Assembly (NCBI RefSeq): GCF_003751785.1
Contig: NZ_RKIE01000002.1
Location: forward strand, 310,001 to 374,000
Length of the DNA: 64,000 bases
From: Frigoribacterium sp. PhB160
Lineage (GTDB): Bacteria > Actinomycetota > Actinomycetes > Actinomycetales > Microbacteriaceae
Direction: 5' to 3'
Positions 1 through 64,000 of this stretch are shown here, piece after piece. The position numbers and the translations under genes are program-made. The notes beneath the pieces are model-generated. The model did not search any database, was not told the DNA's origin, and saw only the letters and a program-made list of their open reading frames with translations. The first letter of the stretch is position 1. Every line of letters starts with the position of its first letter.

Positions 1-222
1 GACGCGTCGTGGGCGCATGTGGTGAGCATGAGGCGACGTGTTCTCTGATCCGGGTGGGGCCACGCAGGGACGTCTGTGTCGTCGCCCCGCGACGGTGCCC
101 GAGGCACCGTGCCTGCCACCGTACGGAGCGGCGGGGGGCACGGCAAGACGTCATTGAGGGGGACTCGGCTCGTGCCCCGGTGCGGTGGTCGCGTCGGGAG
201 GAGGCGCACGCGGATAAGAGGA

Positions 223-254
223 GAGGCGCGGCCCCCGCCGGGGGACCGCGCCTC
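223..254. repeat. GAGGCGCGG hairpin
   Basis: GAGGCGCGG (223-231) faces CCGCGCCTC (246-254). The loop itself can pair as CCCCC against GGGGG, giving an almost continuous stem with one bulged A. It belongs to the same family as 4122-4158, 29066-29102 and 40350-40385. Confidence 0.7.
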
Positions 255-696
255 GATGCCGATGTTGTCCTGCAGAGAGCTTCACGGGCAGGGATGCAGA
301 GCAACACCGACCGGGAAAGCGCTGTGTTGAACGCCTCCAGCACGCCTGACGGTACGCCCCCGCGTCGTGGTCGCTCCCAGGAGGGACGGAGGAACGGAGG
401 AACGCGGTCGAGGGGAGAAGGAGGAAGGGAAGGCCGCGCCGGTCGACGCGATCGCGTCCCGGCGGGGGAGGGGGTGCTCGGGGCGGCCCGACCCGAATCG
501 GACCACCCCACCGAGGCCCCAGCCTCGTGCTTACCCGAGATCGATCAAAGCGCATCCGGGGGGCCCGCGGACGACCCAGTACGGGTGCCCCTGGCTCGGG
601 GGACGCGGGCTCGGGGGACGCCGGCGCGCGGTCCGGGGGCTCGGCGCTGGGAATGCGCTCACAGTGCCGGACCTCGGCATGCACTGGGTGCGTGGG

Positions 697-709
697 TGCA
701 CTTAGTGTA
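697..709. promoter_or_regulatory. Probable TetR operator (TGCACT-T-AGTGTA)
   Basis: Near-palindrome TGCACTTAGTGTA overlaps the -10 element of the downstream TetR gene; a further TGCACT half-site lies at 680-685. It shares its half-site with the palindrome at 4180-4204 in front of the second TetR gene. Confidence 0.5.
703..708 (+). promoter_or_regulatory. -10 element TAGTGT, leaderless start
   Basis: TAGTGT ends 7 nt before the GTG at 716 and there is no Shine-Dalgarno sequence, which suggests transcription begins at the start codon. Confidence 0.5.
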
Positions 710-715
710 ATCGGC

Positions 716-1384
716 GTGACGACCGCGCCCCCAGCCCCCGACCGCCGAGCGCAGCTCAAGGCCCGGCACCGACAGGCGATCCTCGACGCGGCCGACGCCC
801 TCATCGTCGAGCGGGGTGCGCCCCGGTTCAGCGTCGACGAGCTCGCCGCCGCCGCCGACGTGTCGCGCCGCACGGTGTTCAACCACTTCGCCTCGCTCGA
901 CGACGTCGTGATGACCGCCTGCACGCGCGTGCTCACCGGCGCGATCGACGAGTTCCGCGCCGCCGCGGCGGCGTCGTCGCGTCCCGACGGCGGCGCGACC
1001 ACCGTCGACTCGCTCTTCGCCGAGACCGTCGGAGTCGTGCGCGGCATGGACCTCGCCCCGATCATCGCGTCGATCTGGCGCATGCTCGGCAGCGACGAGG
1101 GCGACCCCCGCTCGCAGCCGGTCATCCAGGACGTCTTCGCGCGCATCACCGACGAGCTGGCCGCCGAGCTGAGCGAGCGGAGCGGGCTCGACGCACTCGA
1201 CGTCGACATCCTCGTCAGCTCGCTGATGAACGGCATCGCCGTCGTGGCGAAGCACTGGATCACCGAGACGGGCGCCGTCGTCGACGCCGCCACGCGGGCC
1301 CGCTGGCGCGACCTCCTCGACCGCATGGTCGCCGCGGTCGCGGCCGGCTACCGACCGGCCGCGACGGACCCGCCCGCCGACTGA
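716..1384 (+). CDS. TetR-family transcriptional regulator of the MMPL transporter
   Basis: A 222-residue protein with an N-terminal TetR helix-turn-helix (about residues 15-60, motif SRRTVFNHFASLDDVV) and a helical ligand-binding half with little similarity to named members. The GTG start at 716 fits the -10 box and puts the HTH at the usual distance from the N-terminus; an upstream in-frame extension is low-complexity and not believable. It lies 133 bp before the MMPL gene on the same strand, so it probably represses that exporter and itself. Its recognition helix is almost identical to that of the TetR at 4278, and the two promoters share half-sites. Confidence 0.85.
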   Translation: MTTAPPAPDRRAQLKARHRQAILDAADALIVERGAPRFSVDELAAAADVSRRTVFNHFASLDDVVMTACTRVLTGAIDEFRAAAAASSRPDGGATTVDSLFAETVGVVRGMDLAPIIASIWRMLGSDEGDPRSQPVIQDVFARITDELAAELSERSGLDALDVDILVSSLMNGIAVVAKHWITETGAVVDAATRARWRDLLDRMVAAVAAGYRPAATDPPAD

Positions 1385-1517
1385 CCGACGCGGCCGACCG
1401 ACCGGCCGCCACCGACCCGCTCCACCGACACCGCACCTCCTTCTCGACGACGCGACGCGAGGCTCCCCACCCACCGCACCGACCCCGCACGCCCGCACCA
1501 CCTGGAGGAACCGCCCC

Positions 1518-4106
1518 ATGGCATCCCTGCTCTACCGACTCGGCCGCACCTCGGCCCGACGCGCCTGGCTGGTGATCGTCGCCTGGATCGTGATCCTCGG
1601 CCTCGCCGGCGGCGCGTTCGCGCTCTTCGGCGGCACGCTCACCTCGGCCGTCAGCATCCCCGGCACGAAGACGCAGGAGGTCAGCGACGAGCTGGCCGAC
1701 AAGTTCCCGCAGGCGAGCGGCGGCACGGGGTCGGTCGTCTTCACGACCGGCAGCGACACCGCCATCACCGACGCGCAGCAGCAGGACATCGTCGACCTCC
1801 TCACGAGCACGGAGGACCTCGACGACGTCAAGGGCACCGTCGACCCCTTCGCCACGCAGGCGCAGCTCGCCGACCAGCAGGCGAAGATCGACGCGGGTCG
1901 GCAGCAGATCAGCGACGGTCGTGCCCAGATCGACGCGGGCCAGGCGCAGCTCGACGCCGCCCAGGCGCAGCTGACCGCCGGGCAGCAGCAGCTCGACGCC
2001 GCGAGGGCGCAGGCCGAGGCCGCCGGGCAGCTCGCCGCCGCCCAGGCCCAGCTCGACGCCCAGCAGGCCCAGATCACCGCCGGCCAGGCGCAGCTCGACG
2101 AGCAGCAGCAGACGATCGACGACAACCTCGCCGAGCTCACCACGCAGGAGTCGACGCTCGAGGACGGCGCCTCGCTGCTCGACCTCTCGTCGGGCATCCG
2201 CCAGGTGTCGGAGGACGGCAGCACCGCCGTCGCCACGATCCAGTTCGACAAGGCCCTCAACCTCGTGCCCACCGAGGCGAAGGAGGCGGTGGTCGCCCAC
2301 CTGGAGGACGCCGGCATCGACGGCGTGCAGGTCGAGGTCTCGAACGACATCGCCTCGACGATCCCGGAGATCTTCGGCCCGGGCGAGGTCGCCGGCGTGC
2401 TCATCGCCGCCATCGTGCTCTTCGTCATGCTCGGCACCCTGATCGGCGCGGGCCTCCCCCTGCTCAACGCCCTGATCGGCGTCGGCGTCGGCGTGCTCGC
2501 GTCGCTGTCGCTCTCGGGCGCCGTCGAGATGCTCTCCGTCACGCCCGTGCTGGGGGTGATGCTGGGCCTGGCGGTCGGCATCGACTACTCGCTCTTCATC
2601 CTCAACCGGCACCGCACCCAGCTCAAGGCCGGGGTGCCCCTCGAGGAGTCGATCGGCCTCGCCAACGGCACATCCGGCAACGCCGTCGTCTTCGCCGGCT
2701 CGACCGTGCTCATCGCGCTGCTCGCCCTGAACCTCACCGGCATCCCGTTCCTCGGCCTGATGGGCACCGTCGGGGCGGTCTGCGTCTTCGTCGCGATCCT
2801 CATCGCCATCACGCTGACGCCGGCCCTGCTCCGCCTCGTCGGCCCGCGCATCCTCACGAAGAAGGCGCGCGCCGCCGTCGGCCACACCGGCGCCGTCCGG
2901 GTGCCGTCGAAGCCCATGGGCACCGGCCGTGCCGTGCTGACCCTGGTGGCCGGCGTCGCCGTGCTGCTCATCGTCGCGATCCCCGCGCTGTCGATGCGCC
3001 TCGGGCTCCCCGCGGGGTCGTCCGAGCCCGTCGACTCGAGCGCCTACAAGGCCTACAAGATCGTCGAGGACAAGTTCGGCGCCGGCGTCAACGGCCCCCT
3101 GCTCGTCGTCGCCGACCTCGACCAGGCCGTCTCCGACGACGACCTCGTCGCCGAGCAGGTGCGCATCGGCACCGAGCTCGCCGCCCAGGACGACGTCGCC
3201 GCCATCGCGCCGATCGGGGCGTCGGACGACGACACCCTGCTGGCCTTCCAGGTCGTGCCCGAGGGCGGGCCGACGGCCGAGTCGACCGAGCAGCTGGTGC
3301 GCGACCTGCGCTCGCTGTCCGTCGACGGGGTCTCCGAGCTCGGCGTGGCCGGCAACGCCTCCGGCAACATCGACGTCAGCGAGAAGCTCGCCGCGGCCCT
3401 GCCGCTCTACCTGCTCGTGGTGGTCGGGCTGTCGCTGATCATCCTGGTCTTCGTGTTCCGGTCGATCCTCGTGCCGATCACGGCGACGCTCGGCTTCGTG
3501 CTGTCGCTGTTCGCCGCGTTCGGCGGGGTGACCGCGGTCTTCCAGTGGGGCTGGCTGGCACCGGTGTTCGGGGTGCACGACCCAGGGCCCATCCTGAGCT
3601 TCCTGCCGATCCTCATGGTCGGCGTGCTGTTCGGGCTCGCGATGGACTACCAGCTCTTCCTCGTCAGCGGCATGCGCGAGTCGTACGCCCACGGCTCGCC
3701 CGCGCGCCTGGCCGTCCAGCGGGGCGTCCACGCCGGACGCACCGTCGTCATCGCGGCGGCGCTGATCATGGCCGCGGTCTTCTCGGGCTTCGTCTTCTCG
3801 AACTCCGTGATGATCCAGTCGATCGGCCTGGGCCTGGCGCTGGGCGTGCTCGTCGACGCGTTCGTCGTCCGCCTGCTGCTGATCCCCGCGGTCATGCACC
3901 TGCTCGGCGACGCCGCGTGGTGGATCCCGAGGTGGCTCGACCGCATCCTGCCCGACGTCGACGTCGAGGGCGCCTCCCTCGAGCGCTCCACGCCGGTCGG
4001 CCACGGGCACGAGGGCGGCGAGCACGCGCACGTCGCCGCCGACGCCGAGGTCGACGCGCCGGTCGCGCAGACCCGTCACGACGGCGACGGCGCGCACCGG
4101 GCGTAG
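1518..4106 (+). CDS. MMPL/RND-family membrane transporter with coiled-coil insertion
   Basis: An 862-residue integral membrane protein of the MMPL family, built as two copies of one TM helix, a large extracytoplasmic domain and five TM helices. The first copy starts with a TM at about residues 15-40 and continues at about 290-450; the second spans roughly 470-830. The GxxxDY-type motifs (GIDYSLF, AMDYQLF) typical of the family are present in both halves. The first periplasmic loop carries an extra stretch at residues 115-215 made of Gln/Ala/Asp-rich 7- to 11-residue repeats (variants of QAQLDAAQAQL), predicted to form a long coiled coil. RBS TGGAGGAA precedes ATG 1518. Probably exports a lipid or hydrophobic compound; the substrate cannot be told from sequence. 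Confidence 0.85.
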   Translation: MASLLYRLGRTSARRAWLVIVAWIVILGLAGGAFALFGGTLTSAVSIPGTKTQEVSDELADKFPQASGGTGSVVFTTGSDTAITDAQQQDIVDLLTSTEDLDDVKGTVDPFATQAQLADQQAKIDAGRQQISDGRAQIDAGQAQLDAAQAQLTAGQQQLDAARAQAEAAGQLAAAQAQLDAQQAQITAGQAQLDEQQQTIDDNLAELTTQESTLEDGASLLDLSSGIRQVSEDGSTAVATIQFDKALNLVPTEAKEAVVAHLEDAGIDGVQVEVSNDIASTIPEIFGPGEVAGVLIAAIVLFVMLGTLIGAGLPLLNALIGVGVGVLASLSLSGAVEMLSVTPVLGVMLGLAVGIDYSLFILNRHRTQLKAGVPLEESIGLANGTSGNAVVFAGSTVLIALLALNLTGIPFLGLMGTVGAVCVFVAILIAITLTPALLRLVGPRILTKKARAAVGHTGAVRVPSKPMGTGRAVLTLVAGVAVLLIVAIPALSMRLGLPAGSSEPVDSSAYKAYKIVEDKFGAGVNGPLLVVADLDQAVSDDDLVAEQVRIGTELAAQDDVAAIAPIGASDDDTLLAFQVVPEGGPTAESTEQLVRDLRSLSVDGVSELGVAGNASGNIDVSEKLAAALPLYLLVVVGLSLIILVFVFRSILVPITATLGFVLSLFAAFGGVTAVFQWGWLAPVFGVHDPGPILSFLPILMVGVLFGLAMDYQLFLVSGMRESYAHGSPARLAVQRGVHAGRTVVIAAALIMAAVFSGFVFSNSVMIQSIGLGLALGVLVDAFVVRLLLIPAVMHLLGDAAWWIPRWLDRILPDVDVEGASLERSTPVGHGHEGGEHAHVAADAEVDAPVAQTRHDGDGAHRA

Positions 4107-4121
4107 CGCGGGAGCAGACGA

Positions 4122-4158
4122 GGAGGCGCGGGGTCCGCAGGTCGGGCACCGCGCCTCC
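4122..4158. repeat. GGAGGCGCGG hairpin after the MMPL gene
   Basis: GGAGGCGCGG (4122-4131), 17-nt loop, CCGCGCCTCC (4149-4158): a perfect 10-bp stem just past the MMPL stop, a plausible terminator without a T-tract. The repeat at 29066-29102 has the same stem and the same loop length. Confidence 0.7.
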
Positions 4159-4179
4159 CGCACGTCCGCTGTCGAGTAC

Positions 4180-4204
4180 TTGCACTATCGGCTGCGTAGT
4201 GCAA
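4180..4204. promoter_or_regulatory. Palindromic operator TTGCACTA-N9-TAGTGCAA
   Basis: A perfect 8-bp inverted repeat with a 9-nt spacer, 74 bp before the second TetR start. The size suits a TetR dimer; likely autoregulatory site that also controls the MFS gene behind it. Confidence 0.65.
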
Positions 4205-4277
4205 TTCTTGTCGGCGGGCCGCCCGGCCCCCGGCGACGTCGCCGACGTGCGCAGCGACGACCGAGAGGAGGCGCGTG

Positions 4278-6804
<2,527 letters not shown>

Positions 6805-6948
6805 GCCGCGCCTCCGGCGCCTCGGGGCCCGGCGCCTCGCGACCTCGGGGCCCGGCACCGCCGGCGCCCTGCACCACGGCGGGCCCGCACCCGGGCCCGC
6901 CCCGACACACGACGCGACGGGGCACCCGCCCCGGACTTGGATGGACCG

Positions 6949-7377
6949 ATGAGCTACCAGAACCGACCGCTGCCCCGCACCTCGCTGCCCCGCACCATCG
7001 CCCGGGTCGCCCTCGGCGCGGCCCTCGTGTACGCCGGCACGAGCCACCTCACCTTCGCTCGCGAGTCGTTCGCGGCCCAGGTCCCCGAGTTCGTGCCGCT
7101 GTCGGAGGACGCGACCGTGCTCGCCTCGGGCGTCGTCGAGATCTCGCTCGGCGCGGCGCTCATCGCCCTCGGCAAGCGCCGCGTCACGGTCGGCTTCGTC
7201 GCGGCGGCGTTCTTCGTCGCGATCTTCCCGGGCAACATCGCGCAGCTCGTGCACCACCGCGACGCCTTCGGGCTCGACACCGACACCAAGCGCGCGCTGC
7301 GCCTCGTCGGGCAGCCGCTGCTCATCGCCTGGGCGCTGTGGTCGACGGCGGCGCTGCGCGACCGACGCAAGGCGTAG
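6949..7377 (+). CDS. DoxX-family membrane protein
   Basis: A 142-residue protein with four TM helices spaced as in the DoxX family and the typical GxSHLTF segment early in the sequence. ATG 6949 is chosen; an in-frame TTG at 6937 would add four residues. It stands 144 bp after the MFS gene. DoxX proteins are quinone-linked membrane proteins of mostly unknown role; nothing here gives a substrate. Confidence 0.75.
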   Translation: MSYQNRPLPRTSLPRTIARVALGAALVYAGTSHLTFARESFAAQVPEFVPLSEDATVLASGVVEISLGAALIALGKRRVTVGFVAAAFFVAIFPGNIAQLVHHRDAFGLDTDTKRALRLVGQPLLIAWALWSTAALRDRRKA

Positions 7378-7435
7378 CGTCCGGGACCGCCTGGCCGCGG
7401 GGCGAGCGGCCCGGCCTGCTCGGAGCGCGCGGGGA

Positions 7436-7441
7436 TACTCT
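7436..7441 (+). promoter_or_regulatory. -10 element TACTCT, leaderless start
   Basis: TACTCT lies 6 nt before ATG 7448, with no Shine-Dalgarno sequence. Confidence 0.5.
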
Positions 7442-7447
7442 GCACCG

Positions 7448-8317
7448 ATGACCGTGACCCTGCCGGAACCCACCCGCCTCGACGACCGCACCGTGGTGAT
7501 CACGGGCGGCAGCTCGGGCATCGGCGCCGCTGCCGCCGCCGCGCTGGGGCGCCTCGGGGCCACCGTGGCCGTGGTCGGCCGCGACCCCGAGCGCACCCGC
7601 CGGGTCGCCGACCAGGTCGGCGGCGTGGCCCACCTTGCCGACTTCACCGACCTCGACGCGGTGCGGGCCCTGGCCGCCGAGCTGCTCGAGCGGCACCCGC
7701 AGATCCACGTGCTGGCGAACAACGCGGGCGGCCTCTTCGCCGAGCGACGCCTCACGGGCGACGGGTTCGAGACCACGTTCCAGGTCAACCACCTCGCGCC
7801 CTTCCTGCTCACCTCGCTGCTGCTGCCGCGCCTCACGGAGACCGCGCAGGACGTCCCGCCCGGGTCGGTCCGCATCGTGCAGACCTCGAGCGCGGGCAAC
7901 CTCTTCGGCTCGGTCGACCTCGACGACCTCGACTCGGCCCGCGGGGCGTGGCTCGGCGGGATGCGTGCGTACGGCCCGTCGAAGCTCGAGAACATCCTCT
8001 TCACCCGCGAGCTCGCGCGACGCCTCAAGGGCACGTCGGTCGAGGCGTTCGCGTTCCACCCCGGCTTCGTGGCGTCGGGCTTCGGCGGCTCGGGGCCGGT
8101 AGCGACCCTCGGCAAGCGCCTCGCGGTCAGCACCGAGCGCGGGGCCGAGCCCCTCGTGCGGCTGGCCGCCGCGCGGACCGTGCCGGCCCCGAGCGGCAAC
8201 TACTTCGACCGGCTGAGAGCGCCCGGTCGCGTCAACCGGCAGGCGGGCGACCGCGCCGCCGCGCGCCTGCTCTGGCAGCGCAGCGCCGAGCTCGTCGGGC
8301 TGCCCGCGCACGCCTGA
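7448..8317 (+). CDS. Short-chain dehydrogenase/reductase
   Basis: A 289-residue classical-size SDR. Visible motifs: NAD(P)-binding TGGSSGIG (about residues 19-26), NNAG (about 96-99), the catalytic Ser region QTSSAG and YGPSK (the Tyr-x-x-x-Lys pair). The arrangement resembles retinol-dehydrogenase/WW-oxidoreductase-like SDRs. An Arg after the glycine motif (VVGRDPERT) suggests NADPH preference. Substrate unknown; monocistronic, ended by the hairpin at 8316-8348. Confidence 0.85.
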   Translation: MTVTLPEPTRLDDRTVVITGGSSGIGAAAAAALGRLGATVAVVGRDPERTRRVADQVGGVAHLADFTDLDAVRALAAELLERHPQIHVLANNAGGLFAERRLTGDGFETTFQVNHLAPFLLTSLLLPRLTETAQDVPPGSVRIVQTSSAGNLFGSVDLDDLDSARGAWLGGMRAYGPSKLENILFTRELARRLKGTSVEAFAFHPGFVASGFGGSGPVATLGKRLAVSTERGAEPLVRLAAARTVPAPSGNYFDRLRAPGRVNRQAGDRAAARLLWQRSAELVGLPAHA

Positions 8318-8348
8318 GGGGCGTCGGGCGGGGTGCTGACGCGCCCTC
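8316..8348 (+). terminator. Hairpin at the end of the SDR gene
   Basis: GAGGGGCGTC (8316-8325) pairs with GACGC-G-CCCTC (8338-8348) with one bulged G. No T-tract, as is common in this GC range. Confidence 0.45.
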
Positions 8349-8430
8349 CCCAGGTCGTCGCGCGCCCCCGCTCGTGCACCCGGAGGCGCGGTGTGCGTCA
8401 CGGGACCGCCCCGTGGTCGAGAATGGTCGC

Positions 8431-11091
8431 GTGACCGACACCACCGAGAGCACCCGACGCCCCGACGGCAGTCCGCGCGACACCTCCCGAGACGACGTGA
8501 GAGGGGCGGTCGACGGCGCGCTGCGCGCCGACGTCAGCTTCCTCGGCAGCCTGCTCGGCAGGGTGCTGACCGAGGCGGGCGGGCCCGAGCTGCTCGCCGA
8601 CGTCGAGGCCCTGCGCGCCGCGGTCATCGGCGCCTTCGAGGGCGAGGCCGACTCCGTGACGCGGGCGCGCGAGCTCGTCGAGGGGCTCGACCACGAGCGG
8701 GCCGAGCAGGTGGCGCGGGCGTTCACCTGCTACTTCCACCTCAGCAACCTGGCGGAGGAGCACCACCGGGTGCGCGTGCTGACCCGCCGGGGCAGCGGCC
8801 CCGACTCGCTGCCCGCCGTCGTCGAGTCGCTCGTCGACGAGCTCGGCGCCGACGAGGCCGCCCGACGCCTGGCCGACCTGCGGTTCCAGCCCGTCTTCAC
8901 GGCCCACCCGACCGAGGCCCGACGCCGGGCGGTCGCGTCGACCATCCGTCGCATCAGCGACCTCCTCGCCGAGCGCGACGTCGCCGCCAACGAGGTCACC
9001 GGCGCCGAGACGCAGCGCCGCCTGCTGGAGGAGATCGACACGCTCTGGCGCACCTCCCCGCTCCGCACGACCCGCCCGACGCCGCTCGACGAGGTGCGCA
9101 CGGCGATGAACGTCTTCGACCAGACGCTGTTCGAGATCGTGCCGACCGTCTACCGCCTGCTCGACGACCGGCTGCAGGGCGAGGGCGCCGGCCGCGAGCC
9201 CGTGCGGGCCCCGGCCTTCATGCGGCTGAGCAGCTGGATCGGCGGCGACCGCGACGGCAACCCGCACGTCACCGCCGAGGTCACGACGGCGGCGGCCGAG
9301 ATCGCGGCCGAGCACGTGCTCATCGGCCTGCACCGCGCCACCACCCGCATCGGCAGCACGCTCACGCTCGACGAGGACGACACCCCCGGCGACGCCGGCC
9401 TCGTCGCGCTCGCCGAGAGCCAGCGCGCGCTCGACGCCGACGTCGCCTCGCGCATCGGCATCCGCTCGCCCAACGAGAGCCACCGCCGCGTGCTGCTCTT
9501 CGTCGCCGCCCGCCTCGACGCCACCCGGCGCGGCGAGCCCGAGCTCGCCTACGCCGACCCCGACGAGCTGCTGGTCGACCTGCGCACCGTGCAGGCCTCG
9601 CTCCGCTCCGCCGGGGCGCACCGGGCCGCGAACGGCGAGCTGCAGAACCTCGTCTGGCAGGTCGAGACCTTCGGGTTCCACCTCGCCGAGCTCGAGGTGC
9701 GACAGCACTCGCAGGTGCACCGCACCGCGCTGGAGGAGGCGCGTGCCGGCGGCGAGCTCAGCCCGATGACCGTCGAGGTGCTCGACGTGTTCCGCGCCGT
9801 CGCCCTCCTGCAGGCCAAGCGGGGCCGTCGAGCCGCGTCGCGCTACATCGTGTCGTTCACGCAGTCGTCGGCCGACCTCGCGAACGTCTTCGAGCTCGCC
9901 GAGCTGGCCCTCGGCTCGGCCGAGGCCGCACCCGTGCTCGACGTCATCCCGCTGTTCGAGACGTTCGCCGACCTCGAGGCGTCGACGCGCATCCTCGACG
10001 AGGCCCTGCAGACCGAGGCCGTGCAGCGCCGCCTCGACGCGACGGGCCGCCGCCTCGAGGTCATGCTCGGCTACTCCGACTCGTCGAAAGACGTCGGGCC
10101 GGTCAGCGCGACGTTCGCCCTGTACGACGCCCAGGCGCGCATCGCCGAGTGGGCCGAGCGCAACGACATCGTGCTCACGCTGTTCCACGGCCGCGGCGGG
10201 TCGATGGGCCGCGGCGGCGGACCCGCCCACGAAGCCGTGCGCGCCCAGCCGCCCGGGTCGGTCGAGGGCCGGTTCAAGATCACCGAGCAGGGCGAGGTGA
10301 TCCTGGCGAACTACGGCAACAAGACCATCGCCCAGCGGCACATCGAGCAGATGGCCGCCGCGACCCTGCAGGCGTCGACGCCGGCGACGGCGGCGCGCAA
10401 CGCCGCGGCCGCCGAGCGTTTCGCGCCCCTCGCGGCGGCCATGGACGAGGCGTCGCGCGACGCCTTCTTCGGCCTCGTGAAGGCCGACGGCTTCGCGCAG
10501 TGGTTCGCGACCGTCACGCCCATGGAGGAGGTGGGGCTGCTCGCCTTGGGGTCGCGACCCGCCCGCCGCGGCCTCTCGGTCGAGTCGCTGGAGGACCTGC
10601 GGGCGATCCCGTGGGTGTTCGCGTGGACGCAGGCCCGCATCAACCTCGCCGGCTGGTACGGCCTCGGCTCGGCCCTCGCCGCCGTCGGCGACGTCGACGT
10701 GCTGCGTGAGGCCTACGCCTCGTGGCCGCTCTTCACGACGATGATCAAGAACGTCGAGCTGTCGCTCGCGAAGACCGACGAGCACATCGCCCGCGAGTAC
10801 CTCGGCCTCGCCGAGCGCACCGACCTCGCCGACCGGGTGCTCGCCGAGATGGCGCTGACGCGCGAGTGGGTGCTCGCGACGAGCGGCCACGCCGAGGTGC
10901 TGGAGGGGCGACCGGTGCTGAAGCGCTCGGTGCGCCTCCGGAGCCCGTACGTCGACGCGCTCTCGCTGTTGCAGCTGCGGGCGCTGCGCGGCATCCGCCG
11001 GGCGGTCGAGAAGGACCCGGCCGACGCCGACCACCGACTGCTGCTGCTCACCGTCAACGGCATCGCGGCGGGGCTGCAGAACACCGGCTGA
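8431..11091 (+). CDS. ppc: Phosphoenolpyruvate carboxylase
   Basis: Anaplerotic enzyme converting phosphoenolpyruvate and bicarbonate to oxaloacetate. The 886 residues match the usual 880-930. Key motifs are all present: FTAHPTEARRR (about residue 156, catalytic His), GGDRDGNPHVT, LGYSDSSKDVG, the mobile-loop FHGRGGSMGRGGGP and the conserved C-terminal QNTG. GTG 8431 is chosen because upstream in-frame sequence is only GC-driven. Apparently a single-gene unit facing a strong bidirectional terminator. Confidence 0.97.
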   Translation: MTDTTESTRRPDGSPRDTSRDDVRGAVDGALRADVSFLGSLLGRVLTEAGGPELLADVEALRAAVIGAFEGEADSVTRARELVEGLDHERAEQVARAFTCYFHLSNLAEEHHRVRVLTRRGSGPDSLPAVVESLVDELGADEAARRLADLRFQPVFTAHPTEARRRAVASTIRRISDLLAERDVAANEVTGAETQRRLLEEIDTLWRTSPLRTTRPTPLDEVRTAMNVFDQTLFEIVPTVYRLLDDRLQGEGAGREPVRAPAFMRLSSWIGGDRDGNPHVTAEVTTAAAEIAAEHVLIGLHRATTRIGSTLTLDEDDTPGDAGLVALAESQRALDADVASRIGIRSPNESHRRVLLFVAARLDATRRGEPELAYADPDELLVDLRTVQASLRSAGAHRAANGELQNLVWQVETFGFHLAELEVRQHSQVHRTALEEARAGGELSPMTVEVLDVFRAVALLQAKRGRRAASRYIVSFTQSSADLANVFELAELALGSAEAAPVLDVIPLFETFADLEASTRILDEALQTEAVQRRLDATGRRLEVMLGYSDSSKDVGPVSATFALYDAQARIAEWAERNDIVLTLFHGRGGSMGRGGGPAHEAVRAQPPGSVEGRFKITEQGEVILANYGNKTIAQRHIEQMAAATLQASTPATAARNAAAAERFAPLAAAMDEASRDAFFGLVKADGFAQWFATVTPMEEVGLLALGSRPARRGLSVESLEDLRAIPWVFAWTQARINLAGWYGLGSALAAVGDVDVLREAYASWPLFTTMIKNVELSLAKTDEHIAREYLGLAERTDLADRVLAEMALTREWVLATSGHAEVLEGRPVLKRSVRLRSPYVDALSLLQLRALRGIRRAVEKDPADADHRLLLLTVNGIAAGLQNTG

Positions 11092-11104
11092 GACCCGTGC
11101 CCCG

Positions 11105-11157
11105 GCGCACGAGAGAGGGCCCCGACGACATCGTCGTCGGGGCCCTCTCTCGTGCGC
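11105..11157. terminator. 25-bp perfect palindrome, bidirectional terminator
   Basis: Arms 11105-11129 and 11133-11157 pair without mismatch around a 3-nt loop (ATC). It sits between the convergent ppc and DUF4190 genes. Its outer arm CGCACGAGA recurs in the palindrome at 53184-53247. Confidence 0.9.
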
Positions 11158-11165
11158 GGGAACGC

Positions 11166-11468
11166 CTACTGCATGTAGGCAGCCGTGGCCAGCAGGGCGC
11201 CGACGATCATCGAGCCGATGTTGAGCACGATGCCGACGAAGCCCAGCACGATGCCGGCGAGCGCCATGCCGCGACCGGCCGGCTCGCGATTGCGGGAGAG
11301 GAAGCCGAGGACGACGGCGGCGATGGCGAAGAGGATCCAGATGATCGGGAAGATCCACGCGAACACGATGCTGATGATGCCGAAGACCAGCGAGAGCACC
11401 GCCATCGTCTTCTTGTTCGCGGCGGCGGGTGCTGCGGCCGGGGCCTGGGGCGGGTACGCGTCGGTCAT
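11166..11468 (-). CDS. Small DUF4190-type membrane protein
   Basis: A 100-residue protein: short Pro/Ala-rich cytoplasmic start (residues 1-20) followed by two or three hydrophobic helices with the DUF4190 pattern (AVLSLVFGIIS ... AVVLGFLSRN ... GMALAGIVLG). Function unknown. A second, larger protein with the same membrane module is encoded at 58454. Confidence 0.75.
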   Translation of the reverse strand: MTDAYPPQAPAAAPAAANKKTMAVLSLVFGIISIVFAWIFPIIWILFAIAAVVLGFLSRNREPAGRGMALAGIVLGFVGIVLNIGSMIVGALLATAAYMQ

Positions 11469-11629
11469 GTCGGGTCCTCCGTGATCGAGAGTGAGTATGT
11501 CTCGTCACGCTACCGACGGGGAGCCCCGGCGGGCCGCATCCGTCCGTCGCGCGTACCCCCCGTCCGGGGAGCCCCTCGGCCGAGGTCATCTCCCCCCATC
11601 GGTCGATCCTCGGGGCGCCGCGCGCTCCC

Positions 11630-11635
11630 TACGCT
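11630..11635 (+). promoter_or_regulatory. -10 element TACGCT, leaderless start
   Basis: TACGCT is 6 nt before ATG 11642, with no ribosome-binding site. Confidence 0.55.
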
Positions 11636-11641
11636 CGGGGC

Positions 11642-12871
11642 ATGACCTCGCATCCCCCGACCCTCCCTCGCCGAGGGGCCGCGGCGCGCCTCTGGGGCGA
11701 GACGTGGCGCCTCCTGCTGTCGACCTCGCTCGGCCTGCTCCTCTTCCTCCTCGTGTGGTTCAGCGACGACGCGGTCATGGCGAGCATGAGCCCGACCCGC
11801 TTCGCGGTGCTCGTGCTGCTCGACGTCGCCCTCGGCGTCGTCGCGCTGGTGCTCCTCCCGTTGCGGCACCGGGCACCCGTCGCGCTGACGACCGTGGCGG
11901 CCGTGCTGGCGTCCGTCTCGTCGCTCGGCGCCGTGGCGGCGGCGCTCATGCTCGTGTCGCTCGCGACGCGACGTCGTCCCGTCGAGATCGGCGTGGCCGG
12001 GGGCGTCTTCGTGGCGGCCGCCGTGGCGTCCGAGCAGGTCGTCCTCCGCACCGCCGACGACGTCCCGCTGTGGATGTCGCTCGCGCTCGTGCTCGTCGTG
12101 ACGGCGGCCCTCGTCCTCACCGGCCTCTACGTCGGCGGTCGCCGCGAGCTGCTCCGGTCGCTCCGCGAGCGCGCCCGGCTCGCCGAGGCCGAGCAGGAGT
12201 CGCGCCTGGCCCAGGCCCGCGAGCACGAGCGCACCGCGATCGCCCGGGAGATGCACGACGTCCTGGCGCACCGCCTCTCGCTGATCGCCCTGCACGCGGG
12301 GGCCCTCGAGTACCGGGCCGGGCTCGACACCGCCGCGGCGACCGCGACGGCCGGCGTCGTGCGCGACGCGGCCCGGTCGGCCCTCACCGAGCTGCGGGAG
12401 GTGCTCGGCGTGCTGCGCGAGCCCTCCGGGGTCGACGGCGCCGAGGCCGACGTGCGGGTCGCGCCGCCGCAGCCGACCCTGGCCGACCTCGACGACCTCC
12501 TGCTCGACGCCCGCGAGGGCGGCACGGACGTCGTCCTCGAGATCGACGACGCCGTCCGCGTCGCCCTGGCCGACGTGTCGCCGACCACGGGGCGCCACGC
12601 CTTCCGCATCCTGCAGGAGTGCCTGACCAACGCCCGGAGGCACGCGTCCGGTCGCCCCGTCTCGGTCGCCGTGTCGGGGCGCCCCGGTCGCGAGCTGCTG
12701 CTCGTGGTCGAGAACCCGCTCACCCACCGGGCCGCGGCCTCGTCGGAGCCGACCCGCGGACACGGCCTCGTCGGGGTCGCCGAGCGTGCCCGGCTCGCGG
12801 GCGGCTCCGCGGTCGTCGTGCACGACGAGGCCCGCCACCGCGTCGAGGTACGACTGCCGTGGCCGGCGTGA
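11642..12871 (+). CDS. NarL-system sensor histidine kinase (HisKA_3 type)
   Basis: A 409-residue kinase. Four or five TM helices (about residues 22-165) form an intramembrane-sensing type input domain with no large extracellular part. A short coiled coil leads to the H-box REMHDVLAHRLSL with phospho-acceptor His205. The HATPase domain follows with N-box ECLTNARRHA and G-box GHGLVGVAERA. It overlaps the response-regulator gene by 4 bp (GTGA), so the pair is co-translated. Signal unknown; this architecture often senses envelope stress. Confidence 0.9.
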   Translation: MTSHPPTLPRRGAAARLWGETWRLLLSTSLGLLLFLLVWFSDDAVMASMSPTRFAVLVLLDVALGVVALVLLPLRHRAPVALTTVAAVLASVSSLGAVAAALMLVSLATRRRPVEIGVAGGVFVAAAVASEQVVLRTADDVPLWMSLALVLVVTAALVLTGLYVGGRRELLRSLRERARLAEAEQESRLAQAREHERTAIAREMHDVLAHRLSLIALHAGALEYRAGLDTAAATATAGVVRDAARSALTELREVLGVLREPSGVDGAEADVRVAPPQPTLADLDDLLLDAREGGTDVVLEIDDAVRVALADVSPTTGRHAFRILQECLTNARRHASGRPVSVAVSGRPGRELLLVVENPLTHRAAASSEPTRGHGLVGVAERARLAGGSAVVVHDEARHRVEVRLPWPA

Positions 12872-13647
12872 GCGGGGGAGCGGGCGAGGGGCGCGCGGTG
12901 CCGCCCCGCGCCTCCGGCGGGGTCGACGCGGTCCGCGTCGTGATCGTCGACGACGAGCAGCTCGTCCGGGCCGGGCTCGCCCTGCTGCTCGGGGGCGACC
13001 CGGGCGTCGAGGTGGTCGGCGAGGCCGGCGACGGGCTCGAGGCCGAGTCGGTCATCGACGCGACGCAGCCCGACGTCGTGCTGATGGACATCCGCATGCC
13101 GCGCCGCGACGGGCTCGAGGCGACCGAGCGCGAGCTCGCCCGGCGACCCGGCCTCGCGGTGCTCGTGCTGACGACGTTCGACGCCGACGACATGGTGCTG
13201 CGGGCCCTGCGCGTCGGCGCCCGGGGGTTCCTGCTCAAGGACACCCCGCCGGCGGAGCTCGTCGCCGCGGTGCACGCGGCGGCGAGGGGCCGGGCCACGC
13301 TGTCGCCGACCGTGCTCGACACGGTGATCGCGGCGGCGGGGCGGGGATCGGCACCGGCGCCCGGGTCGGCAGCGGGACCGGGTTCCGGCTCCGCGTCGAC
13401 GGCGGCCCGTCAGCGGCTCGCCGTCCTCACCGAGCGCGAGGCCGAGGTCGTGACGGGCGTCGCCCGCGGCCTGTCGAACGGGCAGATCGCCGCCGAGCTC
13501 TTCGTCAGCCTCGCCACCGTGAAGACCCACCTCGGCCACGCCTACGACAAGCTCGGCGTCGGGGGACGGGTCCAGCTCGCGCTCCTGGCGCGCGAGGCGG
13601 GGGCGGGCGTGCCGGCAGCGGGCACGGACGGGCAGCGGCCGGGCTGA
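12868..13647 (+). CDS. NarL/LuxR-family response regulator
   Basis: A 259-residue regulator: receiver domain (acidic pair DD near residues 28-29, phospho-Asp74 in VLMDIRMP, Lys in LLKD) and a C-terminal LuxR HTH (TEREAEVVTGVARGLSNGQI ... VKTHLGH). The GTG at 12868 gives a GTGA overlap with the kinase; an alternative GTG at 12898 has a better Shine-Dalgarno (GAGGGG, 6-nt gap) and would still leave the receiver domain complete. An Ala/Gly/Ser linker of about 25 residues joins the domains. Confidence 0.9.
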   Translation: MSGGAGEGRAVPPRASGGVDAVRVVIVDDEQLVRAGLALLLGGDPGVEVVGEAGDGLEAESVIDATQPDVVLMDIRMPRRDGLEATERELARRPGLAVLVLTTFDADDMVLRALRVGARGFLLKDTPPAELVAAVHAAARGRATLSPTVLDTVIAAAGRGSAPAPGSAAGPGSGSASTAARQRLAVLTEREAEVVTGVARGLSNGQIAAELFVSLATVKTHLGHAYDKLGVGGRVQLALLAREAGAGVPAAGTDGQRPG

Positions 13648-13779
13648 CCGCCGTCTCGATCCCGTCACGGTCCTCCGCGGCGTGGTCGTTCCCTGCCATG
13701 ATGCTGGTCAGCGTCCGCGGCCCGCGGCGTCCCGAGATGCGCTCGTCCGCGAGCGCGCCGTCCCCGGAGGTCTCCTGTC

Positions 13780-14874
13780 GTGCTCGTCCCCTCGTTCCGT
13801 CCGTCGTCCCGCTCGCGTGCCCCGCGCCTCCTCGGGGCCCTGGTCGCGGTCTCGTCCGTCGCGCTGCTCGCCGCGTGCTCGGCGGCCCCGAGCGACTCCG
13901 GCGACGACGCGACGACCGGCGAGCACTGCGCCCGCATGGTGACGAACTCGGGCGGGCTCGACGACCGCTCCTTCAACCAGTCGAGCTGGGCGGGCCTCCA
14001 GGCGGCGCAGGCCGACGACGGCATCGAGGCGCAGGTGCTCGTGTCGACCAGCGAGACCGACCTCGCCCCGAACGTCGACCAGGCCGTCGCCTCCGGCTGC
14101 GGCTTCGTGCTGACCGTCGGGTACGAGCTCGCCGCCGCCACGCAGGAGCAGGCGGCCGCCAACCCCGACATCGACTTCGCGATCGTCGACGAGACCGTCG
14201 AGGGCGACAACGTCAAGCCGATCCTGTTCGACACGGCCCAGGCGTCGTACCTCGCGGGGTACCTGGCCGCCGGGGTCTCGAAGACCGGCAAGGTGGCGAC
14301 CTTCGGCGGCGGCAACCAGCCCCCCGTCACCCTCTTCATGGACGGCTTCTCGGACGGCGTCGACGCCTACAACACCGCGCACGGCACCGCCGTCGAGGTG
14401 CTCGGCTGGTCGAAGGAGGCCCAGGACGGCTCGTTCACCGGCGACTTCGAGGACGTCAACAAGGGCAAGCAGCTCGCGCAGGCCCTCATCGACCAGGGGG
14501 CCGACGTCGTGATGCCGGTCGCCGGTCAGGTCGGCGAGGGCGCGGCCTCGGCAGCGCTCGACGCCGACGGCGTCTCGGTGATCTGGGTCGACAACGACGG
14601 CTACGACACGCTGCCGGCGGAGTACCGCCCGATCCTCCTGACCTCCGTGCTCAAGGACACCGAGGCGGCCGTCCAGCAGATCGCCGTCTCGACCACGGAC
14701 GACAGCTTCACGAACGAGCCGTACGTCGGCACCCTCGAGAACGGCGGGGTCGACATCGCGCCGTTCCACGACCTGGCCTCGTCGGTCAGCGCCGAGCTGT
14801 CGGCCGAGGTCGACGCCCTGCGCGACCAGATCGTCGCCGGCGACGTGACGGTCGAGTCGCCCAGCGCGCCGTAG
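13780..14874 (+). CDS. BMP-family (nucleoside/purine) ABC substrate-binding lipoprotein
   Basis: A 364-residue lipoprotein: signal peptide ending in lipobox LLAAC (Cys33), then a BMP/PnrA-type two-lobed binding domain with the family's early DDRSFNQSSWAG motif and GYELAAATQEQA segment. Family members bind purine nucleosides for ABC import or act as sensors. GTG 13780 has GGAGG 9 nt upstream. No matching ATPase or permease genes adjoin it, so it either works with a transporter encoded elsewhere or with the NarL system in front; the latter is speculation. Confidence 0.85.
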   Translation: MLVPSFRPSSRSRAPRLLGALVAVSSVALLAACSAAPSDSGDDATTGEHCARMVTNSGGLDDRSFNQSSWAGLQAAQADDGIEAQVLVSTSETDLAPNVDQAVASGCGFVLTVGYELAAATQEQAAANPDIDFAIVDETVEGDNVKPILFDTAQASYLAGYLAAGVSKTGKVATFGGGNQPPVTLFMDGFSDGVDAYNTAHGTAVEVLGWSKEAQDGSFTGDFEDVNKGKQLAQALIDQGADVVMPVAGQVGEGAASAALDADGVSVIWVDNDGYDTLPAEYRPILLTSVLKDTEAAVQQIAVSTTDDSFTNEPYVGTLENGGVDIAPFHDLASSVSAELSAEVDALRDQIVAGDVTVESPSAP

Positions 14875-15021
14875 CCCGCCCGTCGCAGGTCGGTCCTGCG
14901 GCCCCTCGGGCCCGCGGCCGGAGACAGAGACATCCAGCGGGCGCGCTCACGGTCCCTGGCTGCCCGTGCCCCTCCGTGCCGTCGTGTTCTCGCGAATACG
15001 GCCATTCAGGGGAGGCGCGGG

Positions 15022-15840
15022 TCAGGCGCCGGGGGCGGTCGCGACCGCGAAGCGCTGGTTGGCCAGCACGGGCAGCGTGCCGCGGGCGGCGTCGACGTCG
15101 GCCAGGTCGAGGTCGACGACCACGAGGCCGGGCTCCGCGCCGAGCTCGGTGAGCACCGCGCCGAACGGCGAGACGACCATGCTGTGCCCGACGCCCGTCG
15201 GGGCCGACGAGGTCGCCTCGACGCCCTGCGTCGCCGGGTCGCCCTGACCGACTGCCACGACGAAGGTGGTCGTGTCGACGGCGCGGGCGCGGGCCAGCAG
15301 CTGCCACTGCTCGACCTTGCCCGGCCCGGCGCCCCAGGAGGCGCACACGACGCTGACCTTCGCGCCCGAGGCCGCGTTCGCGAGGAACAGCCCCGGGAAC
15401 CGGATGTCGTAGCAGGTGGCGACGCCGACCCGGTGGTCGCCGACGTCGACCGTGACCGCGCGCTCGCCGCCCTGCACCGAGTCGGACTCGGCGTAGCCGA
15501 ACGCGTCGAAGAGGTGGATCTTGTCGTAGTGGTCGCCGTCGCCGGTCGGCGTCGCGACGAGCAGCGTGTTCCGCACCCGGCCGCCGTCGCCGGGCGTGAA
15601 CATGCCCGCGACGATCGTCACGTCGAGCTCGGCGGCGAGCTCGCGCACCCGCCCGGCCCACGGGCCGTCGAGCGGCTCCGCGACCGCGCCCAGGTCGGTG
15701 CCGAAGGCGCACATCGCCGCCTCGGGGAAGACGACGAGCTCGGCGCCGTCGGCGGCCGCGTCGCGGGCGACCTGCTCGACGCCGAGCAGGTTGGCGGCCG
15801 GGTCGGCCGAGCTGACGATCTGGGCGAGGGCGATGCGCAT
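15022..15840 (-). CDS. Carbon-nitrogen hydrolase (nitrilase superfamily amidase)
   Basis: A 272-residue omega-amidase-like enzyme. The catalytic Glu-Lys-Cys triad is visible: Glu40 (VVFPEA), Lys107 (DKIHLFD) and Cys143 (ATCYDIRFP). It hydrolyses a C-N bond of an amide or related compound; the substrate cannot be assigned. It diverges from the GntR gene, sharing a 30-bp promoter region that contains the GntR operator, so it is probably the regulator's target. Confidence 0.87.
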   Translation of the reverse strand: MRIALAQIVSSADPAANLLGVEQVARDAAADGAELVVFPEAAMCAFGTDLGAVAEPLDGPWAGRVRELAAELDVTIVAGMFTPGDGGRVRNTLLVATPTGDGDHYDKIHLFDAFGYAESDSVQGGERAVTVDVGDHRVGVATCYDIRFPGLFLANAASGAKVSVVCASWGAGPGKVEQWQLLARARAVDTTTFVVAVGQGDPATQGVEATSSAPTGVGHSMVVSPFGAVLTELGAEPGLVVVDLDLADVDAARGTLPVLANQRFAVATAPGA

Positions 15841-15856
15841 GGTGTCTCCGTCGTTG

Positions 15857-15876
15857 GTGTATACGTACTGTATGCA
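15857..15876. promoter_or_regulatory. GntR operator between nitrilase and GntR genes
   Basis: GTGTATACGTACTGTATGCA, containing the GTATAC core common to FadR/VanR-type GntR sites. Nearly the same sequence (GTGTATAC, then TGCA at the same offset) occurs at 17996-18015 before the MFS gene. Confidence 0.65.
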
Positions 15877-16543
15877 GATGAAGCCGGACCCCGTCGAGAC
15901 CGGCGAGGCGCTGTCAGGCCGCGAGAAGGCCTACCAGCACCTCTACGCGCACGTGCTGGTCGATCCCTCGATGCAGGGCGCGTTCCTCAGCGAGCAGGAG
16001 CTCGCCGAGCAGGTGGGGGTCTCCCGCACCCCGGTGCGCGAGGCGCTGCTCATGCTCGCGGCCGACGGCCTGGTCGAGATGATCCCGCGCCGCGGCGCCC
16101 GCGTGCCGGTCATCACCGGTCGCGAGATCGCCGAGCTGATGGAGCTGCGGGGCGTCCTCGAGCGGCACGCCGCCACGGTCGCGCTCGAGACGGGTCGGGT
16201 GCCGCTCGCCGAGATGCGCGAGGTGCTCGCCCGCCAGCACGAGCTCAAGGAGCAGGAGCCGACCGAGAGCGGCCGCGAGTTCATCGAGTGGGATCGCCGC
16301 TTCCACCAGCTGCTCGTCGACGCCGCCGGCAACGGCCTCATGTCGCGCAGCTACGAGAAGCTCCGGGCACGGCAGGTGCTGGTCGGCGTGGAGGCGCTGT
16401 TCCGCCGCACCGACCGGCAGGAGCGGGTCTGCGTCGAGCACGACGAGATCGTCGCCGCGCTCGCCGCGGGCGACCCGCAGGCCGCGCGGGAGGCGATCGA
16501 CCGGCACCTGACGGTGACGCTCGACCTCCTCCTGCGCAGCTGA
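15872..16543 (+). CDS. GntR-family (FadR subfamily) transcriptional regulator
   Basis: A 223-residue regulator with N-terminal winged HTH (about residues 20-80, motif SRTPVREALLMLAADGLVEM) and a C-terminal FCD ligand-binding helical domain (REFIEWDRRFHQLL, with metal-ligand His residues). ATG 15872 or ATG 15878 may be the start; the operator overlaps both, indicating autoregulation and a very short leader. It is divergent from the amidase and 3' to it lies the convergent MFS gene, whose promoter carries the same operator: a likely three-gene regulon for uptake and hydrolysis of one amide-type compound. Confidence 0.88.
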   Translation: MQMKPDPVETGEALSGREKAYQHLYAHVLVDPSMQGAFLSEQELAEQVGVSRTPVREALLMLAADGLVEMIPRRGARVPVITGREIAELMELRGVLERHAATVALETGRVPLAEMREVLARQHELKEQEPTESGREFIEWDRRFHQLLVDAAGNGLMSRSYEKLRARQVLVGVEALFRRTDRQERVCVEHDEIVAALAAGDPQAAREAIDRHLTVTLDLLLRS

Positions 16544-16547
16544 CACG

Positions 16548-17903
16548 TCAGGCCCCCGACACGACAGGGGTCGGGCCGGTGAGGTACTCCTCGTCCTCGC
16601 GCACGTCCGAGTCGCGCCCGAGCGCCAGCCCGATCAGCGTCAGCGCGACCGCGACGGTGAGGTAGAGCGCGATGCCGAAGCCGCTGCCGGTGCGCTCGTA
16701 GATGATCGTGAACATCAGCGGGGCGATCGCGCCGCCGAAGACGCCGGCGATCGTGTACGCCAGCGAGCTGCCGGTCGAGCGGAGGCGGGGCGAGAACTGC
16801 TCGATGATGAACGCCGCCTGCGGGCCGTACATCAGGGAGTGGAAGACGAGCCCGAGCACGATGCCGATCGTCAGCACGACGGTCGACGACCCGTCGGTCA
16901 CGACGAAGAAGACGAACGACCAGACGGCGGCCCCCACGGCCGCCACCGCGTAGAGGAGGCGTCGGTTGATCAGGTCGGACAGGGCGCCGGCCAGCGGGAT
17001 GGAGACCAGCTGGAAGGCCGATCCGATCAGCACCGCGACCAGCACCTGGCTGCGCTCGAGGCCGAGGGCGGTCGTGCCGTAGGTCAGCGTGAAGACGGTG
17101 AAGAGGGCGTAGGTGACGTCGGGCCCGATGCGGCAGAGGATCGCCGCGACGAGGGGACGCAGCTGCGTGCTGAAGACCTCGCGGACCGGGGCGGCCGGGG
17201 CGTCGCCGCGGGCCTCGAGGGCCTGGAACACCGGGGTGTCCTCGAGCTTGAGCCGGATGTAGAGGCCGAACCCGACGAGCACCGCCGAGAGCAGGAAGGC
17301 GAGGCGCCAGCCCCAGTCGAGGAAGGCGTCCTCGGTGAGCACCGCCGTCAGCAGCGCCAGGGCGCCGTTCGCGAGGAGGTTGCCGGCGGGGGGACCGACC
17401 TGGGCGGCGCTGGACCAGAACCCGCGCCTCCTCGGGTTGCCGAACTCGCTCGACAGCAGCACGGCGCCGCCCCACTCGCCGCCGACGCCGACGCCCTGGG
17501 CGAAGCGGAGCAGCACGAGGAGGATCGGCGCGGCGAGGCCGATGGTGGCGTAGCCCGGCAGCACCCCGATGAGGAAGGTGGCGATGCCGATCACGAGCAG
17601 CGTCGTGACGAGCACGGGCTTGCGGCCGAGCTTGTCGCCGAGGCGGCCGAAGACGAACCCGCCGATCGGGCGTGAGACGTAGCCGACCGCGTAGGTCGAG
17701 AACGCGAGGATCGTCGCCGTATACGGGTCGCTCGACGGGAAGAACACGCTCGGGAAGACGACGGCCGACGCCGCGGAGTAGACGGCGAAGTCGTACCACT
17801 CGAGGGAGGTGCCGGTGAGCGAGGCGGTGAAGGCCTTGATCAGGGAACGCCGCGAGACGGGCGGCGACGCGCCGTCGGCGGGAGCGGGGGAGGCGGTGGT
17901 CAT
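16548..17903 (-). CDS. MFS metabolite:H+ symporter (MHS/ShiA-like)
   Basis: A 451-residue, 12-TM importer of the MHS family (shikimate, 2-oxoglutarate, proline-betaine carriers). Seen: LEWYDFAVYS in TM1, the loop motif RPIGGFVFGRLGDKLGRK, and the family's SQLV-like central helix. Start ATG 17903 has GAAGGA 7 nt upstream. The GntR operator at 17996-18015 lies in its promoter. Substrate not determinable; an organic acid or the amide handled by the neighbouring nitrilase-family enzyme is the best guess. Confidence 0.85.
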   Translation of the reverse strand: MTTASPAPADGASPPVSRRSLIKAFTASLTGTSLEWYDFAVYSAASAVVFPSVFFPSSDPYTATILAFSTYAVGYVSRPIGGFVFGRLGDKLGRKPVLVTTLLVIGIATFLIGVLPGYATIGLAAPILLVLLRFAQGVGVGGEWGGAVLLSSEFGNPRRRGFWSSAAQVGPPAGNLLANGALALLTAVLTEDAFLDWGWRLAFLLSAVLVGFGLYIRLKLEDTPVFQALEARGDAPAAPVREVFSTQLRPLVAAILCRIGPDVTYALFTVFTLTYGTTALGLERSQVLVAVLIGSAFQLVSIPLAGALSDLINRRLLYAVAAVGAAVWSFVFFVVTDGSSTVVLTIGIVLGLVFHSLMYGPQAAFIIEQFSPRLRSTGSSLAYTIAGVFGGAIAPLMFTIIYERTGSGFGIALYLTVAVALTLIGLALGRDSDVREDEEYLTGPTPVVSGA

Positions 17904-17995
17904 GAGCGGTCCTTCGGGGTCGGTGACGGCCGGGCCGTCGTCGGTGGATCCGTGCTGAGGAGCTTGCCACCGAGGTGGCGGTCTGGCAATACCGT

Positions 17996-18015
17996 GTGTA
18001 TACAGTAAGCATGCA
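17996..18015. promoter_or_regulatory. Second GntR operator, upstream of the MFS gene
   Basis: GTGTATACAGTAAGCATGCA matches the site at 15857-15876 in its first 8 and last 4 bases. It lies between the divergent MFS and DUF2848 genes and may affect both. Confidence 0.6.
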
Positions 18016-18096
18016 GGCCGGTCCCGACCAGGCCCGCGACCCCTGCGAGACCAGATTTCACATGATCGACACACGGCCACCGACGAAGGAGCACCC

Positions 18097-18780
18097 ATGA
18101 GCACCCTCCACTTCACGCTGCCCGACGGCACCGTCTGCGCGGTCGAGGTGACCCGCCTGCTGAACGCCGGCTACGCGGGCCGCGAGCAGGACGAGGTCCA
18201 GGCGCACATCGCCGAGCTCGCCGAGCTGGGCGTCCCCGGCCCCACGACGACGCCCGCCCTCTACCCGGTGTCGCCCTACCTGGCCCAGCAGGTCGACGAG
18301 GTCGCCGTGCAGCACGACCGCACCAGCGGCGAGGCCGAGTGGGCGCTCGTCGTGACCGACGACGACGTGCTGCTGACGGCGGCCTGCGACCACACCGACC
18401 GCGCCCTCGAGGTGCACGGCGTCGCGTGGAGCAAGAACGCCAGCCCCGACGTGCTCGGCACCCGCGCCTGGCGCCTCGACGACGTGCGCGACCACCTCGA
18501 CGACATCGCGCTGCGCGGCTTCGTCGGCACGGGCGACGACCGACGGCTCATCCAGGACTCCACGCTCGGCGCGCTGCTGACCCCCGACTACTGGCTCGAC
18601 GTGCTGGCCGAGCGCGGCCTCCGTGAGCCGGGCACCGTGCTCATCTCGGGCACGGTCGCGATGACCCCCGGGGTCGACCAGTTCGCCGACGCGTGGTCGG
18701 TCGAGCTGCACGACCCGACGACCGACGACACGATCAGCGTCGCCTACGCCGTGTCGCCGATGCCCGAGTCGATCGGCTGA
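18097..18780 (+). CDS. DUF2848-family protein (fumarylacetoacetate-hydrolase-like)
   Basis: A 227-residue protein matching the DUF2848 pattern: N-terminal beta segment, NAGYAGREQDEVQAHI, GVPGPTTTPALYPVSPY, then DHTDRALEVHGVAWSKN. The family is distantly FAH-like and its reaction is unknown; it often accompanies amide or urea-type catabolic genes. RBS GAAGGAG, 6 nt before ATG. Its last 37 bp overlap, tail to tail, the end of the xanthine dehydrogenase gene, which is unusual spacing for two real genes. Confidence 0.8.
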   Translation: MSTLHFTLPDGTVCAVEVTRLLNAGYAGREQDEVQAHIAELAELGVPGPTTTPALYPVSPYLAQQVDEVAVQHDRTSGEAEWALVVTDDDVLLTAACDHTDRALEVHGVAWSKNASPDVLGTRAWRLDDVRDHLDDIALRGFVGTGDDRRLIQDSTLGALLTPDYWLDVLAERGLREPGTVLISGTVAMTPGVDQFADAWSVELHDPTTDDTISVAYAVSPMPESIG

Positions 18781-21632
18781 CCCGAGCCCGTCGGCGGGGT
18801 CGGGCCGGCGTCGCGGGCCAGCCGCCAGAGCCGGTCGCGCGACATCGGCAGCTCGTGCGGCCGCACGCCCAGGGCGTCGCGGATCGCGTTCGCGAGGGCG
18901 GGCGCCACGGGGTTGTACGGCGCCTCGCTCATCGACTTGGCGCCGAGCGGCCCGAGCTCGTCGTGCGTCGACGCGAAGAGCACCTCGGTGCGCGGCACGT
19001 CCGAGAACTTCGGCACGCGGTAGTTGCGGAACGCCGAGGTGAGCACGCGTCCCTCGCCGTCGAGCACGACCTCCTCGTAGAGCGCCGTCCCGATCGCCTG
19101 GGCCGTGCCGCCCTCGACCTGCCCGCGCAGCTGCTCGGGGTTGAGCACGGTGCCGGCGTCGGCGGCCTGCACGGAGCGCAGCATGCGCACCTCGCCCGTG
19201 GCGCGGTCGACCGCGACCCGGAACCCGTGCACGTTGAACGCCACCGACCGCGGCGTGCCGTCGTGGCTGCCGTCGGCCCGCAGCGGCCCGTCCGCCAGGA
19301 GGCGGTCCACGCCGACGAGCACCGGTCCGGAGGCGCGGTGCACCACGACCCCGCCGTCGACCACCTCGGGGGCGGCGGCTCCGTCGTGGACGGGTGCCGC
19401 GCCTCCGGCGGCCTCGAGCGCGCGCTCCGCCATCGCAGCACGGAGCTTCAGCGAGGCGGCGAGCAGGGCCTTGCCCGCCACGACGACGCCCGCCGAGCCG
19501 AACGCGCCCGTGTCGTAGCGGGCCACGTCGGTGTCGGACTGGCGGATGCTGACGCGGTCGGGCGTCGTGCCGAGCGCGGAGGCGACGATCTGCGCGTGCA
19601 CGGTCGTCGTGCCGTTGCCGAACTCGGCCGTGCCGACGCCGATGTCGTAGCCGCCGTCGGCGCGCAGCTCGACCGAGGTGTCGGCGAAGTGCCCGCGGGG
19701 CGGCATGGTCGCGATCATCGCGAGGGCCATGCCCGTGCCGACCGACCAGGTGGGCCCGTCGGGCACGACGTCGGCCACCGCGACCGCGGGGTCGTCGCTC
19801 GGACCGGCGAGCGCCTGCTCGACGAGGTCGAGGCACTGGTCGAGGCCGTAGCTGCCGAAGAGCAGGTCGGTCTCCTCGTCGGGGTCGGTGACGACCATCG
19901 CGTCGCCCGGCACGACGACGTTGCGCCGGCGCAGCTCGAAGGGGTCGAGGCCGAGGCGGCGGGCGAGCTCGTCCATGGCCGACTCGACGCCGAAGACGAC
20001 CTGGCCGAGCCCGTAGCCGCGGAACGCCCCCGAGGGCAGGTTGTTCGTGTAGACCGACTCGGCGTCGACGCGCTTGTTCGCGCAGCGGTAGACCGAGGTC
20101 GACTCGTGCACCGAGTGGTACATGACGCCGATGCCGTGGTTGCCGTACGCGCCGGTGTCCATCAGCTGGTCGACGTGCATCGCGGTGAGCACGCCGTCGG
20201 CGCTCGCGCCGAGCCGCACGCGCACCCGCATCGGGTGCCGGGTCGGGGCGACGGTGAACTCGTCCTCGCGCGAGAACTCGAACTGCACGGCACGGCCGGT
20301 GCGGAGCACGGCCAGCGTCACGAGGTCTTCGGTGATGAGCTCCTGCTTGCCGCCGAAGCCGCCGCCGACGCGCTTGGTGAAGACCCGCACGCGGTCCTCC
20401 GGCAGGCCGAAGACGTGGGCGACCTCGTCGCGCACGAGGAAGGGCACCTGGCTCGAGGTGCGCAGCACGAGGCGGCCGTCGTCGTCGAGCCAGCCGCGGG
20501 TCGCGTGCGTCTCGAGCGCGGCGTGGCTGACCCGCTGGGTCTGCCAGGTGCCCTCGACGGTCACGTCCGCCGCCGCCAGGGCGGCCTCGACGTCGCCGGT
20601 CTCGCCGTGCATGGCGGCCACGGTGTTGCGCTCGGGGAAGGCGATGCGCGAGGCCTCGCTGGTCTTCTCGCCGTGCAGCAGGGGCGCGCCCGGCCGGCGG
20701 GCCTCCTCCGGGTCGAAGACGGTGGGCAGCAGCTCGTACTCGACGACGAGCGCGTCGAGCGCGAGCCGCGCCTCGCGCACCGACTCGGCGACGACGGCGG
20801 CCACCCGCTGGCCGCGGAAGCGCAGCACCGGGTCGAGCACGAGGCTGTCGTCGGGGTCGTCCTCCCGGTCTTCGTGGCGACCGGTCGAGAAGAGCGTGGC
20901 GGGCGAGTCGTGGTGCGTCAGCACGGCGTGCACGCCGGGCATCGCCTCGGCCGCCGTCGCGTCGATCGAGACGACCCGGGCGTGGGCGTGCGGGCTGCCG
21001 AGCACGGCCAGGTGCAGCAGCTTCGTCGGGGTGCGGAAGTCGAGCGTGTACTCCTCGGTGCCGGTCGCGACCCGCAGGCCCGCGGGTGCCTTCGCCGACT
21101 GCCCGACGGCCGTCCCCGCGGCCGGCGTGGCCGTGTTCGACACGCCGCAGATCGCGTCCCCGACGGACCGGTACCCGGTGCAGCGGCAGAGGTTGCCCTT
21201 GAGGAGGCGCGGGAGGTCGTCGCGGTCCGCCTCCGTGAACGTCGAGGCCGTCACCACCATCCCGGCGGTGCAGAACCCGCACTGGAAGCCGGCGGCGTCG
21301 ACGAAGGCCTGCTGAACGGGGTGCGGGTGCTCGGGCGTGCCGAGGCCCGCCGCGGTCGTGACCACGCGGCCGTCGAGGCGGTGCGCGGGCCAGATGCAGG
21401 AGTGGACGGGGTCGCCGTCGACCAGCACGGAGCAGGCCCCGCAGTCGCCCGCGTCGCAGCCCTTCTTGACGCCGTGCACGCCGGCCTCGCGCAGCACGGT
21501 GCGGAGCACCTGGCCGGGGGCGACGGGGGCCTCGAGCGCGTGGCCGTCGACCTCGAACGCGACGGTGCGGGCAGGGGTCGCCGAGGAGAGGGCGGCGACG
21601 GACGGAACGGGTGAGGGGTCTCGGGGGGTCAC
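18744..21632 (-). CDS. Xanthine dehydrogenase, fused FeS and molybdopterin subunit
   Basis: Oxidises hypoxanthine/xanthine to urate. The 962 residues begin with the [2Fe-2S] subunit: plant-type cluster Cys59, Cys64, Cys67, Cys79 and second cluster Cys118, Cys121, Cys149, Cys151 (FQCGFC, CRCTGY). A linker at about 165-190 leads into the Mo-binding large subunit, with GGGFGGKQE, GVGTAEFGNG and the C-terminal GAKSMSEAPYNPVAP segment holding the catalytic Glu. Thus small and large subunits are one chain, while the FAD part is separate. GTG 21632 has GAAGGAGG 7 nt upstream and overlaps the FAD-subunit stop by 4 bp. Confidence 0.93.
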   Translation of the reverse strand: MTPRDPSPVPSVAALSSATPARTVAFEVDGHALEAPVAPGQVLRTVLREAGVHGVKKGCDAGDCGACSVLVDGDPVHSCIWPAHRLDGRVVTTAAGLGTPEHPHPVQQAFVDAAGFQCGFCTAGMVVTASTFTEADRDDLPRLLKGNLCRCTGYRSVGDAICGVSNTATPAAGTAVGQSAKAPAGLRVATGTEEYTLDFRTPTKLLHLAVLGSPHAHARVVSIDATAAEAMPGVHAVLTHHDSPATLFSTGRHEDREDDPDDSLVLDPVLRFRGQRVAAVVAESVREARLALDALVVEYELLPTVFDPEEARRPGAPLLHGEKTSEASRIAFPERNTVAAMHGETGDVEAALAAADVTVEGTWQTQRVSHAALETHATRGWLDDDGRLVLRTSSQVPFLVRDEVAHVFGLPEDRVRVFTKRVGGGFGGKQELITEDLVTLAVLRTGRAVQFEFSREDEFTVAPTRHPMRVRVRLGASADGVLTAMHVDQLMDTGAYGNHGIGVMYHSVHESTSVYRCANKRVDAESVYTNNLPSGAFRGYGLGQVVFGVESAMDELARRLGLDPFELRRRNVVVPGDAMVVTDPDEETDLLFGSYGLDQCLDLVEQALAGPSDDPAVAVADVVPDGPTWSVGTGMALAMIATMPPRGHFADTSVELRADGGYDIGVGTAEFGNGTTTVHAQIVASALGTTPDRVSIRQSDTDVARYDTGAFGSAGVVVAGKALLAASLKLRAAMAERALEAAGGAAPVHDGAAAPEVVDGGVVVHRASGPVLVGVDRLLADGPLRADGSHDGTPRSVAFNVHGFRVAVDRATGEVRMLRSVQAADAGTVLNPEQLRGQVEGGTAQAIGTALYEEVVLDGEGRVLTSAFRNYRVPKFSDVPRTEVLFASTHDELGPLGAKSMSEAPYNPVAPALANAIRDALGVRPHELPMSRDRLWRLARDAGPTPPTGSGQPIDSGIGDTA

Positions 21633-22612
21633 GCCGCGCCTCCTTCGGGGTCGGGGGCAGGTGCAGGAGCAGGCGATGCGGCGGCGGCGCCGGGGCCGGG
21701 GCCGGGGGCGACCGGGGCGGGCACGGCGGTGCGGGCGGCGGCGTCGGCCGTCGCGCTGCCGAGCGGGCCCGGCCGGTGGACGAAGGGCGCCGCCGGCGGG
21801 GGCTGCTGCGGCAGGAGGGCCTCGGCGCGGAGCTCCTCCGCGAAGAGGGCGCTGACGTGCCGCCGCCAGTCGGGGGCGCCGTGCGGGTCGTCGTACCAGG
21901 TGCCGACGCGGGCGACGGCGCCGGCGAGGACGGCCGCTCCGGGCACCTCGTCGAAGCGGAGCTGCTCGGGACGCGTCGTGCCGGCCGTGATCGTCACGAC
22001 GAACTCGCCGTCGGGGGACAGGCGGCTCGTCACGAGGGCGCCCGAGCGGCCCAGCGGGCTCAGGGCGACGCGACGGAACCCCGCCCGCGAGCGCAGCGAG
22101 GCGGTCGGCACCTCGAACGAGCGCAGCACCTCGCCGGTCGTCAGCGTGTTCGTGCGGACCCCGGTCACGAGGCGCGCGACGGGCTCGCGCCGCTCGCCGC
22201 CGTCGGGCGTCCAGACGACGGCGGTGGCGTCGAGCCCGGCGAGCAGCGAGGTCAGGGCCCCCGCGGGCAGGCTCGTGGCGACGTTGCCGCCGACGGTCGC
22301 GACGTTCCACACCTTGAACGAGGCCAGCAGCGAGTTCGCGCACTGGGCGACGAGCGGGTGCGCGGCCCAGTCGTCGCGGGCCGGCAGCCGGGTCAGCTCG
22401 GCGATCGTGCAGGTCGCCGCGACGGTGACGACGTCGTCGCCGACCTCGAGGGGCCTCCAGCCGAGCGTGGTCAGGTCGACGAGGCCGGTCAGCCCGGGCT
22501 GCGGCTCGGAGAAGAGCCAGGTGCCGCCGCCGAGCGGCAGCTCGCCCGGGGCGAAGCGGAGCTCGGCCCGGGTCGACGGGGTGCGGACCTCGCGCACGGT
22601 GATCAGGTCCAC
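21629..22612 (-). CDS. Xanthine dehydrogenase FAD-binding subunit
   Basis: A 327-residue FAD subunit of the CO/xanthine dehydrogenase family: FAD loops at LGGGTWLF (about 27-34) and ATVGGNVATSLPAGA (about 100-114), then the CODH flavoprotein C-terminal domain. Residues 270-327 are an Ala/Pro/Gly-rich tail absent from typical members. GTG 22612 is preceded by GGGAGGAG. First gene of the xdh operon, divergent from uraD across 84 bp. Confidence 0.9.
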   Translation of the reverse strand: MDLITVREVRTPSTRAELRFAPGELPLGGGTWLFSEPQPGLTGLVDLTTLGWRPLEVGDDVVTVAATCTIAELTRLPARDDWAAHPLVAQCANSLLASFKVWNVATVGGNVATSLPAGALTSLLAGLDATAVVWTPDGGERREPVARLVTGVRTNTLTTGEVLRSFEVPTASLRSRAGFRRVALSPLGRSGALVTSRLSPDGEFVVTITAGTTRPEQLRFDEVPGAAVLAGAVARVGTWYDDPHGAPDWRRHVSALFAEELRAEALLPQQPPPAAPFVHRPGPLGSATADAAARTAVPAPVAPGPGPGAAAASPAPAPAPDPEGGAA

Positions 22613-22683
22613 GCGAGCTCCTCCCGCCCGGCCCGGGGCGACCCGGCCTGCGTCGCGGGCCCGGCGGCCCGGCCGTCCGTCAG

Positions 22684-22689
22684 TACAGT
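22684..22689 (+). promoter_or_regulatory. -10 element TACAGT, leaderless start
   Basis: TACAGT ends 7 nt before ATG 22697 (uraD). Confidence 0.5.
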
Positions 22690-22696
22690 GACCTCC

Positions 22697-23239
22697 ATGA
22701 TCGATCTCCCCGAGAGCGAGCTGCGCGAGCGCCTCGCGACAGCCCTCTCCGTCTCCCGCTGGGTCGACGACGTCGCCTCCGGCGCGCCGTACCAGGACGT
22801 GGAGGCGCTGGTCGCCTCCGCCGAGCGCGCCGGCGACCCGCTCACCGACGCCGAGATCGACGAGGCCATGGCGCACCACCCGCGCATCGGCGAGTCGCCC
22901 GTCGGCGAGGGCGCCGCGCAGGAGTTCAGCCGCCGCGAGCAGGAGGCGTCGCAGCAGACCGACGACGCCCGGCTCGCCCGGGCGCTCGCCGAGGGCAACG
23001 CCACGTACGAGGAGCGCTTCGACCGGGTGTTCCTCATCCGCGCCGCGGGGCGCAGCCGCGAGGAGATCGTCGAGGAGCTGCAGCGCCGCCTGACGCTCGA
23101 CGACGAGTCGGAGAAGCGCATCGTCGGTGAGCAGCTCGTCGAGATCGCGGCCCTGCGCCTGCGGCAGATGTTCGGCGAGTCGAGCGCGGAGACCGGACGC
23201 GGGGCCGAGACGGCCTCGCCGCGGGAGCCGGCCGCGTGA
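22697..23239 (+). CDS. uraD: OHCU decarboxylase
   Basis: Converts 2-oxo-4-hydroxy-4-carboxy-5-ureidoimidazoline to (S)-allantoin, the third step of urate breakdown. The 180-residue protein has the family's HPRIGE motif (about residues 56-61, catalytic His) and EEIVEELQRRL near the C-terminus. Its stop overlaps the uraH start by 4 bp, so steps two and three are coupled. Confidence 0.94.
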   Translation: MIDLPESELRERLATALSVSRWVDDVASGAPYQDVEALVASAERAGDPLTDAEIDEAMAHHPRIGESPVGEGAAQEFSRREQEASQQTDDARLARALAEGNATYEERFDRVFLIRAAGRSREEIVEELQRRLTLDDESEKRIVGEQLVEIAALRLRQMFGESSAETGRGAETASPREPAA

Positions 23240-23562
23240 GCCACGTCACGACGCACGTGCTCGACGCGGCGCTCGGCCGCCCCGCGGCCGGCGTCGCGGT
23301 CGACCTCGCCGACGCGACGGGCGCGGTGCTCGCCAGCGGCGTGACGAACGACGACGGACGCGTGCCCGAGCTCGGGCCCGACGCGCTGCCCGTCGGCGTC
23401 TACCGGCTCGTGTTCCACACCGCAGCGTACTTCGAGGCCGCGGGCCGGGAGGCCTTCTGGCCGCGCGTCGTGCTCGACTTCGACCTCGTCGACGAGCAGG
23501 CGCACTACCACGTGCCGCTGCTGCTCAGCCCGTTCGCCTACTCGACGTACCGGGGCAGCTGA
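23236..23562 (+). CDS. uraH: 5-Hydroxyisourate hydrolase (transthyretin-like)
   Basis: Hydrolyses 5-hydroxyisourate, the urate oxidase product, to OHCU. 108 residues, the normal size. Conserved features: HVLDAALGRPAAG at the start (active-site His), a central Arg, the HYHVPLLLSPFAYSTYRGS end with the diagnostic C-terminal YRGS. GTG 23236 overlaps the uraD stop. Confidence 0.96.
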   Translation: MSHVTTHVLDAALGRPAAGVAVDLADATGAVLASGVTNDDGRVPELGPDALPVGVYRLVFHTAAYFEAAGREAFWPRVVLDFDLVDEQAHYHVPLLLSPFAYSTYRGS

Positions 23563-23569
23563 GGCCCGC

Positions 23570-23587
23570 GGCGCCTCCCGGGGCGCC
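23570..23587. terminator. Small hairpin between convergent uraH and guanine deaminase
   Basis: GGCGCC (23570-23575) and GGCGCC (23582-23587) pair around TCCCGG, just past the uraH stop. Weak on its own. Confidence 0.3.
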
Positions 23588-23648
23588 GACGCGTCCGCCC
23601 GGGCGCCGGTCGGCCCGCCGCCGCGCCCGCTGCTCGCCACCACGGCGC

Positions 23649-24179
23649 TCAGTAGTCGGTGCGGTGGTCGTGCGCGAGCCACGCGTCGAACGGCGCCGAG
23701 GCGTCGCCGGGGCGCACGGCGTCGACCGGGAGCTCCCACGTGGAGCGGTCGCGGCCGAACAGCTCGTAGAACTCGAGGTCGTCGAAGCCGCCCCGCGCGG
23801 CGTCGTGCCGGTCGGCGGCGTAGACCACGCGGTCGACCCGGGCCCAGAGCGCGGCCGCGAGGCAGAGCGGGCAGGGCTCGCACGAGGTGTAGAGCGTGGC
23901 GCCGGCGAGGGAGAAGTCGCCCACGACCTGGCAGGCCGCCCTGATGGCGACGACCTCGGCGTGCGCCGTGGGGTCGAGGTTCGCCGTGACGCGGTTCTGG
24001 CCCTCCGCCACGAGCTCGCCGTCGCGCACGATCAGCGCCCCGAAGGGGCCGCCGCCGGCGGCGACGTTGGCGACGGCCAGCTCGATGGTGCGGGCGAGCC
24101 ACCGGGCGTCGACCGCGGCGTCGACCACGGGGGCGGAGCCGGCGGTGTCGGGGGCGGTGGGGGTCTCTGCGGCGCTCAT
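23649..24179 (-). CDS. guaD: Guanine deaminase (cytidine-deaminase-fold)
   Basis: Deaminates guanine to xanthine, feeding the xanthine dehydrogenase next door. The 176-residue protein carries the zinc site HAE (His73, catalytic Glu75) and CEPCPLC (Cys100, Cys103), and the C-terminal extension ending in Tyr that caps the active site in Bacillus-type guanine deaminases. RBS GAAGGAGG lies 4 nt before ATG 24179. Co-directional with the urate oxidase 52 bp upstream. Confidence 0.86.
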   Translation of the reverse strand: MSAAETPTAPDTAGSAPVVDAAVDARWLARTIELAVANVAAGGGPFGALIVRDGELVAEGQNRVTANLDPTAHAEVVAIRAACQVVGDFSLAGATLYTSCEPCPLCLAAALWARVDRVVYAADRHDAARGGFDDLEFYELFGRDRSTWELPVDAVRPGDASAPFDAWLAHDHRTDY

Positions 24180-24231
24180 CGCGCCTCCTTCGGGTCGGGG
24201 TCGTCGGGGTGTCGGGGGTGTGCGGGCCGCG

Positions 24232-25155
24232 TCAGGCGAGGCCGGCCGAGGCGCGCCACGCGTCGCCCGCGGGCAGCGCGTCGTCGCGGTGCAGGGTCGC
24301 CTCGATCAGCCCGTACGGGCGGTCGGCGGCCCAGAAGACCTCGTTGTCGTTCTCCAGCCCGAAGCGTTCGAGATCGTAGGCGAAGTGGTGCTTGTTCGGC
24401 GCCTTGAGGCGTACCTCGGCGATGTCGGGGTGGGCCTCCATCGCCGCACGCCCCATGTGCCAGAGGGTCTGCTGGAGGGCGAGCGACTGCAGGGTCGCGA
24501 ACTCGCGCACCATGATGGCCGTCACGGAGGCGTGGAGGGCGTCCCAGTCGAAGGAGGCGTCGGCCGCGGCGTCGCCCGAGACCCGCCACTTGGCGTCGAG
24601 GGCGGTCGCCATGACGCGGTCGTGCGTCTCGGGCAGCGTCGTGAACTCGTCGGTGAGGAACCCCGCGAACTCCGACCCCGTCGACTTCAGCAGCACCAGC
24701 TCTTTCACGCCGGCGACGACGTGCTCGCGGACCCCGCCCGGGGCCGCCGCGTCGACCGTGACGGCCGCCGTGCGCACCTCGGGGCCGGTGCGGAGCCAGG
24801 TGTGGTCGTGCTCGGCGCCGTCGACGACGGCCCGCGCCCAGGCGTGCTCCTCGATCTCGATGCGGGCGGAGACGACGGGGTCGACGTCGTCGACGAAGTG
24901 GCGCGCGAGGTCGAGGCCGAAGCCCTCGACCGACTGCACCCCGTGCGACTTCGCGAAGGCGAACGCCGTGTTCTTCTGGGTGTCGGTCGGCAGCACGGCC
25001 GACTGGTCGCCCTCGAGGTAGGCGGCCTCGAAGGGACCGCGCAGCGCGGTCGTGACCGTGAGGTCGCGGATCTCGTGTCGGGGCCCGTCGCGCACCACGC
25101 GAACGAGGTGGGACTCCGCCTTGCCGTACTGGTTGTCGCCGAGGATGATCGCCAT
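24232..25155 (-). CDS. uox: Urate oxidase (uricase)
   Basis: Cofactor-free oxidation of urate to 5-hydroxyisourate with release of H2O2. 307 residues, two tandem T-fold halves. Seen: LGDNQYGKAESHLVR with catalytic-dyad Lys12, the PTDTQKNTAFAFAK block (56-69) supplying the Thr, and VLLKSTGSEFAGF in the second half. A near-consensus -10 (CAAGAT) lies 6 nt before ATG 25155, and two 24-bp direct repeats sit just upstream. Operon with guanine deaminase. Confidence 0.95.
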   Translation of the reverse strand: MAIILGDNQYGKAESHLVRVVRDGPRHEIRDLTVTTALRGPFEAAYLEGDQSAVLPTDTQKNTAFAFAKSHGVQSVEGFGLDLARHFVDDVDPVVSARIEIEEHAWARAVVDGAEHDHTWLRTGPEVRTAAVTVDAAAPGGVREHVVAGVKELVLLKSTGSEFAGFLTDEFTTLPETHDRVMATALDAKWRVSGDAAADASFDWDALHASVTAIMVREFATLQSLALQQTLWHMGRAAMEAHPDIAEVRLKAPNKHHFAYDLERFGLENDNEVFWAADRPYGLIEATLHRDDALPAGDAWRASAGLA

Positions 25156-25176
25156 GCCGCGATCTTGACAGGCTCG

Positions 25177-25230
25177 TGTGAACGGCTTGTTTCAGGATCG
25201 GCCGTTTGTGAACGGGCTGTTTCAGGACCG
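25177..25230. promoter_or_regulatory. Tandem 24-bp operator-like repeats in the uricase divergent promoter
   Basis: Two copies (25177-25200 and 25207-25230) differ at three positions and are spaced 30 bp centre to centre, about three helical turns. Each contains TGTGAACGG followed by TGTTTCAGG or close variants, a degenerate inverted TGAA/TTCA pair. The right place for a regulator controlling uox-guaD leftward and the triple-fusion gene rightward. Confidence 0.65.
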
Positions 25231-25255
25231 CCCTGTGGGGGGATCGTCGTCTCGC

Positions 25256-25261
25256 TAGGGT
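25256..25261 (+). promoter_or_regulatory. -10 element TAGGGT, leaderless start
   Basis: TAGGGT is 6 nt before ATG 25268. Confidence 0.45.
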
Positions 25262-25267
25262 CGCTGC

Positions 25268-28228
25268 ATGCCGACGACAGACGTGCCCCCCGTGCCCTCC
25301 GACGCGTGGCCGCTGCAGCCGCACGAGGGCCCGATCGCCTCCGCGACGTACCTGCCCGCCAGCCCCGCGACGACGCTGTGGGGCCGCCTGCCCTGCGCCG
25401 CCGACGAGCCGGTGCTCACCGTCGACCCCGGCACGCTCGTCACGATCGACACCGTCAGCCACGAGGGCCTGCTCGGCGACCAGGGCAGCGACCCGGTGCG
25501 CTTCTTCGGGGCGCACGGCGTGCCTCCGGAGGGGGTGCTCCGCGACGCCGTGGCGATCGCCGCCGACGCGGGCAGCCGCCACGGCCGCGACCCCGCAGCC
25601 GACGGGCCGCACGTCGTCACGGGCCCGATCGCCGTCCGCGGGGCCGAGCCCGGCGACCTGCTGACCCTGACCCTCGTCGAGGCCCTGCCGCGCGTGCCCT
25701 ACGGCGTCGTGTCGAACCGCCACGACCGCGGCGCGCTCGCCGGCGAGTACCCCCTGCAGGAGGGGTCGGTCAGCGTCTTCGCCGCGGTCGATCACGACGA
25801 CGCCGGCGCCCACGGCGAGCCCGGCGACCTCGTGGGGACCATGCCGCTCGTGGCCGGCGGCGAGCACCTCGTGCGGTTCCCGCTGCGGCCGTTCCTCGGC
25901 GTGATGGGCGTCGCCGCGGCCGGCGACGAGCGACCGCACTCGGTGCCGCCGGGCGCCTTCGGAGGCAACGTCGACATCGCCCTGCTCGTCGCCGGCACGA
26001 GCCTCCACCTGCCCGTGCAGGTGCCCGGCGCGCTCGCGTACGTCGGCGACCCGCACTTCGCGCAGGGCGACGGCGAGGTCGCCCTCACCGCGATGGAGGC
26101 GTCGCTGCGGGTGACCGTGCGCCTCGACCTCGTCCGCCGGGCCGACGCCCTGGCCCGCTTCGGCGAGCTCGCCGGCCCGCTCGCCGAGACCGTCGAGCAC
26201 CTCGTGCCGACGGGCCTCGACGTCGACCTCGACGAGGCCGTGCGGGCCTGCGTCCGGGCCGCCATCAGCCTGCTGAGGGCCCGGTGGGGGATGGACGAGC
26301 ACCTGGCCTACGCCTACCTCAGCGCCGCCACCGACTTCGACATCTCGCAGGTCGTCGACCTCGTCAAGGGCGTCCACGCGCGGGTGCGCAAGGCCGACTT
26401 CGCGGGGGTGCCGCTCGTCGGCGGAGAGCGCGCCGTGACCGACCTCGACCGGGTCGGGGCCGCCGCGGCGGATGTCGTCACCGACTCGGCGGCCCCGGCC
26501 GTCTCGGCGGCCCCGGCCGTCCGGCCGCACCGGCCCTCGACGAGGAGGCGCCCCGTGCCTGACGAGACCGCACCCGCCCCGCTCGGCGACGCCCTGCCCC
26601 CGCTCCCGCTGACCTCGCTCGACGGCGGCGACCTGCCCGACGGGCTGCTGGCCGCCGTGGCCGCCTACGAGGAGGCCCTCCGCGTCGACGACGTGCCCGC
26701 CCTCGCCGACGCCTTCGAGCCCGGACCGGCGAGCCTCCGCGTCGACGCCGCCGGGACGCTCGTCGGGCACGACGCGATCACGGCGTTCCGGGCGCGGCGC
26801 GGGGGGACCGCGGGGCGGGCGGTCGAGCAGCTCCACGTGCGGGTGGTCGACCCGGGCACCGCGCTCGTCGTCACGACCAACGCCCCGGCCGGCGGCGGTC
26901 GCGGCGTCGTCACCCAGCTCTGGAGGCGCGGCGCGGCCGGCACCTGGCGCATCGCCACCGCGCACGTGCAGGCCCCGCGCCCCGCGGTCGACACGCGGGT
27001 GTGGCGGGTGGTGGGCGCGCCCCTGGCGGCGGGACGCGCCTCCTCGGGGCCGGTCGGCGCAGGGCCCGACGAGCGGCCGCTGGCGGGACGGACGGTCGCC
27101 GTCAAGGACCTCTTCGCCGTCGCGGGGCACGCCGTCGGCGGGGGCGTGCCGGCCTACCTCGCCGAGCAGCCCGTCGCGGAGCGGTCGGCCCCGGCCGTCA
27201 CCGCGCTGCTCGACGCCGGCGCCGACGTGCTCGGCATCGCGCAGACCGACGAGTTCGCGTTCAGCATCGCCGGGCGGAACGGAGCCTGGGGGACGCCGCC
27301 GAACGGCGCGGTGCCGGGAGCGATCCCCGGCGGGTCGTCGAGCGGGCCGGCCTCGGCCGTCGCGCTCGGCCAGACCGACGTCGGGCTCGGGACCGACACG
27401 GGCGGGTCGATCCGGGTGCCCGCCTCGTACCAGGGGCTGTGGGGGCTCCGGACGACGCACGGGGCCGTCCCGACCGAGGGGCTGCTGCCGCTCGCTCCGT
27501 CGTTCGACACGGTCGGGTGGCTGACGCGCGACGCCGCGACGCTCGGGGCGGCCGTGCGCGCGACGCTCGGTGACGCGAACGCGGGCGCCGACGCAGGCGC
27601 GGCCCCGGCCGGCCCTGGCCTCGCCGCCCGGGGCGTCGTGGTCGACCCGGCCGTCGTCGCGACCGTGTCGGCCGACGTCCGCCGTGCGTTCGCGGAGACC
27701 GTCGACCGCCTCGTCGCCACCGGCCGCCTGCCCCGGCCCTCGTCCGTCGCCGTCGCCGAGGTCGGCGGGGCCGCCGGGCTCGCCGGGCTGCTCGCCCACT
27801 TCCGCATCGTGCAGTCGGCGGAGGCCTGGCGCACCCACGGCGCCTGGATCACCGCCCACCCGGGGGCCCTCGCCCCCGACGTCGCCGCCCGCTTCGCCGC
27901 GGGCGAGGCCGTCACCCCCGACGCCGAGCAGGAGGCGCGGGCCGGCCTGGCCGCCGCCCGCCGCGCCCTCGAGGCGGTGCTGGGCGACCGCGTGCTGCTG
28001 GTGCCCGCGGCGTCGTCGGCCGCGCCCGCGCTCGACGCCGACGCGGCCGAGATCGACCGGGTGCGCGCGGCGACCCTCGGGCTGACCTGCGTCGCCGGGA
28101 TCACCGGGCGGCCCGCGGTGTCGGCGCCGCTGATGCGCGTGGCCGGCGGGCCGGTCGGGCTGTGCCTCGTCGGTCCGCGCGGGTCGGACCTCGAGCTCGT
28201 CGCGCTCGCGGGCGCGCTGGCGGGCTGA
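25268..28228 (+). CDS. Triple-domain fusion: acetamidase/formamidase - DUF3225 (AtzH/HpxZ) - amidase (AtzE/HpxY)
   Basis: One open frame of 986 residues. Residues about 1-425 are an acetamidase/formamidase (FmdA) domain (VTIDTVSHEG, RDPAADGPHVVTGP, GGNVDIA). Residues 430-575 are a SnoaL-like DUF3225 domain as in AtzH and HpxZ (LAAVAAYEEALRVDDVPALA). Residues 590-985 are an amidase-signature hydrolase with Lys613, cis-Ser690 (GGSSSGP) and nucleophile Ser714 (GTDTGGSIRVPA). A GTG at 26555 (residue 430) with GAGGAGG 6 nt before it marks an internal start with no stop codon ahead, so a 557-residue DUF3225-amidase may also be made. DUF3225-amidase pairs occur in Klebsiella hpx purine clusters, which fits the location; the exact substrates (oxamate, carboxybiuret-like, formamide) are not known. 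Confidence 0.85.
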   Translation: MPTTDVPPVPSDAWPLQPHEGPIASATYLPASPATTLWGRLPCAADEPVLTVDPGTLVTIDTVSHEGLLGDQGSDPVRFFGAHGVPPEGVLRDAVAIAADAGSRHGRDPAADGPHVVTGPIAVRGAEPGDLLTLTLVEALPRVPYGVVSNRHDRGALAGEYPLQEGSVSVFAAVDHDDAGAHGEPGDLVGTMPLVAGGEHLVRFPLRPFLGVMGVAAAGDERPHSVPPGAFGGNVDIALLVAGTSLHLPVQVPGALAYVGDPHFAQGDGEVALTAMEASLRVTVRLDLVRRADALARFGELAGPLAETVEHLVPTGLDVDLDEAVRACVRAAISLLRARWGMDEHLAYAYLSAATDFDISQVVDLVKGVHARVRKADFAGVPLVGGERAVTDLDRVGAAAADVVTDSAAPAVSAAPAVRPHRPSTRRRPVPDETAPAPLGDALPPLPLTSLDGGDLPDGLLAAVAAYEEALRVDDVPALADAFEPGPASLRVDAAGTLVGHDAITAFRARRGGTAGRAVEQLHVRVVDPGTALVVTTNAPAGGGRGVVTQLWRRGAAGTWRIATAHVQAPRPAVDTRVWRVVGAPLAAGRASSGPVGAGPDERPLAGRTVAVKDLFAVAGHAVGGGVPAYLAEQPVAERSAPAVTALLDAGADVLGIAQTDEFAFSIAGRNGAWGTPPNGAVPGAIPGGSSSGPASAVALGQTDVGLGTDTGGSIRVPASYQGLWGLRTTHGAVPTEGLLPLAPSFDTVGWLTRDAATLGAAVRATLGDANAGADAGAAPAGPGLAARGVVVDPAVVATVSADVRRAFAETVDRLVATGRLPRPSSVAVAEVGGAAGLAGLLAHFRIVQSAEAWRTHGAWITAHPGALAPDVAARFAAGEAVTPDAEQEARAGLAAARRALEAVLGDRVLLVPAASSAAPALDADAAEIDRVRAATLGLTCVAGITGRPAVSAPLMRVAGGPVGLCLVGPRGSDLELVALAGALAG
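26542..26557 (+). promoter_or_regulatory. Internal ribosome-binding site and GTG start inside the fusion ORF
   Basis: GAGGAGG at 26542-26548, six bases, then GTG 26555, exactly at the junction of the formamidase and DUF3225 domains. Just upstream (about 26486-26521) an 18-base unit (TCGGCGGCCCCGGCCGTC) is repeated in tandem. Confidence 0.65.
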
Positions 28229-28283
28229 CGGCCGGGCTGACCGCGGGGTCGGGGGGCGTGACGACGGGGCGGGTCGGCGCGCC

Positions 28284-28892
28284 TCAGGCGGGCCGGTCGA
28301 CGTCGGCGCCGTCCCAGAGGTCGGAGCAGTCGACGCGATCCGCCCCGTGCGCGTCGAGGTAGGCCCGTGCGCCGGAGTCGCCCGCGAGCTCGGCGGCCAG
28401 CGGCTCCCAGTGCACTCGGCCGACGAGCACGGGGTGGCCCGGACGTCCGCCGAACGCCGCCTGCCGCAGGGACCCCGCGCGGGCCGCGTCGTCGACGTCG
28501 AGCAGCCGCGCGACGGCCGCCGGCGGCAGACCCGGGAGGTCGACCAGCGAGACGAGGGCGCACCGCGCCTCCTCGTCGCCGTCGGGTCGGCGCGGTGCCG
28601 AGAGCGCTCGCAGCCCGGTCCGCAACGACGCCCCGAGCCCCTCGGCCCAGTCGTCGGCGACCACCACCCGGATCCGTGGGTCGTCCGGCACGAGCACCCG
28701 GGCCTCGTCGGCGCGCGCCCCGAGCACGACGACGACCGCGTCGCACCCGCCGGTCAGCAGCGCCGCCGTCGCCCGCGCGACCCACGGCGTGCCGTCGGCG
28801 CCGCGCACGAGCGCCTTCGGCCGCCCGGCCCGCGTGCCCGCGCCGGCGGCGAGGAGCAGGCCGACGGCGCCGCGTCCGCTCGTCGACTCCAT
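28284..28892 (-). CDS. MocA/MobA-like molybdopterin nucleotidyltransferase
   Basis: A 202-residue NTP-transferase with the N-terminal signature LLAAGAGTRAGRPKALV (about residues 12-28) and LVSLVDLPGLPP (metal-binding Asp). It transfers CMP or GMP to molybdopterin; position inside the xanthine dehydrogenase cluster implies it matures the Mo cofactor of that enzyme, most like MocA (cytidylyl). ATG 28892 chosen because upstream sequence is repetitive. Confidence 0.83.
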   Translation of the reverse strand: MESTSGRGAVGLLLAAGAGTRAGRPKALVRGADGTPWVARATAALLTGGCDAVVVVLGARADEARVLVPDDPRIRVVVADDWAEGLGASLRTGLRALSAPRRPDGDEEARCALVSLVDLPGLPPAAVARLLDVDDAARAGSLRQAAFGGRPGHPVLVGRVHWEPLAAELAGDSGARAYLDAHGADRVDCSDLWDGADVDRPA

Positions 28893-28963
28893 CCCGTCAC
28901 GGTAGCCGCAGCCGCAGCCGCAGCGGCAGCGGTAGCGGCCGACGCGGCGATGTCTGCGGGCGC

Positions 28964-29036
28964 GCGTCCGCCGCGGCGTCACGTTCCGTGCCTCGCGTCG
29001 CGTTCTTCCGTGACGCGACGCGCAGGACGTGACGCG
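28964..29036. repeat. Structured direct repeat, copy 1
   Basis: 73 nt beginning GCGTCCGCCGCGGCGTCACG and ending CGCAGGACGTGACGCG. Copy 2 is at 29113-29188. Internal inverted pairs GCGTCACG/CGTGACGC and CGCGTCGCG/CGCGACGCG allow folding. Confidence 0.75.
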
Positions 29037-29065
29037 GTTCGGCGGGATGAGGCCGACGCCCCCGG

Positions 29066-29102
29066 GGAGGCGCGGTGTGCGCGGTCCGCGACCCGCGCCT
29101 CC
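29066..29102. repeat. GGAGGCGCGG hairpin
   Basis: GGAGGCGCGG (29066-29075), 17-nt loop, CCGCGCCTCC (29093-29102). Lies between the two copies of the structured direct repeat; same geometry as 4122-4158. Confidence 0.7.
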
Positions 29103-29112
29103 GCGGGGGGTC

Positions 29113-29188
29113 GCGTCCGCCGCCGCGGCGTCACGGTCCGTGCCCCGCGTCGCGTTCCTCCGCGACGCGACGCGCAGGACGTGACGCG
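29113..29188. repeat. Structured direct repeat, copy 2
   Basis: 76 nt, differing from copy 1 by a 3-nt insertion and about four substitutions; the last 22 bases are identical to copy 1. Confidence 0.75.
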
Positions 29189-29244
29189 ACACGGGAACCC
29201 GAACCCGCCCGGGCGCCCGAAACACGGGTGAAACCCGCGTTGCG

Positions 29245-29250
29245 TACGAT
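29245..29250 (+). promoter_or_regulatory. -10 element TACGAT, leaderless start
   Basis: TACGAT is 6 nt before GTG 29257. Confidence 0.55.
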
Positions 29251-29256
29251 GACCCC

Positions 29257-30591
29257 GTGAAACGAGCCTTCCAGCCGATCGACCCTCCCGCCCGCCTCCT
29301 CATGGGCCCCGGCCCGATCAACGCCGACCCCCGGGTGCTCCGGGCGATGTCGGCGCAGCTGGTCGGCCAGTACGACCCCTGGATGACCGCCGCGATGGAC
29401 GAGACCCAGGCCCTCTACCGCGAGGTGTTCCGCACCGGCAACGAGCAGACGCTGCTCGTCGACGGCACGAGCCGCGCGGGCATCGAGGCCGCGCTCGTGT
29501 CGATGATCACGCCGGGCGACCGGGTGCTCGTGCCCGTGTTCGGCCGCTTCGGGCACCTGCTGGTCGAGATCGCCGAGCGGTGCGGTGCCGAGGTGCACAC
29601 CATCGAGGTGCCGTGGGGCCAGGTCTTCACGCCGGAGGCGATCGAGCGCGCGATCGAGCAGGTGCGACCCGCCCTGCTCGCCGTCGTGCACGGCGACACG
29701 TCGACGACCGTCGCCCAGCCGCTCGAGGGGCTCGGCGAGGTCTGCGCGAAGCACGGCGTGCTCTTCTACACCGACGTGACGGCGTCCCTCGTCGGCAACG
29801 CCTTCGACGTCGACGCCCTCGGCCTCGACGCCGTGAGCGCCGGCCTGCAGAAGTGCCTGGGCGGCCCCTCGGGCTCCTCGCCCGTGACGTTCTCGCCCCG
29901 CGCGGTCGACGTCATCCGCGCCCGGACCTCGGTCGAGGCCGGCATCCGGAGCGCCGGCGACGAGACGAGCGACCGCCGCATCGCCTCGAACTACCTCGAT
30001 CTCGCGATGATCTTCGACTACTGGGGCCCGCAGCGCCTCAACCACCACACCGAGGCCACGACGATGCTCTACGGTGCCCGCGAGTGCGCCCGCCTCGTCG
30101 TCGAGGAGGGCCTCGACGCCGCCGTCGCCCGCCACGCCCTGCACGGCTCGGCGATGCTCGCGGGGGTGCGCGGCCTCGGCCTCGAGACCTTCGGCGACCT
30201 CGAGCACAAGATGAACAACGTCGTCGCGGTCGTGATCCCCGACGGGGTCGACGGCGACGCCGTGCGCGGCGAGCTGCTCACCGACTTCGGCATCGAGATC
30301 GGCACCTCGTTCGGCCCGCTGCACGGCACGGTCTGGCGCATCGGCACCATGGGCTACAACGCCCGACGCGACACCGTGCTGACGACCCTCTCGGCCCTCG
30401 AGTCGGTGCTGCGCCGGGCAGGCGCGCGCGTCTCGGCCGGCGGCGGCGTCGACGCGGCCTACGACGCGTACGCGACCGCCGACGCGACGGCCGCGACGGC
30501 CGCGACGGCCGTGGCCGGGGCCGACGACCCGGCCGACGACCTCGACGCGGCGACCGCCGGAGGCGCAGCCACCGGGGGAGGCGCGGCGTGA
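29257..30591 (+). CDS. pucG: (S)-Ureidoglycine-glyoxylate aminotransferase (PucG-like)
   Basis: PLP enzyme of fold type I, alanine-glyoxylate aminotransferase family. It transfers the amino group of ureidoglycine (from allantoate) to glyoxylate, giving glycine and oxalurate. Seen: MGPGPINADPRVLRAM (13-31), SGLQK-like Schiff-base segment SAGLQKCLGGPSG with Lys199, and the GTxxG-type phosphate segment. The enzyme core ends near residue 400; residues 400-444 are an Ala/Asp/Thr/Gly tail. It overlaps the allantoate amidohydrolase start by 4 bp. General alanine/serine-glyoxylate transaminase is the alternative, but the operon argues for PucG. Confidence 0.87.
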   Translation: MKRAFQPIDPPARLLMGPGPINADPRVLRAMSAQLVGQYDPWMTAAMDETQALYREVFRTGNEQTLLVDGTSRAGIEAALVSMITPGDRVLVPVFGRFGHLLVEIAERCGAEVHTIEVPWGQVFTPEAIERAIEQVRPALLAVVHGDTSTTVAQPLEGLGEVCAKHGVLFYTDVTASLVGNAFDVDALGLDAVSAGLQKCLGGPSGSSPVTFSPRAVDVIRARTSVEAGIRSAGDETSDRRIASNYLDLAMIFDYWGPQRLNHHTEATTMLYGARECARLVVEEGLDAAVARHALHGSAMLAGVRGLGLETFGDLEHKMNNVVAVVIPDGVDGDAVRGELLTDFGIEIGTSFGPLHGTVWRIGTMGYNARRDTVLTTLSALESVLRRAGARVSAGGGVDAAYDAYATADATAATAATAVAGADDPADDLDAATAGGAATGGGAA

Positions 30592-31898
30592 GCCCCGCGG
30601 TCCCCGCCGCCGCCCAGCCCGCCCCGGCCGGGCGCCCCGCGCCTGACCCGCACCCCGTCCCGCACCCCTCGGACGCCCGCACGATCCTCGACCGCTGCGA
30701 CGAGCTCGCCGCCGTGTCGAGCACCCACCACGGCATCACCCGCGTCTACCTCAGCCCGGAGCACGCCCGGGTCAACGCCCTCGCGGCCGGCTGGATGACG
30801 GCCGCCGGCATGACGACGTGGCAGGACGCCGCCGGCAACCAGCGCGGCCGCTACGAGGCCGCCGAGCCCGGGGCCCCCGCGATCCTGCTCGGCTCGCACC
30901 TCGACACGGTGCCCGACGCCGGCCGGTACGACGGCATCCTCGGGGTGCTGCTCGCGATCGCGGTGGTCGAGCGCCTGCACCGGGCCGGCACGCGCCTCCC
31001 CGTCGCCGTCGAGGTCGCCGCGTTCGGCGACGAGGAGGGCACGCGGTTCGGCACCGCGCTGCTCGGGTCGCGCGCGCTCGCCGGCACGTGGGACGACGCG
31101 TGGTGGCAGCTGGTCGACGAGGCGGGCACGACGCTCCGCGACGCGTTCACCGCGTTCGGCCTCGACCCCGCGGCCGTGGGCGACGCCGCGCCTCCCCGGG
31201 GCTCGGTCGTCGGCTACCTCGAGGCGCACATCGAGCAAGGGCCCTACCTGCTCGAGGCCGACCGAGCGCTCGCCGTCGTGTCGTCGATCGCCGGCGCGCG
31301 GCGCTTCGAGCTGACGATGACCGGCGTCGCGGGTCACGCCGGGGGAGTGCCGTTCCACCGCCGCCACGACGCCCTCGCCGGCGCGAGCGAGGTCGTGCTC
31401 GCCGTCGAGCGGCTCGCGCGCGACGCCGACTGCGTCGCGACCGTGGGGCGGCTCGAGGCGTTCCCGGGCGGGGTCAACGTGATCCCCGGGCTCGTCGAGT
31501 TCAGCCTCGACCTGCGCGGCGAGCACGACGACCGACGGGACGAGGTCTGGGCGGCTGTCCGCGAGGCCGCGGCCGAGGTCGGCGAGCGGCGCGGGCTCGC
31601 CTTCGCCGCGCACGAGACGCACTCGGCGCCCGCCGTCGTGGCGTCGCCGGCGCTCCGCGACGTGGTGCGGGACGGCATCGCCGCGACGGGGGACACCGAC
31701 CCGATGGTGCTCTTCTCGAAGGCCGGGCACGACGCGATGGCCGTGGCCGAGCTGACCGACTGGGCGATGCTCTTCGTCCGCTGCGGCAACGGCGGCATCA
31801 GCCACCACCCTGACGAGATCGTCACGCTCGCCGACGTCGCCGTGGCCCTCGACGCGTTCGAGGCGTCGGTGCGGGCCCTGGCGGAGCGGTCGCGGTGA
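30588..31898 (+). CDS. allC: Allantoate amidohydrolase (M20 family, PucF/AllC-like)
   Basis: Hydrolyses allantoate to ureidoglycine, CO2 and ammonia. 436 residues: an extra 30-residue Pro/Ala-rich N-terminus, then an M20 metallopeptidase fold with GSHLDTVPDAGRYDG, DEEGTRFG, EAHIEQGP and the late ligand His in GGISHHPDE. GTG 30588 follows GGGGGAGG by 6 nt; that ribosome-binding site is itself the GGAGGCGCGG motif. Middle gene of pucG-allC-rpiR, all joined by 4-bp overlaps. Ureidoglycolate/carbamoyl-amino-acid hydrolases are close relatives. Confidence 0.88.
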   Translation: MSPAVPAAAQPAPAGRPAPDPHPVPHPSDARTILDRCDELAAVSSTHHGITRVYLSPEHARVNALAAGWMTAAGMTTWQDAAGNQRGRYEAAEPGAPAILLGSHLDTVPDAGRYDGILGVLLAIAVVERLHRAGTRLPVAVEVAAFGDEEGTRFGTALLGSRALAGTWDDAWWQLVDEAGTTLRDAFTAFGLDPAAVGDAAPPRGSVVGYLEAHIEQGPYLLEADRALAVVSSIAGARRFELTMTGVAGHAGGVPFHRRHDALAGASEVVLAVERLARDADCVATVGRLEAFPGGVNVIPGLVEFSLDLRGEHDDRRDEVWAAVREAAAEVGERRGLAFAAHETHSAPAVVASPALRDVVRDGIAATGDTDPMVLFSKAGHDAMAVAELTDWAMLFVRCGNGGISHHPDEIVTLADVAVALDAFEASVRALAERSR

Positions 31899-32815
31899 GC
31901 GCAGGAGAGGAGCCCGGCACGCCCGAGGCCGTCTCCGCCGAGCCCGTCTCCACCGAGCCCGCCACTGCCGAGCCCGCCACTGCCGCGCCCGGCACCGCCG
32001 AGCCCGGCATCCGCGACCGGATCGACTCCGGCTACGGCGCGCTGAGCCCGCGCGAGCAGCGGGCCGCCGACTTCATCCTCGACCACCTCGACGATCTCGC
32101 GGTGGTGACCGCGACCGAGATCGCCGAGCAGAGCGGCGTCTCGAAGGCGACCGTGTCGCGGCTCTTCCGCCGGCTCGGGTTCACCGACGCGCAGGAGGTC
32201 CGCGACCAGGCCCGCGCCTCCCGCAACCGGGGCGTCCCCGTCGGCCCGACCAGCGCCTCCTCCGATCTCGCCCCGCACGCGGCGGCCGAGCAGCGGAACC
32301 TGCAGCGCATGCTCGACGGCCTCGCCGACGGTCGGCTGGCCGACGCCGCGCGCCTCGTCGCCGACGCGCGGCGGGTGGTGGTGGTCGGCTTCCGCAACAG
32401 CTACCCGGTCGCGATGCACCTGCGGCAGCAGCTCGTGCAGGTGCGCGACGACGTGCGGCTGGCGCCGCAGCCGGGGCAGTCGGTCGGCGAGGAGCTCGTC
32501 GGCCTCGGCCCGGGCGACGTCGTGGTGCTCGTGGGGTTCCGGAGGCGCCCTGCCGGCTTCGCGGGAGTGGTCCGGTCGCTCGCCGCCCGCTCCGTCCCCG
32601 TGGTGCTCGTCGGCGACGCCTCGGCCCGCGCCGCCGACGTCGCCGTGCGGCTCGAGTGCCCGGTCGACAACCCGTCGCCGTTCGACAGCTACGCCGCGGC
32701 GATGAGCCTCGCCGCGCTGCTCGCCTCGTCGGTGCTCGCGGAGCACCCGCGCACCGGCCGCACCCGCGTCGGCGACGTCACCGGGCTCTACGCCGACCTC
32801 GCCGAGCTCGAGTAG
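31895..32815 (+). CDS. MurR/RpiR-family transcriptional regulator
   Basis: A 306-residue regulator. Residues 1-38 are a repeat-rich Pro/Glu/Thr segment (EP-x-TxEPAT units from 12- to 15-bp DNA repeats at about 31935-32005). Then HTH_6 (about 45-115, QSGVSKATVSRLFRRLGF) and a SIS sugar-isomerase domain (about 150-290) that usually binds a phosphosugar; here the ligand may be a purine-pathway intermediate. Third gene of its operon, so it is the best local candidate for pathway control. Confidence 0.86.
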   Translation: MSAGEEPGTPEAVSAEPVSTEPATAEPATAAPGTAEPGIRDRIDSGYGALSPREQRAADFILDHLDDLAVVTATEIAEQSGVSKATVSRLFRRLGFTDAQEVRDQARASRNRGVPVGPTSASSDLAPHAAAEQRNLQRMLDGLADGRLADAARLVADARRVVVVGFRNSYPVAMHLRQQLVQVRDDVRLAPQPGQSVGEELVGLGPGDVVVLVGFRRRPAGFAGVVRSLAARSVPVVLVGDASARAADVAVRLECPVDNPSPFDSYAAAMSLAALLASSVLAEHPRTGRTRVGDVTGLYADLAELE

Positions 32816-32852
32816 CGCGCCGGGTCTGGCAGCGCGGCCGGCGCGGCCCGGC

Positions 32853-33488
32853 TCAGGCCCGGCCGAGCACGCTCCGCGTCAGCGCCCCGACGACGTGCCC
32901 CATGAGCTCGCCGGGCCCGACGTCGCCGGTCGCGGGCGCGTCGAAGGCCGACCCGAGCGCGACGTCGATGAGCAGGCGGGCCAGGAGGTCGGACGACAGG
33001 CCCGTCGCCGCCTCCGTCTGCCCGCCGAAGACGAGCTCGACCTGCTCGCGCAGCGTGTCCAGCACCGCGCGGCGCTTCGCGACGAAGGCCGCCATGACGA
33101 CGTCGTCCTCCAGGGCGTGCGCGCGGAACTCCGACATCAGGCTGAAGTCGTCCGCCGTGCTCTGCGCGTACGGCGCGAACGCGTCGCGCACCGCCCCGGG
33201 CAGGTCGGCGAGGTCGGTCCCGGGCAGCCCCATCTCGCGGAGGGCGTCGAGCGCCCCCTCGGTCTCGCGGGTCAGCAGTGTGACGACGAGCTCCGACTTC
33301 GAGGCGAAGTTCGAGTAGACGGCGCCCTTGCTGAAGCCCGCGGCCCGGGCGACGTCGTCGAGCGTGGTGGCGTGGACGCCCCGCTGCGAGATGAGGGCGG
33401 TCGCGGCGTCGAGGAGGCGCTCCCGCACCTCGGCCCTCGGCGGGCGGCTGACGGGGACCCGTCCGTCGGAAGGCATGTGCCCCACCAT
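32853..33488 (-). CDS. TetR-family transcriptional regulator
   Basis: A 211-residue TetR regulator (207 if the ATG at 33476 is used). HTH at about residues 17-63 with FSKGAVYSNFASKSELV, a recognition helix typical of efflux or fatty-acid regulators. Overlapping palindromes about 80-100 bp upstream (33566-33592) are likely its operator. It ends convergently 37 bp from the RpiR gene; its target gene is not evident. Confidence 0.83.
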   Translation of the reverse strand: MVGHMPSDGRVPVSRPPRAEVRERLLDAATALISQRGVHATTLDDVARAAGFSKGAVYSNFASKSELVVTLLTRETEGALDALREMGLPGTDLADLPGAVRDAFAPYAQSTADDFSLMSEFRAHALEDDVVMAAFVAKRRAVLDTLREQVELVFGGQTEAATGLSSDLLARLLIDVALGSAFDAPATGDVGPGELMGHVVGALTRSVLGRA

Positions 33489-33565
33489 ATCCGTCCCGTC
33501 TCGTGCCCCCGACCGGTCGCCGCGGCTCGCTCTCGTGCCCCCCGAAAGGGGGCGTCCCGACTTGC

Positions 33566-33592
33566 ATACTCGCTGGTATCGCAGCGCTACCA
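33566..33592. promoter_or_regulatory. Overlapping palindromes, probable TetR operator
   Basis: ATAC-TCGCTG-GTAT (33566-33579) and TGGTATCGCAGCGCTACCA (33574-33592, 8 of 9 pairs match) overlap by six bases, the layout of a two-dimer TetR site. Confidence 0.55.
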
Positions 33593-33600
33593 TCAAGGGA

Positions 33601-33623
33601 CCAGGCGAACCCGAAACGCCTGG
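33601..33623. terminator. Hairpin CCAGGCG-N9-CGCCTGG
   Basis: Perfect 7-bp stem, about 200 bp beyond the allantoinase stop; may stop leftward transcription entering the TetR gene. Confidence 0.35.
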
Positions 33624-33819
33624 TCGAACCGAGCACGCGGCGAGGCGCACGACCTGCCCGAACAGGTCGCCCGCCGCGTGCTCCGGGCACCGCCCGCCCC
33701 TGTCGACCGGACGTCCCGCCCCGAGAGCGGTCGACGAGCAGACCAGTCAGCCCCGGAGGCCGGGCAGACCGGGCAGACCCGTCAGCCCCGGGCAGGCCAG
33801 GCTCGATCGAGCCGATCGC

Positions 33820-35232
33820 CTACCGCCGCGTGATCAACCGAGCCGGAGGCGCCGCCGCGTCCACGACGACCCCGGCGACCCACGTCGCCCCGACCCGCCC
33901 GACCAGCTCGGCCCCGTCGAACGCCGACACCGGGTTGCGGTGGGCGAGCAGGGCCGCGTCGACGACGAACGGCTCGTCGGGGGCGAAGGCGACCAGGTCG
34001 GCGGCGGCGCCGACCTCGATGCGCCCCTTCGCGCCTCCGGACCGCGGGGCGCCCAGGCCGACGAGGTCGGCGGTGCCGCGGCTCATCCAGCCGAGCACCG
34101 TCTCGAGCGCGATGCCGCGCGCACGGGCGCCCGACCAGACGGCGCGGAAGCTCAGCTCGAGCCCGGCGATGCCGCCCCAGGCCTCGTCGAACGAGCCGTC
34201 GCCCGCGAACTTCAGCTCGGCCGTCGACGGGGAGTGGTCGGAGGCGACGACGTCGATCGTGCCGTCGACGAGCGCCGCCCAGAGCAGCTCGCGGTTGGCC
34301 GCGTCGCGGATCGGCGGGCAGCACTTGTACTGCGTGGCCCCGTCGGGGATGCCCGCCTGGTCGAAGGTCAGGTAGTGCGGGCAGGTCTCGACCGTGAGTC
34401 GCAGGCCCTCGGCCTTCGCGGCGCGGATCGTCGCCAGCGCCGACGCCGACGAGAGGTGCAGCACGTGCGCCCGGCCGCCGGTCGCGCGGAGGGCCTCGAC
34501 CACGTGCTCGATCGCGGTCTGCTCGACCGCCTCGGGGCGGGAGGCGACGAAGTCGTCGTACACCGCGCCTCCGGCCCCCTCGGGCAGGGCGGCGGCGGCC
34601 TCGTCGAGCCGGTCGGGGTCCTCGGCGTGGACGATGAGCAGCCCGTCGAAGGCGGCGATCTCGCGCATCGCGGCGTGCAGCTCGTCGGTGCCGAGGTGGG
34701 GGAACTCGTCGACGCCCGAGGGGGACAGGAACGCCTTGAAGCCGAAGACCCCGGCCTCGTGCAGCGCCCGCAGGTCGCCGGTGCCGAGGTTCGAGGGCAC
34801 GGCGCCGCCCCAGAAGCCGACGTCGACGACCGACTGGGGGCCCGCCGCGGCCCGCTTGAGTTCGAGGGCCTCGACCGTCGTGGTCGGCGGGATGCTGTTG
34901 AGCGGCATGTCGACGATCGTCGTCACGCCCCCGGCGGCGGCGGCGCGGGTGGCCGACGCGAAGCCCTCCCACTCGGTGCGGCCGGGCTCGTTGACGTGCA
35001 CGTGCGTGTCGACGACGCCGGGCATGAGCACCTCGTCGTCGGGCAGGGTCACGTCGCGGCCGCCGTCGTGCACGGGCAGCACGGCGTCGACCGCCTCGAT
35101 CGCGACGACGAGCCCGCCGCGCACGGCGACCGCCGCGGGCTGCCACGCACCGTCGACGAGCACGCGCGAGGCCCGCACGACGAGGTCGGAGGAGGCGCGG
35201 CCCGCGTCGCCGGCGACGCCCGCGTCAGCCAC
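33820..35232 (-). CDS. allB: Allantoinase
   Basis: Opens the allantoin ring to allantoate. A 470-residue cyclic amidohydrolase with VDTHVHVNEPGRTEWEG (His77, His79), the carboxylated-Lys site VFGFKAFLSPSG (Lys166), a metal-ligand His in IVHAEDPD and HVLHLSS, and the catalytic Asp in VVASDHSP. GTG 35232 overlaps the end of the DUF1275 gene by 8 bp. It is the last gene of the leftward operon that begins at 43413. Confidence 0.93.
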   Translation of the reverse strand: MADAGVAGDAGRASSDLVVRASRVLVDGAWQPAAVAVRGGLVVAIEAVDAVLPVHDGGRDVTLPDDEVLMPGVVDTHVHVNEPGRTEWEGFASATRAAAAGGVTTIVDMPLNSIPPTTTVEALELKRAAAGPQSVVDVGFWGGAVPSNLGTGDLRALHEAGVFGFKAFLSPSGVDEFPHLGTDELHAAMREIAAFDGLLIVHAEDPDRLDEAAAALPEGAGGAVYDDFVASRPEAVEQTAIEHVVEALRATGGRAHVLHLSSASALATIRAAKAEGLRLTVETCPHYLTFDQAGIPDGATQYKCCPPIRDAANRELLWAALVDGTIDVVASDHSPSTAELKFAGDGSFDEAWGGIAGLELSFRAVWSGARARGIALETVLGWMSRGTADLVGLGAPRSGGAKGRIEVGAAADLVAFAPDEPFVVDAALLAHRNPVSAFDGAELVGRVGATWVAGVVVDAAAPPARLITRR

Positions 35233-36010
35233 GACCCGAGCCCGCCGTCGCGTCCGAGCCCGCCGCTGCGCTCGAGCCCGCCGTCGCACCGGCGTCGGCG
35301 CCGACGGACGCGGCCTCCTCGGCCTCCGCCGCCTTCACCTTCTCGCGCATGAGGTGCCCGGCGAGGGCGACGAGCAGCGTGAGGCCGCCCGAGACGCCCA
35401 TGCCGACGCCGATGTGCACCTGCAGCAGCAGGGCGCCGACGCCGGCCCCGACGAGGATCATGACGACCGCGAGCACGCGCCGCGGGAAGTTCTTGCCGTC
35501 GCCGCCCGCGAGCTTCGACTCGCTGGCGAGGCCGACGATGGTCGACGTCACCACGACCGTGGTGACGTCGGCGACGGCGATCTTGCGGGCCGCGGCGGCC
35601 TGCACGCCCATCGCCGCGCCCAGCAGGCCGGTGATCGTGTAGGCCCACGGCGTGCCCTCCTCGGGCACGACGAGGAAGCAGGTGAGGCCGAGCCCGAGCA
35701 GCACGGTGCCCGTGATCGAGAAGGCGATCGTGCTGCGGCCCGACCAGCCCTTCCGCGACCCGCGCAGCAGGCGGCCGCCGGCGGCCGCGCCGACGAGGAA
35801 CGCGACCAGCGCGATGACCGGCCCGAGGATCGGCAGGCCGTCGGCCTGCGCGATCGCCATGCCGAGGATGACGACGTTGCCGGTCATGTTCGCGGTGAAC
35901 ACCCGGTCGAGGCCGAGGTAGCCGACGGCGTCGATGATGCCGGTGGTGAACGTCAGCGCCAGCATCATGATCAGGTGCATGCGCGCCTGGTTCTCGCGGA
36001 GTCTCTTCAC
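35225..36010 (-). CDS. DUF1275 (YoaK-like) membrane protein
   Basis: A 261-residue protein with about six TM helices; the DUF1275 signatures GIIDAVGYLGL and FTANMTGNVVILG are clear. Residues 225-261 form an Ala/Gly/Ser tail. GTG 36010 has AGGAAGGA 4 nt upstream. Function unknown; being followed by overlapping allB suggests a role in uptake or export of a purine-pathway compound, but this is inference. Confidence 0.85.
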   Translation of the reverse strand: MKRLRENQARMHLIMMLALTFTTGIIDAVGYLGLDRVFTANMTGNVVILGMAIAQADGLPILGPVIALVAFLVGAAAGGRLLRGSRKGWSGRSTIAFSITGTVLLGLGLTCFLVVPEEGTPWAYTITGLLGAAMGVQAAAARKIAVADVTTVVVTSTIVGLASESKLAGGDGKNFPRRVLAVVMILVGAGVGALLLQVHIGVGMGVSGGLTLLVALAGHLMREKVKAAEAEEAASVGADAGATAGSSAAAGSDATAGSGRG

Positions 36011-36126
36011 GGGGTCCTTCCTGAGGGGCTCGGGCAAGTCTGGCAGCCCGGCGCGGCGGTGCCGACGGGACGGGCGTCGTGAGGGAGGGCGCCGACGGCG
36101 GACGCCCGGGGGAGGGACCGGCCGCG

Positions 36127-36711
36127 TCAGCCTGCGCGGTGGCTGAGCGACCAGCCGTCCGGCCCGGCCGTCCACTCGCGGCGGCGGCTGGCGGTGTCGG
36201 GCGCGCTCTCCCAGGCCGTGACGCGGGTCGGGCGCACGACGAAGCCGGTCCAGCCCGCGGGCTGCCCGAACCCGTCGGGGTGCTCGTCGGCGAAGGCGGC
36301 CCACCGGGCCCGACGCTCGTCGAGCGGCAGCGCGGCGAAGTCGTGCGAGTTGAGCCAGGCGAGCTGCTGCAGGTACGGCGAGCGGGCCCGGTAGGCCGCG
36401 GCCACGTCGACGGGGTCGGCGGTCGAGGCGACGCCGCGCACGACGAGCTGCCGGGTGAAGCCGGGCCAGAGCACCGTCACGGCGACGAGGGGGTTCGCCG
36501 CGATCTGGGCCGCCTTGCGGCTGGCCGCGTCGGTGTGGAACGACAGCCCGTCGCGCGCGACCGACGAGAGCAGCACCGTGCGGGCGTCGGGCCCGCCGTC
36601 GGCGTCGACCGTCGACAGGGTGACCTGCGGTCGGTCGGGCTCGTCGTCGCCCGGCAGCCAGTCCGCGAGCAGCTCCCAGGCGTCGTCCGGCAGAGGCGCC
36701 CCGCCGCTCAC
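36127..36711 (-). CDS. pdxH: Pyridoxamine 5'-phosphate oxidase-like FMN protein
   Basis: A 194-residue split-barrel flavoprotein. The PdxH pattern is good: DARTVLLSSVARDGLSFHTDAASRKA (FMN and phosphate binding), YRARSPYLQQLAW and the C-terminal RRREWTAGPDGW. It oxidises pyridoxamine/pyridoxine phosphate to PLP, the cofactor of PucG. It overlaps the creatininase-family gene by 4 bp. Because it sits in a catabolic operon, it could instead act on another amine; PdxH is the simplest call. Confidence 0.78.
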   Translation of the reverse strand: MSGGAPLPDDAWELLADWLPGDDEPDRPQVTLSTVDADGGPDARTVLLSSVARDGLSFHTDAASRKAAQIAANPLVAVTVLWPGFTRQLVVRGVASTADPVDVAAAYRARSPYLQQLAWLNSHDFAALPLDERRARWAAFADEHPDGFGQPAGWTGFVVRPTRVTAWESAPDTASRRREWTAGPDGWSLSHRAG

Positions 36712-37574
36712 CCCTCCGCCCGGAACCCGGCCGGTCGCCCGGCCGGCGCGTGCCGGAAGCGGGCGATCTCGGCCAGCTGGGCCACGCCCGTGCGCACCGC
36801 GCGCTCGTGCAGCTCGGCGCCCCAGGCGGCGTTCGCGCCGGTCGCGTCGCCGACGACGCCGGCCGGGCCGAAGTCGTCGCTCGTCCAGCCGAAGTGCACC
36901 GGTCCGCCGTTGAACTTGACGTAGTCGAGGTCGATCATGTGGTCGGGGATCCACCGCTCGGCCTTGCTCATGTCGACGAGGTCGGGCCGCAGGTGCAAGA
37001 TCATCGACGTCTCGCTGTGGCCGCCGTGCACGCCGAAGCCGTGCTCGTCGGGCCCGTTCGTGCCGTCGCCCCCGGTCATGCCGGTGCCCGTGAGGAAGGT
37101 CCTCAGGCCGAACCGACGCCGCAGCTCGCGCAGGGCCACCTGCAGCAGCGCGATGTTGCCGCCATGACCGTTGTAGAAGACGACCGTGCGCGCCGGGGTG
37201 GCGGCGATCGACCGGCCGATGTCCACGACGGTGTGCAGCAGCGTCTCGGCGGTCAGCCACATGGTGCCGGGGGCCCAGTGGTGCTCGTCCGACTTCGTGT
37301 AGGCGAGCGACGGCAGCAGCCAGACGTCCTGCCCGTCGGCGGCGGCGGCCTCGACGACCGAGCGGCCGATCAGGTCGGCCATCAGCCAGTCGGTGGCGAG
37401 CGGCAGGTGCGGGCCGTGGTGCTCGATCGCGCCCGTCGGCAGCACGAGGACGCTGTCCTCCGTGAGCGCGGCCGCCGCGGCGGGCCCGCTCAGCTCGATG
37501 AGGTCGCGTGACCGCGGGGTCGGGAGGGCGGACCCCGACGAGGAGGCGCGGGTCGCGTCGTCGAGGCCGCTCAC
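36708..37574 (-). CDS. Creatininase-family amidohydrolase
   Basis: A 288-residue protein with the family's metal ligands: GAIEHHGPHLPLATD (Glu, His, Asp) and NGHGGN, plus HGGHSETS (Glu). Family members open cyclic or peptide-like amide bonds (creatinine, mycofactocin peptide, FAPy intermediates). In a purine island a ring-opening hydrolase such as one acting on formamidopyrimidine or a hydantoin-like compound is plausible, but the substrate is not shown. Overlaps by 4 bp at both ends. Confidence 0.82.
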   Translation of the reverse strand: MSGLDDATRASSSGSALPTPRSRDLIELSGPAAAAALTEDSVLVLPTGAIEHHGPHLPLATDWLMADLIGRSVVEAAAADGQDVWLLPSLAYTKSDEHHWAPGTMWLTAETLLHTVVDIGRSIAATPARTVVFYNGHGGNIALLQVALRELRRRFGLRTFLTGTGMTGGDGTNGPDEHGFGVHGGHSETSMILHLRPDLVDMSKAERWIPDHMIDLDYVKFNGGPVHFGWTSDDFGPAGVVGDATGANAAWGAELHERAVRTGVAQLAEIARFRHAPAGRPAGFRAEG

Positions 37575-38980
37575 GAGACCTTCGCCCCCGTGTCGATGCC
37601 CGTGGCCCCCGGTGCCGCGTGACCGCCCTTCACGCCGGTCGGCGCCGTGACGCTCGCCGGGTCGACGAGCTTGCCCGGGTTGAGCAGCCCGCGCGGGTCG
37701 GTGGTCGCCGCGAGCTCGCGGGTGCGGTCGGGCTCGTAGTCGACGAACCACTGATGCGGGTTGTGGTAGCCGACGCCGAGCGCGCGCAGCTTCGCGAAGC
37801 CTGCCCAGACGTCGGCGGCGCTCGTGTAGACGCCGGCGAGCATGCCGATCGGGCGGCCGTGCTGCGACTCGACGTGCAGCATCCCGCCCGGGTAGACGGC
37901 GTGCACCTCGTCGATGCGGTCGACGAGCGCGTCGCCCGAGACCTCGACGTGGAAGTACGTGTCGGGGTAGGCCTTCTGCAGCCACTCGATCGGGTGGTTG
38001 TACGACATCATGCTGATCTTCATCGAGGTCTGGGCCCCCTCTCGGACGTCCTCGACGCGGCCTCCCGCCTCCTCGACCATGCGGGTGGCGACGTCGACGG
38101 TGGCGGCGTCGAGGATGCCGCGGAGGCTCACTCGGCCCGCCGGGATGCCCGGGTCGTCGGGCAGCGCGTCGGCGAGGGTCGGCAGGTCGGCGCTGACGAG
38201 CCGCGGGGTGGGCTCGAGGTCGGCGAACGGACGGATCAGCGAGAGGGCCTGCTCGAACGTGTCGAAGCTGGCGAAGAAGCCGCGCCAGTCCTGCAGGGGC
38301 TCGAGGGCGACGGTGGCCCGGGCGATGACGCCGGCCGTGCCGTAGTTGTGGACGTAGGGCTGGGCGTCGTCGCCCTCGACGTGGACGAGCCCGGCGTCGG
38401 GCGTCGCGTGCACGACGTCGAGGGCCTTGACGAAGCCCATGCTGTTCGAGCCGTGCTTGATGCTGCCGGTGCCGCCCGAGCCGCCGGCGAGGAACCCGCC
38501 GATGGTCGACTGCGCCGTCGACGGGTACATGAGGATCTGCTGGCCGGCCTTGGTCGCCGCCTGCTCGAGCGCGACCATCGTGGCCCCGGCCTCGGCGGTG
38601 AGCCAGCCGTCGCCCACCTCGACGACCGCGCGGGCGCGGGTGAGGTCGAGCACGAGGCCGCCCTGCATCGGGATCGCCTGGCCGTAGTTGCCGGTGCCCT
38701 TGCCGCGCGGGGTGACGGGCACGCCGTGCCGGACGGCCGCGGCCACGACGACGGCGACCTGCTCCGCGTCGGCCGGGTAGGCGACGAGGTCGGCGAGGCC
38801 GAGCGGCAGCTGCTCGCTGATGACGGGGGAGAGGCGCGAGCCGTCGAGGGAGGCGCGCTCGCGGGCGGCCAGCTCGACCGAGACGCCCCGGTCGCCGAGC
38901 AGCTCGCGCAGCTCGGCCTCGAGGGCCGCGAGGTCGGGCGCGGCCAGGTCGGCGGCGGGGGCGGTGGTGGTGTCGGTCAT
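37571..38980 (-). CDS. FAD-binding oxidase (GlcD/VAO type)
   Basis: A 469-residue flavoprotein: FAD_binding_4 (about 60-200; PRGKGTGNYGQAIP and STIGGFLAGGSGGTGS) and a FAD-oxidase C-terminal domain ending DPRGLLNPGKLV. Typical of glycolate/lactate-type 2-hydroxy-acid dehydrogenases. Glycolate or ureidoglycolate oxidation would suit the pathway's two-carbon end products; this is inference. Separated from the upstream binding-protein gene by a strong hairpin. Confidence 0.8.
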   Translation of the reverse strand: MTDTTTAPAADLAAPDLAALEAELRELLGDRGVSVELAARERASLDGSRLSPVISEQLPLGLADLVAYPADAEQVAVVVAAAVRHGVPVTPRGKGTGNYGQAIPMQGGLVLDLTRARAVVEVGDGWLTAEAGATMVALEQAATKAGQQILMYPSTAQSTIGGFLAGGSGGTGSIKHGSNSMGFVKALDVVHATPDAGLVHVEGDDAQPYVHNYGTAGVIARATVALEPLQDWRGFFASFDTFEQALSLIRPFADLEPTPRLVSADLPTLADALPDDPGIPAGRVSLRGILDAATVDVATRMVEEAGGRVEDVREGAQTSMKISMMSYNHPIEWLQKAYPDTYFHVEVSGDALVDRIDEVHAVYPGGMLHVESQHGRPIGMLAGVYTSAADVWAGFAKLRALGVGYHNPHQWFVDYEPDRTRELAATTDPRGLLNPGKLVDPASVTAPTGVKGGHAAPGATGIDTGAKVS

Positions 38981-39033
38981 CGGTGCGTCCTGTCGGGCAG
39001 ATCGGAGAGCGAGAACGGGAGGAGGAGAGAGGA

Positions 39034-39076
39034 GAGGGCCCGGGCACGCCCCGGCACGAGGCGTGCCCGGGCCCTC
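39034..39076 (-). terminator. 17-bp hairpin inside the leftward operon
   Basis: GAGGGCCCGGGCACGCC (39034-39050), 9-nt loop, exact complement 39060-39076, directly after the stop of the substrate-binding gene (39092). No T-tract. Probably lowers read-through from the transporter to the enzyme genes or protects the transporter mRNA. Confidence 0.75.
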
Positions 39077-39091
39077 AGCGGGTGTCGGGCG

Positions 39092-40273
39092 TCAGAACCC
39101 GAGGCTGATCGAGTCGTCGAGGAACTCGTTCGTGTAGAGGTCGGACGGCACGAGGCCCTCCTTGACCGTGGAGCCCTGCGACTCGAAGATCTCCGTGTCG
39201 AGGTCGATGACCTTCTGCATGCGCTCCTCGTCCATGTCGCCGACGTAGCCGTTGTCGCCGTCGGTCGCGATGCCGAGCTCCTTCATCTTGTCGACCGCGT
39301 AGGCGGCGACGTCGGCGTCGTAGACCCAGCCGGTGTCGTACTGGTCGACGAGGTCGACGATCTTCTCGTTGGTCGACTCGGGCGAGGCGAAGTAGTCGAC
39401 GTCGGCCTGCTGCAGCACGGGCACGAGCTGCTCGAGGCAGGGGCTGAGCTCCTCGAGGTCGCCGGTCTTGACGGCCATCGACTCGGGGTAGATCGGGTAG
39501 CCGGTGTCGTTGATCAGCTGGTAGTCGACGGGCTTGCCCCAGGCCGCGACCTGGTTCTCGTAGACGAACGGCTCCGCGGTCGCGAAGCCCTGCTGCGCGT
39601 CCTTGCCCTGGGCGACGACGAACGACGCGGGGGTGCCGTCGTAGCTGCCGTCGGTGACCGACTCGGGCAGGATCCCGTTGCCGGTCAGGTACGACATGTA
39701 GGCCGCCCCGCCGAAGTAGCGCACGACGCCGCCGTCGGCCTCGAGCTCCTTGCCGAGCTCCTCGATCGTCGAGACGTCGGGGTAGGTCTCCGGGTCCCAC
39801 ATGATCATCTGCGGCGAGATGTCGTTCTCGGCGAAGACGGCGGTGGTCGGCAGGTCGGCCGAGTTCTGCACGGCGACGTCGGTGGTGACGTAGCCGAGGG
39901 TGATGTCGTCGTCCTGGTACATCTGCGAGGTGACGGTGTTGAAGCCGATGGCCGGGCCGCCGGCGCGGATCTCGACCTTGACGCCGGTCGGCTCGCCGCC
40001 CGCCATGAGGTCGCTCGTGACGGTCTTCTGCTCGGCGTCGACCGCGTAGTCGTCGCTCAGCAGCTGGTACGCGTGGCCGTGCTCGGCCTCGGGGTTCCAG
40101 TCGGTCTGGATCACGACGGTCGCCGGGCAGACGCCCGAGAGGTCGACGGAGCCGATCGCGGCCGAGGCCGACGGCGATCCGCCCGCGTCGCCCGACGAGC
40201 AGGCGGTGAGGGAGGCGGCCGTGACGACGACGAGGCCGAGGGCCGTGACGATGCGGCGGGAGGGTCGGGGCAT
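39092..40273 (-). CDS. ABC transporter substrate-binding lipoprotein (NMT1/SsuA-like)
   Basis: A 393-residue lipoprotein with signal peptide and lipobox LTAC (Cys25), then a two-lobed NMT1/taurine-type binding domain (VVIQTDWNPEAEHGH near the start; YFGGAAYMSYL). These proteins bind nitrogenous rings, thiamine precursors, nitrate or sulfonates. Given its operon, a purine, allantoin or related ring is likely. Forms one importer with the two following genes. Confidence 0.85.
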   Translation of the reverse strand: MPRPSRRIVTALGLVVVTAASLTACSSGDAGGSPSASAAIGSVDLSGVCPATVVIQTDWNPEAEHGHAYQLLSDDYAVDAEQKTVTSDLMAGGEPTGVKVEIRAGGPAIGFNTVTSQMYQDDDITLGYVTTDVAVQNSADLPTTAVFAENDISPQMIMWDPETYPDVSTIEELGKELEADGGVVRYFGGAAYMSYLTGNGILPESVTDGSYDGTPASFVVAQGKDAQQGFATAEPFVYENQVAAWGKPVDYQLINDTGYPIYPESMAVKTGDLEELSPCLEQLVPVLQQADVDYFASPESTNEKIVDLVDQYDTGWVYDADVAAYAVDKMKELGIATDGDNGYVGDMDEERMQKVIDLDTEIFESQGSTVKEGLVPSDLYTNEFLDDSISLGF

Positions 40274-40349
40274 GGGTGTCTCCTGTCAGGGGATGGAGCA
40301 GGGGAGTGGTGCGTGCTGTGGTGCGGAGGGAGGGTCGTGGGGGGAGGGC

Positions 40350-40385
40350 GGGGAGGCGCGGTGCGGGCCGGCCGCGCGCCTCCCC
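40350..40385. repeat. GGGGAGGCGCG hairpin before the binding-protein gene
   Basis: GGGGAGGCGCG (40350-40360), 14-nt loop that includes GGGCCGGCC, CGCGCCTCCCC (40375-40385). It lies between the permease and binding-protein genes of one operon, so it could act as an mRNA processing or stability element. Confidence 0.7.
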
Positions 40386-40406
40386 GTCGTCGGGGCGGTG
40401 CCGCCG

Positions 40407-41290
40407 TCAGTTCGCGTCGTACCAGCGGCCGATGGCGAGTCGTCGCAGCCACCCGAAGGCGACGAAGACGAGCACGCCGAGGGCGCTGGCGACGACGATC
40501 GCGGCGAACATCTCGGCGCCGTTGAGGCGCTGGTTCATCACCGAGATGAGGACGCCGAGGCCGCCGCGGCCGCGCTGGAAGAACTGGTCGGCGACGATCG
40601 CGCCGATCACCGAGAGGCCGGCCGAGTTGCGGAGGCCGATGAAGATCGACGGCAGGGCGGCGGGGAAGCGCAGCTTCACCAGCAGCGTGAGCCGCGAGGC
40701 GCCCTGCAGCTGGAAGAGCTCGCGCTGGCCGCGGTCGATGGACTGCAGGCCGAAGAGGGTGTTCGCGACCATCGGGAAGAGCGCGAACATCACCGTGACG
40801 ATGATGCGCGAGGGCATCTCGTAGCCGAAGAGCGACCCGATCAGGGGCACGAGCGCGAGGATCGGGATGCACTGCAGCACGACGGCGTAGGGGAAGAGCG
40901 CGCTCTCGATCCACTTCGCCTGCACCATGAGCACGGCCCAGGCGACGCCGAGCACGATCGCGATGGCGAGCCCGATGACGGCGATCAGCGCCGTGTTGCC
41001 GAGCGCCTCGAGCAGGTCGGGGCGGAAGTCGGCGTCGAGGAAGATCCGGTCGACGACGAGGTGCGGGTACGGCACGAGGAACGGCAGCCCGCGCACCCGG
41101 TCGTAGTAGAGCGCGATGAGGTAGCCGAGGCCGATCAGCGCGACGAAGACGACGATCGGCAGCACGACGTTGCGCGTGCGCGCCGCCCGCGGCGAGAGGG
41201 CCCTGCGGACCGGGCGGGGCCCGGAGAGGCGGGGCGGGGCCGCGGCGACCGCGCCCGGCTCGGCGGCGGAGACGCGGGTGTCGACGGCCA

Positions 41291-41291
<1 letters not shown>
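40407..41291 (-). CDS. ABC transporter permease (SsuC/TauC-like)
   Basis: A 294-residue permease with a cytoplasmic N-terminus of about 45 residues, six TM helices and a BPD_transp_1 EAA-type loop (GASRLTLLVKLRFPAALPSIFIGLR). Start ATG overlaps the ATPase stop by 4 bp (ATGA). Confidence 0.9.
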
Positions 41292-42097
<806 letters not shown>

Positions 42098-42102
42098 GAC
42101 GG

Positions 42103-43413
42103 TCACCTGGTCTCCGTGAGGGTGCGGTCGGTCGAGGGGGCGAGCGCGGGGCGCTCGGCGGCGTGGCGCGGCGCGGCGTGCGGGCGGGGGGGCTCGGCCG
42201 TCTCGCGGGTGACGACGCTGCGGGCGACGAGCCGTCCGCCGTGCAGGACGACGCGGTCGGCGGGCGCCGACGCGACGGCCTCGGCCAACGAGGAGGCGCG
42301 GACCGCCAGCAGCTCCGCCCGCGCCCCGGGCACGACCCCGGCCCGCGGCAGGCCCATGACCTCGCGGGCTCCGTCGCTCACCGCGTGCCACGCCTCGTCG
42401 ATGGTGAGGTGGCCCGCCGTGACGAGCAGCATCGCGGTCTCGAGGGCGTCGCTGCGGCCGAGGGGGTTGAAGGGGTCGCGCACGTTGTCGGCGCCGGCCG
42501 CGAGCCGGGCCCCGGCCGTGAGCAGCTCGCGCACGGCGGTGAGCCCGCGGGGGGTGGCGACCGGCGCCTCCCACCCCTGGAGGTAGAGGTTGGTGATGGG
42601 GTTCGCGACGACGCCGATGCGCGAGGCGACGACCGCGGCGACGACCTCGTCACGCCGGTCGGCCGGCATGCTGCCGAGCCGCACGCAGTGCCCGGCCGTG
42701 ACGTTCGTCGTCCAGCCGGCGACGCGGGCGGCCAGCTCGAGCAGGGTGTCGGGCCCGTCCAGGCTCTCGTCGGTGTGCAGGTCGACGCCGACGCCGCGGC
42801 GCTCGGCGAGGTCGAGGAGGCGGTGGAGGTCGCGGTGCGGGTCCCTCGAGAGGTGGGGCGCGCCTCCCACGAGGTCGACGCCGAGGTCGAGCACCGCCTC
42901 GACGTCGGCGTCCGGGCTGTCCTGCGAGGCGAGGGCGACGATCTCGACGTCGACGAGGCCGCGCAGCTCGTCGCGCACCCGCACCAGCGCCTCGGCGCCG
43001 CGGGTGGGGGCGTCCCCGAGCAGCACGTCGACGTGCGTGCGCACCGAGGTCGTGCCCTGCGCGAGCATCGCGAGCAGCTGGCGGCGGGCACGGTCGGCCA
43101 CGTCGTCGACGGTCATCGTCGCGGCGTAGGCCCGCCACGACGAGATCGCGAGCTCGAGGTCGCCCATCGGCGGGCGGATGGCGTCCCACGACAGGGCCTT
43201 GTCGAGGTGGGCGTGCGGCTCGGCCGGAGCCGTCAGCAGCAGGTGGCCGGCGAGGTCGAGCGTCGCGTCGGCGGCGGCTCCCTCGGGGGCCCGTCCCGTG
43301 CCGGCCGGCACGACGGCCTCGACGAGCTCGCCGGCGAGGACGACGTCGACCACCGTGCCGTCGGGCAGGGTCGCGTCCCGCAGCAGCGAGATCGGGCGGG
43401 GGAGTCGGGTCAC
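42103..43413 (-). CDS. Cytosine-deaminase-like amidohydrolase
   Basis: A 436-residue metal-dependent deaminase/hydrolase of the CodA-like group. Seen: TAPAEPHAHLDKALSWD (metal-ligand His pair), LHTDES (His and catalytic Glu), NVTAGHCVRLGSM (His), GADNVRDPFNP (Asp). These are the ligands expected of an active enzyme on a pyrimidine or related ring. GTG 43413 has GGAGGG 5 nt upstream. First gene of the nine-gene leftward operon with the ABC importer. Confidence 0.85.
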   Translation of the reverse strand: MTRLPRPISLLRDATLPDGTVVDVVLAGELVEAVVPAGTGRAPEGAAADATLDLAGHLLLTAPAEPHAHLDKALSWDAIRPPMGDLELAISSWRAYAATMTVDDVADRARRQLLAMLAQGTTSVRTHVDVLLGDAPTRGAEALVRVRDELRGLVDVEIVALASQDSPDADVEAVLDLGVDLVGGAPHLSRDPHRDLHRLLDLAERRGVGVDLHTDESLDGPDTLLELAARVAGWTTNVTAGHCVRLGSMPADRRDEVVAAVVASRIGVVANPITNLYLQGWEAPVATPRGLTAVRELLTAGARLAAGADNVRDPFNPLGRSDALETAMLLVTAGHLTIDEAWHAVSDGAREVMGLPRAGVVPGARAELLAVRASSLAEAVASAPADRVVLHGGRLVARSVVTRETAEPPRPHAAPRHAAERPALAPSTDRTLTETR

Positions 43414-43472
43414 GGGGTCCCTCCAGAGGGGCGGGCGGGGCGAGGGCGGCACGATGTCGGGCGAGCCGGAGA

Positions 43473-43491
43473 ATGTTGATGTCGTCAACAT
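43473..43491. promoter_or_regulatory. Palindromic operator ATGTTGA-N5-TCAACAT
   Basis: Perfect 7-bp arms with a 5-nt spacer in the divergent promoter between the amidohydrolase operon and the XRE-cupin gene. Candidate binding site of that regulator. Confidence 0.65.
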
Positions 43492-43511
43492 GTGTCAATC
43501 TAGGGACGGCT

Positions 43512-43545
43512 CGTTTCCGGCACGTGTCGTGGTCGTTTCCACGTG
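43512..43545. promoter_or_regulatory. Repeated CGTTTCC / CACGTG elements
   Basis: CGTTTCC at 43512-43518 and 43534-43540, each followed by CACGTG (43521-43526 and 43540-43545), 22 and 19 bp apart respectively. Second candidate regulatory site in the same divergent promoter. Confidence 0.45.
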
Positions 43546-43617
43546 TTAATTGCTCGACGGGCCGCGAGACCGTCGTGGTAGACCTCGTCTGACCACCCGA
43601 CCCAGGAGGCCCCCGTC

Positions 43618-44220
43618 ACGTCCCTCGACGCACCCGCCGCCGCGACGACGGCCGACGACGTCGCGCTCGCCGTGGGCGCCAACGTCCGCCGCCTGCGCCG
43701 CGGCCGCGGCCTCACCCTCGTGCAGCTCGCCGCCGAGGCGCAGCTGTCGCACCCGTTCCTCAGCCAGCTCGAGCGCGGCCTCGCCCGGCCGAGCATCGCC
43801 TCCCTCGAGCGCATCGCGCGCGCCCTCGGCTCGAGCCAGGTCGAGATCCTCGGCGCCTCGGGCGACGACGACCGCGCCGCCGACCAGCCCGGGGTGGAGC
43901 TCGTGGCCGCCGCCGAGGGCGCGACGGGACGCTACGGGCAGGCGGCCGCGCGCCTCCTCACGCCCGGCGACCGGCCGTTCCGCGCCATGGAGATGACCGG
44001 GTCCAACCTCGACCCCGGCGACTACTTCCGCCACGCCGAGGACGAGTTCGTTCACGTGCTCGCCGGCCGCCTCCGCGTCGACCTGGGCGACGAGGGCGCG
44101 CACGACCTCGCGGCCGGCGACTCGCTGTACTACGTCGGCGGCACCGCCCACCGCTGGAGCGCCGTCGGCGACGACGGCTACCGGCTGTTCGTCGTCAAGC
44201 AGAGACCGGAGAGCCTGTGA
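43618..44220 (+). CDS. XRE-family regulator with cupin sensor domain
   Basis: HTH_3 domain (VGANVRRLRRGRGLTLVQLA, SHPFLSQLERGLARPS) and C-terminal cupin_2 barrel (DPGDYFRHAEDEFVHVLAGRLRVDLG). Homologues usually have about ten residues before the VGANVR segment, and a perfect AGGAGG stands at 43604-43609. The frame reaches back to it, but the codons at the proper distance are GTC (43615) and ACG (43618), not a normal start. The first standard start is GTG 43672 (182 residues), with no ribosome-binding site. The coordinate given assumes the upstream start region. Likely controls the divergent amidohydrolase-ABC operon and its own reductase partner. Confidence 0.75.
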   Translation, partial: TSLDAPAAATTADDVALAVGANVRRLRRGRGLTLVQLAAEAQLSHPFLSQLERGLARPSIASLERIARALGSSQVEILGASGDDDRAADQPGVELVAAAEGATGRYGQAAARLLTPGDRPFRAMEMTGSNLDPGDYFRHAEDEFVHVLAGRLRVDLGDEGAHDLAAGDSLYYVGGTAHRWSAVGDDGYRLFVVKQRPESL

Positions 44221-45179
44221 CCGCCCCCACCCGCCTGCCCGAGACGGCCCTCGACGTCGTCGTGACGGCCCGCACCCGCTCGTCGGACGCCGTCGACCTG
44301 TTCGACCTCGCCGCGCCCGACGGCACGCCGCTGCCCCGCTGGGAGGCCGGCGCCCACGTCGACGTCGCCCTGCCCGACGGCGACGTGCGGCAGTACTCGC
44401 TCTGCGGCGACCCCGTCGAGGGCACCTGGCGCATCGGGGTGCTGCGCGAGCCGGACGGCCGCGGCGGCTCGGCCTGGCTGCACGACCACCTGGCCGTCGG
44501 GTCGACGGTGCGCGTCGCCGGGCCCCGCAACCACTTCGAGTTCGAGCCGCGGCGCGGCACGTCGTACGTGCTCGTCGCGGGCGGCGTCGGCGTGACGCCG
44601 ATCTCGGCCATGGCGCGGGCGGCGGCGCACGCGGGCGTCGAGTACGTCGTGCACTACGCGGGCCGGTCGCGCGCCTCCATGGCCCTGCTCGACGAGCTGG
44701 CCGAGCTGCACGGCGACCGCCTGCACGTGCACGCGGCCGACGAGGGCGCCCGCCTCGACCTCGACGCGCTGTTCGCCGGCATGCCGCCGTTCACCACGAC
44801 CTACTGCTGCGGCCCCGAGCGGATGATCGACGCGGTCGAGGCCGCGGGCGCGGGTCGTCAGGTCGTCGTCGAGCGGTTCGAGCCGAAGGCCGTCGGCGAG
44901 CCCGTGCGGCACGAGTCGTTCGAGGTCGAGCTCGCGCTGACCGGCGGCACCGTGACCGTGCCGTCCGACCGCTCGGTGCTCGACGTCGTCGAGGAGGCCG
45001 GCGTGCTCGTGCTCTCGAGCTGCCGCGAGGGCACCTGCGGCACGTGCGAGACGACCGTGCTCGAGGGCGAGGTCGACCACCGCGACTCGATCCTCACGCC
45101 CGACGAGCAGGCCGCCGGCGACCGCATGTTCATCTGCGTCTCGCGGGCCGCCTGCCCCCGCCTCGTCCTCGACCTCTAG
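44217..45179 (+). CDS. Phthalate-dioxygenase-reductase-type oxidoreductase
   Basis: A 320-residue electron-transfer protein: FMN/flavin-binding barrel (about 1-105, RQYSLCGDP), NAD domain (about 108-225, VAGGVGVTPISAMARAA, CCGPERM) and a C-terminal plant-type [2Fe-2S] ferredoxin (SSCREGTCGTCETTVLEG, last Cys in FICVSRA). It passes NADH electrons to a Rieske oxygenase or demethylase. No oxygenase gene is present here. A reductase (HpxE) with a Rieske partner (HpxD) acts in the Klebsiella hpx system, which makes the purine context suggestive. Overlaps the XRE gene by 4 bp. Confidence 0.9.
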   Translation: MTAPTRLPETALDVVVTARTRSSDAVDLFDLAAPDGTPLPRWEAGAHVDVALPDGDVRQYSLCGDPVEGTWRIGVLREPDGRGGSAWLHDHLAVGSTVRVAGPRNHFEFEPRRGTSYVLVAGGVGVTPISAMARAAAHAGVEYVVHYAGRSRASMALLDELAELHGDRLHVHAADEGARLDLDALFAGMPPFTTTYCCGPERMIDAVEAAGAGRQVVVERFEPKAVGEPVRHESFEVELALTGGTVTVPSDRSVLDVVEEAGVLVLSSCREGTCGTCETTVLEGEVDHRDSILTPDEQAAGDRMFICVSRAACPRLVLDL

Positions 45180-45193
45180 CCCGCCCGCGGGCG

Positions 45194-46549
45194 TCAGCCG
45201 CGCAGCCGCCGCTCGAGCGCCGCGACGAGGTCGCGTTCGTCGGCCCCGAGGAGGCGCCCCTCGCGCACCGCAGGACGCCCCGCCACCCAGACCTCCCGCG
45301 GCCGCCGCCCCGGGCTCGCCCAGAGCAGCCCCGCGACGGGGTCGGCGACCCCGGCGTCGGCGACGCCCGACACGTCCCAGAGGCACAGGTCGGCCGCGGC
45401 GCCCGGTCGCAGGTGGCCGAGCTCCGGCCGTCCCAGCCCCGCCGCCGAGCCGGCCGTCGCCATGCCGAGCACGGTCCGCGCCGGCACCGGCGGCCCGACC
45501 AGCGGCGCGACCTGCATCGCGAGCCGGGCGTCGGCGAGCAGGTGCCCGGCGTCGTTGCTGCCGCCGCCGCTCGTGCCGAGGCCGACCGTCACGCCGGCGG
45601 CCCGCAGCGCCGCCACCGGCGCGATGCCCCACCCCATCGGCAGGTCGCAGCCGGGAGCGTGCGTGGCCGTGACCCCGGCCCGTGCGAGCCGCGCGATCTC
45701 GTCGTCGGTGACCGCGCAGAGGTGCGCGATCGTCACGTCGTCGGCGACCCAGCCCCAGTCGTCGAGCAGGTCGAGGGGCCGCCGTCCGTACCGCTCGAGG
45801 GCGATCGCGACGTCGACCTGCTCGTTGGCCTGGGTGCGTCGGCGCAGTCCGTGCCGCGCCGCGACCTCGTCGAGCAGGGCGAACGTCTCGCGGGAGTCGC
45901 TGTGCACCCCCGCCGGCCCGACCGCCACCTGCAGCATGCCGTCGTCGCCGACCCCGCCCGTCCCCGCCGTGCCAGTGGCCGACACCCCGCCGGAGGCGCC
46001 CCCCACCAGCGCCTGCACGATCGCCTCCGCCGACGTGGCCGCCGCCTCGGGGTCGTCCCGGGCCGAGCCGCGCACGAAGACCAGCCGTCCCCCGAGCGCC
46101 GCCGCCTCCCGGGCGATGCTCACGGCGATCGCGACGGTGTCGTCGACCCCCGCCTGCCCGGCGTCGCCGTGGCCCGCCGGCCAGTTGAGCTGGTGGTCGG
46201 CCACGGTCGTCACGCCGGCGAGCAGGCCCTCGGCGACGCCCACGGCGGTCGTCGCCGCGACGAGCGACGGGTCGATGCGGGCGGCGCCGTAGGCGGCCGC
46301 CATGGCGGGCAGCCAGTCGGCCATCGGCACTCCCCGGGTGCCGGGCAGCGTGCGGAAGCCGCTCTGCAGCAGGTGGTGGTGCGCGTTGACGAGCCCCGGC
46401 GTGACGACGCAGCCGCCGGCGTCGACGACCTCGCGGGGCACGTCGTCGGCGGGCCGGTCGACGACGCGACCGCCGTCCACGAAGAGGCTGTCGGTGGTCT
46501 CGGTCGCCTCGTCGACGACGACGCGCACGGCGCCCCTGAACTCGAGCAT
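45194..46549 (-). CDS. 8-Oxoguanine-deaminase-like amidohydrolase with altered metal site
   Basis: A 451-residue member of the SsnA/8-oxoguanine deaminase branch of the amidohydrolase superfamily (PGLVNAHHHLLQSGFR, THAPGCDLPMGWGIAPV). His57-His59 and His276 are kept, but the third ligand position (normally H-x-x-E) reads QANE (Gln240, Glu243) and the final Asp position (normally GxDG) reads GTSGGGSND (Ser327). Two of the four canonical metal ligands are therefore missing. Either a divergent enzyme or a binding protein. A near -10 box (TAGAAC) lies 6 nt before ATG 46549. Confidence 0.8.
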   Translation of the reverse strand: MLEFRGAVRVVVDEATETTDSLFVDGGRVVDRPADDVPREVVDAGGCVVTPGLVNAHHHLLQSGFRTLPGTRGVPMADWLPAMAAAYGAARIDPSLVAATTAVGVAEGLLAGVTTVADHQLNWPAGHGDAGQAGVDDTVAIAVSIAREAAALGGRLVFVRGSARDDPEAAATSAEAIVQALVGGASGGVSATGTAGTGGVGDDGMLQVAVGPAGVHSDSRETFALLDEVAARHGLRRRTQANEQVDVAIALERYGRRPLDLLDDWGWVADDVTIAHLCAVTDDEIARLARAGVTATHAPGCDLPMGWGIAPVAALRAAGVTVGLGTSGGGSNDAGHLLADARLAMQVAPLVGPPVPARTVLGMATAGSAAGLGRPELGHLRPGAAADLCLWDVSGVADAGVADPVAGLLWASPGRRPREVWVAGRPAVREGRLLGADERDLVAALERRLRG

Positions 46550-46640
46550 GCCGACGTTCTAGCAGCGACGTGTGTCGGGGACGTTTCGCCGCCGACCAGG
46601 CCGGGCCGCGCCTCCCGGTCGCGGTGTCGGCGCTCGCGGT

Positions 46641-46646
46641 TACGCT
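46641..46646 (+). promoter_or_regulatory. -10 element TACGCT, leaderless start
   Basis: TACGCT is 6 nt before ATG 46653. Confidence 0.55.
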
Positions 46647-46652
46647 GGCGGC

Positions 46653-46898
46653 ATGTCCGACAGCTCACCTGACCGCATCCTGATGTTCGGCGCCGACTGG
46701 TGCCGCGACTGCCGCCGCTCGAAGGCGCTGCTCGACCGCGAGGGCGTCGCGTACGACTACGTCGACGTCGAGGCGGTGGAGGACGGCGCCGACCGCGCCT
46801 ACGCGATCAGCGGCCGCACGCAGATCCCCGTCGTGGTCTTCCCCGACGGCAGCCACCTCGTCGAGCCGACCGACCCCGAGCTCGCCGCGAAGCTCTAG
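46653..46898 (+). CDS. Glutaredoxin-like (mycoredoxin-type) protein
   Basis: An 81-residue thioredoxin-fold protein: MFGADWCRDCRRSK with redox pair Cys-x-x-Cys (C17/C20 region), the cis-Pro segment QIPVVVFPDGSHL (TxxPxxF-like) and short C-terminal helix. Actinobacterial relatives reduce mixed disulfides with mycothiol. Stands alone on a leaderless transcript. Confidence 0.85.
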   Translation: MSDSSPDRILMFGADWCRDCRRSKALLDREGVAYDYVDVEAVEDGADRAYAISGRTQIPVVVFPDGSHLVEPTDPELAAKL

Positions 46899-46935
46899 CC
46901 GGGCCGCCGACCTCGTTCGCTACCGACCTCGGCCG

Positions 46936-47949
46936 CTACCCCTCGCGCCGTGCGGCGACGACCGACTTGACGGCCTCGTCGAGGTGCGGGTGCCGGAAGG
47001 CGTAGCCGCCCTCGGTCAGCCGCTCGGGCAGCACCCATCGGCTCTTCAGCACGAGCTCCGTCTCGGTGCGGAGGGCGAACGTGCCGAGCTCGAGCATCCA
47101 CCGCGTCGCGGGGAGGCCGACACGGCGACCGACGGCCCGTCGCACGATGCCCATCATCGTGCGGTTGTCGCTGGGGTTCGGCGACGAGAGGTTGACCGCG
47201 CCCTCGACCTCGTCGTGCTCGCGCAGCCACTCGATGCTGCCGAGCACGTCGTCGACGTGGATCCAGCTGAACTTCTGCCGACCGCCGTGCGTGCCCTCGC
47301 GGTGGTGCGTGCCCGCCGCGAGCCGGGCGCGGGTGGCCGGCCACGGCCCGTCGAGCTGAGGCCCGCCGAGTCCGGCGCGGGCCAGGCCCATCAGCGGCAC
47401 CAGCGCGCTGCCGTCGCCGAGCACGATCGCCATGCGCAGCGAGACGCGGCGGGTGCCGGGCGTCTGGCCGGAGAAGAACTCGCGCTCCCAGGCGGTCGCG
47501 ACGTCGACCGAGAAGCCGCTGCCGATCTCGCCCGTCGACTCGGTCATCGGACGGTCCTCCGCGTGGCGGTAGATCGTCGCGGTCGACGAGTTGAGCCAGA
47601 CCGGGGGAGGCACGGCGCAGGCCTGCACCGCCGCCTTCAGCTCCCGGGTCGTCTCGACCCGGGAGCGCATGACCTCGCGCCGGTTCGCCGCGGTGTAGCG
47701 GCAGTCGACGCTCTTGCCGGCGAGGTTGACGAGCGCGTCGGCGCCCTCGAGCAGGGCCGTGATGCCGGCCGTGTCGCCCCAGCGGGCGTCGGGGCCGTCG
47801 CGCCCGACCAGGCTGACCCGGGCGCCGCGCGCCCGGTAGGCCTCGGCGAGGTGCTGGCCGATGAAGCCGCTCGCACCGGCGAGCACGACGTGCTCGGTGC
47901 GTGCCGGTCCGCCGACGGTGTCGCCGGTCGCGGCGTCGTGGTCGCTCAC
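46936..47949 (-). CDS. TIGR01777-family NAD(P)-dependent epimerase
   Basis: A 337-residue SDR-extended protein (YfcH/SulA-like): GASGFIGQHLAEAYRARGA nucleotide-binding loop, ALVNLAGKSVDCRYT, and the C-terminal DUF1731 with GRRVGLPATRWMLELG and LKSRWVLPERL. The natural substrate of the family is unknown. GTG 47949; 11 bp downstream of the DUF1508 gene, probably co-transcribed. Confidence 0.87.
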   Translation of the reverse strand: MSDHDAATGDTVGGPARTEHVVLAGASGFIGQHLAEAYRARGARVSLVGRDGPDARWGDTAGITALLEGADALVNLAGKSVDCRYTAANRREVMRSRVETTRELKAAVQACAVPPPVWLNSSTATIYRHAEDRPMTESTGEIGSGFSVDVATAWEREFFSGQTPGTRRVSLRMAIVLGDGSALVPLMGLARAGLGGPQLDGPWPATRARLAAGTHHREGTHGGRQKFSWIHVDDVLGSIEWLREHDEVEGAVNLSSPNPSDNRTMMGIVRRAVGRRVGLPATRWMLELGTFALRTETELVLKSRWVLPERLTEGGYAFRHPHLDEAVKSVVAARREG

Positions 47950-47960
47950 GCGTGCGCCGC

Positions 47961-48167
47961 TCAGTCGGTGAGGACGGGGTCCTGCGACGGCGTGCGGTCG
48001 TCGAGCACGGCGTCCGCGGCGGTGCTGCGCACGCCGTCGACGGCGTTGAGGGCCGAGCCCTTCGTCGCGTAGCCGATCGACGAGACGATCACGTCGCCGC
48101 CGTGGGTGGTCAACGCGAAGCGGTACTCGCCGGAGTCGTCCTGCGTGACGACGAACTTGCCTGCCAT
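47961..48167 (-). CDS. DUF1508 (YegP-like) protein
   Basis: A 68-residue protein with one DUF1508 unit: GKFVVTQDDSGEYRFALTTH, GGDVIVSSIGYATKGSALNAV. YegP proteins usually have one or two such units and no known biochemical role. ATG 48167 has GGGAGAAG 3 nt upstream. Confidence 0.85.
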   Translation of the reverse strand: MAGKFVVTQDDSGEYRFALTTHGGDVIVSSIGYATKGSALNAVDGVRSTAADAVLDDRTPSQDPVLTD

Positions 48168-48453
48168 GGTCTTCTCCCGGGTCCGAGGTGCGGTCGCCGT
48201 CGGTGCGGCGACGCGTGTGCGGGTCAGCATGTCACGCCGCCCGTCGCCGCGCCTGCGCCCGCGTCGTCGACCACGGACGAGCCCTGATTGACATGCCATA
48301 TTTCAGGTGCCACAATGGACGAGTCGCTGCGGCCCCGGTGGTCCTTCCCCCTCAGGACCCGGTGCGGAGCCGCGACACCGGAGCGCCCGGCCCCTGATGG
48401 CAGTCGCGGGGTCGGGCGCTCCTCCCTCGTCCGAGGCGAGCCGGGCGGCGGCG
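48168..48453. other. 286-bp intergenic region with terminator
   Basis: Upstream of the DUF1508 gene and 3' of the OrfA-like gene. It holds an AT-richer patch around 48283-48315 (probable promoter for the leftward genes) and the hairpin at 48380-48422. No gene seen. Confidence 0.5.
48380..48422 (-). terminator. Terminator of the OrfA-like gene
   Basis: GGAGCGCCCG (48380-48389) pairs with CGGGCGCTCC (48413-48422), extended by CCCC/GGGG after one mismatch; starts 31 bp after the OrfA-like stop. Confidence 0.7.
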
Positions 48454-48852
48454 CTACTCGGAGACGAGCACCGCGATGGCGCGCTTCAGCGCCTCGCGGT
48501 CACGGCGCAGCTGGGCGACCTCGGCCTCGAGCTCGGAGACGCGCTCGGAGGTCGCCGCGCTGCCGCTGCCCGGGGGGCGACCGCGACGAGGCGCCGGGGA
48601 GGCACTCGCCGCCTCCGCCAGGCTCTCGTCCTCCTCCGCGGCGTCGGCCGCGATCTCGGGCTCGACCGGTGCCGGGGCGATCGACTTCTCGTGGGCGCGG
48701 ATCCAGCCGCGGAGAGACTGCTCGCCGACCTCGAACTCCTCCGCGGTCTCGCGGATGATGGAGCGGTTGCCCGGCTCGGCCTCGCGGCGCTCGAGGACGC
48801 GGGCGAGGGACTTCTCGCGGGTCTCGTCGGTGTACTTCTGCTCGAAGGGCAT
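48454..48852 (-). CDS. Solitary IS3-OrfA-like protein with AT-hook and leucine zipper
   Basis: A 132-residue protein. Residues 1-55 resemble the HTH of IS3/IS911 OrfA transposase subunits (FEQKYTDETREKSLARVLER ... EFEVGEQSLRGWIRAHEK). A basic AT-hook-like RRGRPPGSG follows near residues 88-97, then a heptad coiled coil (VSELEAEVAQLRRDREALKRAI) as in OrfA multimerisation zippers. No OrfB, no terminal inverted repeats and no target duplications are seen, so it looks like a resident DNA-binding protein rather than part of an active element. RBS CAGGAG, 5 nt before ATG. Confidence 0.7.
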   Translation of the reverse strand: MPFEQKYTDETREKSLARVLERREAEPGNRSIIRETAEEFEVGEQSLRGWIRAHEKSIAPAPVEPEIAADAAEEDESLAEAASASPAPRRGRPPGSGSAATSERVSELEAEVAQLRRDREALKRAIAVLVSE

Positions 48853-49164
48853 GGGGGCTCCTGGATGTCGTGTCGACGGGGGCGTCGAGATGATGAACTT
48901 CTGTCACCGAGGGCCGGGTGTGGTGATGACTCGACGGTAGTGCATCATCGACGTTCCGTAGCGTCCGATCGACATGATGAGACGTCACATAGAAAGCCGT
49001 GCTGCGCGACGATGTGTCGACATTCCCTCATGGTGCGACGCCTGTCGTCGTGTGCCACACGTGTCTCACGCGCCGGGCCGGGCCGGGGCGGATCGCCGAC
49101 ATTCCTCGTGGCCGTCAGCCCGTCGTCACGGGCACGGCCAGCCGGACGGCTTAAGGTAGGCCGT
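48853..49164. promoter_or_regulatory. Divergent promoter region between OrfA-like and helicase-like genes
   Basis: 312 bp, clearly richer in A/T than its surroundings (48885-49030). It has a GATGA/TCATC inverted pair around 48923-48946 and several GACGT/ACGTC boxes. The rightward -10 TAAGGT lies at 49152-49157. No gene seen. Confidence 0.5.
49152..49157 (+). promoter_or_regulatory. -10 element TAAGGT, leaderless start
   Basis: TAAGGT ends 7 nt before GTG 49165. Confidence 0.5.
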
Positions 49165-52100
49165 GTGTGGCGCCCCGACAGACAGCATGACAACGACGAC
49201 GACGGAACCGACTCCGTCGCCGGCCCGACGGGCGCGCCCGGGTCGGCGACGTCGCCCGGCGCGCTGAGCCTCGGCTCGCCCGGCCTCGCCGTCGGCAACG
49301 TCGCCGAGCCGATCCGCGCCTCCTGGCGCGAGACGCTCTCCGGCGTCGGCGGCACGTCGACCCTCCTGCACTTCGGCGACGAGCAGCGCGCCCGCATCGA
49401 GCTCAGCACGACGCACCCCGGCGGCCTCGCCCAGTTCATCACCGGCAAGACGACGCTGCTGTCGAGCCTCATCCGCGACGACCTGGCTCTCCGCACAGCC
49501 CGCGTCGCGGCCGGCGAGATCGCCGCGAAGGGCCTCGAGCTCGCGACCGTGCGCGGCATCGACGCCGTCCACCTCGCGATCGGCATGGCCGCCTGGTCGT
49601 TCGCCGGCGACGACCACCGCGCGCCCGTGCTGCTGCGCCCGCTCGCCATCCGCCGCCACGGCAGCGACTTCGAGGTCAAGCTGCTCGGCGAGCCCTACCT
49701 CAACCCGGCGCTCGCCGACGCGCTGCACGACCAGTTCGACATCTCGCTCGACGCCGACGCGTTCGTCGCGCTGGCGAGCCGCGAGGGCTCGTTCACCCCG
49801 AACCCGGTCATCGACCGGCTGCGCGGCCTGACGGCGCACCTCGAGTGGTTCACGGTGCAGCCGCGGCTCGTCGTGTCGACCTTCGCCGACGTGGCGACCG
49901 AGATGGCGCTCGACGCCCGCGAGCTCGGGCACCCCGTGCTCGACGCCCTGGGCGGCAACGCCATGGCGATCCGCCAGGTCGCGGAGGCGCACCGTCCCGC
50001 CACGGCGACGCCGCAGGACGAGCGCAGCCCCGAGACCGACACCCTGCTGCTCGACGCCGACCCCGAGCAGGAGGCCGTCGTCGCCGAGATCGCGGCCGGC
50101 AACTCGGTCGTCGTCAAGACGCTGCCCGGCACCGGCGGCACCCAGACCATCGTCAACGCCGTCGGCCGCCTGGTCTCGCAGAACAAGCGCGTGCTCGTCG
50201 TCAGCGCCCGTCGGGCGTCGCTGCGCGGCATCACCGCACGCCTGGCCGACATCGGCCTGCCCGGCGTCGCGGTGTCGCCGACGACGCTCCGTCGCGACGT
50301 CGTCCGCTCGATCGCCCGGGCGGAGAAGGCCACGCACCCGCAGATGGGCGAGGTCGACGACGCGCTCGTGCGCCTCCGCAAGGTGCTCGTCGACTACCGC
50401 GGCGCGCTCAGCCGCCGCGACCCCGAGCTCCGCGTGTCGGTGCTCGACTGCCTCACCGAGCTCTCGCGCCTGGCCCTGCTGCCCGCCGCCCCCGCGACGA
50501 CCGCGCGCCTCAGCCGCCGCAGCGTCGAGGCCATGGTCGAGGGCCGCGGACGCGTCGCCGAGACGATGGTCAACGCCGCGAACCTCGGCGAGTTCCGCTA
50601 CGGCCCCGGCGACTCGCCCTGGTACGGCGCCCGCTTCACCGACGCGTTCGGCGCCGGCGACGCCCACCAGCTGGCGAAGAACCTCCACCACCGCGACCTG
50701 CCGCGCCTGCTCGAGCGGGCGAACGAGGTCATCGGCGGGACGCGGATGCGCCCCTTCGAGTCGGTGGCGGAGCTGGGCACGTACCTGCGCCTCCTCATCG
50801 AGATCCGCGACACCCTCGACCGCTTCCTGCCGGTGGTCTTCGACCGCTCGGTGGCGGAGCTCGTCGCGGCGACCGCGCCGAAGCGCGACGCCCCCGACAT
50901 GTCGAGCGCGAACCGTCGACGCCTCAAGAAGCTCGCGAAAGAGTACGTGCGGCCGGGGGTGCACGTCGCCGACCTGCACGGCGCGCTGCAGCGCATCCAG
51001 CAGCAGCGCATCCTCTGGCAGCGCTACGTCTCGGCGGGCACCCCGCCCGAGGTGCCGACCGGCATCGCCGACGCGCACGTGCTGCACCAGCAGGTGTCGC
51101 ACGACCTCGAGCGCCTCGACGGGCCGCTCGGCCTGCACGACGCCGACGGCCTCACCGAGATCGGCGTCGTCGAGCTGCAGCAGCGCCTCGCCGCCCTCGC
51201 CGCCGAGAGCGACGTCCTGCAGAACCTGCAAGAGCGCACCGAGCTCATGACGACGCTGCGCGACCTCGAGCTGACGCCGCTCATCACCGACCTCGCGAAC
51301 CGCCACGTGCCCGAGCAGCAGGTCGCCGCCGAGCTCGAGCTGGCCTGGTGGCGCTCGGCCCTCGAGTCGCTGCTCGAGGCCGACCGCGCCCTGCTCGGCG
51401 CGAACACGGCCATGCTCGACCGCCTCGAGGCCGACTTCCGCCTCGTCGACGAGGCCCACGCCGCGGGCAGCGCGCAGCTGCTCGGGTGGCAGCTCGCCGA
51501 GAACTGGAAGATCGGGCTCGTCGACTGGCCGGAGGAGGCGTCGGCGCTGAAGATGCTGCTGCGCCAGGGCCACGTCACCGCGCGCCTCCTGCACGACGCC
51601 GCACCGCACCTCTCGCGCACCGTCGCGCCGGTCTGGCTGGCCTCGCCCTACGAGGTGCACACGATCGCCGACACCGTGCCCTTCGACACCGTCGTGCTCG
51701 TCGACGCCGGCGCCACGACGATCGCCGAGAACGTCGGGGCGATCCGTCGCGGCAAGCAGACCGTCGCGTTCGGCGACCCGGTGACGCAGACCCCGTCCGA
51801 GTTCGACGTCGCGGTCACGCCCGGCAAGCAGCCGCCCCGCCACGACGACGCCGAGCTCGACGCCCTGCACGCCGACAGCGCCCTCGCGCGCCTGTCGACG
51901 CTGCTGCCGACCCTCTCGCTGACCCGCAGCTACCGCGCCGGCGGCGAAGACCTGGCCGAGCTCGTCAACCGCCGGTTCTACGGCGGCCGCATCGAGTCGA
52001 TCCCGTGGGCGGGCAGCTTCCTCGGGCACGGCAGCATCGCGCTCGACTACGTCTCGGGCGGCACAGCCGTCCCCGACCCCGAGTCGGGCGCCGTCGAGAG

Positions 52101-52932
52101 CGTCGACGCCGAGGTCGACCGCGTCGTCTCGCTCGTCGTCGAGCACGCCCGCACCCGCACGAGCGAGTCGCTCATGGTCATCACGGCCAGTGCCAAGCAC
52201 GCCGTCCGGGTACAGCAGGCCGTGCTCCGCGCGGTCTCGGGCCACAAGGACCTGACCGAGTTCGTCGTCGGCGACCGCAGCGAGCCGTTCATGGTCGCCA
52301 CGCTCGAGCAGAGCGTCGCGCAGAGCCGCGACCACGTCATCTTCTCGATCGGCTACGGCCGGACGCCGCACGGCCGCGTGCTGAGCGACTTCGGCCCGCT
52401 CGGCCAGCCCGGGGGAGAGCGCCTGCTCGCCGTCGCGATGACCCGCGCCCGTCGCTCGATGGTGATCGTCACGTGCTTCCAGCCGGCCGACATCGACGGC
52501 TCGCGCATGGGCCACGGCACCGTCGCGCTCTCCGAGATCCTCACCGAGGTGCAGGCGCGCACGACGGCCGAGCACGTGCCCGACGACTCCGAGCCGATGC
52601 TCGTCGACCTCGCGCGCCGGCTCGAGGCGCGCGGCATCCCCGTCGCCCTCGGGCACCGCGGCAAGCTCGGCCTCGTCGCGGCGCACGACGGCGTCTGCGT
52701 CACCATCGAGACCGACACGACGCTGTCGCGCACGAGCCTCCGCGAGTCGCTGCGCGCCCGGCCCGAGACCCTCCGGCGGCTCGGCTGGCACTACGTGCGC
52801 GTGCACGCGTTCCAGCTCTTCACCGACCCCGACTCGGTCGCCGACCGCGTCGCGGCCGTGCTCGGCCTCGACGGCGCCCGCACCCGCGAGGTGCCGAGCG
52901 TGCCGGCCGACCACCACGTCAACCGCGGCTGA
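49165..52932 (+). CDS. DUF4011/SF1-helicase-like protein with degenerate ATPase motifs
   Basis: A 1255-residue protein with the layout of large DUF4011-type SF1 helicases: N-terminal DUF4011-like domain (about 50-270; AKGLELATVRGIDAVHLAIG, LLRPLAIRR, YLNPALADAL), a RecA-like half starting at the P-loop, a long helical insertion (about 400-820), a second RecA half with SYRAGGEDLAELVNRRFYGG and AMTRARRSMVIV (motif VI, 1091-1102), and a C-terminal nuclease-like region (about 1140-1240, RRLGWHYVRVHA). The P-loop reads LPGTGGTQT: Gly325 replaces the Walker A Lys. Walker B reads VLVDAGAT: Asp847 is kept, Glu is Ala848. It probably cannot hydrolyse ATP normally. Role unknown; the GTG start is set by the leaderless promoter. 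Confidence 0.82.
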   Translation: MWRPDRQHDNDDDGTDSVAGPTGAPGSATSPGALSLGSPGLAVGNVAEPIRASWRETLSGVGGTSTLLHFGDEQRARIELSTTHPGGLAQFITGKTTLLSSLIRDDLALRTARVAAGEIAAKGLELATVRGIDAVHLAIGMAAWSFAGDDHRAPVLLRPLAIRRHGSDFEVKLLGEPYLNPALADALHDQFDISLDADAFVALASREGSFTPNPVIDRLRGLTAHLEWFTVQPRLVVSTFADVATEMALDARELGHPVLDALGGNAMAIRQVAEAHRPATATPQDERSPETDTLLLDADPEQEAVVAEIAAGNSVVVKTLPGTGGTQTIVNAVGRLVSQNKRVLVVSARRASLRGITARLADIGLPGVAVSPTTLRRDVVRSIARAEKATHPQMGEVDDALVRLRKVLVDYRGALSRRDPELRVSVLDCLTELSRLALLPAAPATTARLSRRSVEAMVEGRGRVAETMVNAANLGEFRYGPGDSPWYGARFTDAFGAGDAHQLAKNLHHRDLPRLLERANEVIGGTRMRPFESVAELGTYLRLLIEIRDTLDRFLPVVFDRSVAELVAATAPKRDAPDMSSANRRRLKKLAKEYVRPGVHVADLHGALQRIQQQRILWQRYVSAGTPPEVPTGIADAHVLHQQVSHDLERLDGPLGLHDADGLTEIGVVELQQRLAALAAESDVLQNLQERTELMTTLRDLELTPLITDLANRHVPEQQVAAELELAWWRSALESLLEADRALLGANTAMLDRLEADFRLVDEAHAAGSAQLLGWQLAENWKIGLVDWPEEASALKMLLRQGHVTARLLHDAAPHLSRTVAPVWLASPYEVHTIADTVPFDTVVLVDAGATTIAENVGAIRRGKQTVAFGDPVTQTPSEFDVAVTPGKQPPRHDDAELDALHADSALARLSTLLPTLSLTRSYRAGGEDLAELVNRRFYGGRIESIPWAGSFLGHGSIALDYVSGGTAVPDPESGAVESVDAEVDRVVSLVVEHARTRTSESLMVITASAKHAVRVQQAVLRAVSGHKDLTEFVVGDRSEPFMVATLEQSVAQSRDHVIFSIGYGRTPHGRVLSDFGPLGQPGGERLLAVAMTRARRSMVIVTCFQPADIDGSRMGHGTVALSEILTEVQARTTAEHVPDDSEPMLVDLARRLEARGIPVALGHRGKLGLVAAHDGVCVTIETDTTLSRTSLRESLRARPETLRRLGWHYVRVHAFQLFTDPDSVADRVAAVLGLDGARTREVPSVPADHHVNRG

Positions 52933-52936
52933 CGTC

Positions 52937-53182
52937 GTGCCCGAGACGCTGCCCCAGCCCTCCGAGGCACGGTCCGGAGGCGCGGTGCCGCACCCGGCGC
53001 CCGCCCCGGTCGTCGAGACGGCCGGGTCGCCCCGCCTCGTGGTGCGGCGACCGGGCGGGCGGCGGGTGGTGACCGACCCGGTGCCGGGCAGCGATCCGGC
53101 TCCCGCCCCCGAGCCACCCCGGCACTCCTCGGGCGAGAACGACCGCCAGCTGCGCGAGGACGTCCCGCCGCACTGGGGCTGA
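52937..53182 (+). CDS. Small Pro-rich hypothetical protein
   Basis: An 81-residue protein starting 4 bp after the helicase-like stop, so likely co-expressed. The middle is Pro/Ala/Gly-rich; the C-terminus GENDRQLREDVPPHWG is charged, ends in Trp-Gly, and resembles a tail I have seen in small actinobacterial proteins. No function can be given. Confidence 0.65.
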   Translation: MPETLPQPSEARSGGAVPHPAPAPVVETAGSPRLVVRRPGGRRVVTDPVPGSDPAPAPEPPRHSSGENDRQLREDVPPHWG

Positions 53183-53183
53183 G

Positions 53184-53247
53184 GCCCGCCGCACGCACGA
53201 GACCCGCCGCCCCCGAGGGGGCGGCGGGTCTCGTGCGTGCGGCGGGC
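53184..53247. terminator. 30-bp perfect palindrome, bidirectional terminator
   Basis: Sequence from 53184 to 53247 is fully self-complementary apart from a 2-nt GA at the centre (53215-53216). Lies between the convergent small-protein gene and mscL. Confidence 0.9.
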
Positions 53248-53260
53248 GCCGGGCCTCGGC

Positions 53261-53764
53261 CTAGCGGCTGCCGAGCGGGCCGTTGCCCTCGCCGACGACG
53301 GGCGTCGAGCCGGTCGGCGCCGCGTGGCTGCCGTGCGAGCCCTCGGTCGTGGGCGTCACGGTCTGGCGCAGCAGGTCGCGGATCTCGCTGAGCAGCTCGA
53401 CGTCGGTCGGCGGCACGTCGACGGGTGCCTCGGCCGGGTCGGACTGCTTCGCGAACGTGCGCTTCAGCAGGTTGTTCACCGGCAGCACGAGCACGAAGTA
53501 CACGACGGCGGCGATCACGAGGAAGTTGATGAGGGCACCGATCACGGCCCCGAACCTCAGCTCGGCCTCGCCGCCCGAGACGGTGGGGATGGTGACGATC
53601 AGCGCCTCGTCGAGCATGGACGCGTTGAACGCCGCGCCGATCAGCGGGTTGAAGACGTTCGTCACGAGGCTCGTGACGATGGCGGTGAACGCTGCTCCGA
53701 TGACGACGGCGACGGCGAGGTCGATCACGTTGCCGCGGAGGATGAACTCCTTGAAACCCTTCAC
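53261..53764 (-). CDS. mscL: Large-conductance mechanosensitive channel MscL
   Basis: Homopentameric emergency release channel opened by membrane tension on hypo-osmotic shock. 167 residues: N-terminal amphipathic GFKEFILRGNVIDLAVAVVIG with TM1, periplasmic loop, TM2 (FLVIAAVVYFVLVLPVN) and cytoplasmic helix ELLSEIRDLLRQ. The tail of about 40 residues is Gly/Ser/Pro-rich and longer than in E. coli MscL (136). GTG 53764 has GAAGGAG 5 nt upstream. Confidence 0.96.
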   Translation of the reverse strand: MKGFKEFILRGNVIDLAVAVVIGAAFTAIVTSLVTNVFNPLIGAAFNASMLDEALIVTIPTVSGGEAELRFGAVIGALINFLVIAAVVYFVLVLPVNNLLKRTFAKQSDPAEAPVDVPPTDVELLSEIRDLLRQTVTPTTEGSHGSHAAPTGSTPVVGEGNGPLGSR

Positions 53765-53873
53765 GGGTGCTCCTTCGGGTCGAGGGGGACGAGACGGACT
53801 CTCGGCGACCACCCAACCACGCGACGGGCGTCGTCCGCGACGCCGGGCGTCGCGGGCGCCGTCGCGAGGGCCG

Positions 53874-54248
53874 TCAGGAGGCGCTGCCCGAGCCCCCGGA
53901 GGAGCTCCCCGACCCGCTCGAGGACGTCCCCGACGAGCCCGACGACGACGCGCCTCCGGTGCTGGTGCTGGTGCTCGGCGCAGGGCTCGAGGACTTCTCC
54001 GACGAGCCGGAGCTGCCGGAGGACTTCTCGGACGAGCTCGACGAGCTCGAGCCCGACTTCTTGTCGGCGGAGCTGCGCGAGTCGGTGCGGTAGAAGCCCG
54101 ACCCGTTGAACGTCACGCCGACCGGGCTGAAGACCTTGCGCAGCACGCCGGAGCAGACCGGGCACTCGGTCAGGCTGTCGTCGGTGAACGACTGGACGAT
54201 GTCGAACGCGTTGCCGCACTCGGTGCAGCGGTAGGAGTAGGTGGGCAC
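53874..54248 (-). CDS. FmdB-family zinc-ribbon protein with Ser-rich tail (Ruc-like)
   Basis: A 124-residue protein: FmdB zinc ribbon with CTEC and CPVC (Cys8, Cys11, Cys29, Cys32) in the first 50 residues, then a low-complexity Ser/Gly/Glu/Lys tail (residues 58-124). Mycobacterium tuberculosis Rv0991c (Ruc), a redox-controlled chaperone partner of Hsp70, has the same composition and sits in the same gene neighbourhood, so this is a probable orthologue. Same strand as mscL and 5-FCL. Confidence 0.83.
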   Translation of the reverse strand: MPTYSYRCTECGNAFDIVQSFTDDSLTECPVCSGVLRKVFSPVGVTFNGSGFYRTDSRSSADKKSGSSSSSSSEKSSGSSGSSEKSSSPAPSTSTSTGGASSSGSSGTSSSGSGSSSGGSGSAS

Positions 54249-54299
54249 GGCGGTCCTAGCGAGGGAGGGGGCACACGGGCGGGTCGGCCTCGGGCGAGG

Positions 54300-54878
54300 T
54301 CAGAACTCGTGGATGCCGGAGGGGGTGACGACCCCGTCGACGGGCATGTCGTGACGCTCGCGCGGCACCGACTCGACGTACTCGGAATCGAACACCACAG
54401 CATAGACCGGGGGGCGCTTCTCCATCGATCCGAGCGTCTTGTCGAAGTAGCCGCGGCCCCAGCCCATGCGCATGCCGCCGTGGTCGATGCACGCGGCCGG
54501 CACGATGATGAGGTCGACGTCGTTGATCGCCATCGGGCTGAGCAGCTCGCCCACCGGCTCGGGCAGGCCGAAGAGGCCGCGCGTCTCGCTCTCGCCGTCG
54601 CCGACGCTCCAGTCGAGGAGCCCGTCGGGGCGCGACACGGGGAAGAGCACCCGGACGTCGTGCGCGAACGCCCAGTTGAGGAAGGGGCGCGTGTTCGGCT
54701 CGGTCTCGGCCGACAGGTACGCCGACACCGACCGGGCCGCCGTGCGGGTGGCCAGGTCGACGAGGTGCGCCGTCAGCGCGGTCGTCGCCTGCTCCCTCTC
54801 GGTGCTCGTCTGGTTGCGGCGCCGCTGTCGCAGCTCTGCTCGAAGGGCCCTCTTGGCGTCGCCCACCTCGTCGGTCAT
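54300..54878 (-). CDS. 5-Formyltetrahydrofolate cyclo-ligase
   Basis: Converts 5-formyl-THF to 5,10-methenyl-THF with ATP. 192 residues; N-terminal KRALRAELRQRRRN, phosphate-binding GMRMGWGRGYFDKTL and the C-terminal PVDGVVTPSGI are diagnostic. ATG 54878; divergent from galU across 67 bp. Confidence 0.92.
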   Translation of the reverse strand: MTDEVGDAKRALRAELRQRRRNQTSTEREQATTALTAHLVDLATRTAARSVSAYLSAETEPNTRPFLNWAFAHDVRVLFPVSRPDGLLDWSVGDGESETRGLFGLPEPVGELLSPMAINDVDLIIVPAACIDHGGMRMGWGRGYFDKTLGSMEKRPPVYAVVFDSEYVESVPRERHDMPVDGVVTPSGIHEF

Positions 54879-54932
54879 GCCCCCGATCGTACGGTGCACG
54901 AACGGGGGTCCCCGCGAGGCCCGCCAGGTCGA

Positions 54933-54938
54933 TACGCT
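54933..54938 (+). promoter_or_regulatory. -10 element TACGCT, leaderless start
   Basis: TACGCT ends 7 nt before ATG 54946 (galU). Confidence 0.55.
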
Positions 54939-54945
54939 GACCCGC

Positions 54946-55839
54946 ATGGGCTTCACGATCTCGAAAGCAGTCATTCCCGCCGCGGGCCTGGGGACTCGGT
55001 TCCTTCCCGCCACCAAAGCAATGCCGAAGGAGATGCTCCCCGTCGTCGACAAGCCGGCGATCCAGTACGTCGTCGAGGAGGCCGTCTCGGCCGGGCTGAC
55101 CGACGTGCTGATGATCACGGGCCGCAACAAGAACGCGCTCGAGAACCACTTCGACCACGTCAGCGAGCTGGAAGAGACGCTCCGCAAGAAGGGCGACCAC
55201 GACAAGCTCGCCAAGGTCAACCAGTCGACCGACCTCGCCGACATGCACTACGTGCGCCAGGGCGACCCGCTGGGCCTCGGCCACGCGGTGCTCCGCGCCA
55301 AGATGCACGTGGGCCGCGAGCCCTTCGCCGTGCTGCTCGGCGACGACATCATCGACGCCCGCGACCCGCTGCTCACCCGCATGATCGAGGTGCAGGGCGA
55401 GAAGAACGCGACGATCGTCGCGCTGCTCGAGGTCGACCCCTCGCAGACCCACCTCTACGGCATCGCCACCGTCGAGGAGACGACCGAGGACGACGTCGTC
55501 AAGATCACCGGCCTCGTCGAGAAGCCCGCGCAGGGCGAGGCGCCGAGCAACCTGGCCATCATCGGCCGCTACGTCATCCGTCCCGAGGTCTTCGACGTCC
55601 TCGAGAAGCAGGAGCCCGGCAAGGGCGGCGAGATCCAGCTCACCGACGCGCTCATGAAGATGGCCAGCGCCGAGGAGTGGACGGGCGGCGTCTACGGCGT
55701 CGTCTTCCGCGGACGCCGCTACGACACCGGCGACAAGCTCGACTACATCAAGGCGATCGTGCAGCTCGCCTCCGACCGTGACGACATCGGCTCCGAGCTC
55801 CGCCCGTGGCTGAAGGAGTTCACGGCCGGCCTGGAGTAG
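54946..55839 (+). CDS. galU: UTP-glucose-1-phosphate uridylyltransferase
   Basis: Makes UDP-glucose for cell-wall and exopolysaccharide precursors. 297 residues; AVIPAAGLGTRFLPATKAMP followed by KEMLPVVDKP (residues 8-37), GDPLGLGHAVLRA and LGDDIID (metal Asp) all fit. Head of galU-acetyltransferase, 9 bp apart. Confidence 0.96.
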   Translation: MGFTISKAVIPAAGLGTRFLPATKAMPKEMLPVVDKPAIQYVVEEAVSAGLTDVLMITGRNKNALENHFDHVSELEETLRKKGDHDKLAKVNQSTDLADMHYVRQGDPLGLGHAVLRAKMHVGREPFAVLLGDDIIDARDPLLTRMIEVQGEKNATIVALLEVDPSQTHLYGIATVEETTEDDVVKITGLVEKPAQGEAPSNLAIIGRYVIRPEVFDVLEKQEPGKGGEIQLTDALMKMASAEEWTGGVYGVVFRGRRYDTGDKLDYIKAIVQLASDRDDIGSELRPWLKEFTAGLE

Positions 55840-55848
55840 GCGACGCGC

Positions 55849-56496
55849 GTGACGACCATCCCCACGCTGGCGGAGGGGCGGATCTCGATCCGGCCCCTCC
55901 GCCTCCGTGACACCCGCGACCTCGACGCGGCGCTGACGCTCAACCGCTCGTGGCTGCGGCAGTGGGAGGCCACGAACCCGAACGGCTTCACGAGCCACGA
56001 CGTCCGCGGCAGCATCCGCTCGCTGCAGATGAACGCGCGCGCCGGCCTCGGCCTGCCGTTCGCGATCGAGCTCGACGGCCGCTTCGTCGGCCAGCTCAAC
56101 GTCAGCGGCATCACCTACGGCTCGCTCGGCTCGGCCACCATCGGCTACTGGGTCACGGAGGACGCCGCCGGCCACGACGCGACCCCGACGGCCGTCGCCC
56201 TCGCGACCGACCACTGCTTCTCGGTGCTCGGGCTGCACCGCATGGAGATCTGCATCCGCCCCGAGAACGGCCCGAGCCTCCGCGTCGTCGAGAAGCTCGG
56301 CTTCCGCTACGAGGGGCTGCGTCGCCGCTACATCCACATCAACGGGCTCTGGCGCGACCACTTCTGCTTCGCCCTCGTCGCCGACGAGGTGCCCGGCGGC
56401 GTCCTCCGCCGGTGGGCCTCCGGCCACGTGCCGGCCGGGCTGGGCAGCGTGCCGCCCGAGGCGCTGGCCGAGGCCGAGCGGCCCTTCCCGGTCTGA
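55849..56496 (+). CDS. GNAT acetyltransferase (RimJ/RimL type)
   Basis: A 215-residue N-acetyltransferase: ISIRPLRLRDTRDLDA at the start, TIGYWV (beta4), GLHRMEICIRPENGPSLRVVEKLGF (acetyl-CoA and C-terminal motif). In mycobacteria the gene at this position is annotated rimJ. Acceptor unknown; ribosomal-protein acetylation is the family default. Confidence 0.87.
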   Translation: MTTIPTLAEGRISIRPLRLRDTRDLDAALTLNRSWLRQWEATNPNGFTSHDVRGSIRSLQMNARAGLGLPFAIELDGRFVGQLNVSGITYGSLGSATIGYWVTEDAAGHDATPTAVALATDHCFSVLGLHRMEICIRPENGPSLRVVEKLGFRYEGLRRRYIHINGLWRDHFCFALVADEVPGGVLRRWASGHVPAGLGSVPPEALAEAERPFPV

Positions 56497-56601
56497 GCCC
56501 GGCGCGCGGCACCGCGGCGATCCGTCCCCCGCGGCCTGTGGATGCGCGACATCCGCGCAGACACACCTGTGCAGTGCGCCGGATGCGCGGGTCGGCTCTC
56601 C

Positions 56602-56607
56602 TACTGT
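56602..56607 (+). promoter_or_regulatory. -10 element TACTGT, leaderless start
   Basis: TACTGT ends 7 nt before ATG 56615. Confidence 0.5.
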
Positions 56608-56614
56608 CGTCACC

Positions 56615-57880
56615 ATGGACATCGGGTCGTGGGGCGGTGGCGCCGTGCTGGCGCTCGTCGCCGTGCTCTGGCTCGTCTACCTCGTGCCGACCTGGCACAA
56701 GCGCCAGGAGTACCTCGCGACGGAGCGCAACGCCGTGCGGCTGCAGCAGACGCTCCGCGTCCTCGCGCAGACCGCCGAGCTGCCCGAGGAGGTCCGCGTC
56801 GAGGCGAACGCCCGGTCGGTCGCCGACGCCCAGCGCATCCTCCGCGACGAGGAGGGCAAGCGCGAGGCCCTGCGCCGCGCCCACGAGGCCGCCCGCCAGC
56901 GTGCCCTGACCCGCGAGCTGGCCGCCGCGGCGCCCGTGCTCCGGGCCGCCGACCACGACCCGGCCCTCGCGGCCCGGCGCCTCCGCCGGTCACGTCTCGT
57001 CGCCACGCTCGTGCTCGCCCTGAGCGCCGTCGCCCTCGTCGCCGGCCTCGCGTCGTTCGCCGCCCTCTGGCTGCTCGCCGTCGCCGGCCTCGTCTTCGGC
57101 GCCGGCTCGGTGGTGCTGCTCACGCAGCTCGCCGCCGTCTCCCGTGCCCGGGCCCGCCGTCGGCTGCAGCAGGCCGCCGCGGCGCCGGGCGAGGCCCAGC
57201 CGCTCCGTGACTTCTCCGACGGGTTCGACGACGCGGCCGCCCAGGCCCAGCCCGCGACGTCGCGCGAGTGGACGCCGGTGCCGGTGCCCCGCCCGCTCTA
57301 CCTGCGTCGTGGCCGCCAGCGGCTCGCGGCGGTGCCGCCCGTCGGTGCGCAGGCCCGGCTCGACGCCGCTGCCGCTGCTGCTGCTGCTCCTCCTCCCGCC
57401 GCGGGTGCCGTCGCGGCCGGTGCCGGTGCCGGGTCGACCGTCACCGCGTCCCGGGCCGACGCGCCCGTGACGGGCCTCGCGGCGGCTCGTCGCCGCTCGG
57501 CCGCGGCTGCGGCTGCTTCGTCCGCGGCTGCCTCGTCCGCGGCGACCACGCCCGCGGCCGTGCTGCGGGCGGAGTCGGAGCGCTCGGTGCAGGCGCTCCG
57601 CGAGTCGCAGCGCGCCCAGCACGACGCCCTCCGCGAGGCGGCCCGGGCCGAGGCGGCGCTCTCCGCGAGCCGGGCGCCGCGCCCGGCCGCACGGGTCACG
57701 GCCGAGGCCCCGCGCGGCGAGGCGACCGCCTCGGGTGCGGAGGCGCGACAGGCGACGCGCACGGCGCCTCCGGCGCCTGCCGCCCCGCCGAGCCGGTTCG
57801 CGCGCATGGGCATCATCGACGACCTGGGCGAGTCGTCGTTCCGGCTCGACGAGGCGCTCGAGCGGCGTCGCGCGGTCTGA
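56615..57880 (+). CDS. SepX/GLPR-like membrane protein (putative divisome component)
   Basis: A 421-residue protein with one N-terminal TM (about 8-27), a cytoplasmic helical region (about 30-125, basic, Ala/Arg/Glu-rich), a TM hairpin (about 128-175) and a long Ala-rich cytoplasmic tail ending IIDDLGESSFRLDEALERRRAV. The topology and the position after galU and an acetyltransferase match Streptomyces SepX and corynebacterial GLPR, which recruit division proteins. I infer the same role from gene order and topology, not from detailed alignment. Confidence 0.7.
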   Translation: MDIGSWGGGAVLALVAVLWLVYLVPTWHKRQEYLATERNAVRLQQTLRVLAQTAELPEEVRVEANARSVADAQRILRDEEGKREALRRAHEAARQRALTRELAAAAPVLRAADHDPALAARRLRRSRLVATLVLALSAVALVAGLASFAALWLLAVAGLVFGAGSVVLLTQLAAVSRARARRRLQQAAAAPGEAQPLRDFSDGFDDAAAQAQPATSREWTPVPVPRPLYLRRGRQRLAAVPPVGAQARLDAAAAAAAAPPPAAGAVAAGAGAGSTVTASRADAPVTGLAAARRRSAAAAAASSAAASSAATTPAAVLRAESERSVQALRESQRAQHDALREAARAEAALSASRAPRPAARVTAEAPRGEATASGAEARQATRTAPPAPAAPPSRFARMGIIDDLGESSFRLDEALERRRAV

Positions 57881-57923
57881 CCCTCGCCAGCCGGTCGATT
57901 CGGAGCGAGCACCGGCGAGGTGC

Positions 57924-57929
57924 TAGTGT
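57924..57929 (+). promoter_or_regulatory. -10 element of tRNA-Ala
   Basis: TAGTGT, 14 nt before the mature tRNA, with a weak -35 (TTCGGA) near 57899. Confidence 0.45.
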
Positions 57930-57943
57930 GGCGGAGCAGTTCT

Positions 57944-58019
57944 GGGGCTATGGCGCAGTTGGTAGCGCGTCTCGTTCGCAATGAGAAGGTCAGGGGTTCG
58001 AATCCCCTTAGCTCCACCA
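57944..58019 (+). tRNA. tRNA-Ala (anticodon CGC)
   Basis: 76 nt with encoded CCA. Acceptor GGGGCTA/TAGCTCC, D-arm with GTTGGTAG, anticodon stem TCTCG/TGAGA with loop TTCGCAA (anticodon CGC, reads GCG), T-arm AGGGGTTCGAATCCCCT. All stems pair. Confidence 0.97.
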
Positions 58020-58021
58020 GA

Positions 58022-58051
58022 AGAAGGCCCTCCCGACCGGGAGGGCCTTCT
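58022..58051 (+). terminator. Terminator of tRNA-Ala
   Basis: AGAAGGCCCTCCC, loop GACC, GGGAGGGCCTTCT, then TCTCGT. A 13-bp perfect stem 2 nt after the tRNA. Confidence 0.85.
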
Positions 58052-58109
58052 CTCGTCCCGGCTCCTGATGAGTCTGCTGTGGACGGGGTCGGCGGCGGTG
58101 CAGGGGTCC

Positions 58110-58115
58110 TAGCAT
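58110..58115 (+). promoter_or_regulatory. -10 element TAGCAT, leaderless start
   Basis: TAGCAT is 6 nt before ATG 58122. Confidence 0.5.
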
Positions 58116-58121
58116 CCGGTC

Positions 58122-58328
58122 ATGTCACTCGAAGTCGAGATCATGCAGCACACGAACTCCGGCGTCCCCGTCTGGTACCTCCACTGGTCGTACCCCGCGC
58201 ACCTGCCCGGAGAGCCGGCCCGCGGACCGTACCCCTCGCAGGCCGCGGCGCAGGAGGCGCTCGCTCGTCTCAAGGAGTGCGCCCAGTCGTACGGCGAGTA
58301 CGAGTTCAGCTCGGTCCACCGGGCCTGA
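58122..58328 (+). CDS. Small hypothetical protein
   Basis: A 68-residue soluble protein with an aromatic centre (VPVWYLHWSYPAHLPGE) and a C-terminal helix. I do not recognise a family. Its codon usage (GC-ending third positions) and leaderless promoter support it being a real gene. Confidence 0.65.
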   Translation: MSLEVEIMQHTNSGVPVWYLHWSYPAHLPGEPARGPYPSQAAAQEALARLKECAQSYGEYEFSSVHRA

Positions 58329-58453
58329 CCCTCGGCCGGGACCGGCGCGCCGCTCGTCCGAGTGATCCCTCCCCAGGAGGCGTCGCCGAGCGACCGACGT
58401 CATGCGCGTGCATCGACTCCTGCACGGAGTGCACGTCATGCCATGCTCGGGGG

Positions 58454-59500
58454 ATGAGCGATCCGCAGCAGCCGTCCGGTCCGACCGACCCCGACGTGCC
58501 CCGGCCCCCGTCCGCCCCGCAGCCGCCCGCCCCGGCGCCGTACCCGGGCGCGACGTCCGGCCAGACGCCGCCGCCCGGCGCGCCGGCGTACGGCCAGACG
58601 CCGGGTGCGTCCGGCTACGGGGCCCCGGGCGCGCCGCCGTACGGGCAGTCGTCCGGCACGGCGGGCCACGGGCAGCCCTCCGGCGCGCCGGGTGCCCCAG
58701 GCTACGGCCAGCCGACGTACGGGCAGGCCCCGGGGGCGCCGTACGCGCCCTACGGCGGGGCCGGCCAGGCCCCGCGACCGTCCTCGGGCAACGGCCTCGC
58801 CATCGCCTCCCTCGCGGTCGGCGGCGCGGGCCTGCTCCTGTCGTGGATCGCCGTCGGCGGCGTCATCGGGCTCGTGGGCCTGGTGCTCGGCATCATCGCG
58901 CTCGCGAAGAAGACCGGTGGTCGCGTGCTCGCGATCGTCGGCGTGATCGTGTCGGCCCTGGCGATCGTGGTCGCGATCGGCGTCGTCGTCTTCGCGATCG
59001 TCGTCAGCCAGTCCGTGCAGGACGACTTCCAGCGCGGCCTCGGCGAGGGTCTCGAAGGCTCGTCGGGCTCCTCGAGCAGCGACGCACCGAGCGACGCGGC
59101 CGCGCCGACCGAGGACGCGGCCGAGAACGCCGCCTTCGGCGAGGTCTTCACCTACGACGACGGCATCTCGGTCAGCGTCGCGGCGCCCGAGCCCTTCACT
59201 CCCGGCGAGTACGCCAGCGGCGCCGACCAGGCGGCCACGGTCGTCTTCGCCGTCACGGTGCAGAACGACTCGACCGCGAACTTCGACCCCGCGCTCGTCT
59301 TCACCTCGGTGTCGTCGGGCGGCACCGAGGCCGACGCGGTCTACGACTTCGAGCAGGGCGTCCAGGGCTCGCCGTCGACCACCGTGCCGGCGGGCCAGTC
59401 GGTCACCTGGCAGGAGGCGTTCTCGGTCGCGGACCCCGCGCAGGTCGTCTTCGAGATCGCGCCGGGCTTCGACTACGACGACGCGGTCTTCACGAGCTGA
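58454..59500 (+). CDS. DUF4190 protein with Pro-rich head and DUF4352-like extracellular domain
   Basis: A 348-residue protein. Residues 1-115: Pro/Gly/Tyr-rich repeats (PGA-x-GYGQP type), cytoplasmic. About 118-190: two or three TM helices in DUF4190 style. About 200-225: Ser/Asp linker. About 228-348: secreted beta domain resembling DUF4352/telomeric-repeat-like binding domains (VVFAVTVQNDSTANFDPALVF). Role unknown; likely cell-surface. GGGGG precedes ATG 58454. Confidence 0.78.
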   Translation: MSDPQQPSGPTDPDVPRPPSAPQPPAPAPYPGATSGQTPPPGAPAYGQTPGASGYGAPGAPPYGQSSGTAGHGQPSGAPGAPGYGQPTYGQAPGAPYAPYGGAGQAPRPSSGNGLAIASLAVGGAGLLLSWIAVGGVIGLVGLVLGIIALAKKTGGRVLAIVGVIVSALAIVVAIGVVVFAIVVSQSVQDDFQRGLGEGLEGSSGSSSSDAPSDAAAPTEDAAENAAFGEVFTYDDGISVSVAAPEPFTPGEYASGADQAATVVFAVTVQNDSTANFDPALVFTSVSSGGTEADAVYDFEQGVQGSPSTTVPAGQSVTWQEAFSVADPAQVVFEIAPGFDYDDAVFTS

Positions 59501-59559
59501 GCGGACCCGGCGACCCCCGCCGCGCCTCCTGGCGTCCCGGGATCGGGAATGATGGTCGG

Positions 59560-61125
59560 GTGCCTGCGCTCTCGACCGACCCCGACCTGCTCGCCCGACT
59601 CCGTTCCGACCTGACGACCTCGGCCTTCACGGTCGACCGGCTCGGCAGCGCCGACGCCTGGGGGGCGAGCGCCGGCGCGGCGCTCTTCCGCGGCGAGCGG
59701 GTGGCGGCGCGGCGCGCGCTGCGGCGGAGCGTCGAGCGCGACCCCGCCGTCGGCCCGTCGGCGACGCTCGCCCTGCTGTTCATCCTCGGCTACGCGCAGG
59801 GCCGGGCCGAGGTCGAGGCAGCGCTGCCGACCCTCGGCGTCGACGGCGCCGTGCGCCTCGGCCTCGTCGAGGCCCAGGGCGACGAGGTGCGCGCGACCGT
59901 CGACCTGCGGCCGTACGCCTTCGTCGACGCCGCGGGCGAGGCCAGCTGGTGGATCGCCTCCGACCTCGGCGAGCTCGCGCTCGGCGGGGCGCTCCGCGAG
60001 GACCACGTGCTCGGCGTCGGCGGTGCGTCCGCGACGCTCGCGGGGCTGCTGCTGCCCCGCACCGTCGACAGCGCGCTCGACCTCGGCACCGGCTGCGGCA
60101 TCCAGGCGATGCACGTCGCCCGGCACGCCCGTCGGGTCGTCGCGACCGACATCTCGCCGCGGGCCCTCGACTTCGCCGGCTTCAACGCCGCGCTCAACCT
60201 CGTCGACGGCATCGAGCTGCGGCTCGGCAGCCTCTTCGAGCCGGTGGCCGGCGAGACCTTCGACCACGTCGTGTCGAACCCGCCGTTCGTCATCACCCCC
60301 CGGGTGCCCGGCGTGCCCGAGTACGAGTACCGCGACGGCGGCATGGTGGGCGACGACCTCGTCGCCTCCGTCGTCGCGCAGGTCGGCGCGCACCTGACGC
60401 CGGGCGGGGTCGCGCAGCTGCTCGGCAACTGGGAGACCGGGGGCGCGGGCACGGTCGGCAAGCGGGGAGCCGCGTCGGTCGCCGACTGGGCCGCGCGAGG
60501 CGGCGTGCCGCTCGACGTCTGGGTCGTCGAGCGCGAGCTGCAGGACCCCGCCGCCTACGCCGAGACGTGGATCCGCGACGGCGGCACCCGGCCCGGGACG
60601 GACGACTTCGAGCGCCTCTACGAGGCCTGGCTCGGCGACTTCGAGGCGAGGCACGTCGTCGAGGTCGGCTTCGGCTACGTGACGCTGAGGCGACCCGTCG
60701 ACGGGGGCGACCTCCCCGTGGTGCGCACGGAGCGCCTCCTCGGGGGGCTCGGCACCGACGACGTGGGGCTCGGCACGCACCTGCTGCAGACCCTCGACGC
60801 CGTGCAGGCGCTGCGGTCGACCGACGACGCCGACCTGCTGGCGTCGCGCCTCACCGTCGCGGGCGACGTGACCGAGGAGCGCCACTACTGGCCCGGCAAC
60901 GACGACCCCACGGTCATCACGCTGCGGCAGGGCGGCGGCTTCGCCCGCACGGTCGAGTCGGGCACGGCGCTGTCCGCCCTCGTCGGGGCCTGCGACGGCG
61001 AGCTCAGCGTCGGGGCGATCGTCGGTGCCCTCGGACAGCTGCTCGGCGCCGACGACGAGGCGCTGGCCGCCGAGCTGCTGCCGCGCGTGCGCGAGCTCGT
61101 GACGACGGGGATGCTCCGGGCCTGA
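59560..61125 (+). CDS. SAM-dependent methyltransferase (N5-glutamine/RNA MTase-like)
   Basis: A 521-residue protein: N-terminal DUF7059-like winged-helix region (about 1-150), then a class I MTase fold with SAM loop LDLGTGCGIQAMHVA, acidic ATDISPRALDFA and catalytic VSNPPFVITP (NPPF, methylates an amide or exocyclic amine), and a C-terminal helical domain. The N-terminal arrangement resembles archaeal/actinobacterial RlmG/RsmC-type enzymes; target RNA or protein not known. GTG 59560 with AATGAT 6 nt ahead. Confidence 0.82.
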   Translation: MPALSTDPDLLARLRSDLTTSAFTVDRLGSADAWGASAGAALFRGERVAARRALRRSVERDPAVGPSATLALLFILGYAQGRAEVEAALPTLGVDGAVRLGLVEAQGDEVRATVDLRPYAFVDAAGEASWWIASDLGELALGGALREDHVLGVGGASATLAGLLLPRTVDSALDLGTGCGIQAMHVARHARRVVATDISPRALDFAGFNAALNLVDGIELRLGSLFEPVAGETFDHVVSNPPFVITPRVPGVPEYEYRDGGMVGDDLVASVVAQVGAHLTPGGVAQLLGNWETGGAGTVGKRGAASVADWAARGGVPLDVWVVERELQDPAAYAETWIRDGGTRPGTDDFERLYEAWLGDFEARHVVEVGFGYVTLRRPVDGGDLPVVRTERLLGGLGTDDVGLGTHLLQTLDAVQALRSTDDADLLASRLTVAGDVTEERHYWPGNDDPTVITLRQGGGFARTVESGTALSALVGACDGELSVGAIVGALGQLLGADDEALAAELLPRVRELVTTGMLRA

Positions 61126-61147
61126 CCCGCGGGCGGTGTCGGCGCGC

Positions 61148-62092
61148 CTAGCGGGCGTCGACGGCGTCGTCCTGGTCGTCGGCCGGCGCCTCCTGCTTGC
61201 CGACCCGGTCGCCCCAGGTGCGCCAGCTGTACTCGGGCACGAAGCCGAGCAGGTCGCGGGCCTTGTCGCTGCTGAGCAGCGAGTCGGTGCCCTCGACCGC
61301 GGCCCGGCGCTCGACCGTCGGGTAGAACTGCTCGGCCAGCACCGCGGTCGGCGTGGCCATGACGGTGTCGGTCGCGGCGATGATGAACGTCTCGTACCCG
61401 ACGAGGTCGCTCTCGAGCGCCCGGCGGACGGCCTGCGCCCCGTCGCGGGCGTCGATGTACGAGAAGAGGTTGAAGGTCTTCTTCTCGGGGGTGTCGTCCC
61501 AGGGGAACTCGGAGTAGTCGCCGTCGTCCATGACGTTCGAGAAGCGCAGGCCGATCATCTTGAGCTGGCGGTCCCACCGGGTGAAGTGGCGTGCCATCTC
61601 CTCGTCGACGGCCTTGCCGAGCGAGTACGACGACTCGGGCCGGACGGCGTACTCCTCGTCGACGGGCAGGTACGGCGGGTCGAGGTCGAAGGGGATGCCG
61701 AGCAGGGTCTCGCTGGAGGCCCACACGACGTTGCGGATGTGCGCGGCGCGCGCCGCGGCGAAGACGTTGTAGCTCGCGGTGACGTTGTTGGTGAAGAGCG
61801 TCGCGTTCGGCACGAGGCCGGGGGCCGGGATCGCCCCGAGGTGCACGACGGCGTCGATCGAGTCGTAGCGGTCGTCGACGTGGGTCAGCGCCTGCAGCAC
61901 CTGGCCGTAGTCGGCGAGGTCGACCTGCACGTAGGTGACGCCGTCGACCGGGTCGGGGCTCGGCACGCGGTCGAGCAGCACGACCTCCCAGCCGGACTCG
62001 GCGAGGTGGCGGACGACGGCGCGGCCGAGCTTGCCGCTGCCGCCGGTGACGGCGACGCGCTGCGGTGCGGGGGAGGGGGTGGGTGACGACAT
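61148..62092 (-). CDS. NAD-dependent epimerase/dehydratase
   Basis: A 314-residue extended SDR: TGGSGKLGRAVVRHL loop, catalytic SSYSLGK (Tyr-x-x-x-Lys), and VVHLGAIPAPG. Resembles UDP-glucose-4-epimerase-like and uronate-dehydrogenase-like enzymes that act on sugars. ATG 62092 with AGGAAG 8 nt upstream; GTG 62101 is an alternative. Ends 22 bp from the convergent methyltransferase. Confidence 0.85.
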   Translation of the reverse strand: MSSPTPSPAPQRVAVTGGSGKLGRAVVRHLAESGWEVVLLDRVPSPDPVDGVTYVQVDLADYGQVLQALTHVDDRYDSIDAVVHLGAIPAPGLVPNATLFTNNVTASYNVFAAARAAHIRNVVWASSETLLGIPFDLDPPYLPVDEEYAVRPESSYSLGKAVDEEMARHFTRWDRQLKMIGLRFSNVMDDGDYSEFPWDDTPEKKTFNLFSYIDARDGAQAVRRALESDLVGYETFIIAATDTVMATPTAVLAEQFYPTVERRAAVEGTDSLLSSDKARDLLGFVPEYSWRTWGDRVGKQEAPADDQDDAVDAR

Positions 62093-62321
62093 CGTCTGCA
62101 CTTCCTGGGGGTGGGGTCGGGCGGCGACGCGGGGCGCGCCTCCGTGCGTCCCTCCGTTCTACTGCCTGGGCGGGTGCGCCGTGCGCCCGGATGCGCGTGC
62201 CGGACGAGCCGGGCGGCCGCGTCGCCGCGTCGCGCCGTCCGTCCGACGGCCCCCGAGGAGGCACGCGTACGGTGTCGAGGACGGGCACCGACCTGCCCGC
62301 CCCCGACCGAGAGGACCCGCC

Positions 62322-62510
62322 ATGAGCTCCACGCCTGACACCGACCCCGCCGACCGCGAGCTGGACGAGCGTGCCGACAGCGCCGCCGTGCACGGCGACG
62401 ACCCGGCCCCCGTCGAGCCGCACGGCCGGTCCGAGGCCGACGACGCCGCGGTCGAGGGAGCGGTCGAGCAGGTCGACGACCTCCTCGGCGGCAACGGCCC
62501 GCTGCGCTGA
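62322..62510 (+). CDS. Small acidic hypothetical protein
   Basis: A 62-residue, strongly acidic, probably disordered protein (Asp/Glu about 35%), ending LLGGNGPLR. RBS GAGAGGA 7 nt before ATG. No family recognised. Confidence 0.6.
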   Translation: MSSTPDTDPADRELDERADSAAVHGDDPAPVEPHGRSEADDAAVEGAVEQVDDLLGGNGPLR

Positions 62511-62585
62511 CCTCGTCGTCCTGGCGGACGACGTCGCGACGAGCATCTCCACCCCTCGACGGATGGGATGCATCGATGATCTGAC

Positions 62586-62591
62586 TATCGT
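62586..62591 (+). promoter_or_regulatory. -10 element TATCGT, leaderless start
   Basis: TATCGT is 6 nt before ATG 62598; CTGACTATCGTC upstream may also hold an operator. Confidence 0.5.
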
Positions 62592-62597
62592 CGGAGC

Positions 62598-63008
62598 ATG
62601 GCAGACAACGAGATGCGCGAGCCGACCTTCCTGGTGCTCGCCGCCCTGGCCGACGGGCCCAAGCACGGCTACGCCCTGATCGGCGAGGCCGAGACGCTCT
62701 CCGGGGGCCGCGTGCGGCTCGCGGTCGGCACCCTGTACGCGGCACTGCAACGGCTCGCCGAGCAGGGGCTCGTCCGCGAGCACGGCACCGAGGTCGTCGA
62801 CGGCCGGCACCGCCGGTACCACGAGCTCACCGACGCCGGGGCCCAGGCCCTCGAGGCCGAGGCGGCCCGGCTCGAGCAGAACGCGCGGGAGGCACGGGTC
62901 CGGCTCGGCCGCCGGTCGCGGCCCGCGTCGGCCCTCCGGGCCGACCAGGGCGGGCTGGGCAGCGGGGCGTCCCGGCTGCGGGTCCGCACCGCCGGAGCGG
63001 CGTCGTGA
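62598..63008 (+). CDS. PadR-family transcriptional regulator
   Basis: A 136-residue regulator with the PadR winged helix (about 5-85; TFLVLAALADGPKHGYAL, VRLAVGTLYAALQRLAEQGLV, RRYHELTDAG). The C-terminal 45 residues are Ala/Arg-rich. It overlaps the following membrane-protein gene by 4 bp, the standard PadR-target layout. Confidence 0.9.
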   Translation: MADNEMREPTFLVLAALADGPKHGYALIGEAETLSGGRVRLAVGTLYAALQRLAEQGLVREHGTEVVDGRHRRYHELTDAGAQALEAEAARLEQNAREARVRLGRRSRPASALRADQGGLGSGASRLRVRTAGAAS

Positions 63009-63961
63009 GCGGCGTGCTGGAGCAGCGCTACCGCCGCCTGCTCGGCTGGTACCCGCGGTCGTGGCGTGAGCGCCACGGCGACGCCATGGTCGGCACCCTG
63101 CTCGACGTCGCCGACGCCCAGGGCCGGCACGAGCCCACCTGGTCGGAGTCCGTCGACCTCGCGAGGGGCGGGCTCGCCGCGCGCCTCGGCGTGGTCGTGC
63201 CGGAGGCGGTGCGCGACGGGGCCGCGGCCGTGGCCCTCGCGACCGGCACCGCCTTCTCGCTCGTCTACGTGCTCTTCGTGTCGTGGGCGCCCCTCGTCCC
63301 CGACGGGGAGGCGTGGCCGACGACGTCCGTGTTCGGCCCGTTCACCGACCCCGGGGTCGTGCTGGGCCTGCTCTGGGCGACGGCGGCAGCCCTGTGGCTC
63401 GTCGACGACGACCGCGTCGCCCGGGGAGCGCTCGTGGTGCTGCTCGTCGTGCTCGTCGGCCTCCCGCTCACCGGGGCGGACGGCCTCGCCCTCGGCTGGG
63501 ACGGGCCGACGTCGACGAACCTCGGCTTCCAGGCCCTGCTCGCCGTGCTGGCACTCGTCGGCACGCCGCGACGTCGGGCCCGGCTGGCCCTGGCCACGCT
63601 GGTCTGGGCGGTCGCCTTCTCGGCCGTGTACCTGGGCAACGGCATGCTGGGCACGTCGGGGGCCTGGTTCTGGGCGAGCCCCGCGCAGTTCGGCAACCTC
63701 GCCCTGGGCGGGCTGCTCGCGGTCGTGGCCGCGTTCGTCCTCGCCGCCGCGGGGCGGGCCACCGCGGCGCTCGTCACGCTGGCGTCGCTCGCGCCCTGGG
63801 CCGGGGTCGCCGCCGTGCAGCTCGTGGTCGTCGGGCGGCCGGACGCGTTCTCGCTCGCGGTCGCCGCCGTCGCCGTCGCCCTGGCCGTCGCCACGGTCGG
63901 GCTCGCTCGTCGTCGGTCGCGGCGCGAGCGGGCGGCCGCCGGGCGGCCCCTCGCGACGTGA
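63005..63961 (+). CDS. Multi-spanning membrane protein paired with PadR
   Basis: A 318-residue protein: N-terminal cytoplasmic segment LEQRYRRLLGWYPRSWRERHGDAM, a motif often seen in PadR-linked membrane proteins, then about seven TM helices (80-300). Function unknown, perhaps export or envelope stress. GTG 63005 overlaps the PadR stop. Confidence 0.82.
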   Translation: MSGVLEQRYRRLLGWYPRSWRERHGDAMVGTLLDVADAQGRHEPTWSESVDLARGGLAARLGVVVPEAVRDGAAAVALATGTAFSLVYVLFVSWAPLVPDGEAWPTTSVFGPFTDPGVVLGLLWATAAALWLVDDDRVARGALVVLLVVLVGLPLTGADGLALGWDGPTSTNLGFQALLAVLALVGTPRRRARLALATLVWAVAFSAVYLGNGMLGTSGAWFWASPAQFGNLALGGLLAVVAAFVLAAAGRATAALVTLASLAPWAGVAAVQLVVVGRPDAFSLAVAAVAVALAVATVGLARRRSRRERAAAGRPLAT

Positions 63962-64000
63962 GATCCACTCTTCTGCATGGATCACCCGGACATCACCCGA

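Follow-up and report, generated by a model that had tools for sequence, protein, structure and literature searches.

We analyzed a 64,000-nucleotide stretch of the Frigoribacterium sp. PhB160 genome (hereafter, the window), in which an open frame of 986 amino acids runs on the forward strand from an ATG at position 25268 to a TGA at 28228 without an internal stop. As the initial annotation had claimed, three domains share this single frame: across the whole chain, the Pfam models FmdA_AmdA (PF03069; 94.7 bits), AtzH-like (PF11533; 51.1 bits) and Amidase (PF01425; 168.5 bits) matched in that order, each with a cut-off of 27 bits. The purine context that it had suggested was also confirmed by the genes for ureidoglycine-glyoxylate aminotransferase (UGXT), allantoate amidohydrolase, allantoinase and urate oxidase nearby. 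The features of the locus are as follows.

22673..23239, + strand: OHCU decarboxylase (UraD), start approximate (TIGR03180, 149.9 bits, cut-off 139.4)
23236..23562, + strand: hydroxyisourate hydrolase (TIGR02962, 122.3 bits, cut-off 87.45)
24232..25155, - strand: urate oxidase, divergent from FmdA (TIGR03383, 328 bits, cut-off 168)
25268..28228, + strand: 986-aa open frame
25268..26554, + strand: FmdA/AmdA-type amidohydrolase part (FmdA_AmdA 98.7 bits alone; 82% identity to F. endophyticum)
26481..26535, + strand: tandem repeat with an 18-nt unit and 3.1 copies, within the FmdA tail (period 18, 89% matches and 2% indels by Tandem Repeats Finder)
26542..26548, + strand: Shine-Dalgarno GAGGAGG of the AtzH-amidase gene (identical GAGGAGG-N6-GTG in F. 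endophyticum, L061)
26555..26562, + strand: GTGCCTGA, where the AtzH-amidase start overlaps TGA (26560-26562), the ancestral stop of FmdA, which no longer lies in the FmdA frame
26555..28228, + strand: 557 aa with an AtzH-like domain (NTF2-fold) and then an amidase-signature domain (AtzH-like 52.5 bits, Amidase 170.7 bits)
29257..30591, + strand: (S)-ureidoglycine-glyoxylate aminotransferase, UGXT (614 bits to 3nnk, a ureidoglycine-glyoxylate aminotransferase; 443 bits to PucG 3isl)
30555..31898, + strand: allantoate amidohydrolase, start approximate (NF006775, 528 bits, cut-off 479)
33820..35289, - strand: allantoinase (TIGR03178, 514 bits, cut-off 358)

No RNA families were detected in 20000-36500, and a consensus scan for promoters and terminators in 24900-32000 gave no match.

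Domain assignment and conserved residues

The Lys-cisSer-Ser triad carries the catalytic roles in amidases. The corresponding Lys613, Ser690 and Ser714 (K184, S261 and S285 of the 557-aa part), reported as intact at the outset, are present and invariant in an alignment of 25 sequences including the window, and this triad together with the PF01425 score places the domain in the amidase signature superfamily. More specific names were not reached. The amidase part scored 129-130 bits against TIGR02715 (cut-off 425.75) and 134-135 bits against NF006631 (cut-off 461), the models for AtzE-type amidases, and its best match, PRK08310, gave 364-366 bits, under a cut-off of 391. Similarly, the FmdA part scored about 59-63.1 bits against the formamidase equivalog NF045496, for which the cut-off is 500. 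Judged by these curated cut-offs, the AtzE/HpxY-type and formamidase labels of the initial annotation hold at the superfamily level only, where Pfam supports them.

A profile of the AtzH part retrieved the AtzH structure 6bjt with an E-value of 7e-18. Tyr22 and Arg46 of AtzH are proposed as catalytic, and nine substrate-pocket residues are named, in PMC6219798. All 25 sequences of the alignment have the equivalents of Tyr22 (Y38), Arg46 (R62), Arg63, Arg66, Arg73 and Gln108, so that the window retains six of the nine; Phe94 and Arg96 are not conserved, and Gln106 is not retained in the window.

A probable overlapping gene pair and a frame change in a tandem repeat

The AtzH-amidase unit of 557 aa is a gene of its own in relatives. 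The initial annotation had singled out an internal start at 26542-26557, and GAGGAGG-N6-GTG can be read there directly, with the GTG (26555-26557) in frame with the 986-aa open frame. Each of the 11 other Frigoribacterium genomes carrying the pair encodes the two halves as separate genes whose frames differ, and a GTG there overlaps the stop of FmdA. Two separate genes in close relatives are what the initial annotation itself had named as refuting its proposal, which is therefore not supported for the window locus. Because this overlap is retained and the frame change described below sits in the repeat, we identify the internal GTG as the ancestral start of the second gene.

Conservation of the FmdA part stops near 26412, and the C-terminal tail beyond it, which holds the tandem repeat, is not conserved. 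By manual reading, the third repeat copy is 17 nt long, one base short. A codon model gave 40.4 bits when a frame change near 26531 was allowed versus 19.6 bits without it. The codon score of the FmdA frame was +26.5 and +8.1 bits through repeat 2 and -11.3 bits from repeat 3 to the GTG, a stretch over which the frame ending at the TGA scored +9.0 bits; among 72,018 windows taken in frame from training genes, just 42 showed both extremes. The FmdA of F. endophyticum ends in LDREEAARA before its stop, and the TGA frame of the window in ALDEEAPRA. The open junction itself says little, because wrong frames often stay open in this GC-rich genome: in samples taken within genes, the two wrong frames were open over 45 codons 52% and 92% of the time. 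Since the last stretch before the GTG has the codon usage of the other frame, the fused reading is young, and the joined frame in the window is probably either a recent event or an assembly error.

These observations are consistent with the following course of events. The ancestral FmdA frame would have ended at the TGA within GTGCCTGA (26555-26562), and a net loss of one base in repeat copy 3 would let FmdA run past this old stop into the AtzH frame. A 986-aa fusion would therefore be made alongside the ancestral 557-aa product, which would still be translated from the conserved Shine-Dalgarno sequence and GTG.

Alternatively, a base may have been dropped from the GC-rich 18-nt repeat in sequencing or assembly, in which case the organism has two ordinary overlapping genes. 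Just one base of a tandem repeat is affected, the ancestral overlap of stop and start is still in place, and the two-frame state of every congener with the pair points the same way. However, a real indel would be tolerated, because the FmdA tail is not conserved and the second gene keeps its own start. In addition, no other clear frameshift was seen in a survey of 400 kb (G000 versus G001) covering about 190 genes matched with F. endophyticum, in which breaks close to gene ends would escape. The survey returned 9 and 8 candidates in its two directions, among which the window locus alone had a break flanked by clear coding patterns in both directions; a second case, in G001 (63 aa), was ambiguous. 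The remaining candidates were discarded, as one of their segments, mostly the first, lacked an in-frame coding GC pattern (over-extended ORFs). We consider an error the less likely of the two and lean toward a one-base loss that is real in the organism.

Compact fusions in other lineages

Separate genes prevail well beyond the genus. Among 84 Microbacteriaceae genomes with resolved junctions, the halves were in different frames in 80 and fused in four, of which three are species of genus g18 and the fourth is the window. Of the separate pairs examined, those of all 11 congeners and 39 of the 40 others have a start-like codon overlapping the stop of FmdA, the overlap being 8 or 4 nt. Using a Bifidobacterium fusion as the query at an E-value of 1e-40, we obtained matches in 55 of 198 genomes sampled from the order and 32 of 197 from the class; none of the 32 adjacent pairs lay in one frame (family genomes and the window were left aside in this count, as were lone or widely separated halves), and several genomes in these samples had distant halves or one half alone. 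We interpret the window locus as an overlapping, probably translationally coupled fmdA and atzH-amidase pair of an actinobacterial purine-degradation cluster.

Compact FmdA-AtzH-amidase fusions were found in the three g18 species and in Bifidobacterium tibiigranuli and B. subtile. They have short linkers and the same domain order as the window, and in g18 and B. tibiigranuli their setting is an allantoin/UGXT cluster. The fusion of L062, for example, has as its neighbors genes for UGXT, allantoinase, allantoate amidohydrolase, a racemase of the Asp/Glu/hydantoin type and a permease of the purine/allantoin type. No ATG, GTG or TTG separates the FmdA motif from the AtzH tyrosine in L106, L108 and L092, whereas L107 (g18) has one GTG there and L062 one ATG. 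Unlike these fusions, the window retains the start signals of the second gene and the old stop; if a compact fusion is taken to lack a strong independent AtzH-amidase start, the window does not qualify, as it has GAGGAGG-N6-GTG in common with F. endophyticum. A three-way fusion of these domains does exist, in g18 and Bifidobacterium, but an established one at the window locus is improbable. Neither such a fusion nor a comparable oxalurate enzyme is described in the titles and opening abstract lines listed from open-licence PMC papers.

A single origin of all fusions as one clade was rejected (AU test, p 2.9e-5), which separates the window fusion from the others, whereas shared ancestry of the fusions in g18 and in Bifidobacterium was not rejected (AU p 0.30). 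These tests support at least two fusion origins, not three. Because compact fusions exist, the fused form can work, and one might regard the window protein as an established, selected fusion as well. This is improbable: its pre-GTG stretch carries the codon usage of the other frame, so that the fused reading is young, the tree places it apart, and the start signals of its second gene are intact. The compact fusions suggest that the parts cooperate, as a complex.

Association with UGXT and a proposed route for oxalurate

UGXT converts ureidoglycine to oxalurate, for which the downstream routes named are AllFGH of E. coli and the hpx genes; judging from its score, the neighboring UGXT of the window would make oxalurate. 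We searched 299 family genomes, of which 86 encoded UGXT. Every one of these 86 matched the pair in at least one of its parts, and in 75 of them both halves were resolved as lying side by side; none of the 11 genomes with allantoinase and no UGXT matched the pair. The genomes are not independent, because this co-occurrence follows an inherited cluster. AllG, which marks the alternative oxalurate route, was found in 0 of 16 genus genomes, and the E. coli positive control was detected.

Exceptions were also seen. In 10 of the 86 genomes, at most one half was found next to UGXT. Six UGXT genomes of g8 had FmdA without AtzH-amidase in the stretches examined around the locus; G049, G054 and G123 had the amidase part without FmdA, G049 also being without the AtzH part; and neither half lay within 8.5 kb around UGXT in G084. 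Nine family genomes had one match with neither UGXT nor allantoinase. The FmdA and amidase families have a broad substrate range. Together with these exceptions, that range would fit a pair acting on another amide, such as ureidoglycine, formamide, oxamate only or biuret-like and triazine products. The pair, however, tracks UGXT, whose product is oxalurate, rather than allantoinase alone (86 of 86 versus 0 of 11), and AllG was not found in the genus; we therefore regard another substrate as less likely and oxalurate as the preferred one.

In the oxalurate branch of the Klebsiella hpx cluster, the amidase is HpxY, the AtzH-type protein HpxZ and the oxamate hydrolase HpxW, the last presumably being the ggt of the Enterobacteriaceae cluster. 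Both systems have a UGXT-type transaminase (614 bits to 3nnk in the window), an allantoate amidohydrolase, an amidase and an AtzH-family protein. In the window, however, the FmdA family takes the ggt/HpxW position, the amidase falls outside the AtzE family by score, and AtzH is fused to the amidase. According to PMC6219798, ggt-atzG-atzE-atzH of Enterobacteriaceae adjoins the transaminase and allantoate amidohydrolase genes, and hpxY is given as an oxalurate amidohydrolase in PMC12625717. By analogy, the pair would work like the Klebsiella branch, except that two of the three roles would fall to other families.

Other known systems were also compared. The window AtzH keeps Tyr22, Arg46 and four pocket residues of the AtzE/AtzG/AtzH system for cyanuric acid in Pseudomonas sp. 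ADP, but its context is purine rather than triazine and its amidase reaches 129 bits against the 425.75 of TIGR02715. Formamidase FmdA belongs to the same Pfam family, FmdA_AmdA, whereas the window protein is far under the equivalog cut-off of 500 and is tied to UGXT. The oxamic transcarbamylase AllFGH of E. coli acts on oxalurate (PMC11326118), the substrate proposed for the pair, but the proteins differ.

The initial annotation had envisaged one polypeptide handling successive amide and formamide products. This idea may be kept in a form narrowed to oxalurate, oxamate and oxalate because the pair is linked to UGXT. In the proposed route, the pair would degrade oxalurate supplied by the nearby UGXT. 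The amidase would remove the terminal ammonia to give N-carboxy-oxamate, the AtzH domain would decarboxylate this to oxamate, as has been proposed for AtzH with 1,3-dicarboxyurea, and FmdA would hydrolyze oxamate to oxalate and ammonia. On the sequence evidence, we find it reasonably probable that the locus is a coupled pair joined by a one-base loss in the repeat and that the pair degrades oxalurate. More tentatively, FmdA, AtzH and amidase may form one three-step oxalurate-mineralizing machine, the missing end of the actinobacterial UGXT branch, encoded by overlapping genes in most lineages examined, fused in at least two and fusing by a slip here.

The window indicates how one slip in a tail repeat can join overlapping genes while the downstream product is kept, and such a frame in a GC-rich genome should not be called a selected fusion. 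Across a whole family, the actinobacterial pair follows UGXT closely and is given no substrate by curated scores; the end of this pathway in a large bacterial group is therefore a matter for a direct enzyme test.

Reading frame and family membership

In the window, 986 codons run without a stop from 25268 to 28228, and the predicted product has an FmdA_AmdA, then an AtzH-like and then an Amidase domain, each above its Pfam cut-off. A GAGGAGG-N6-GTG at 26542-26557 is in frame with this ORF. The relevant features are:

25268..26554, + strand, FmdA part
26555..28228, + strand, AtzH-amidase part (557 aa)
29257..30591, + strand, (S)-ureidoglycine-glyoxylate aminotransferase (UGXT)

ORF reading and Pfam scores thus bore out the open frame, the three domains and the in-frame start signal described in the initial annotation. 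Its family labels are valid at the superfamily level only, because the scores fell far below the NCBIfam cut-offs for AtzE (amidase, 129 bits against 425.75) and for the formamidase equivalog (FmdA, 63 bits against 500). The best NCBIfam match of the amidase was PRK08310, at 364-366 bits, below the cut-off of 391. In the closest named relative, F. endophyticum, identity is 82% for FmdA and 74% for AtzH-amidase.

Two genes in relatives and the origin of the joined frame

The pair is present in 12 of 16 genomes of the genus, the window's included. Separate genes in close relatives had been set against the fusion claim from the outset, and the halves lie in different frames in all 11 congeners with the pair. 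Each of these has a GTG overlapping the FmdA stop, as GTGNNTGA. Of 40 other separate pairs examined, 39 have a start-like codon that shares 8 or 4 nt with the end of the FmdA gene; we infer that these codons are the starts actually used. Among 84 resolved Microbacteriaceae junctions, 80 were separate and 4 fused, comprising 72 resolved by coordinates (71 in different frames, 1 in the same frame), 11 from fetched DNA (9 further separate, 2 further fused) and the window; 75 came from the 299-genome family sample and the other 9 from extra genus members. Of 28 named loci in the L061-L093 series that have both parts, 26 were separate and 2 fused; their genomes partly overlap with this set.

In F. 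endophyticum, FmdA ends in ...LDREEAARA* and AtzH-amidase starts at the GTG of GTGCCTGA, which is also found in the window (26555-26562), and GAGGAGG is likewise common to both. In the window, these start signals are preceded by an extra FmdA tail, an 18-nt tandem repeat of 3.1 copies (26481-26535), in which we read copies 1 and 2 as 18 nt each and copy 3 as 17 nt. A codon model was trained on 187 of the genome's own genes. Under it, the FmdA frame scored as coding through copy 2 (+26.5 and +8.1 bits), whereas from copy 3 to the GTG it scored -11.3 bits against +9.0 for the frame of the old TGA. Allowing a single frame change near 26531 raised the total score from 19.6 bits to 40.4; among 72,018 in-frame windows taken from the training genes, 42 had both score extremes together. 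This switch argues for a tail that evolved in the frame ending at 26562, and for a joined reading that is probably young or artefactual. A shifted frame in this genome usually stays open, as 52% and 92% of wrong-frame samples did for 45 codons.

The one-base joining may be a real event or an assembly error. The assembly comprises 4 contigs (3.34 Mb). When 400 kb of it was compared with 400 kb from F. endophyticum, 186 genes matched one way and 192 the other, and 17 frame-break candidates emerged, 9 in one direction and 8, including this locus, in the other; the survey misses breaks close to gene ends. This locus alone had clear coding patterns before and after the break, so the assembly looks clean; one other candidate, the first 63 residues of an F. 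endophyticum gene, was ambiguous. The break is tolerable, given an unconserved FmdA tail and an independent downstream start. On the side of error, a single-base difference in a repeat cannot be trusted from an assembly without reads. We consider a real event probable and an error the lesser likelihood. With two-gene relatives and a joined reading of this kind, the selected novel fusion initially proposed at 25268-28228 is not well supported.

Fusions in other bacteria

One-frame fusions with short linkers were found in three species of one Microbacteriaceae genus, g18 (G112, G222, G173; loci L106-L108), and in Bifidobacterium tibiigranuli and B. subtile (L062, L092); L062 and L106 have the three Pfam domains, all above cut-off. 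In the stretch from the FmdA motif to the AtzH tyrosine, L107 contains one GTG and L062 one ATG, and no ATG, GTG or TTG occurs in L106, L108 or L092. A tree built from a chosen subset of 45 AtzH-amidase sequences shows three changes of the fused label. A single clade of all fused forms was rejected on this tree (AU p 2.9e-5), and a clade uniting the g18 and Bifidobacterium fusions was not (p 0.30). None of 32 adjacent pairs checked in the order and class samples shared a frame, and in some genomes there the halves were far apart or only one was present.

The purine cluster and a proposed oxalurate route

The gene at 29257 matched the ureidoglycine-glyoxylate aminotransferase 3nnk with 614 bits, and the cluster also contains urate oxidase, hydroxyisourate hydrolase, OHCU decarboxylase, allantoate amidohydrolase and allantoinase, all above cut-offs. 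Across 299 family genomes (thresholds E 1e-40 for the 986-aa query, 1e-60 for UGXT, 1e-90 for allantoinase), 95 had at least one match to the query and 86 had UGXT, all 86 matching the query and 75 having both halves resolved side by side. In the remaining 11, G232 has an ordinary FmdA stop beside an AtzH-amidase match; six genomes of genus g8 (including loci L224, L229) have FmdA, with AtzH-amidase not found in the fetched stretches; G049, G054 and G123 (L228, L226, L227) have the amidase part with FmdA not found, AtzH also being undetected in G049; and G084 has neither half within 8.5 kb. Allantoinase occurred in 97 genomes, and none of the 11 with allantoinase and without UGXT matched the query; nine genomes with one match lacked both. 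Because the sampled genomes are related, the co-occurrence test values overstate independence. One relative's UGXT is split into two overlapping matches (G295:C1:654434-655605), an error or a pseudogene. AllG, part of an alternative oxalurate enzyme, was absent from all 16 genomes of the genus; E. coli served as the positive control.

A UGXT-type aminotransferase leads to oxalurate, as a passage of PMC5270733 states for B. subtilis. By analogy, we infer substrates and an order of steps in which the amidase would convert oxalurate to ammonia and N-carboxy-oxamate, the AtzH domain would release CO2 to give oxamate, and FmdA, in the role of HpxW, would yield oxalate and ammonium; PMC5270733 describes HpxW as releasing these two from oxamate. 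The proposed reaction of AtzH from Pseudomonas sp. ADP is decarboxylation of 1,3-dicarboxyurea, in which Tyr22 and Arg46 take part (PMC6219798). Counted along our alignments, Tyr22, Arg46, Arg63, Arg66, Arg73 and Gln108 correspond to invariant residues; Phe94 and Arg96 are not conserved, nor does the window retain Gln106. The Enterobacteriaceae cluster, in which atzG-atzE-atzH adjoins ggt, a transaminase and allantoate amidohydrolase (PMC6219798, section 14), is organised on the same principle from different components.

The region separating the divergently oriented urate oxidase and FmdA genes contains GTGAACGGNNTGTTTCAG twice, 30 nt apart (25178-25195 and 25208-25225; chance expectation mean 0.11, up to 3 mismatches allowed), and F. 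endophyticum (L061) has a similar pair near 5768-5815. The pair is a possible operator for the cluster's regulator. Other genes in the window are:

18744-21701, - strand, xanthine dehydrogenase iron-sulphur and molybdenum subunits in apparently one open frame, possibly over-extended (profile matches: XdhC-like, residues 46-184; XdhA-like, 199-964)
42103-43488, - strand, amidohydrolase nearest cytosine deaminase (194 bits, below cut-off 438)
45194-46546, - strand, amidohydrolase nearest 8-oxoguanine deaminase (251 bits, below cut-off 532)

The two amidohydrolase genes lie next to a gene at 40407 that resembles an ABC transporter permease, perhaps a further nucleobase-use cluster.

The wider facts are worth testing: the gene pair lacks a curated substrate, is linked to UGXT and has been repeatedly fused, and the clusters in which one half was not found beside UGXT are natural tests of which half performs which step.
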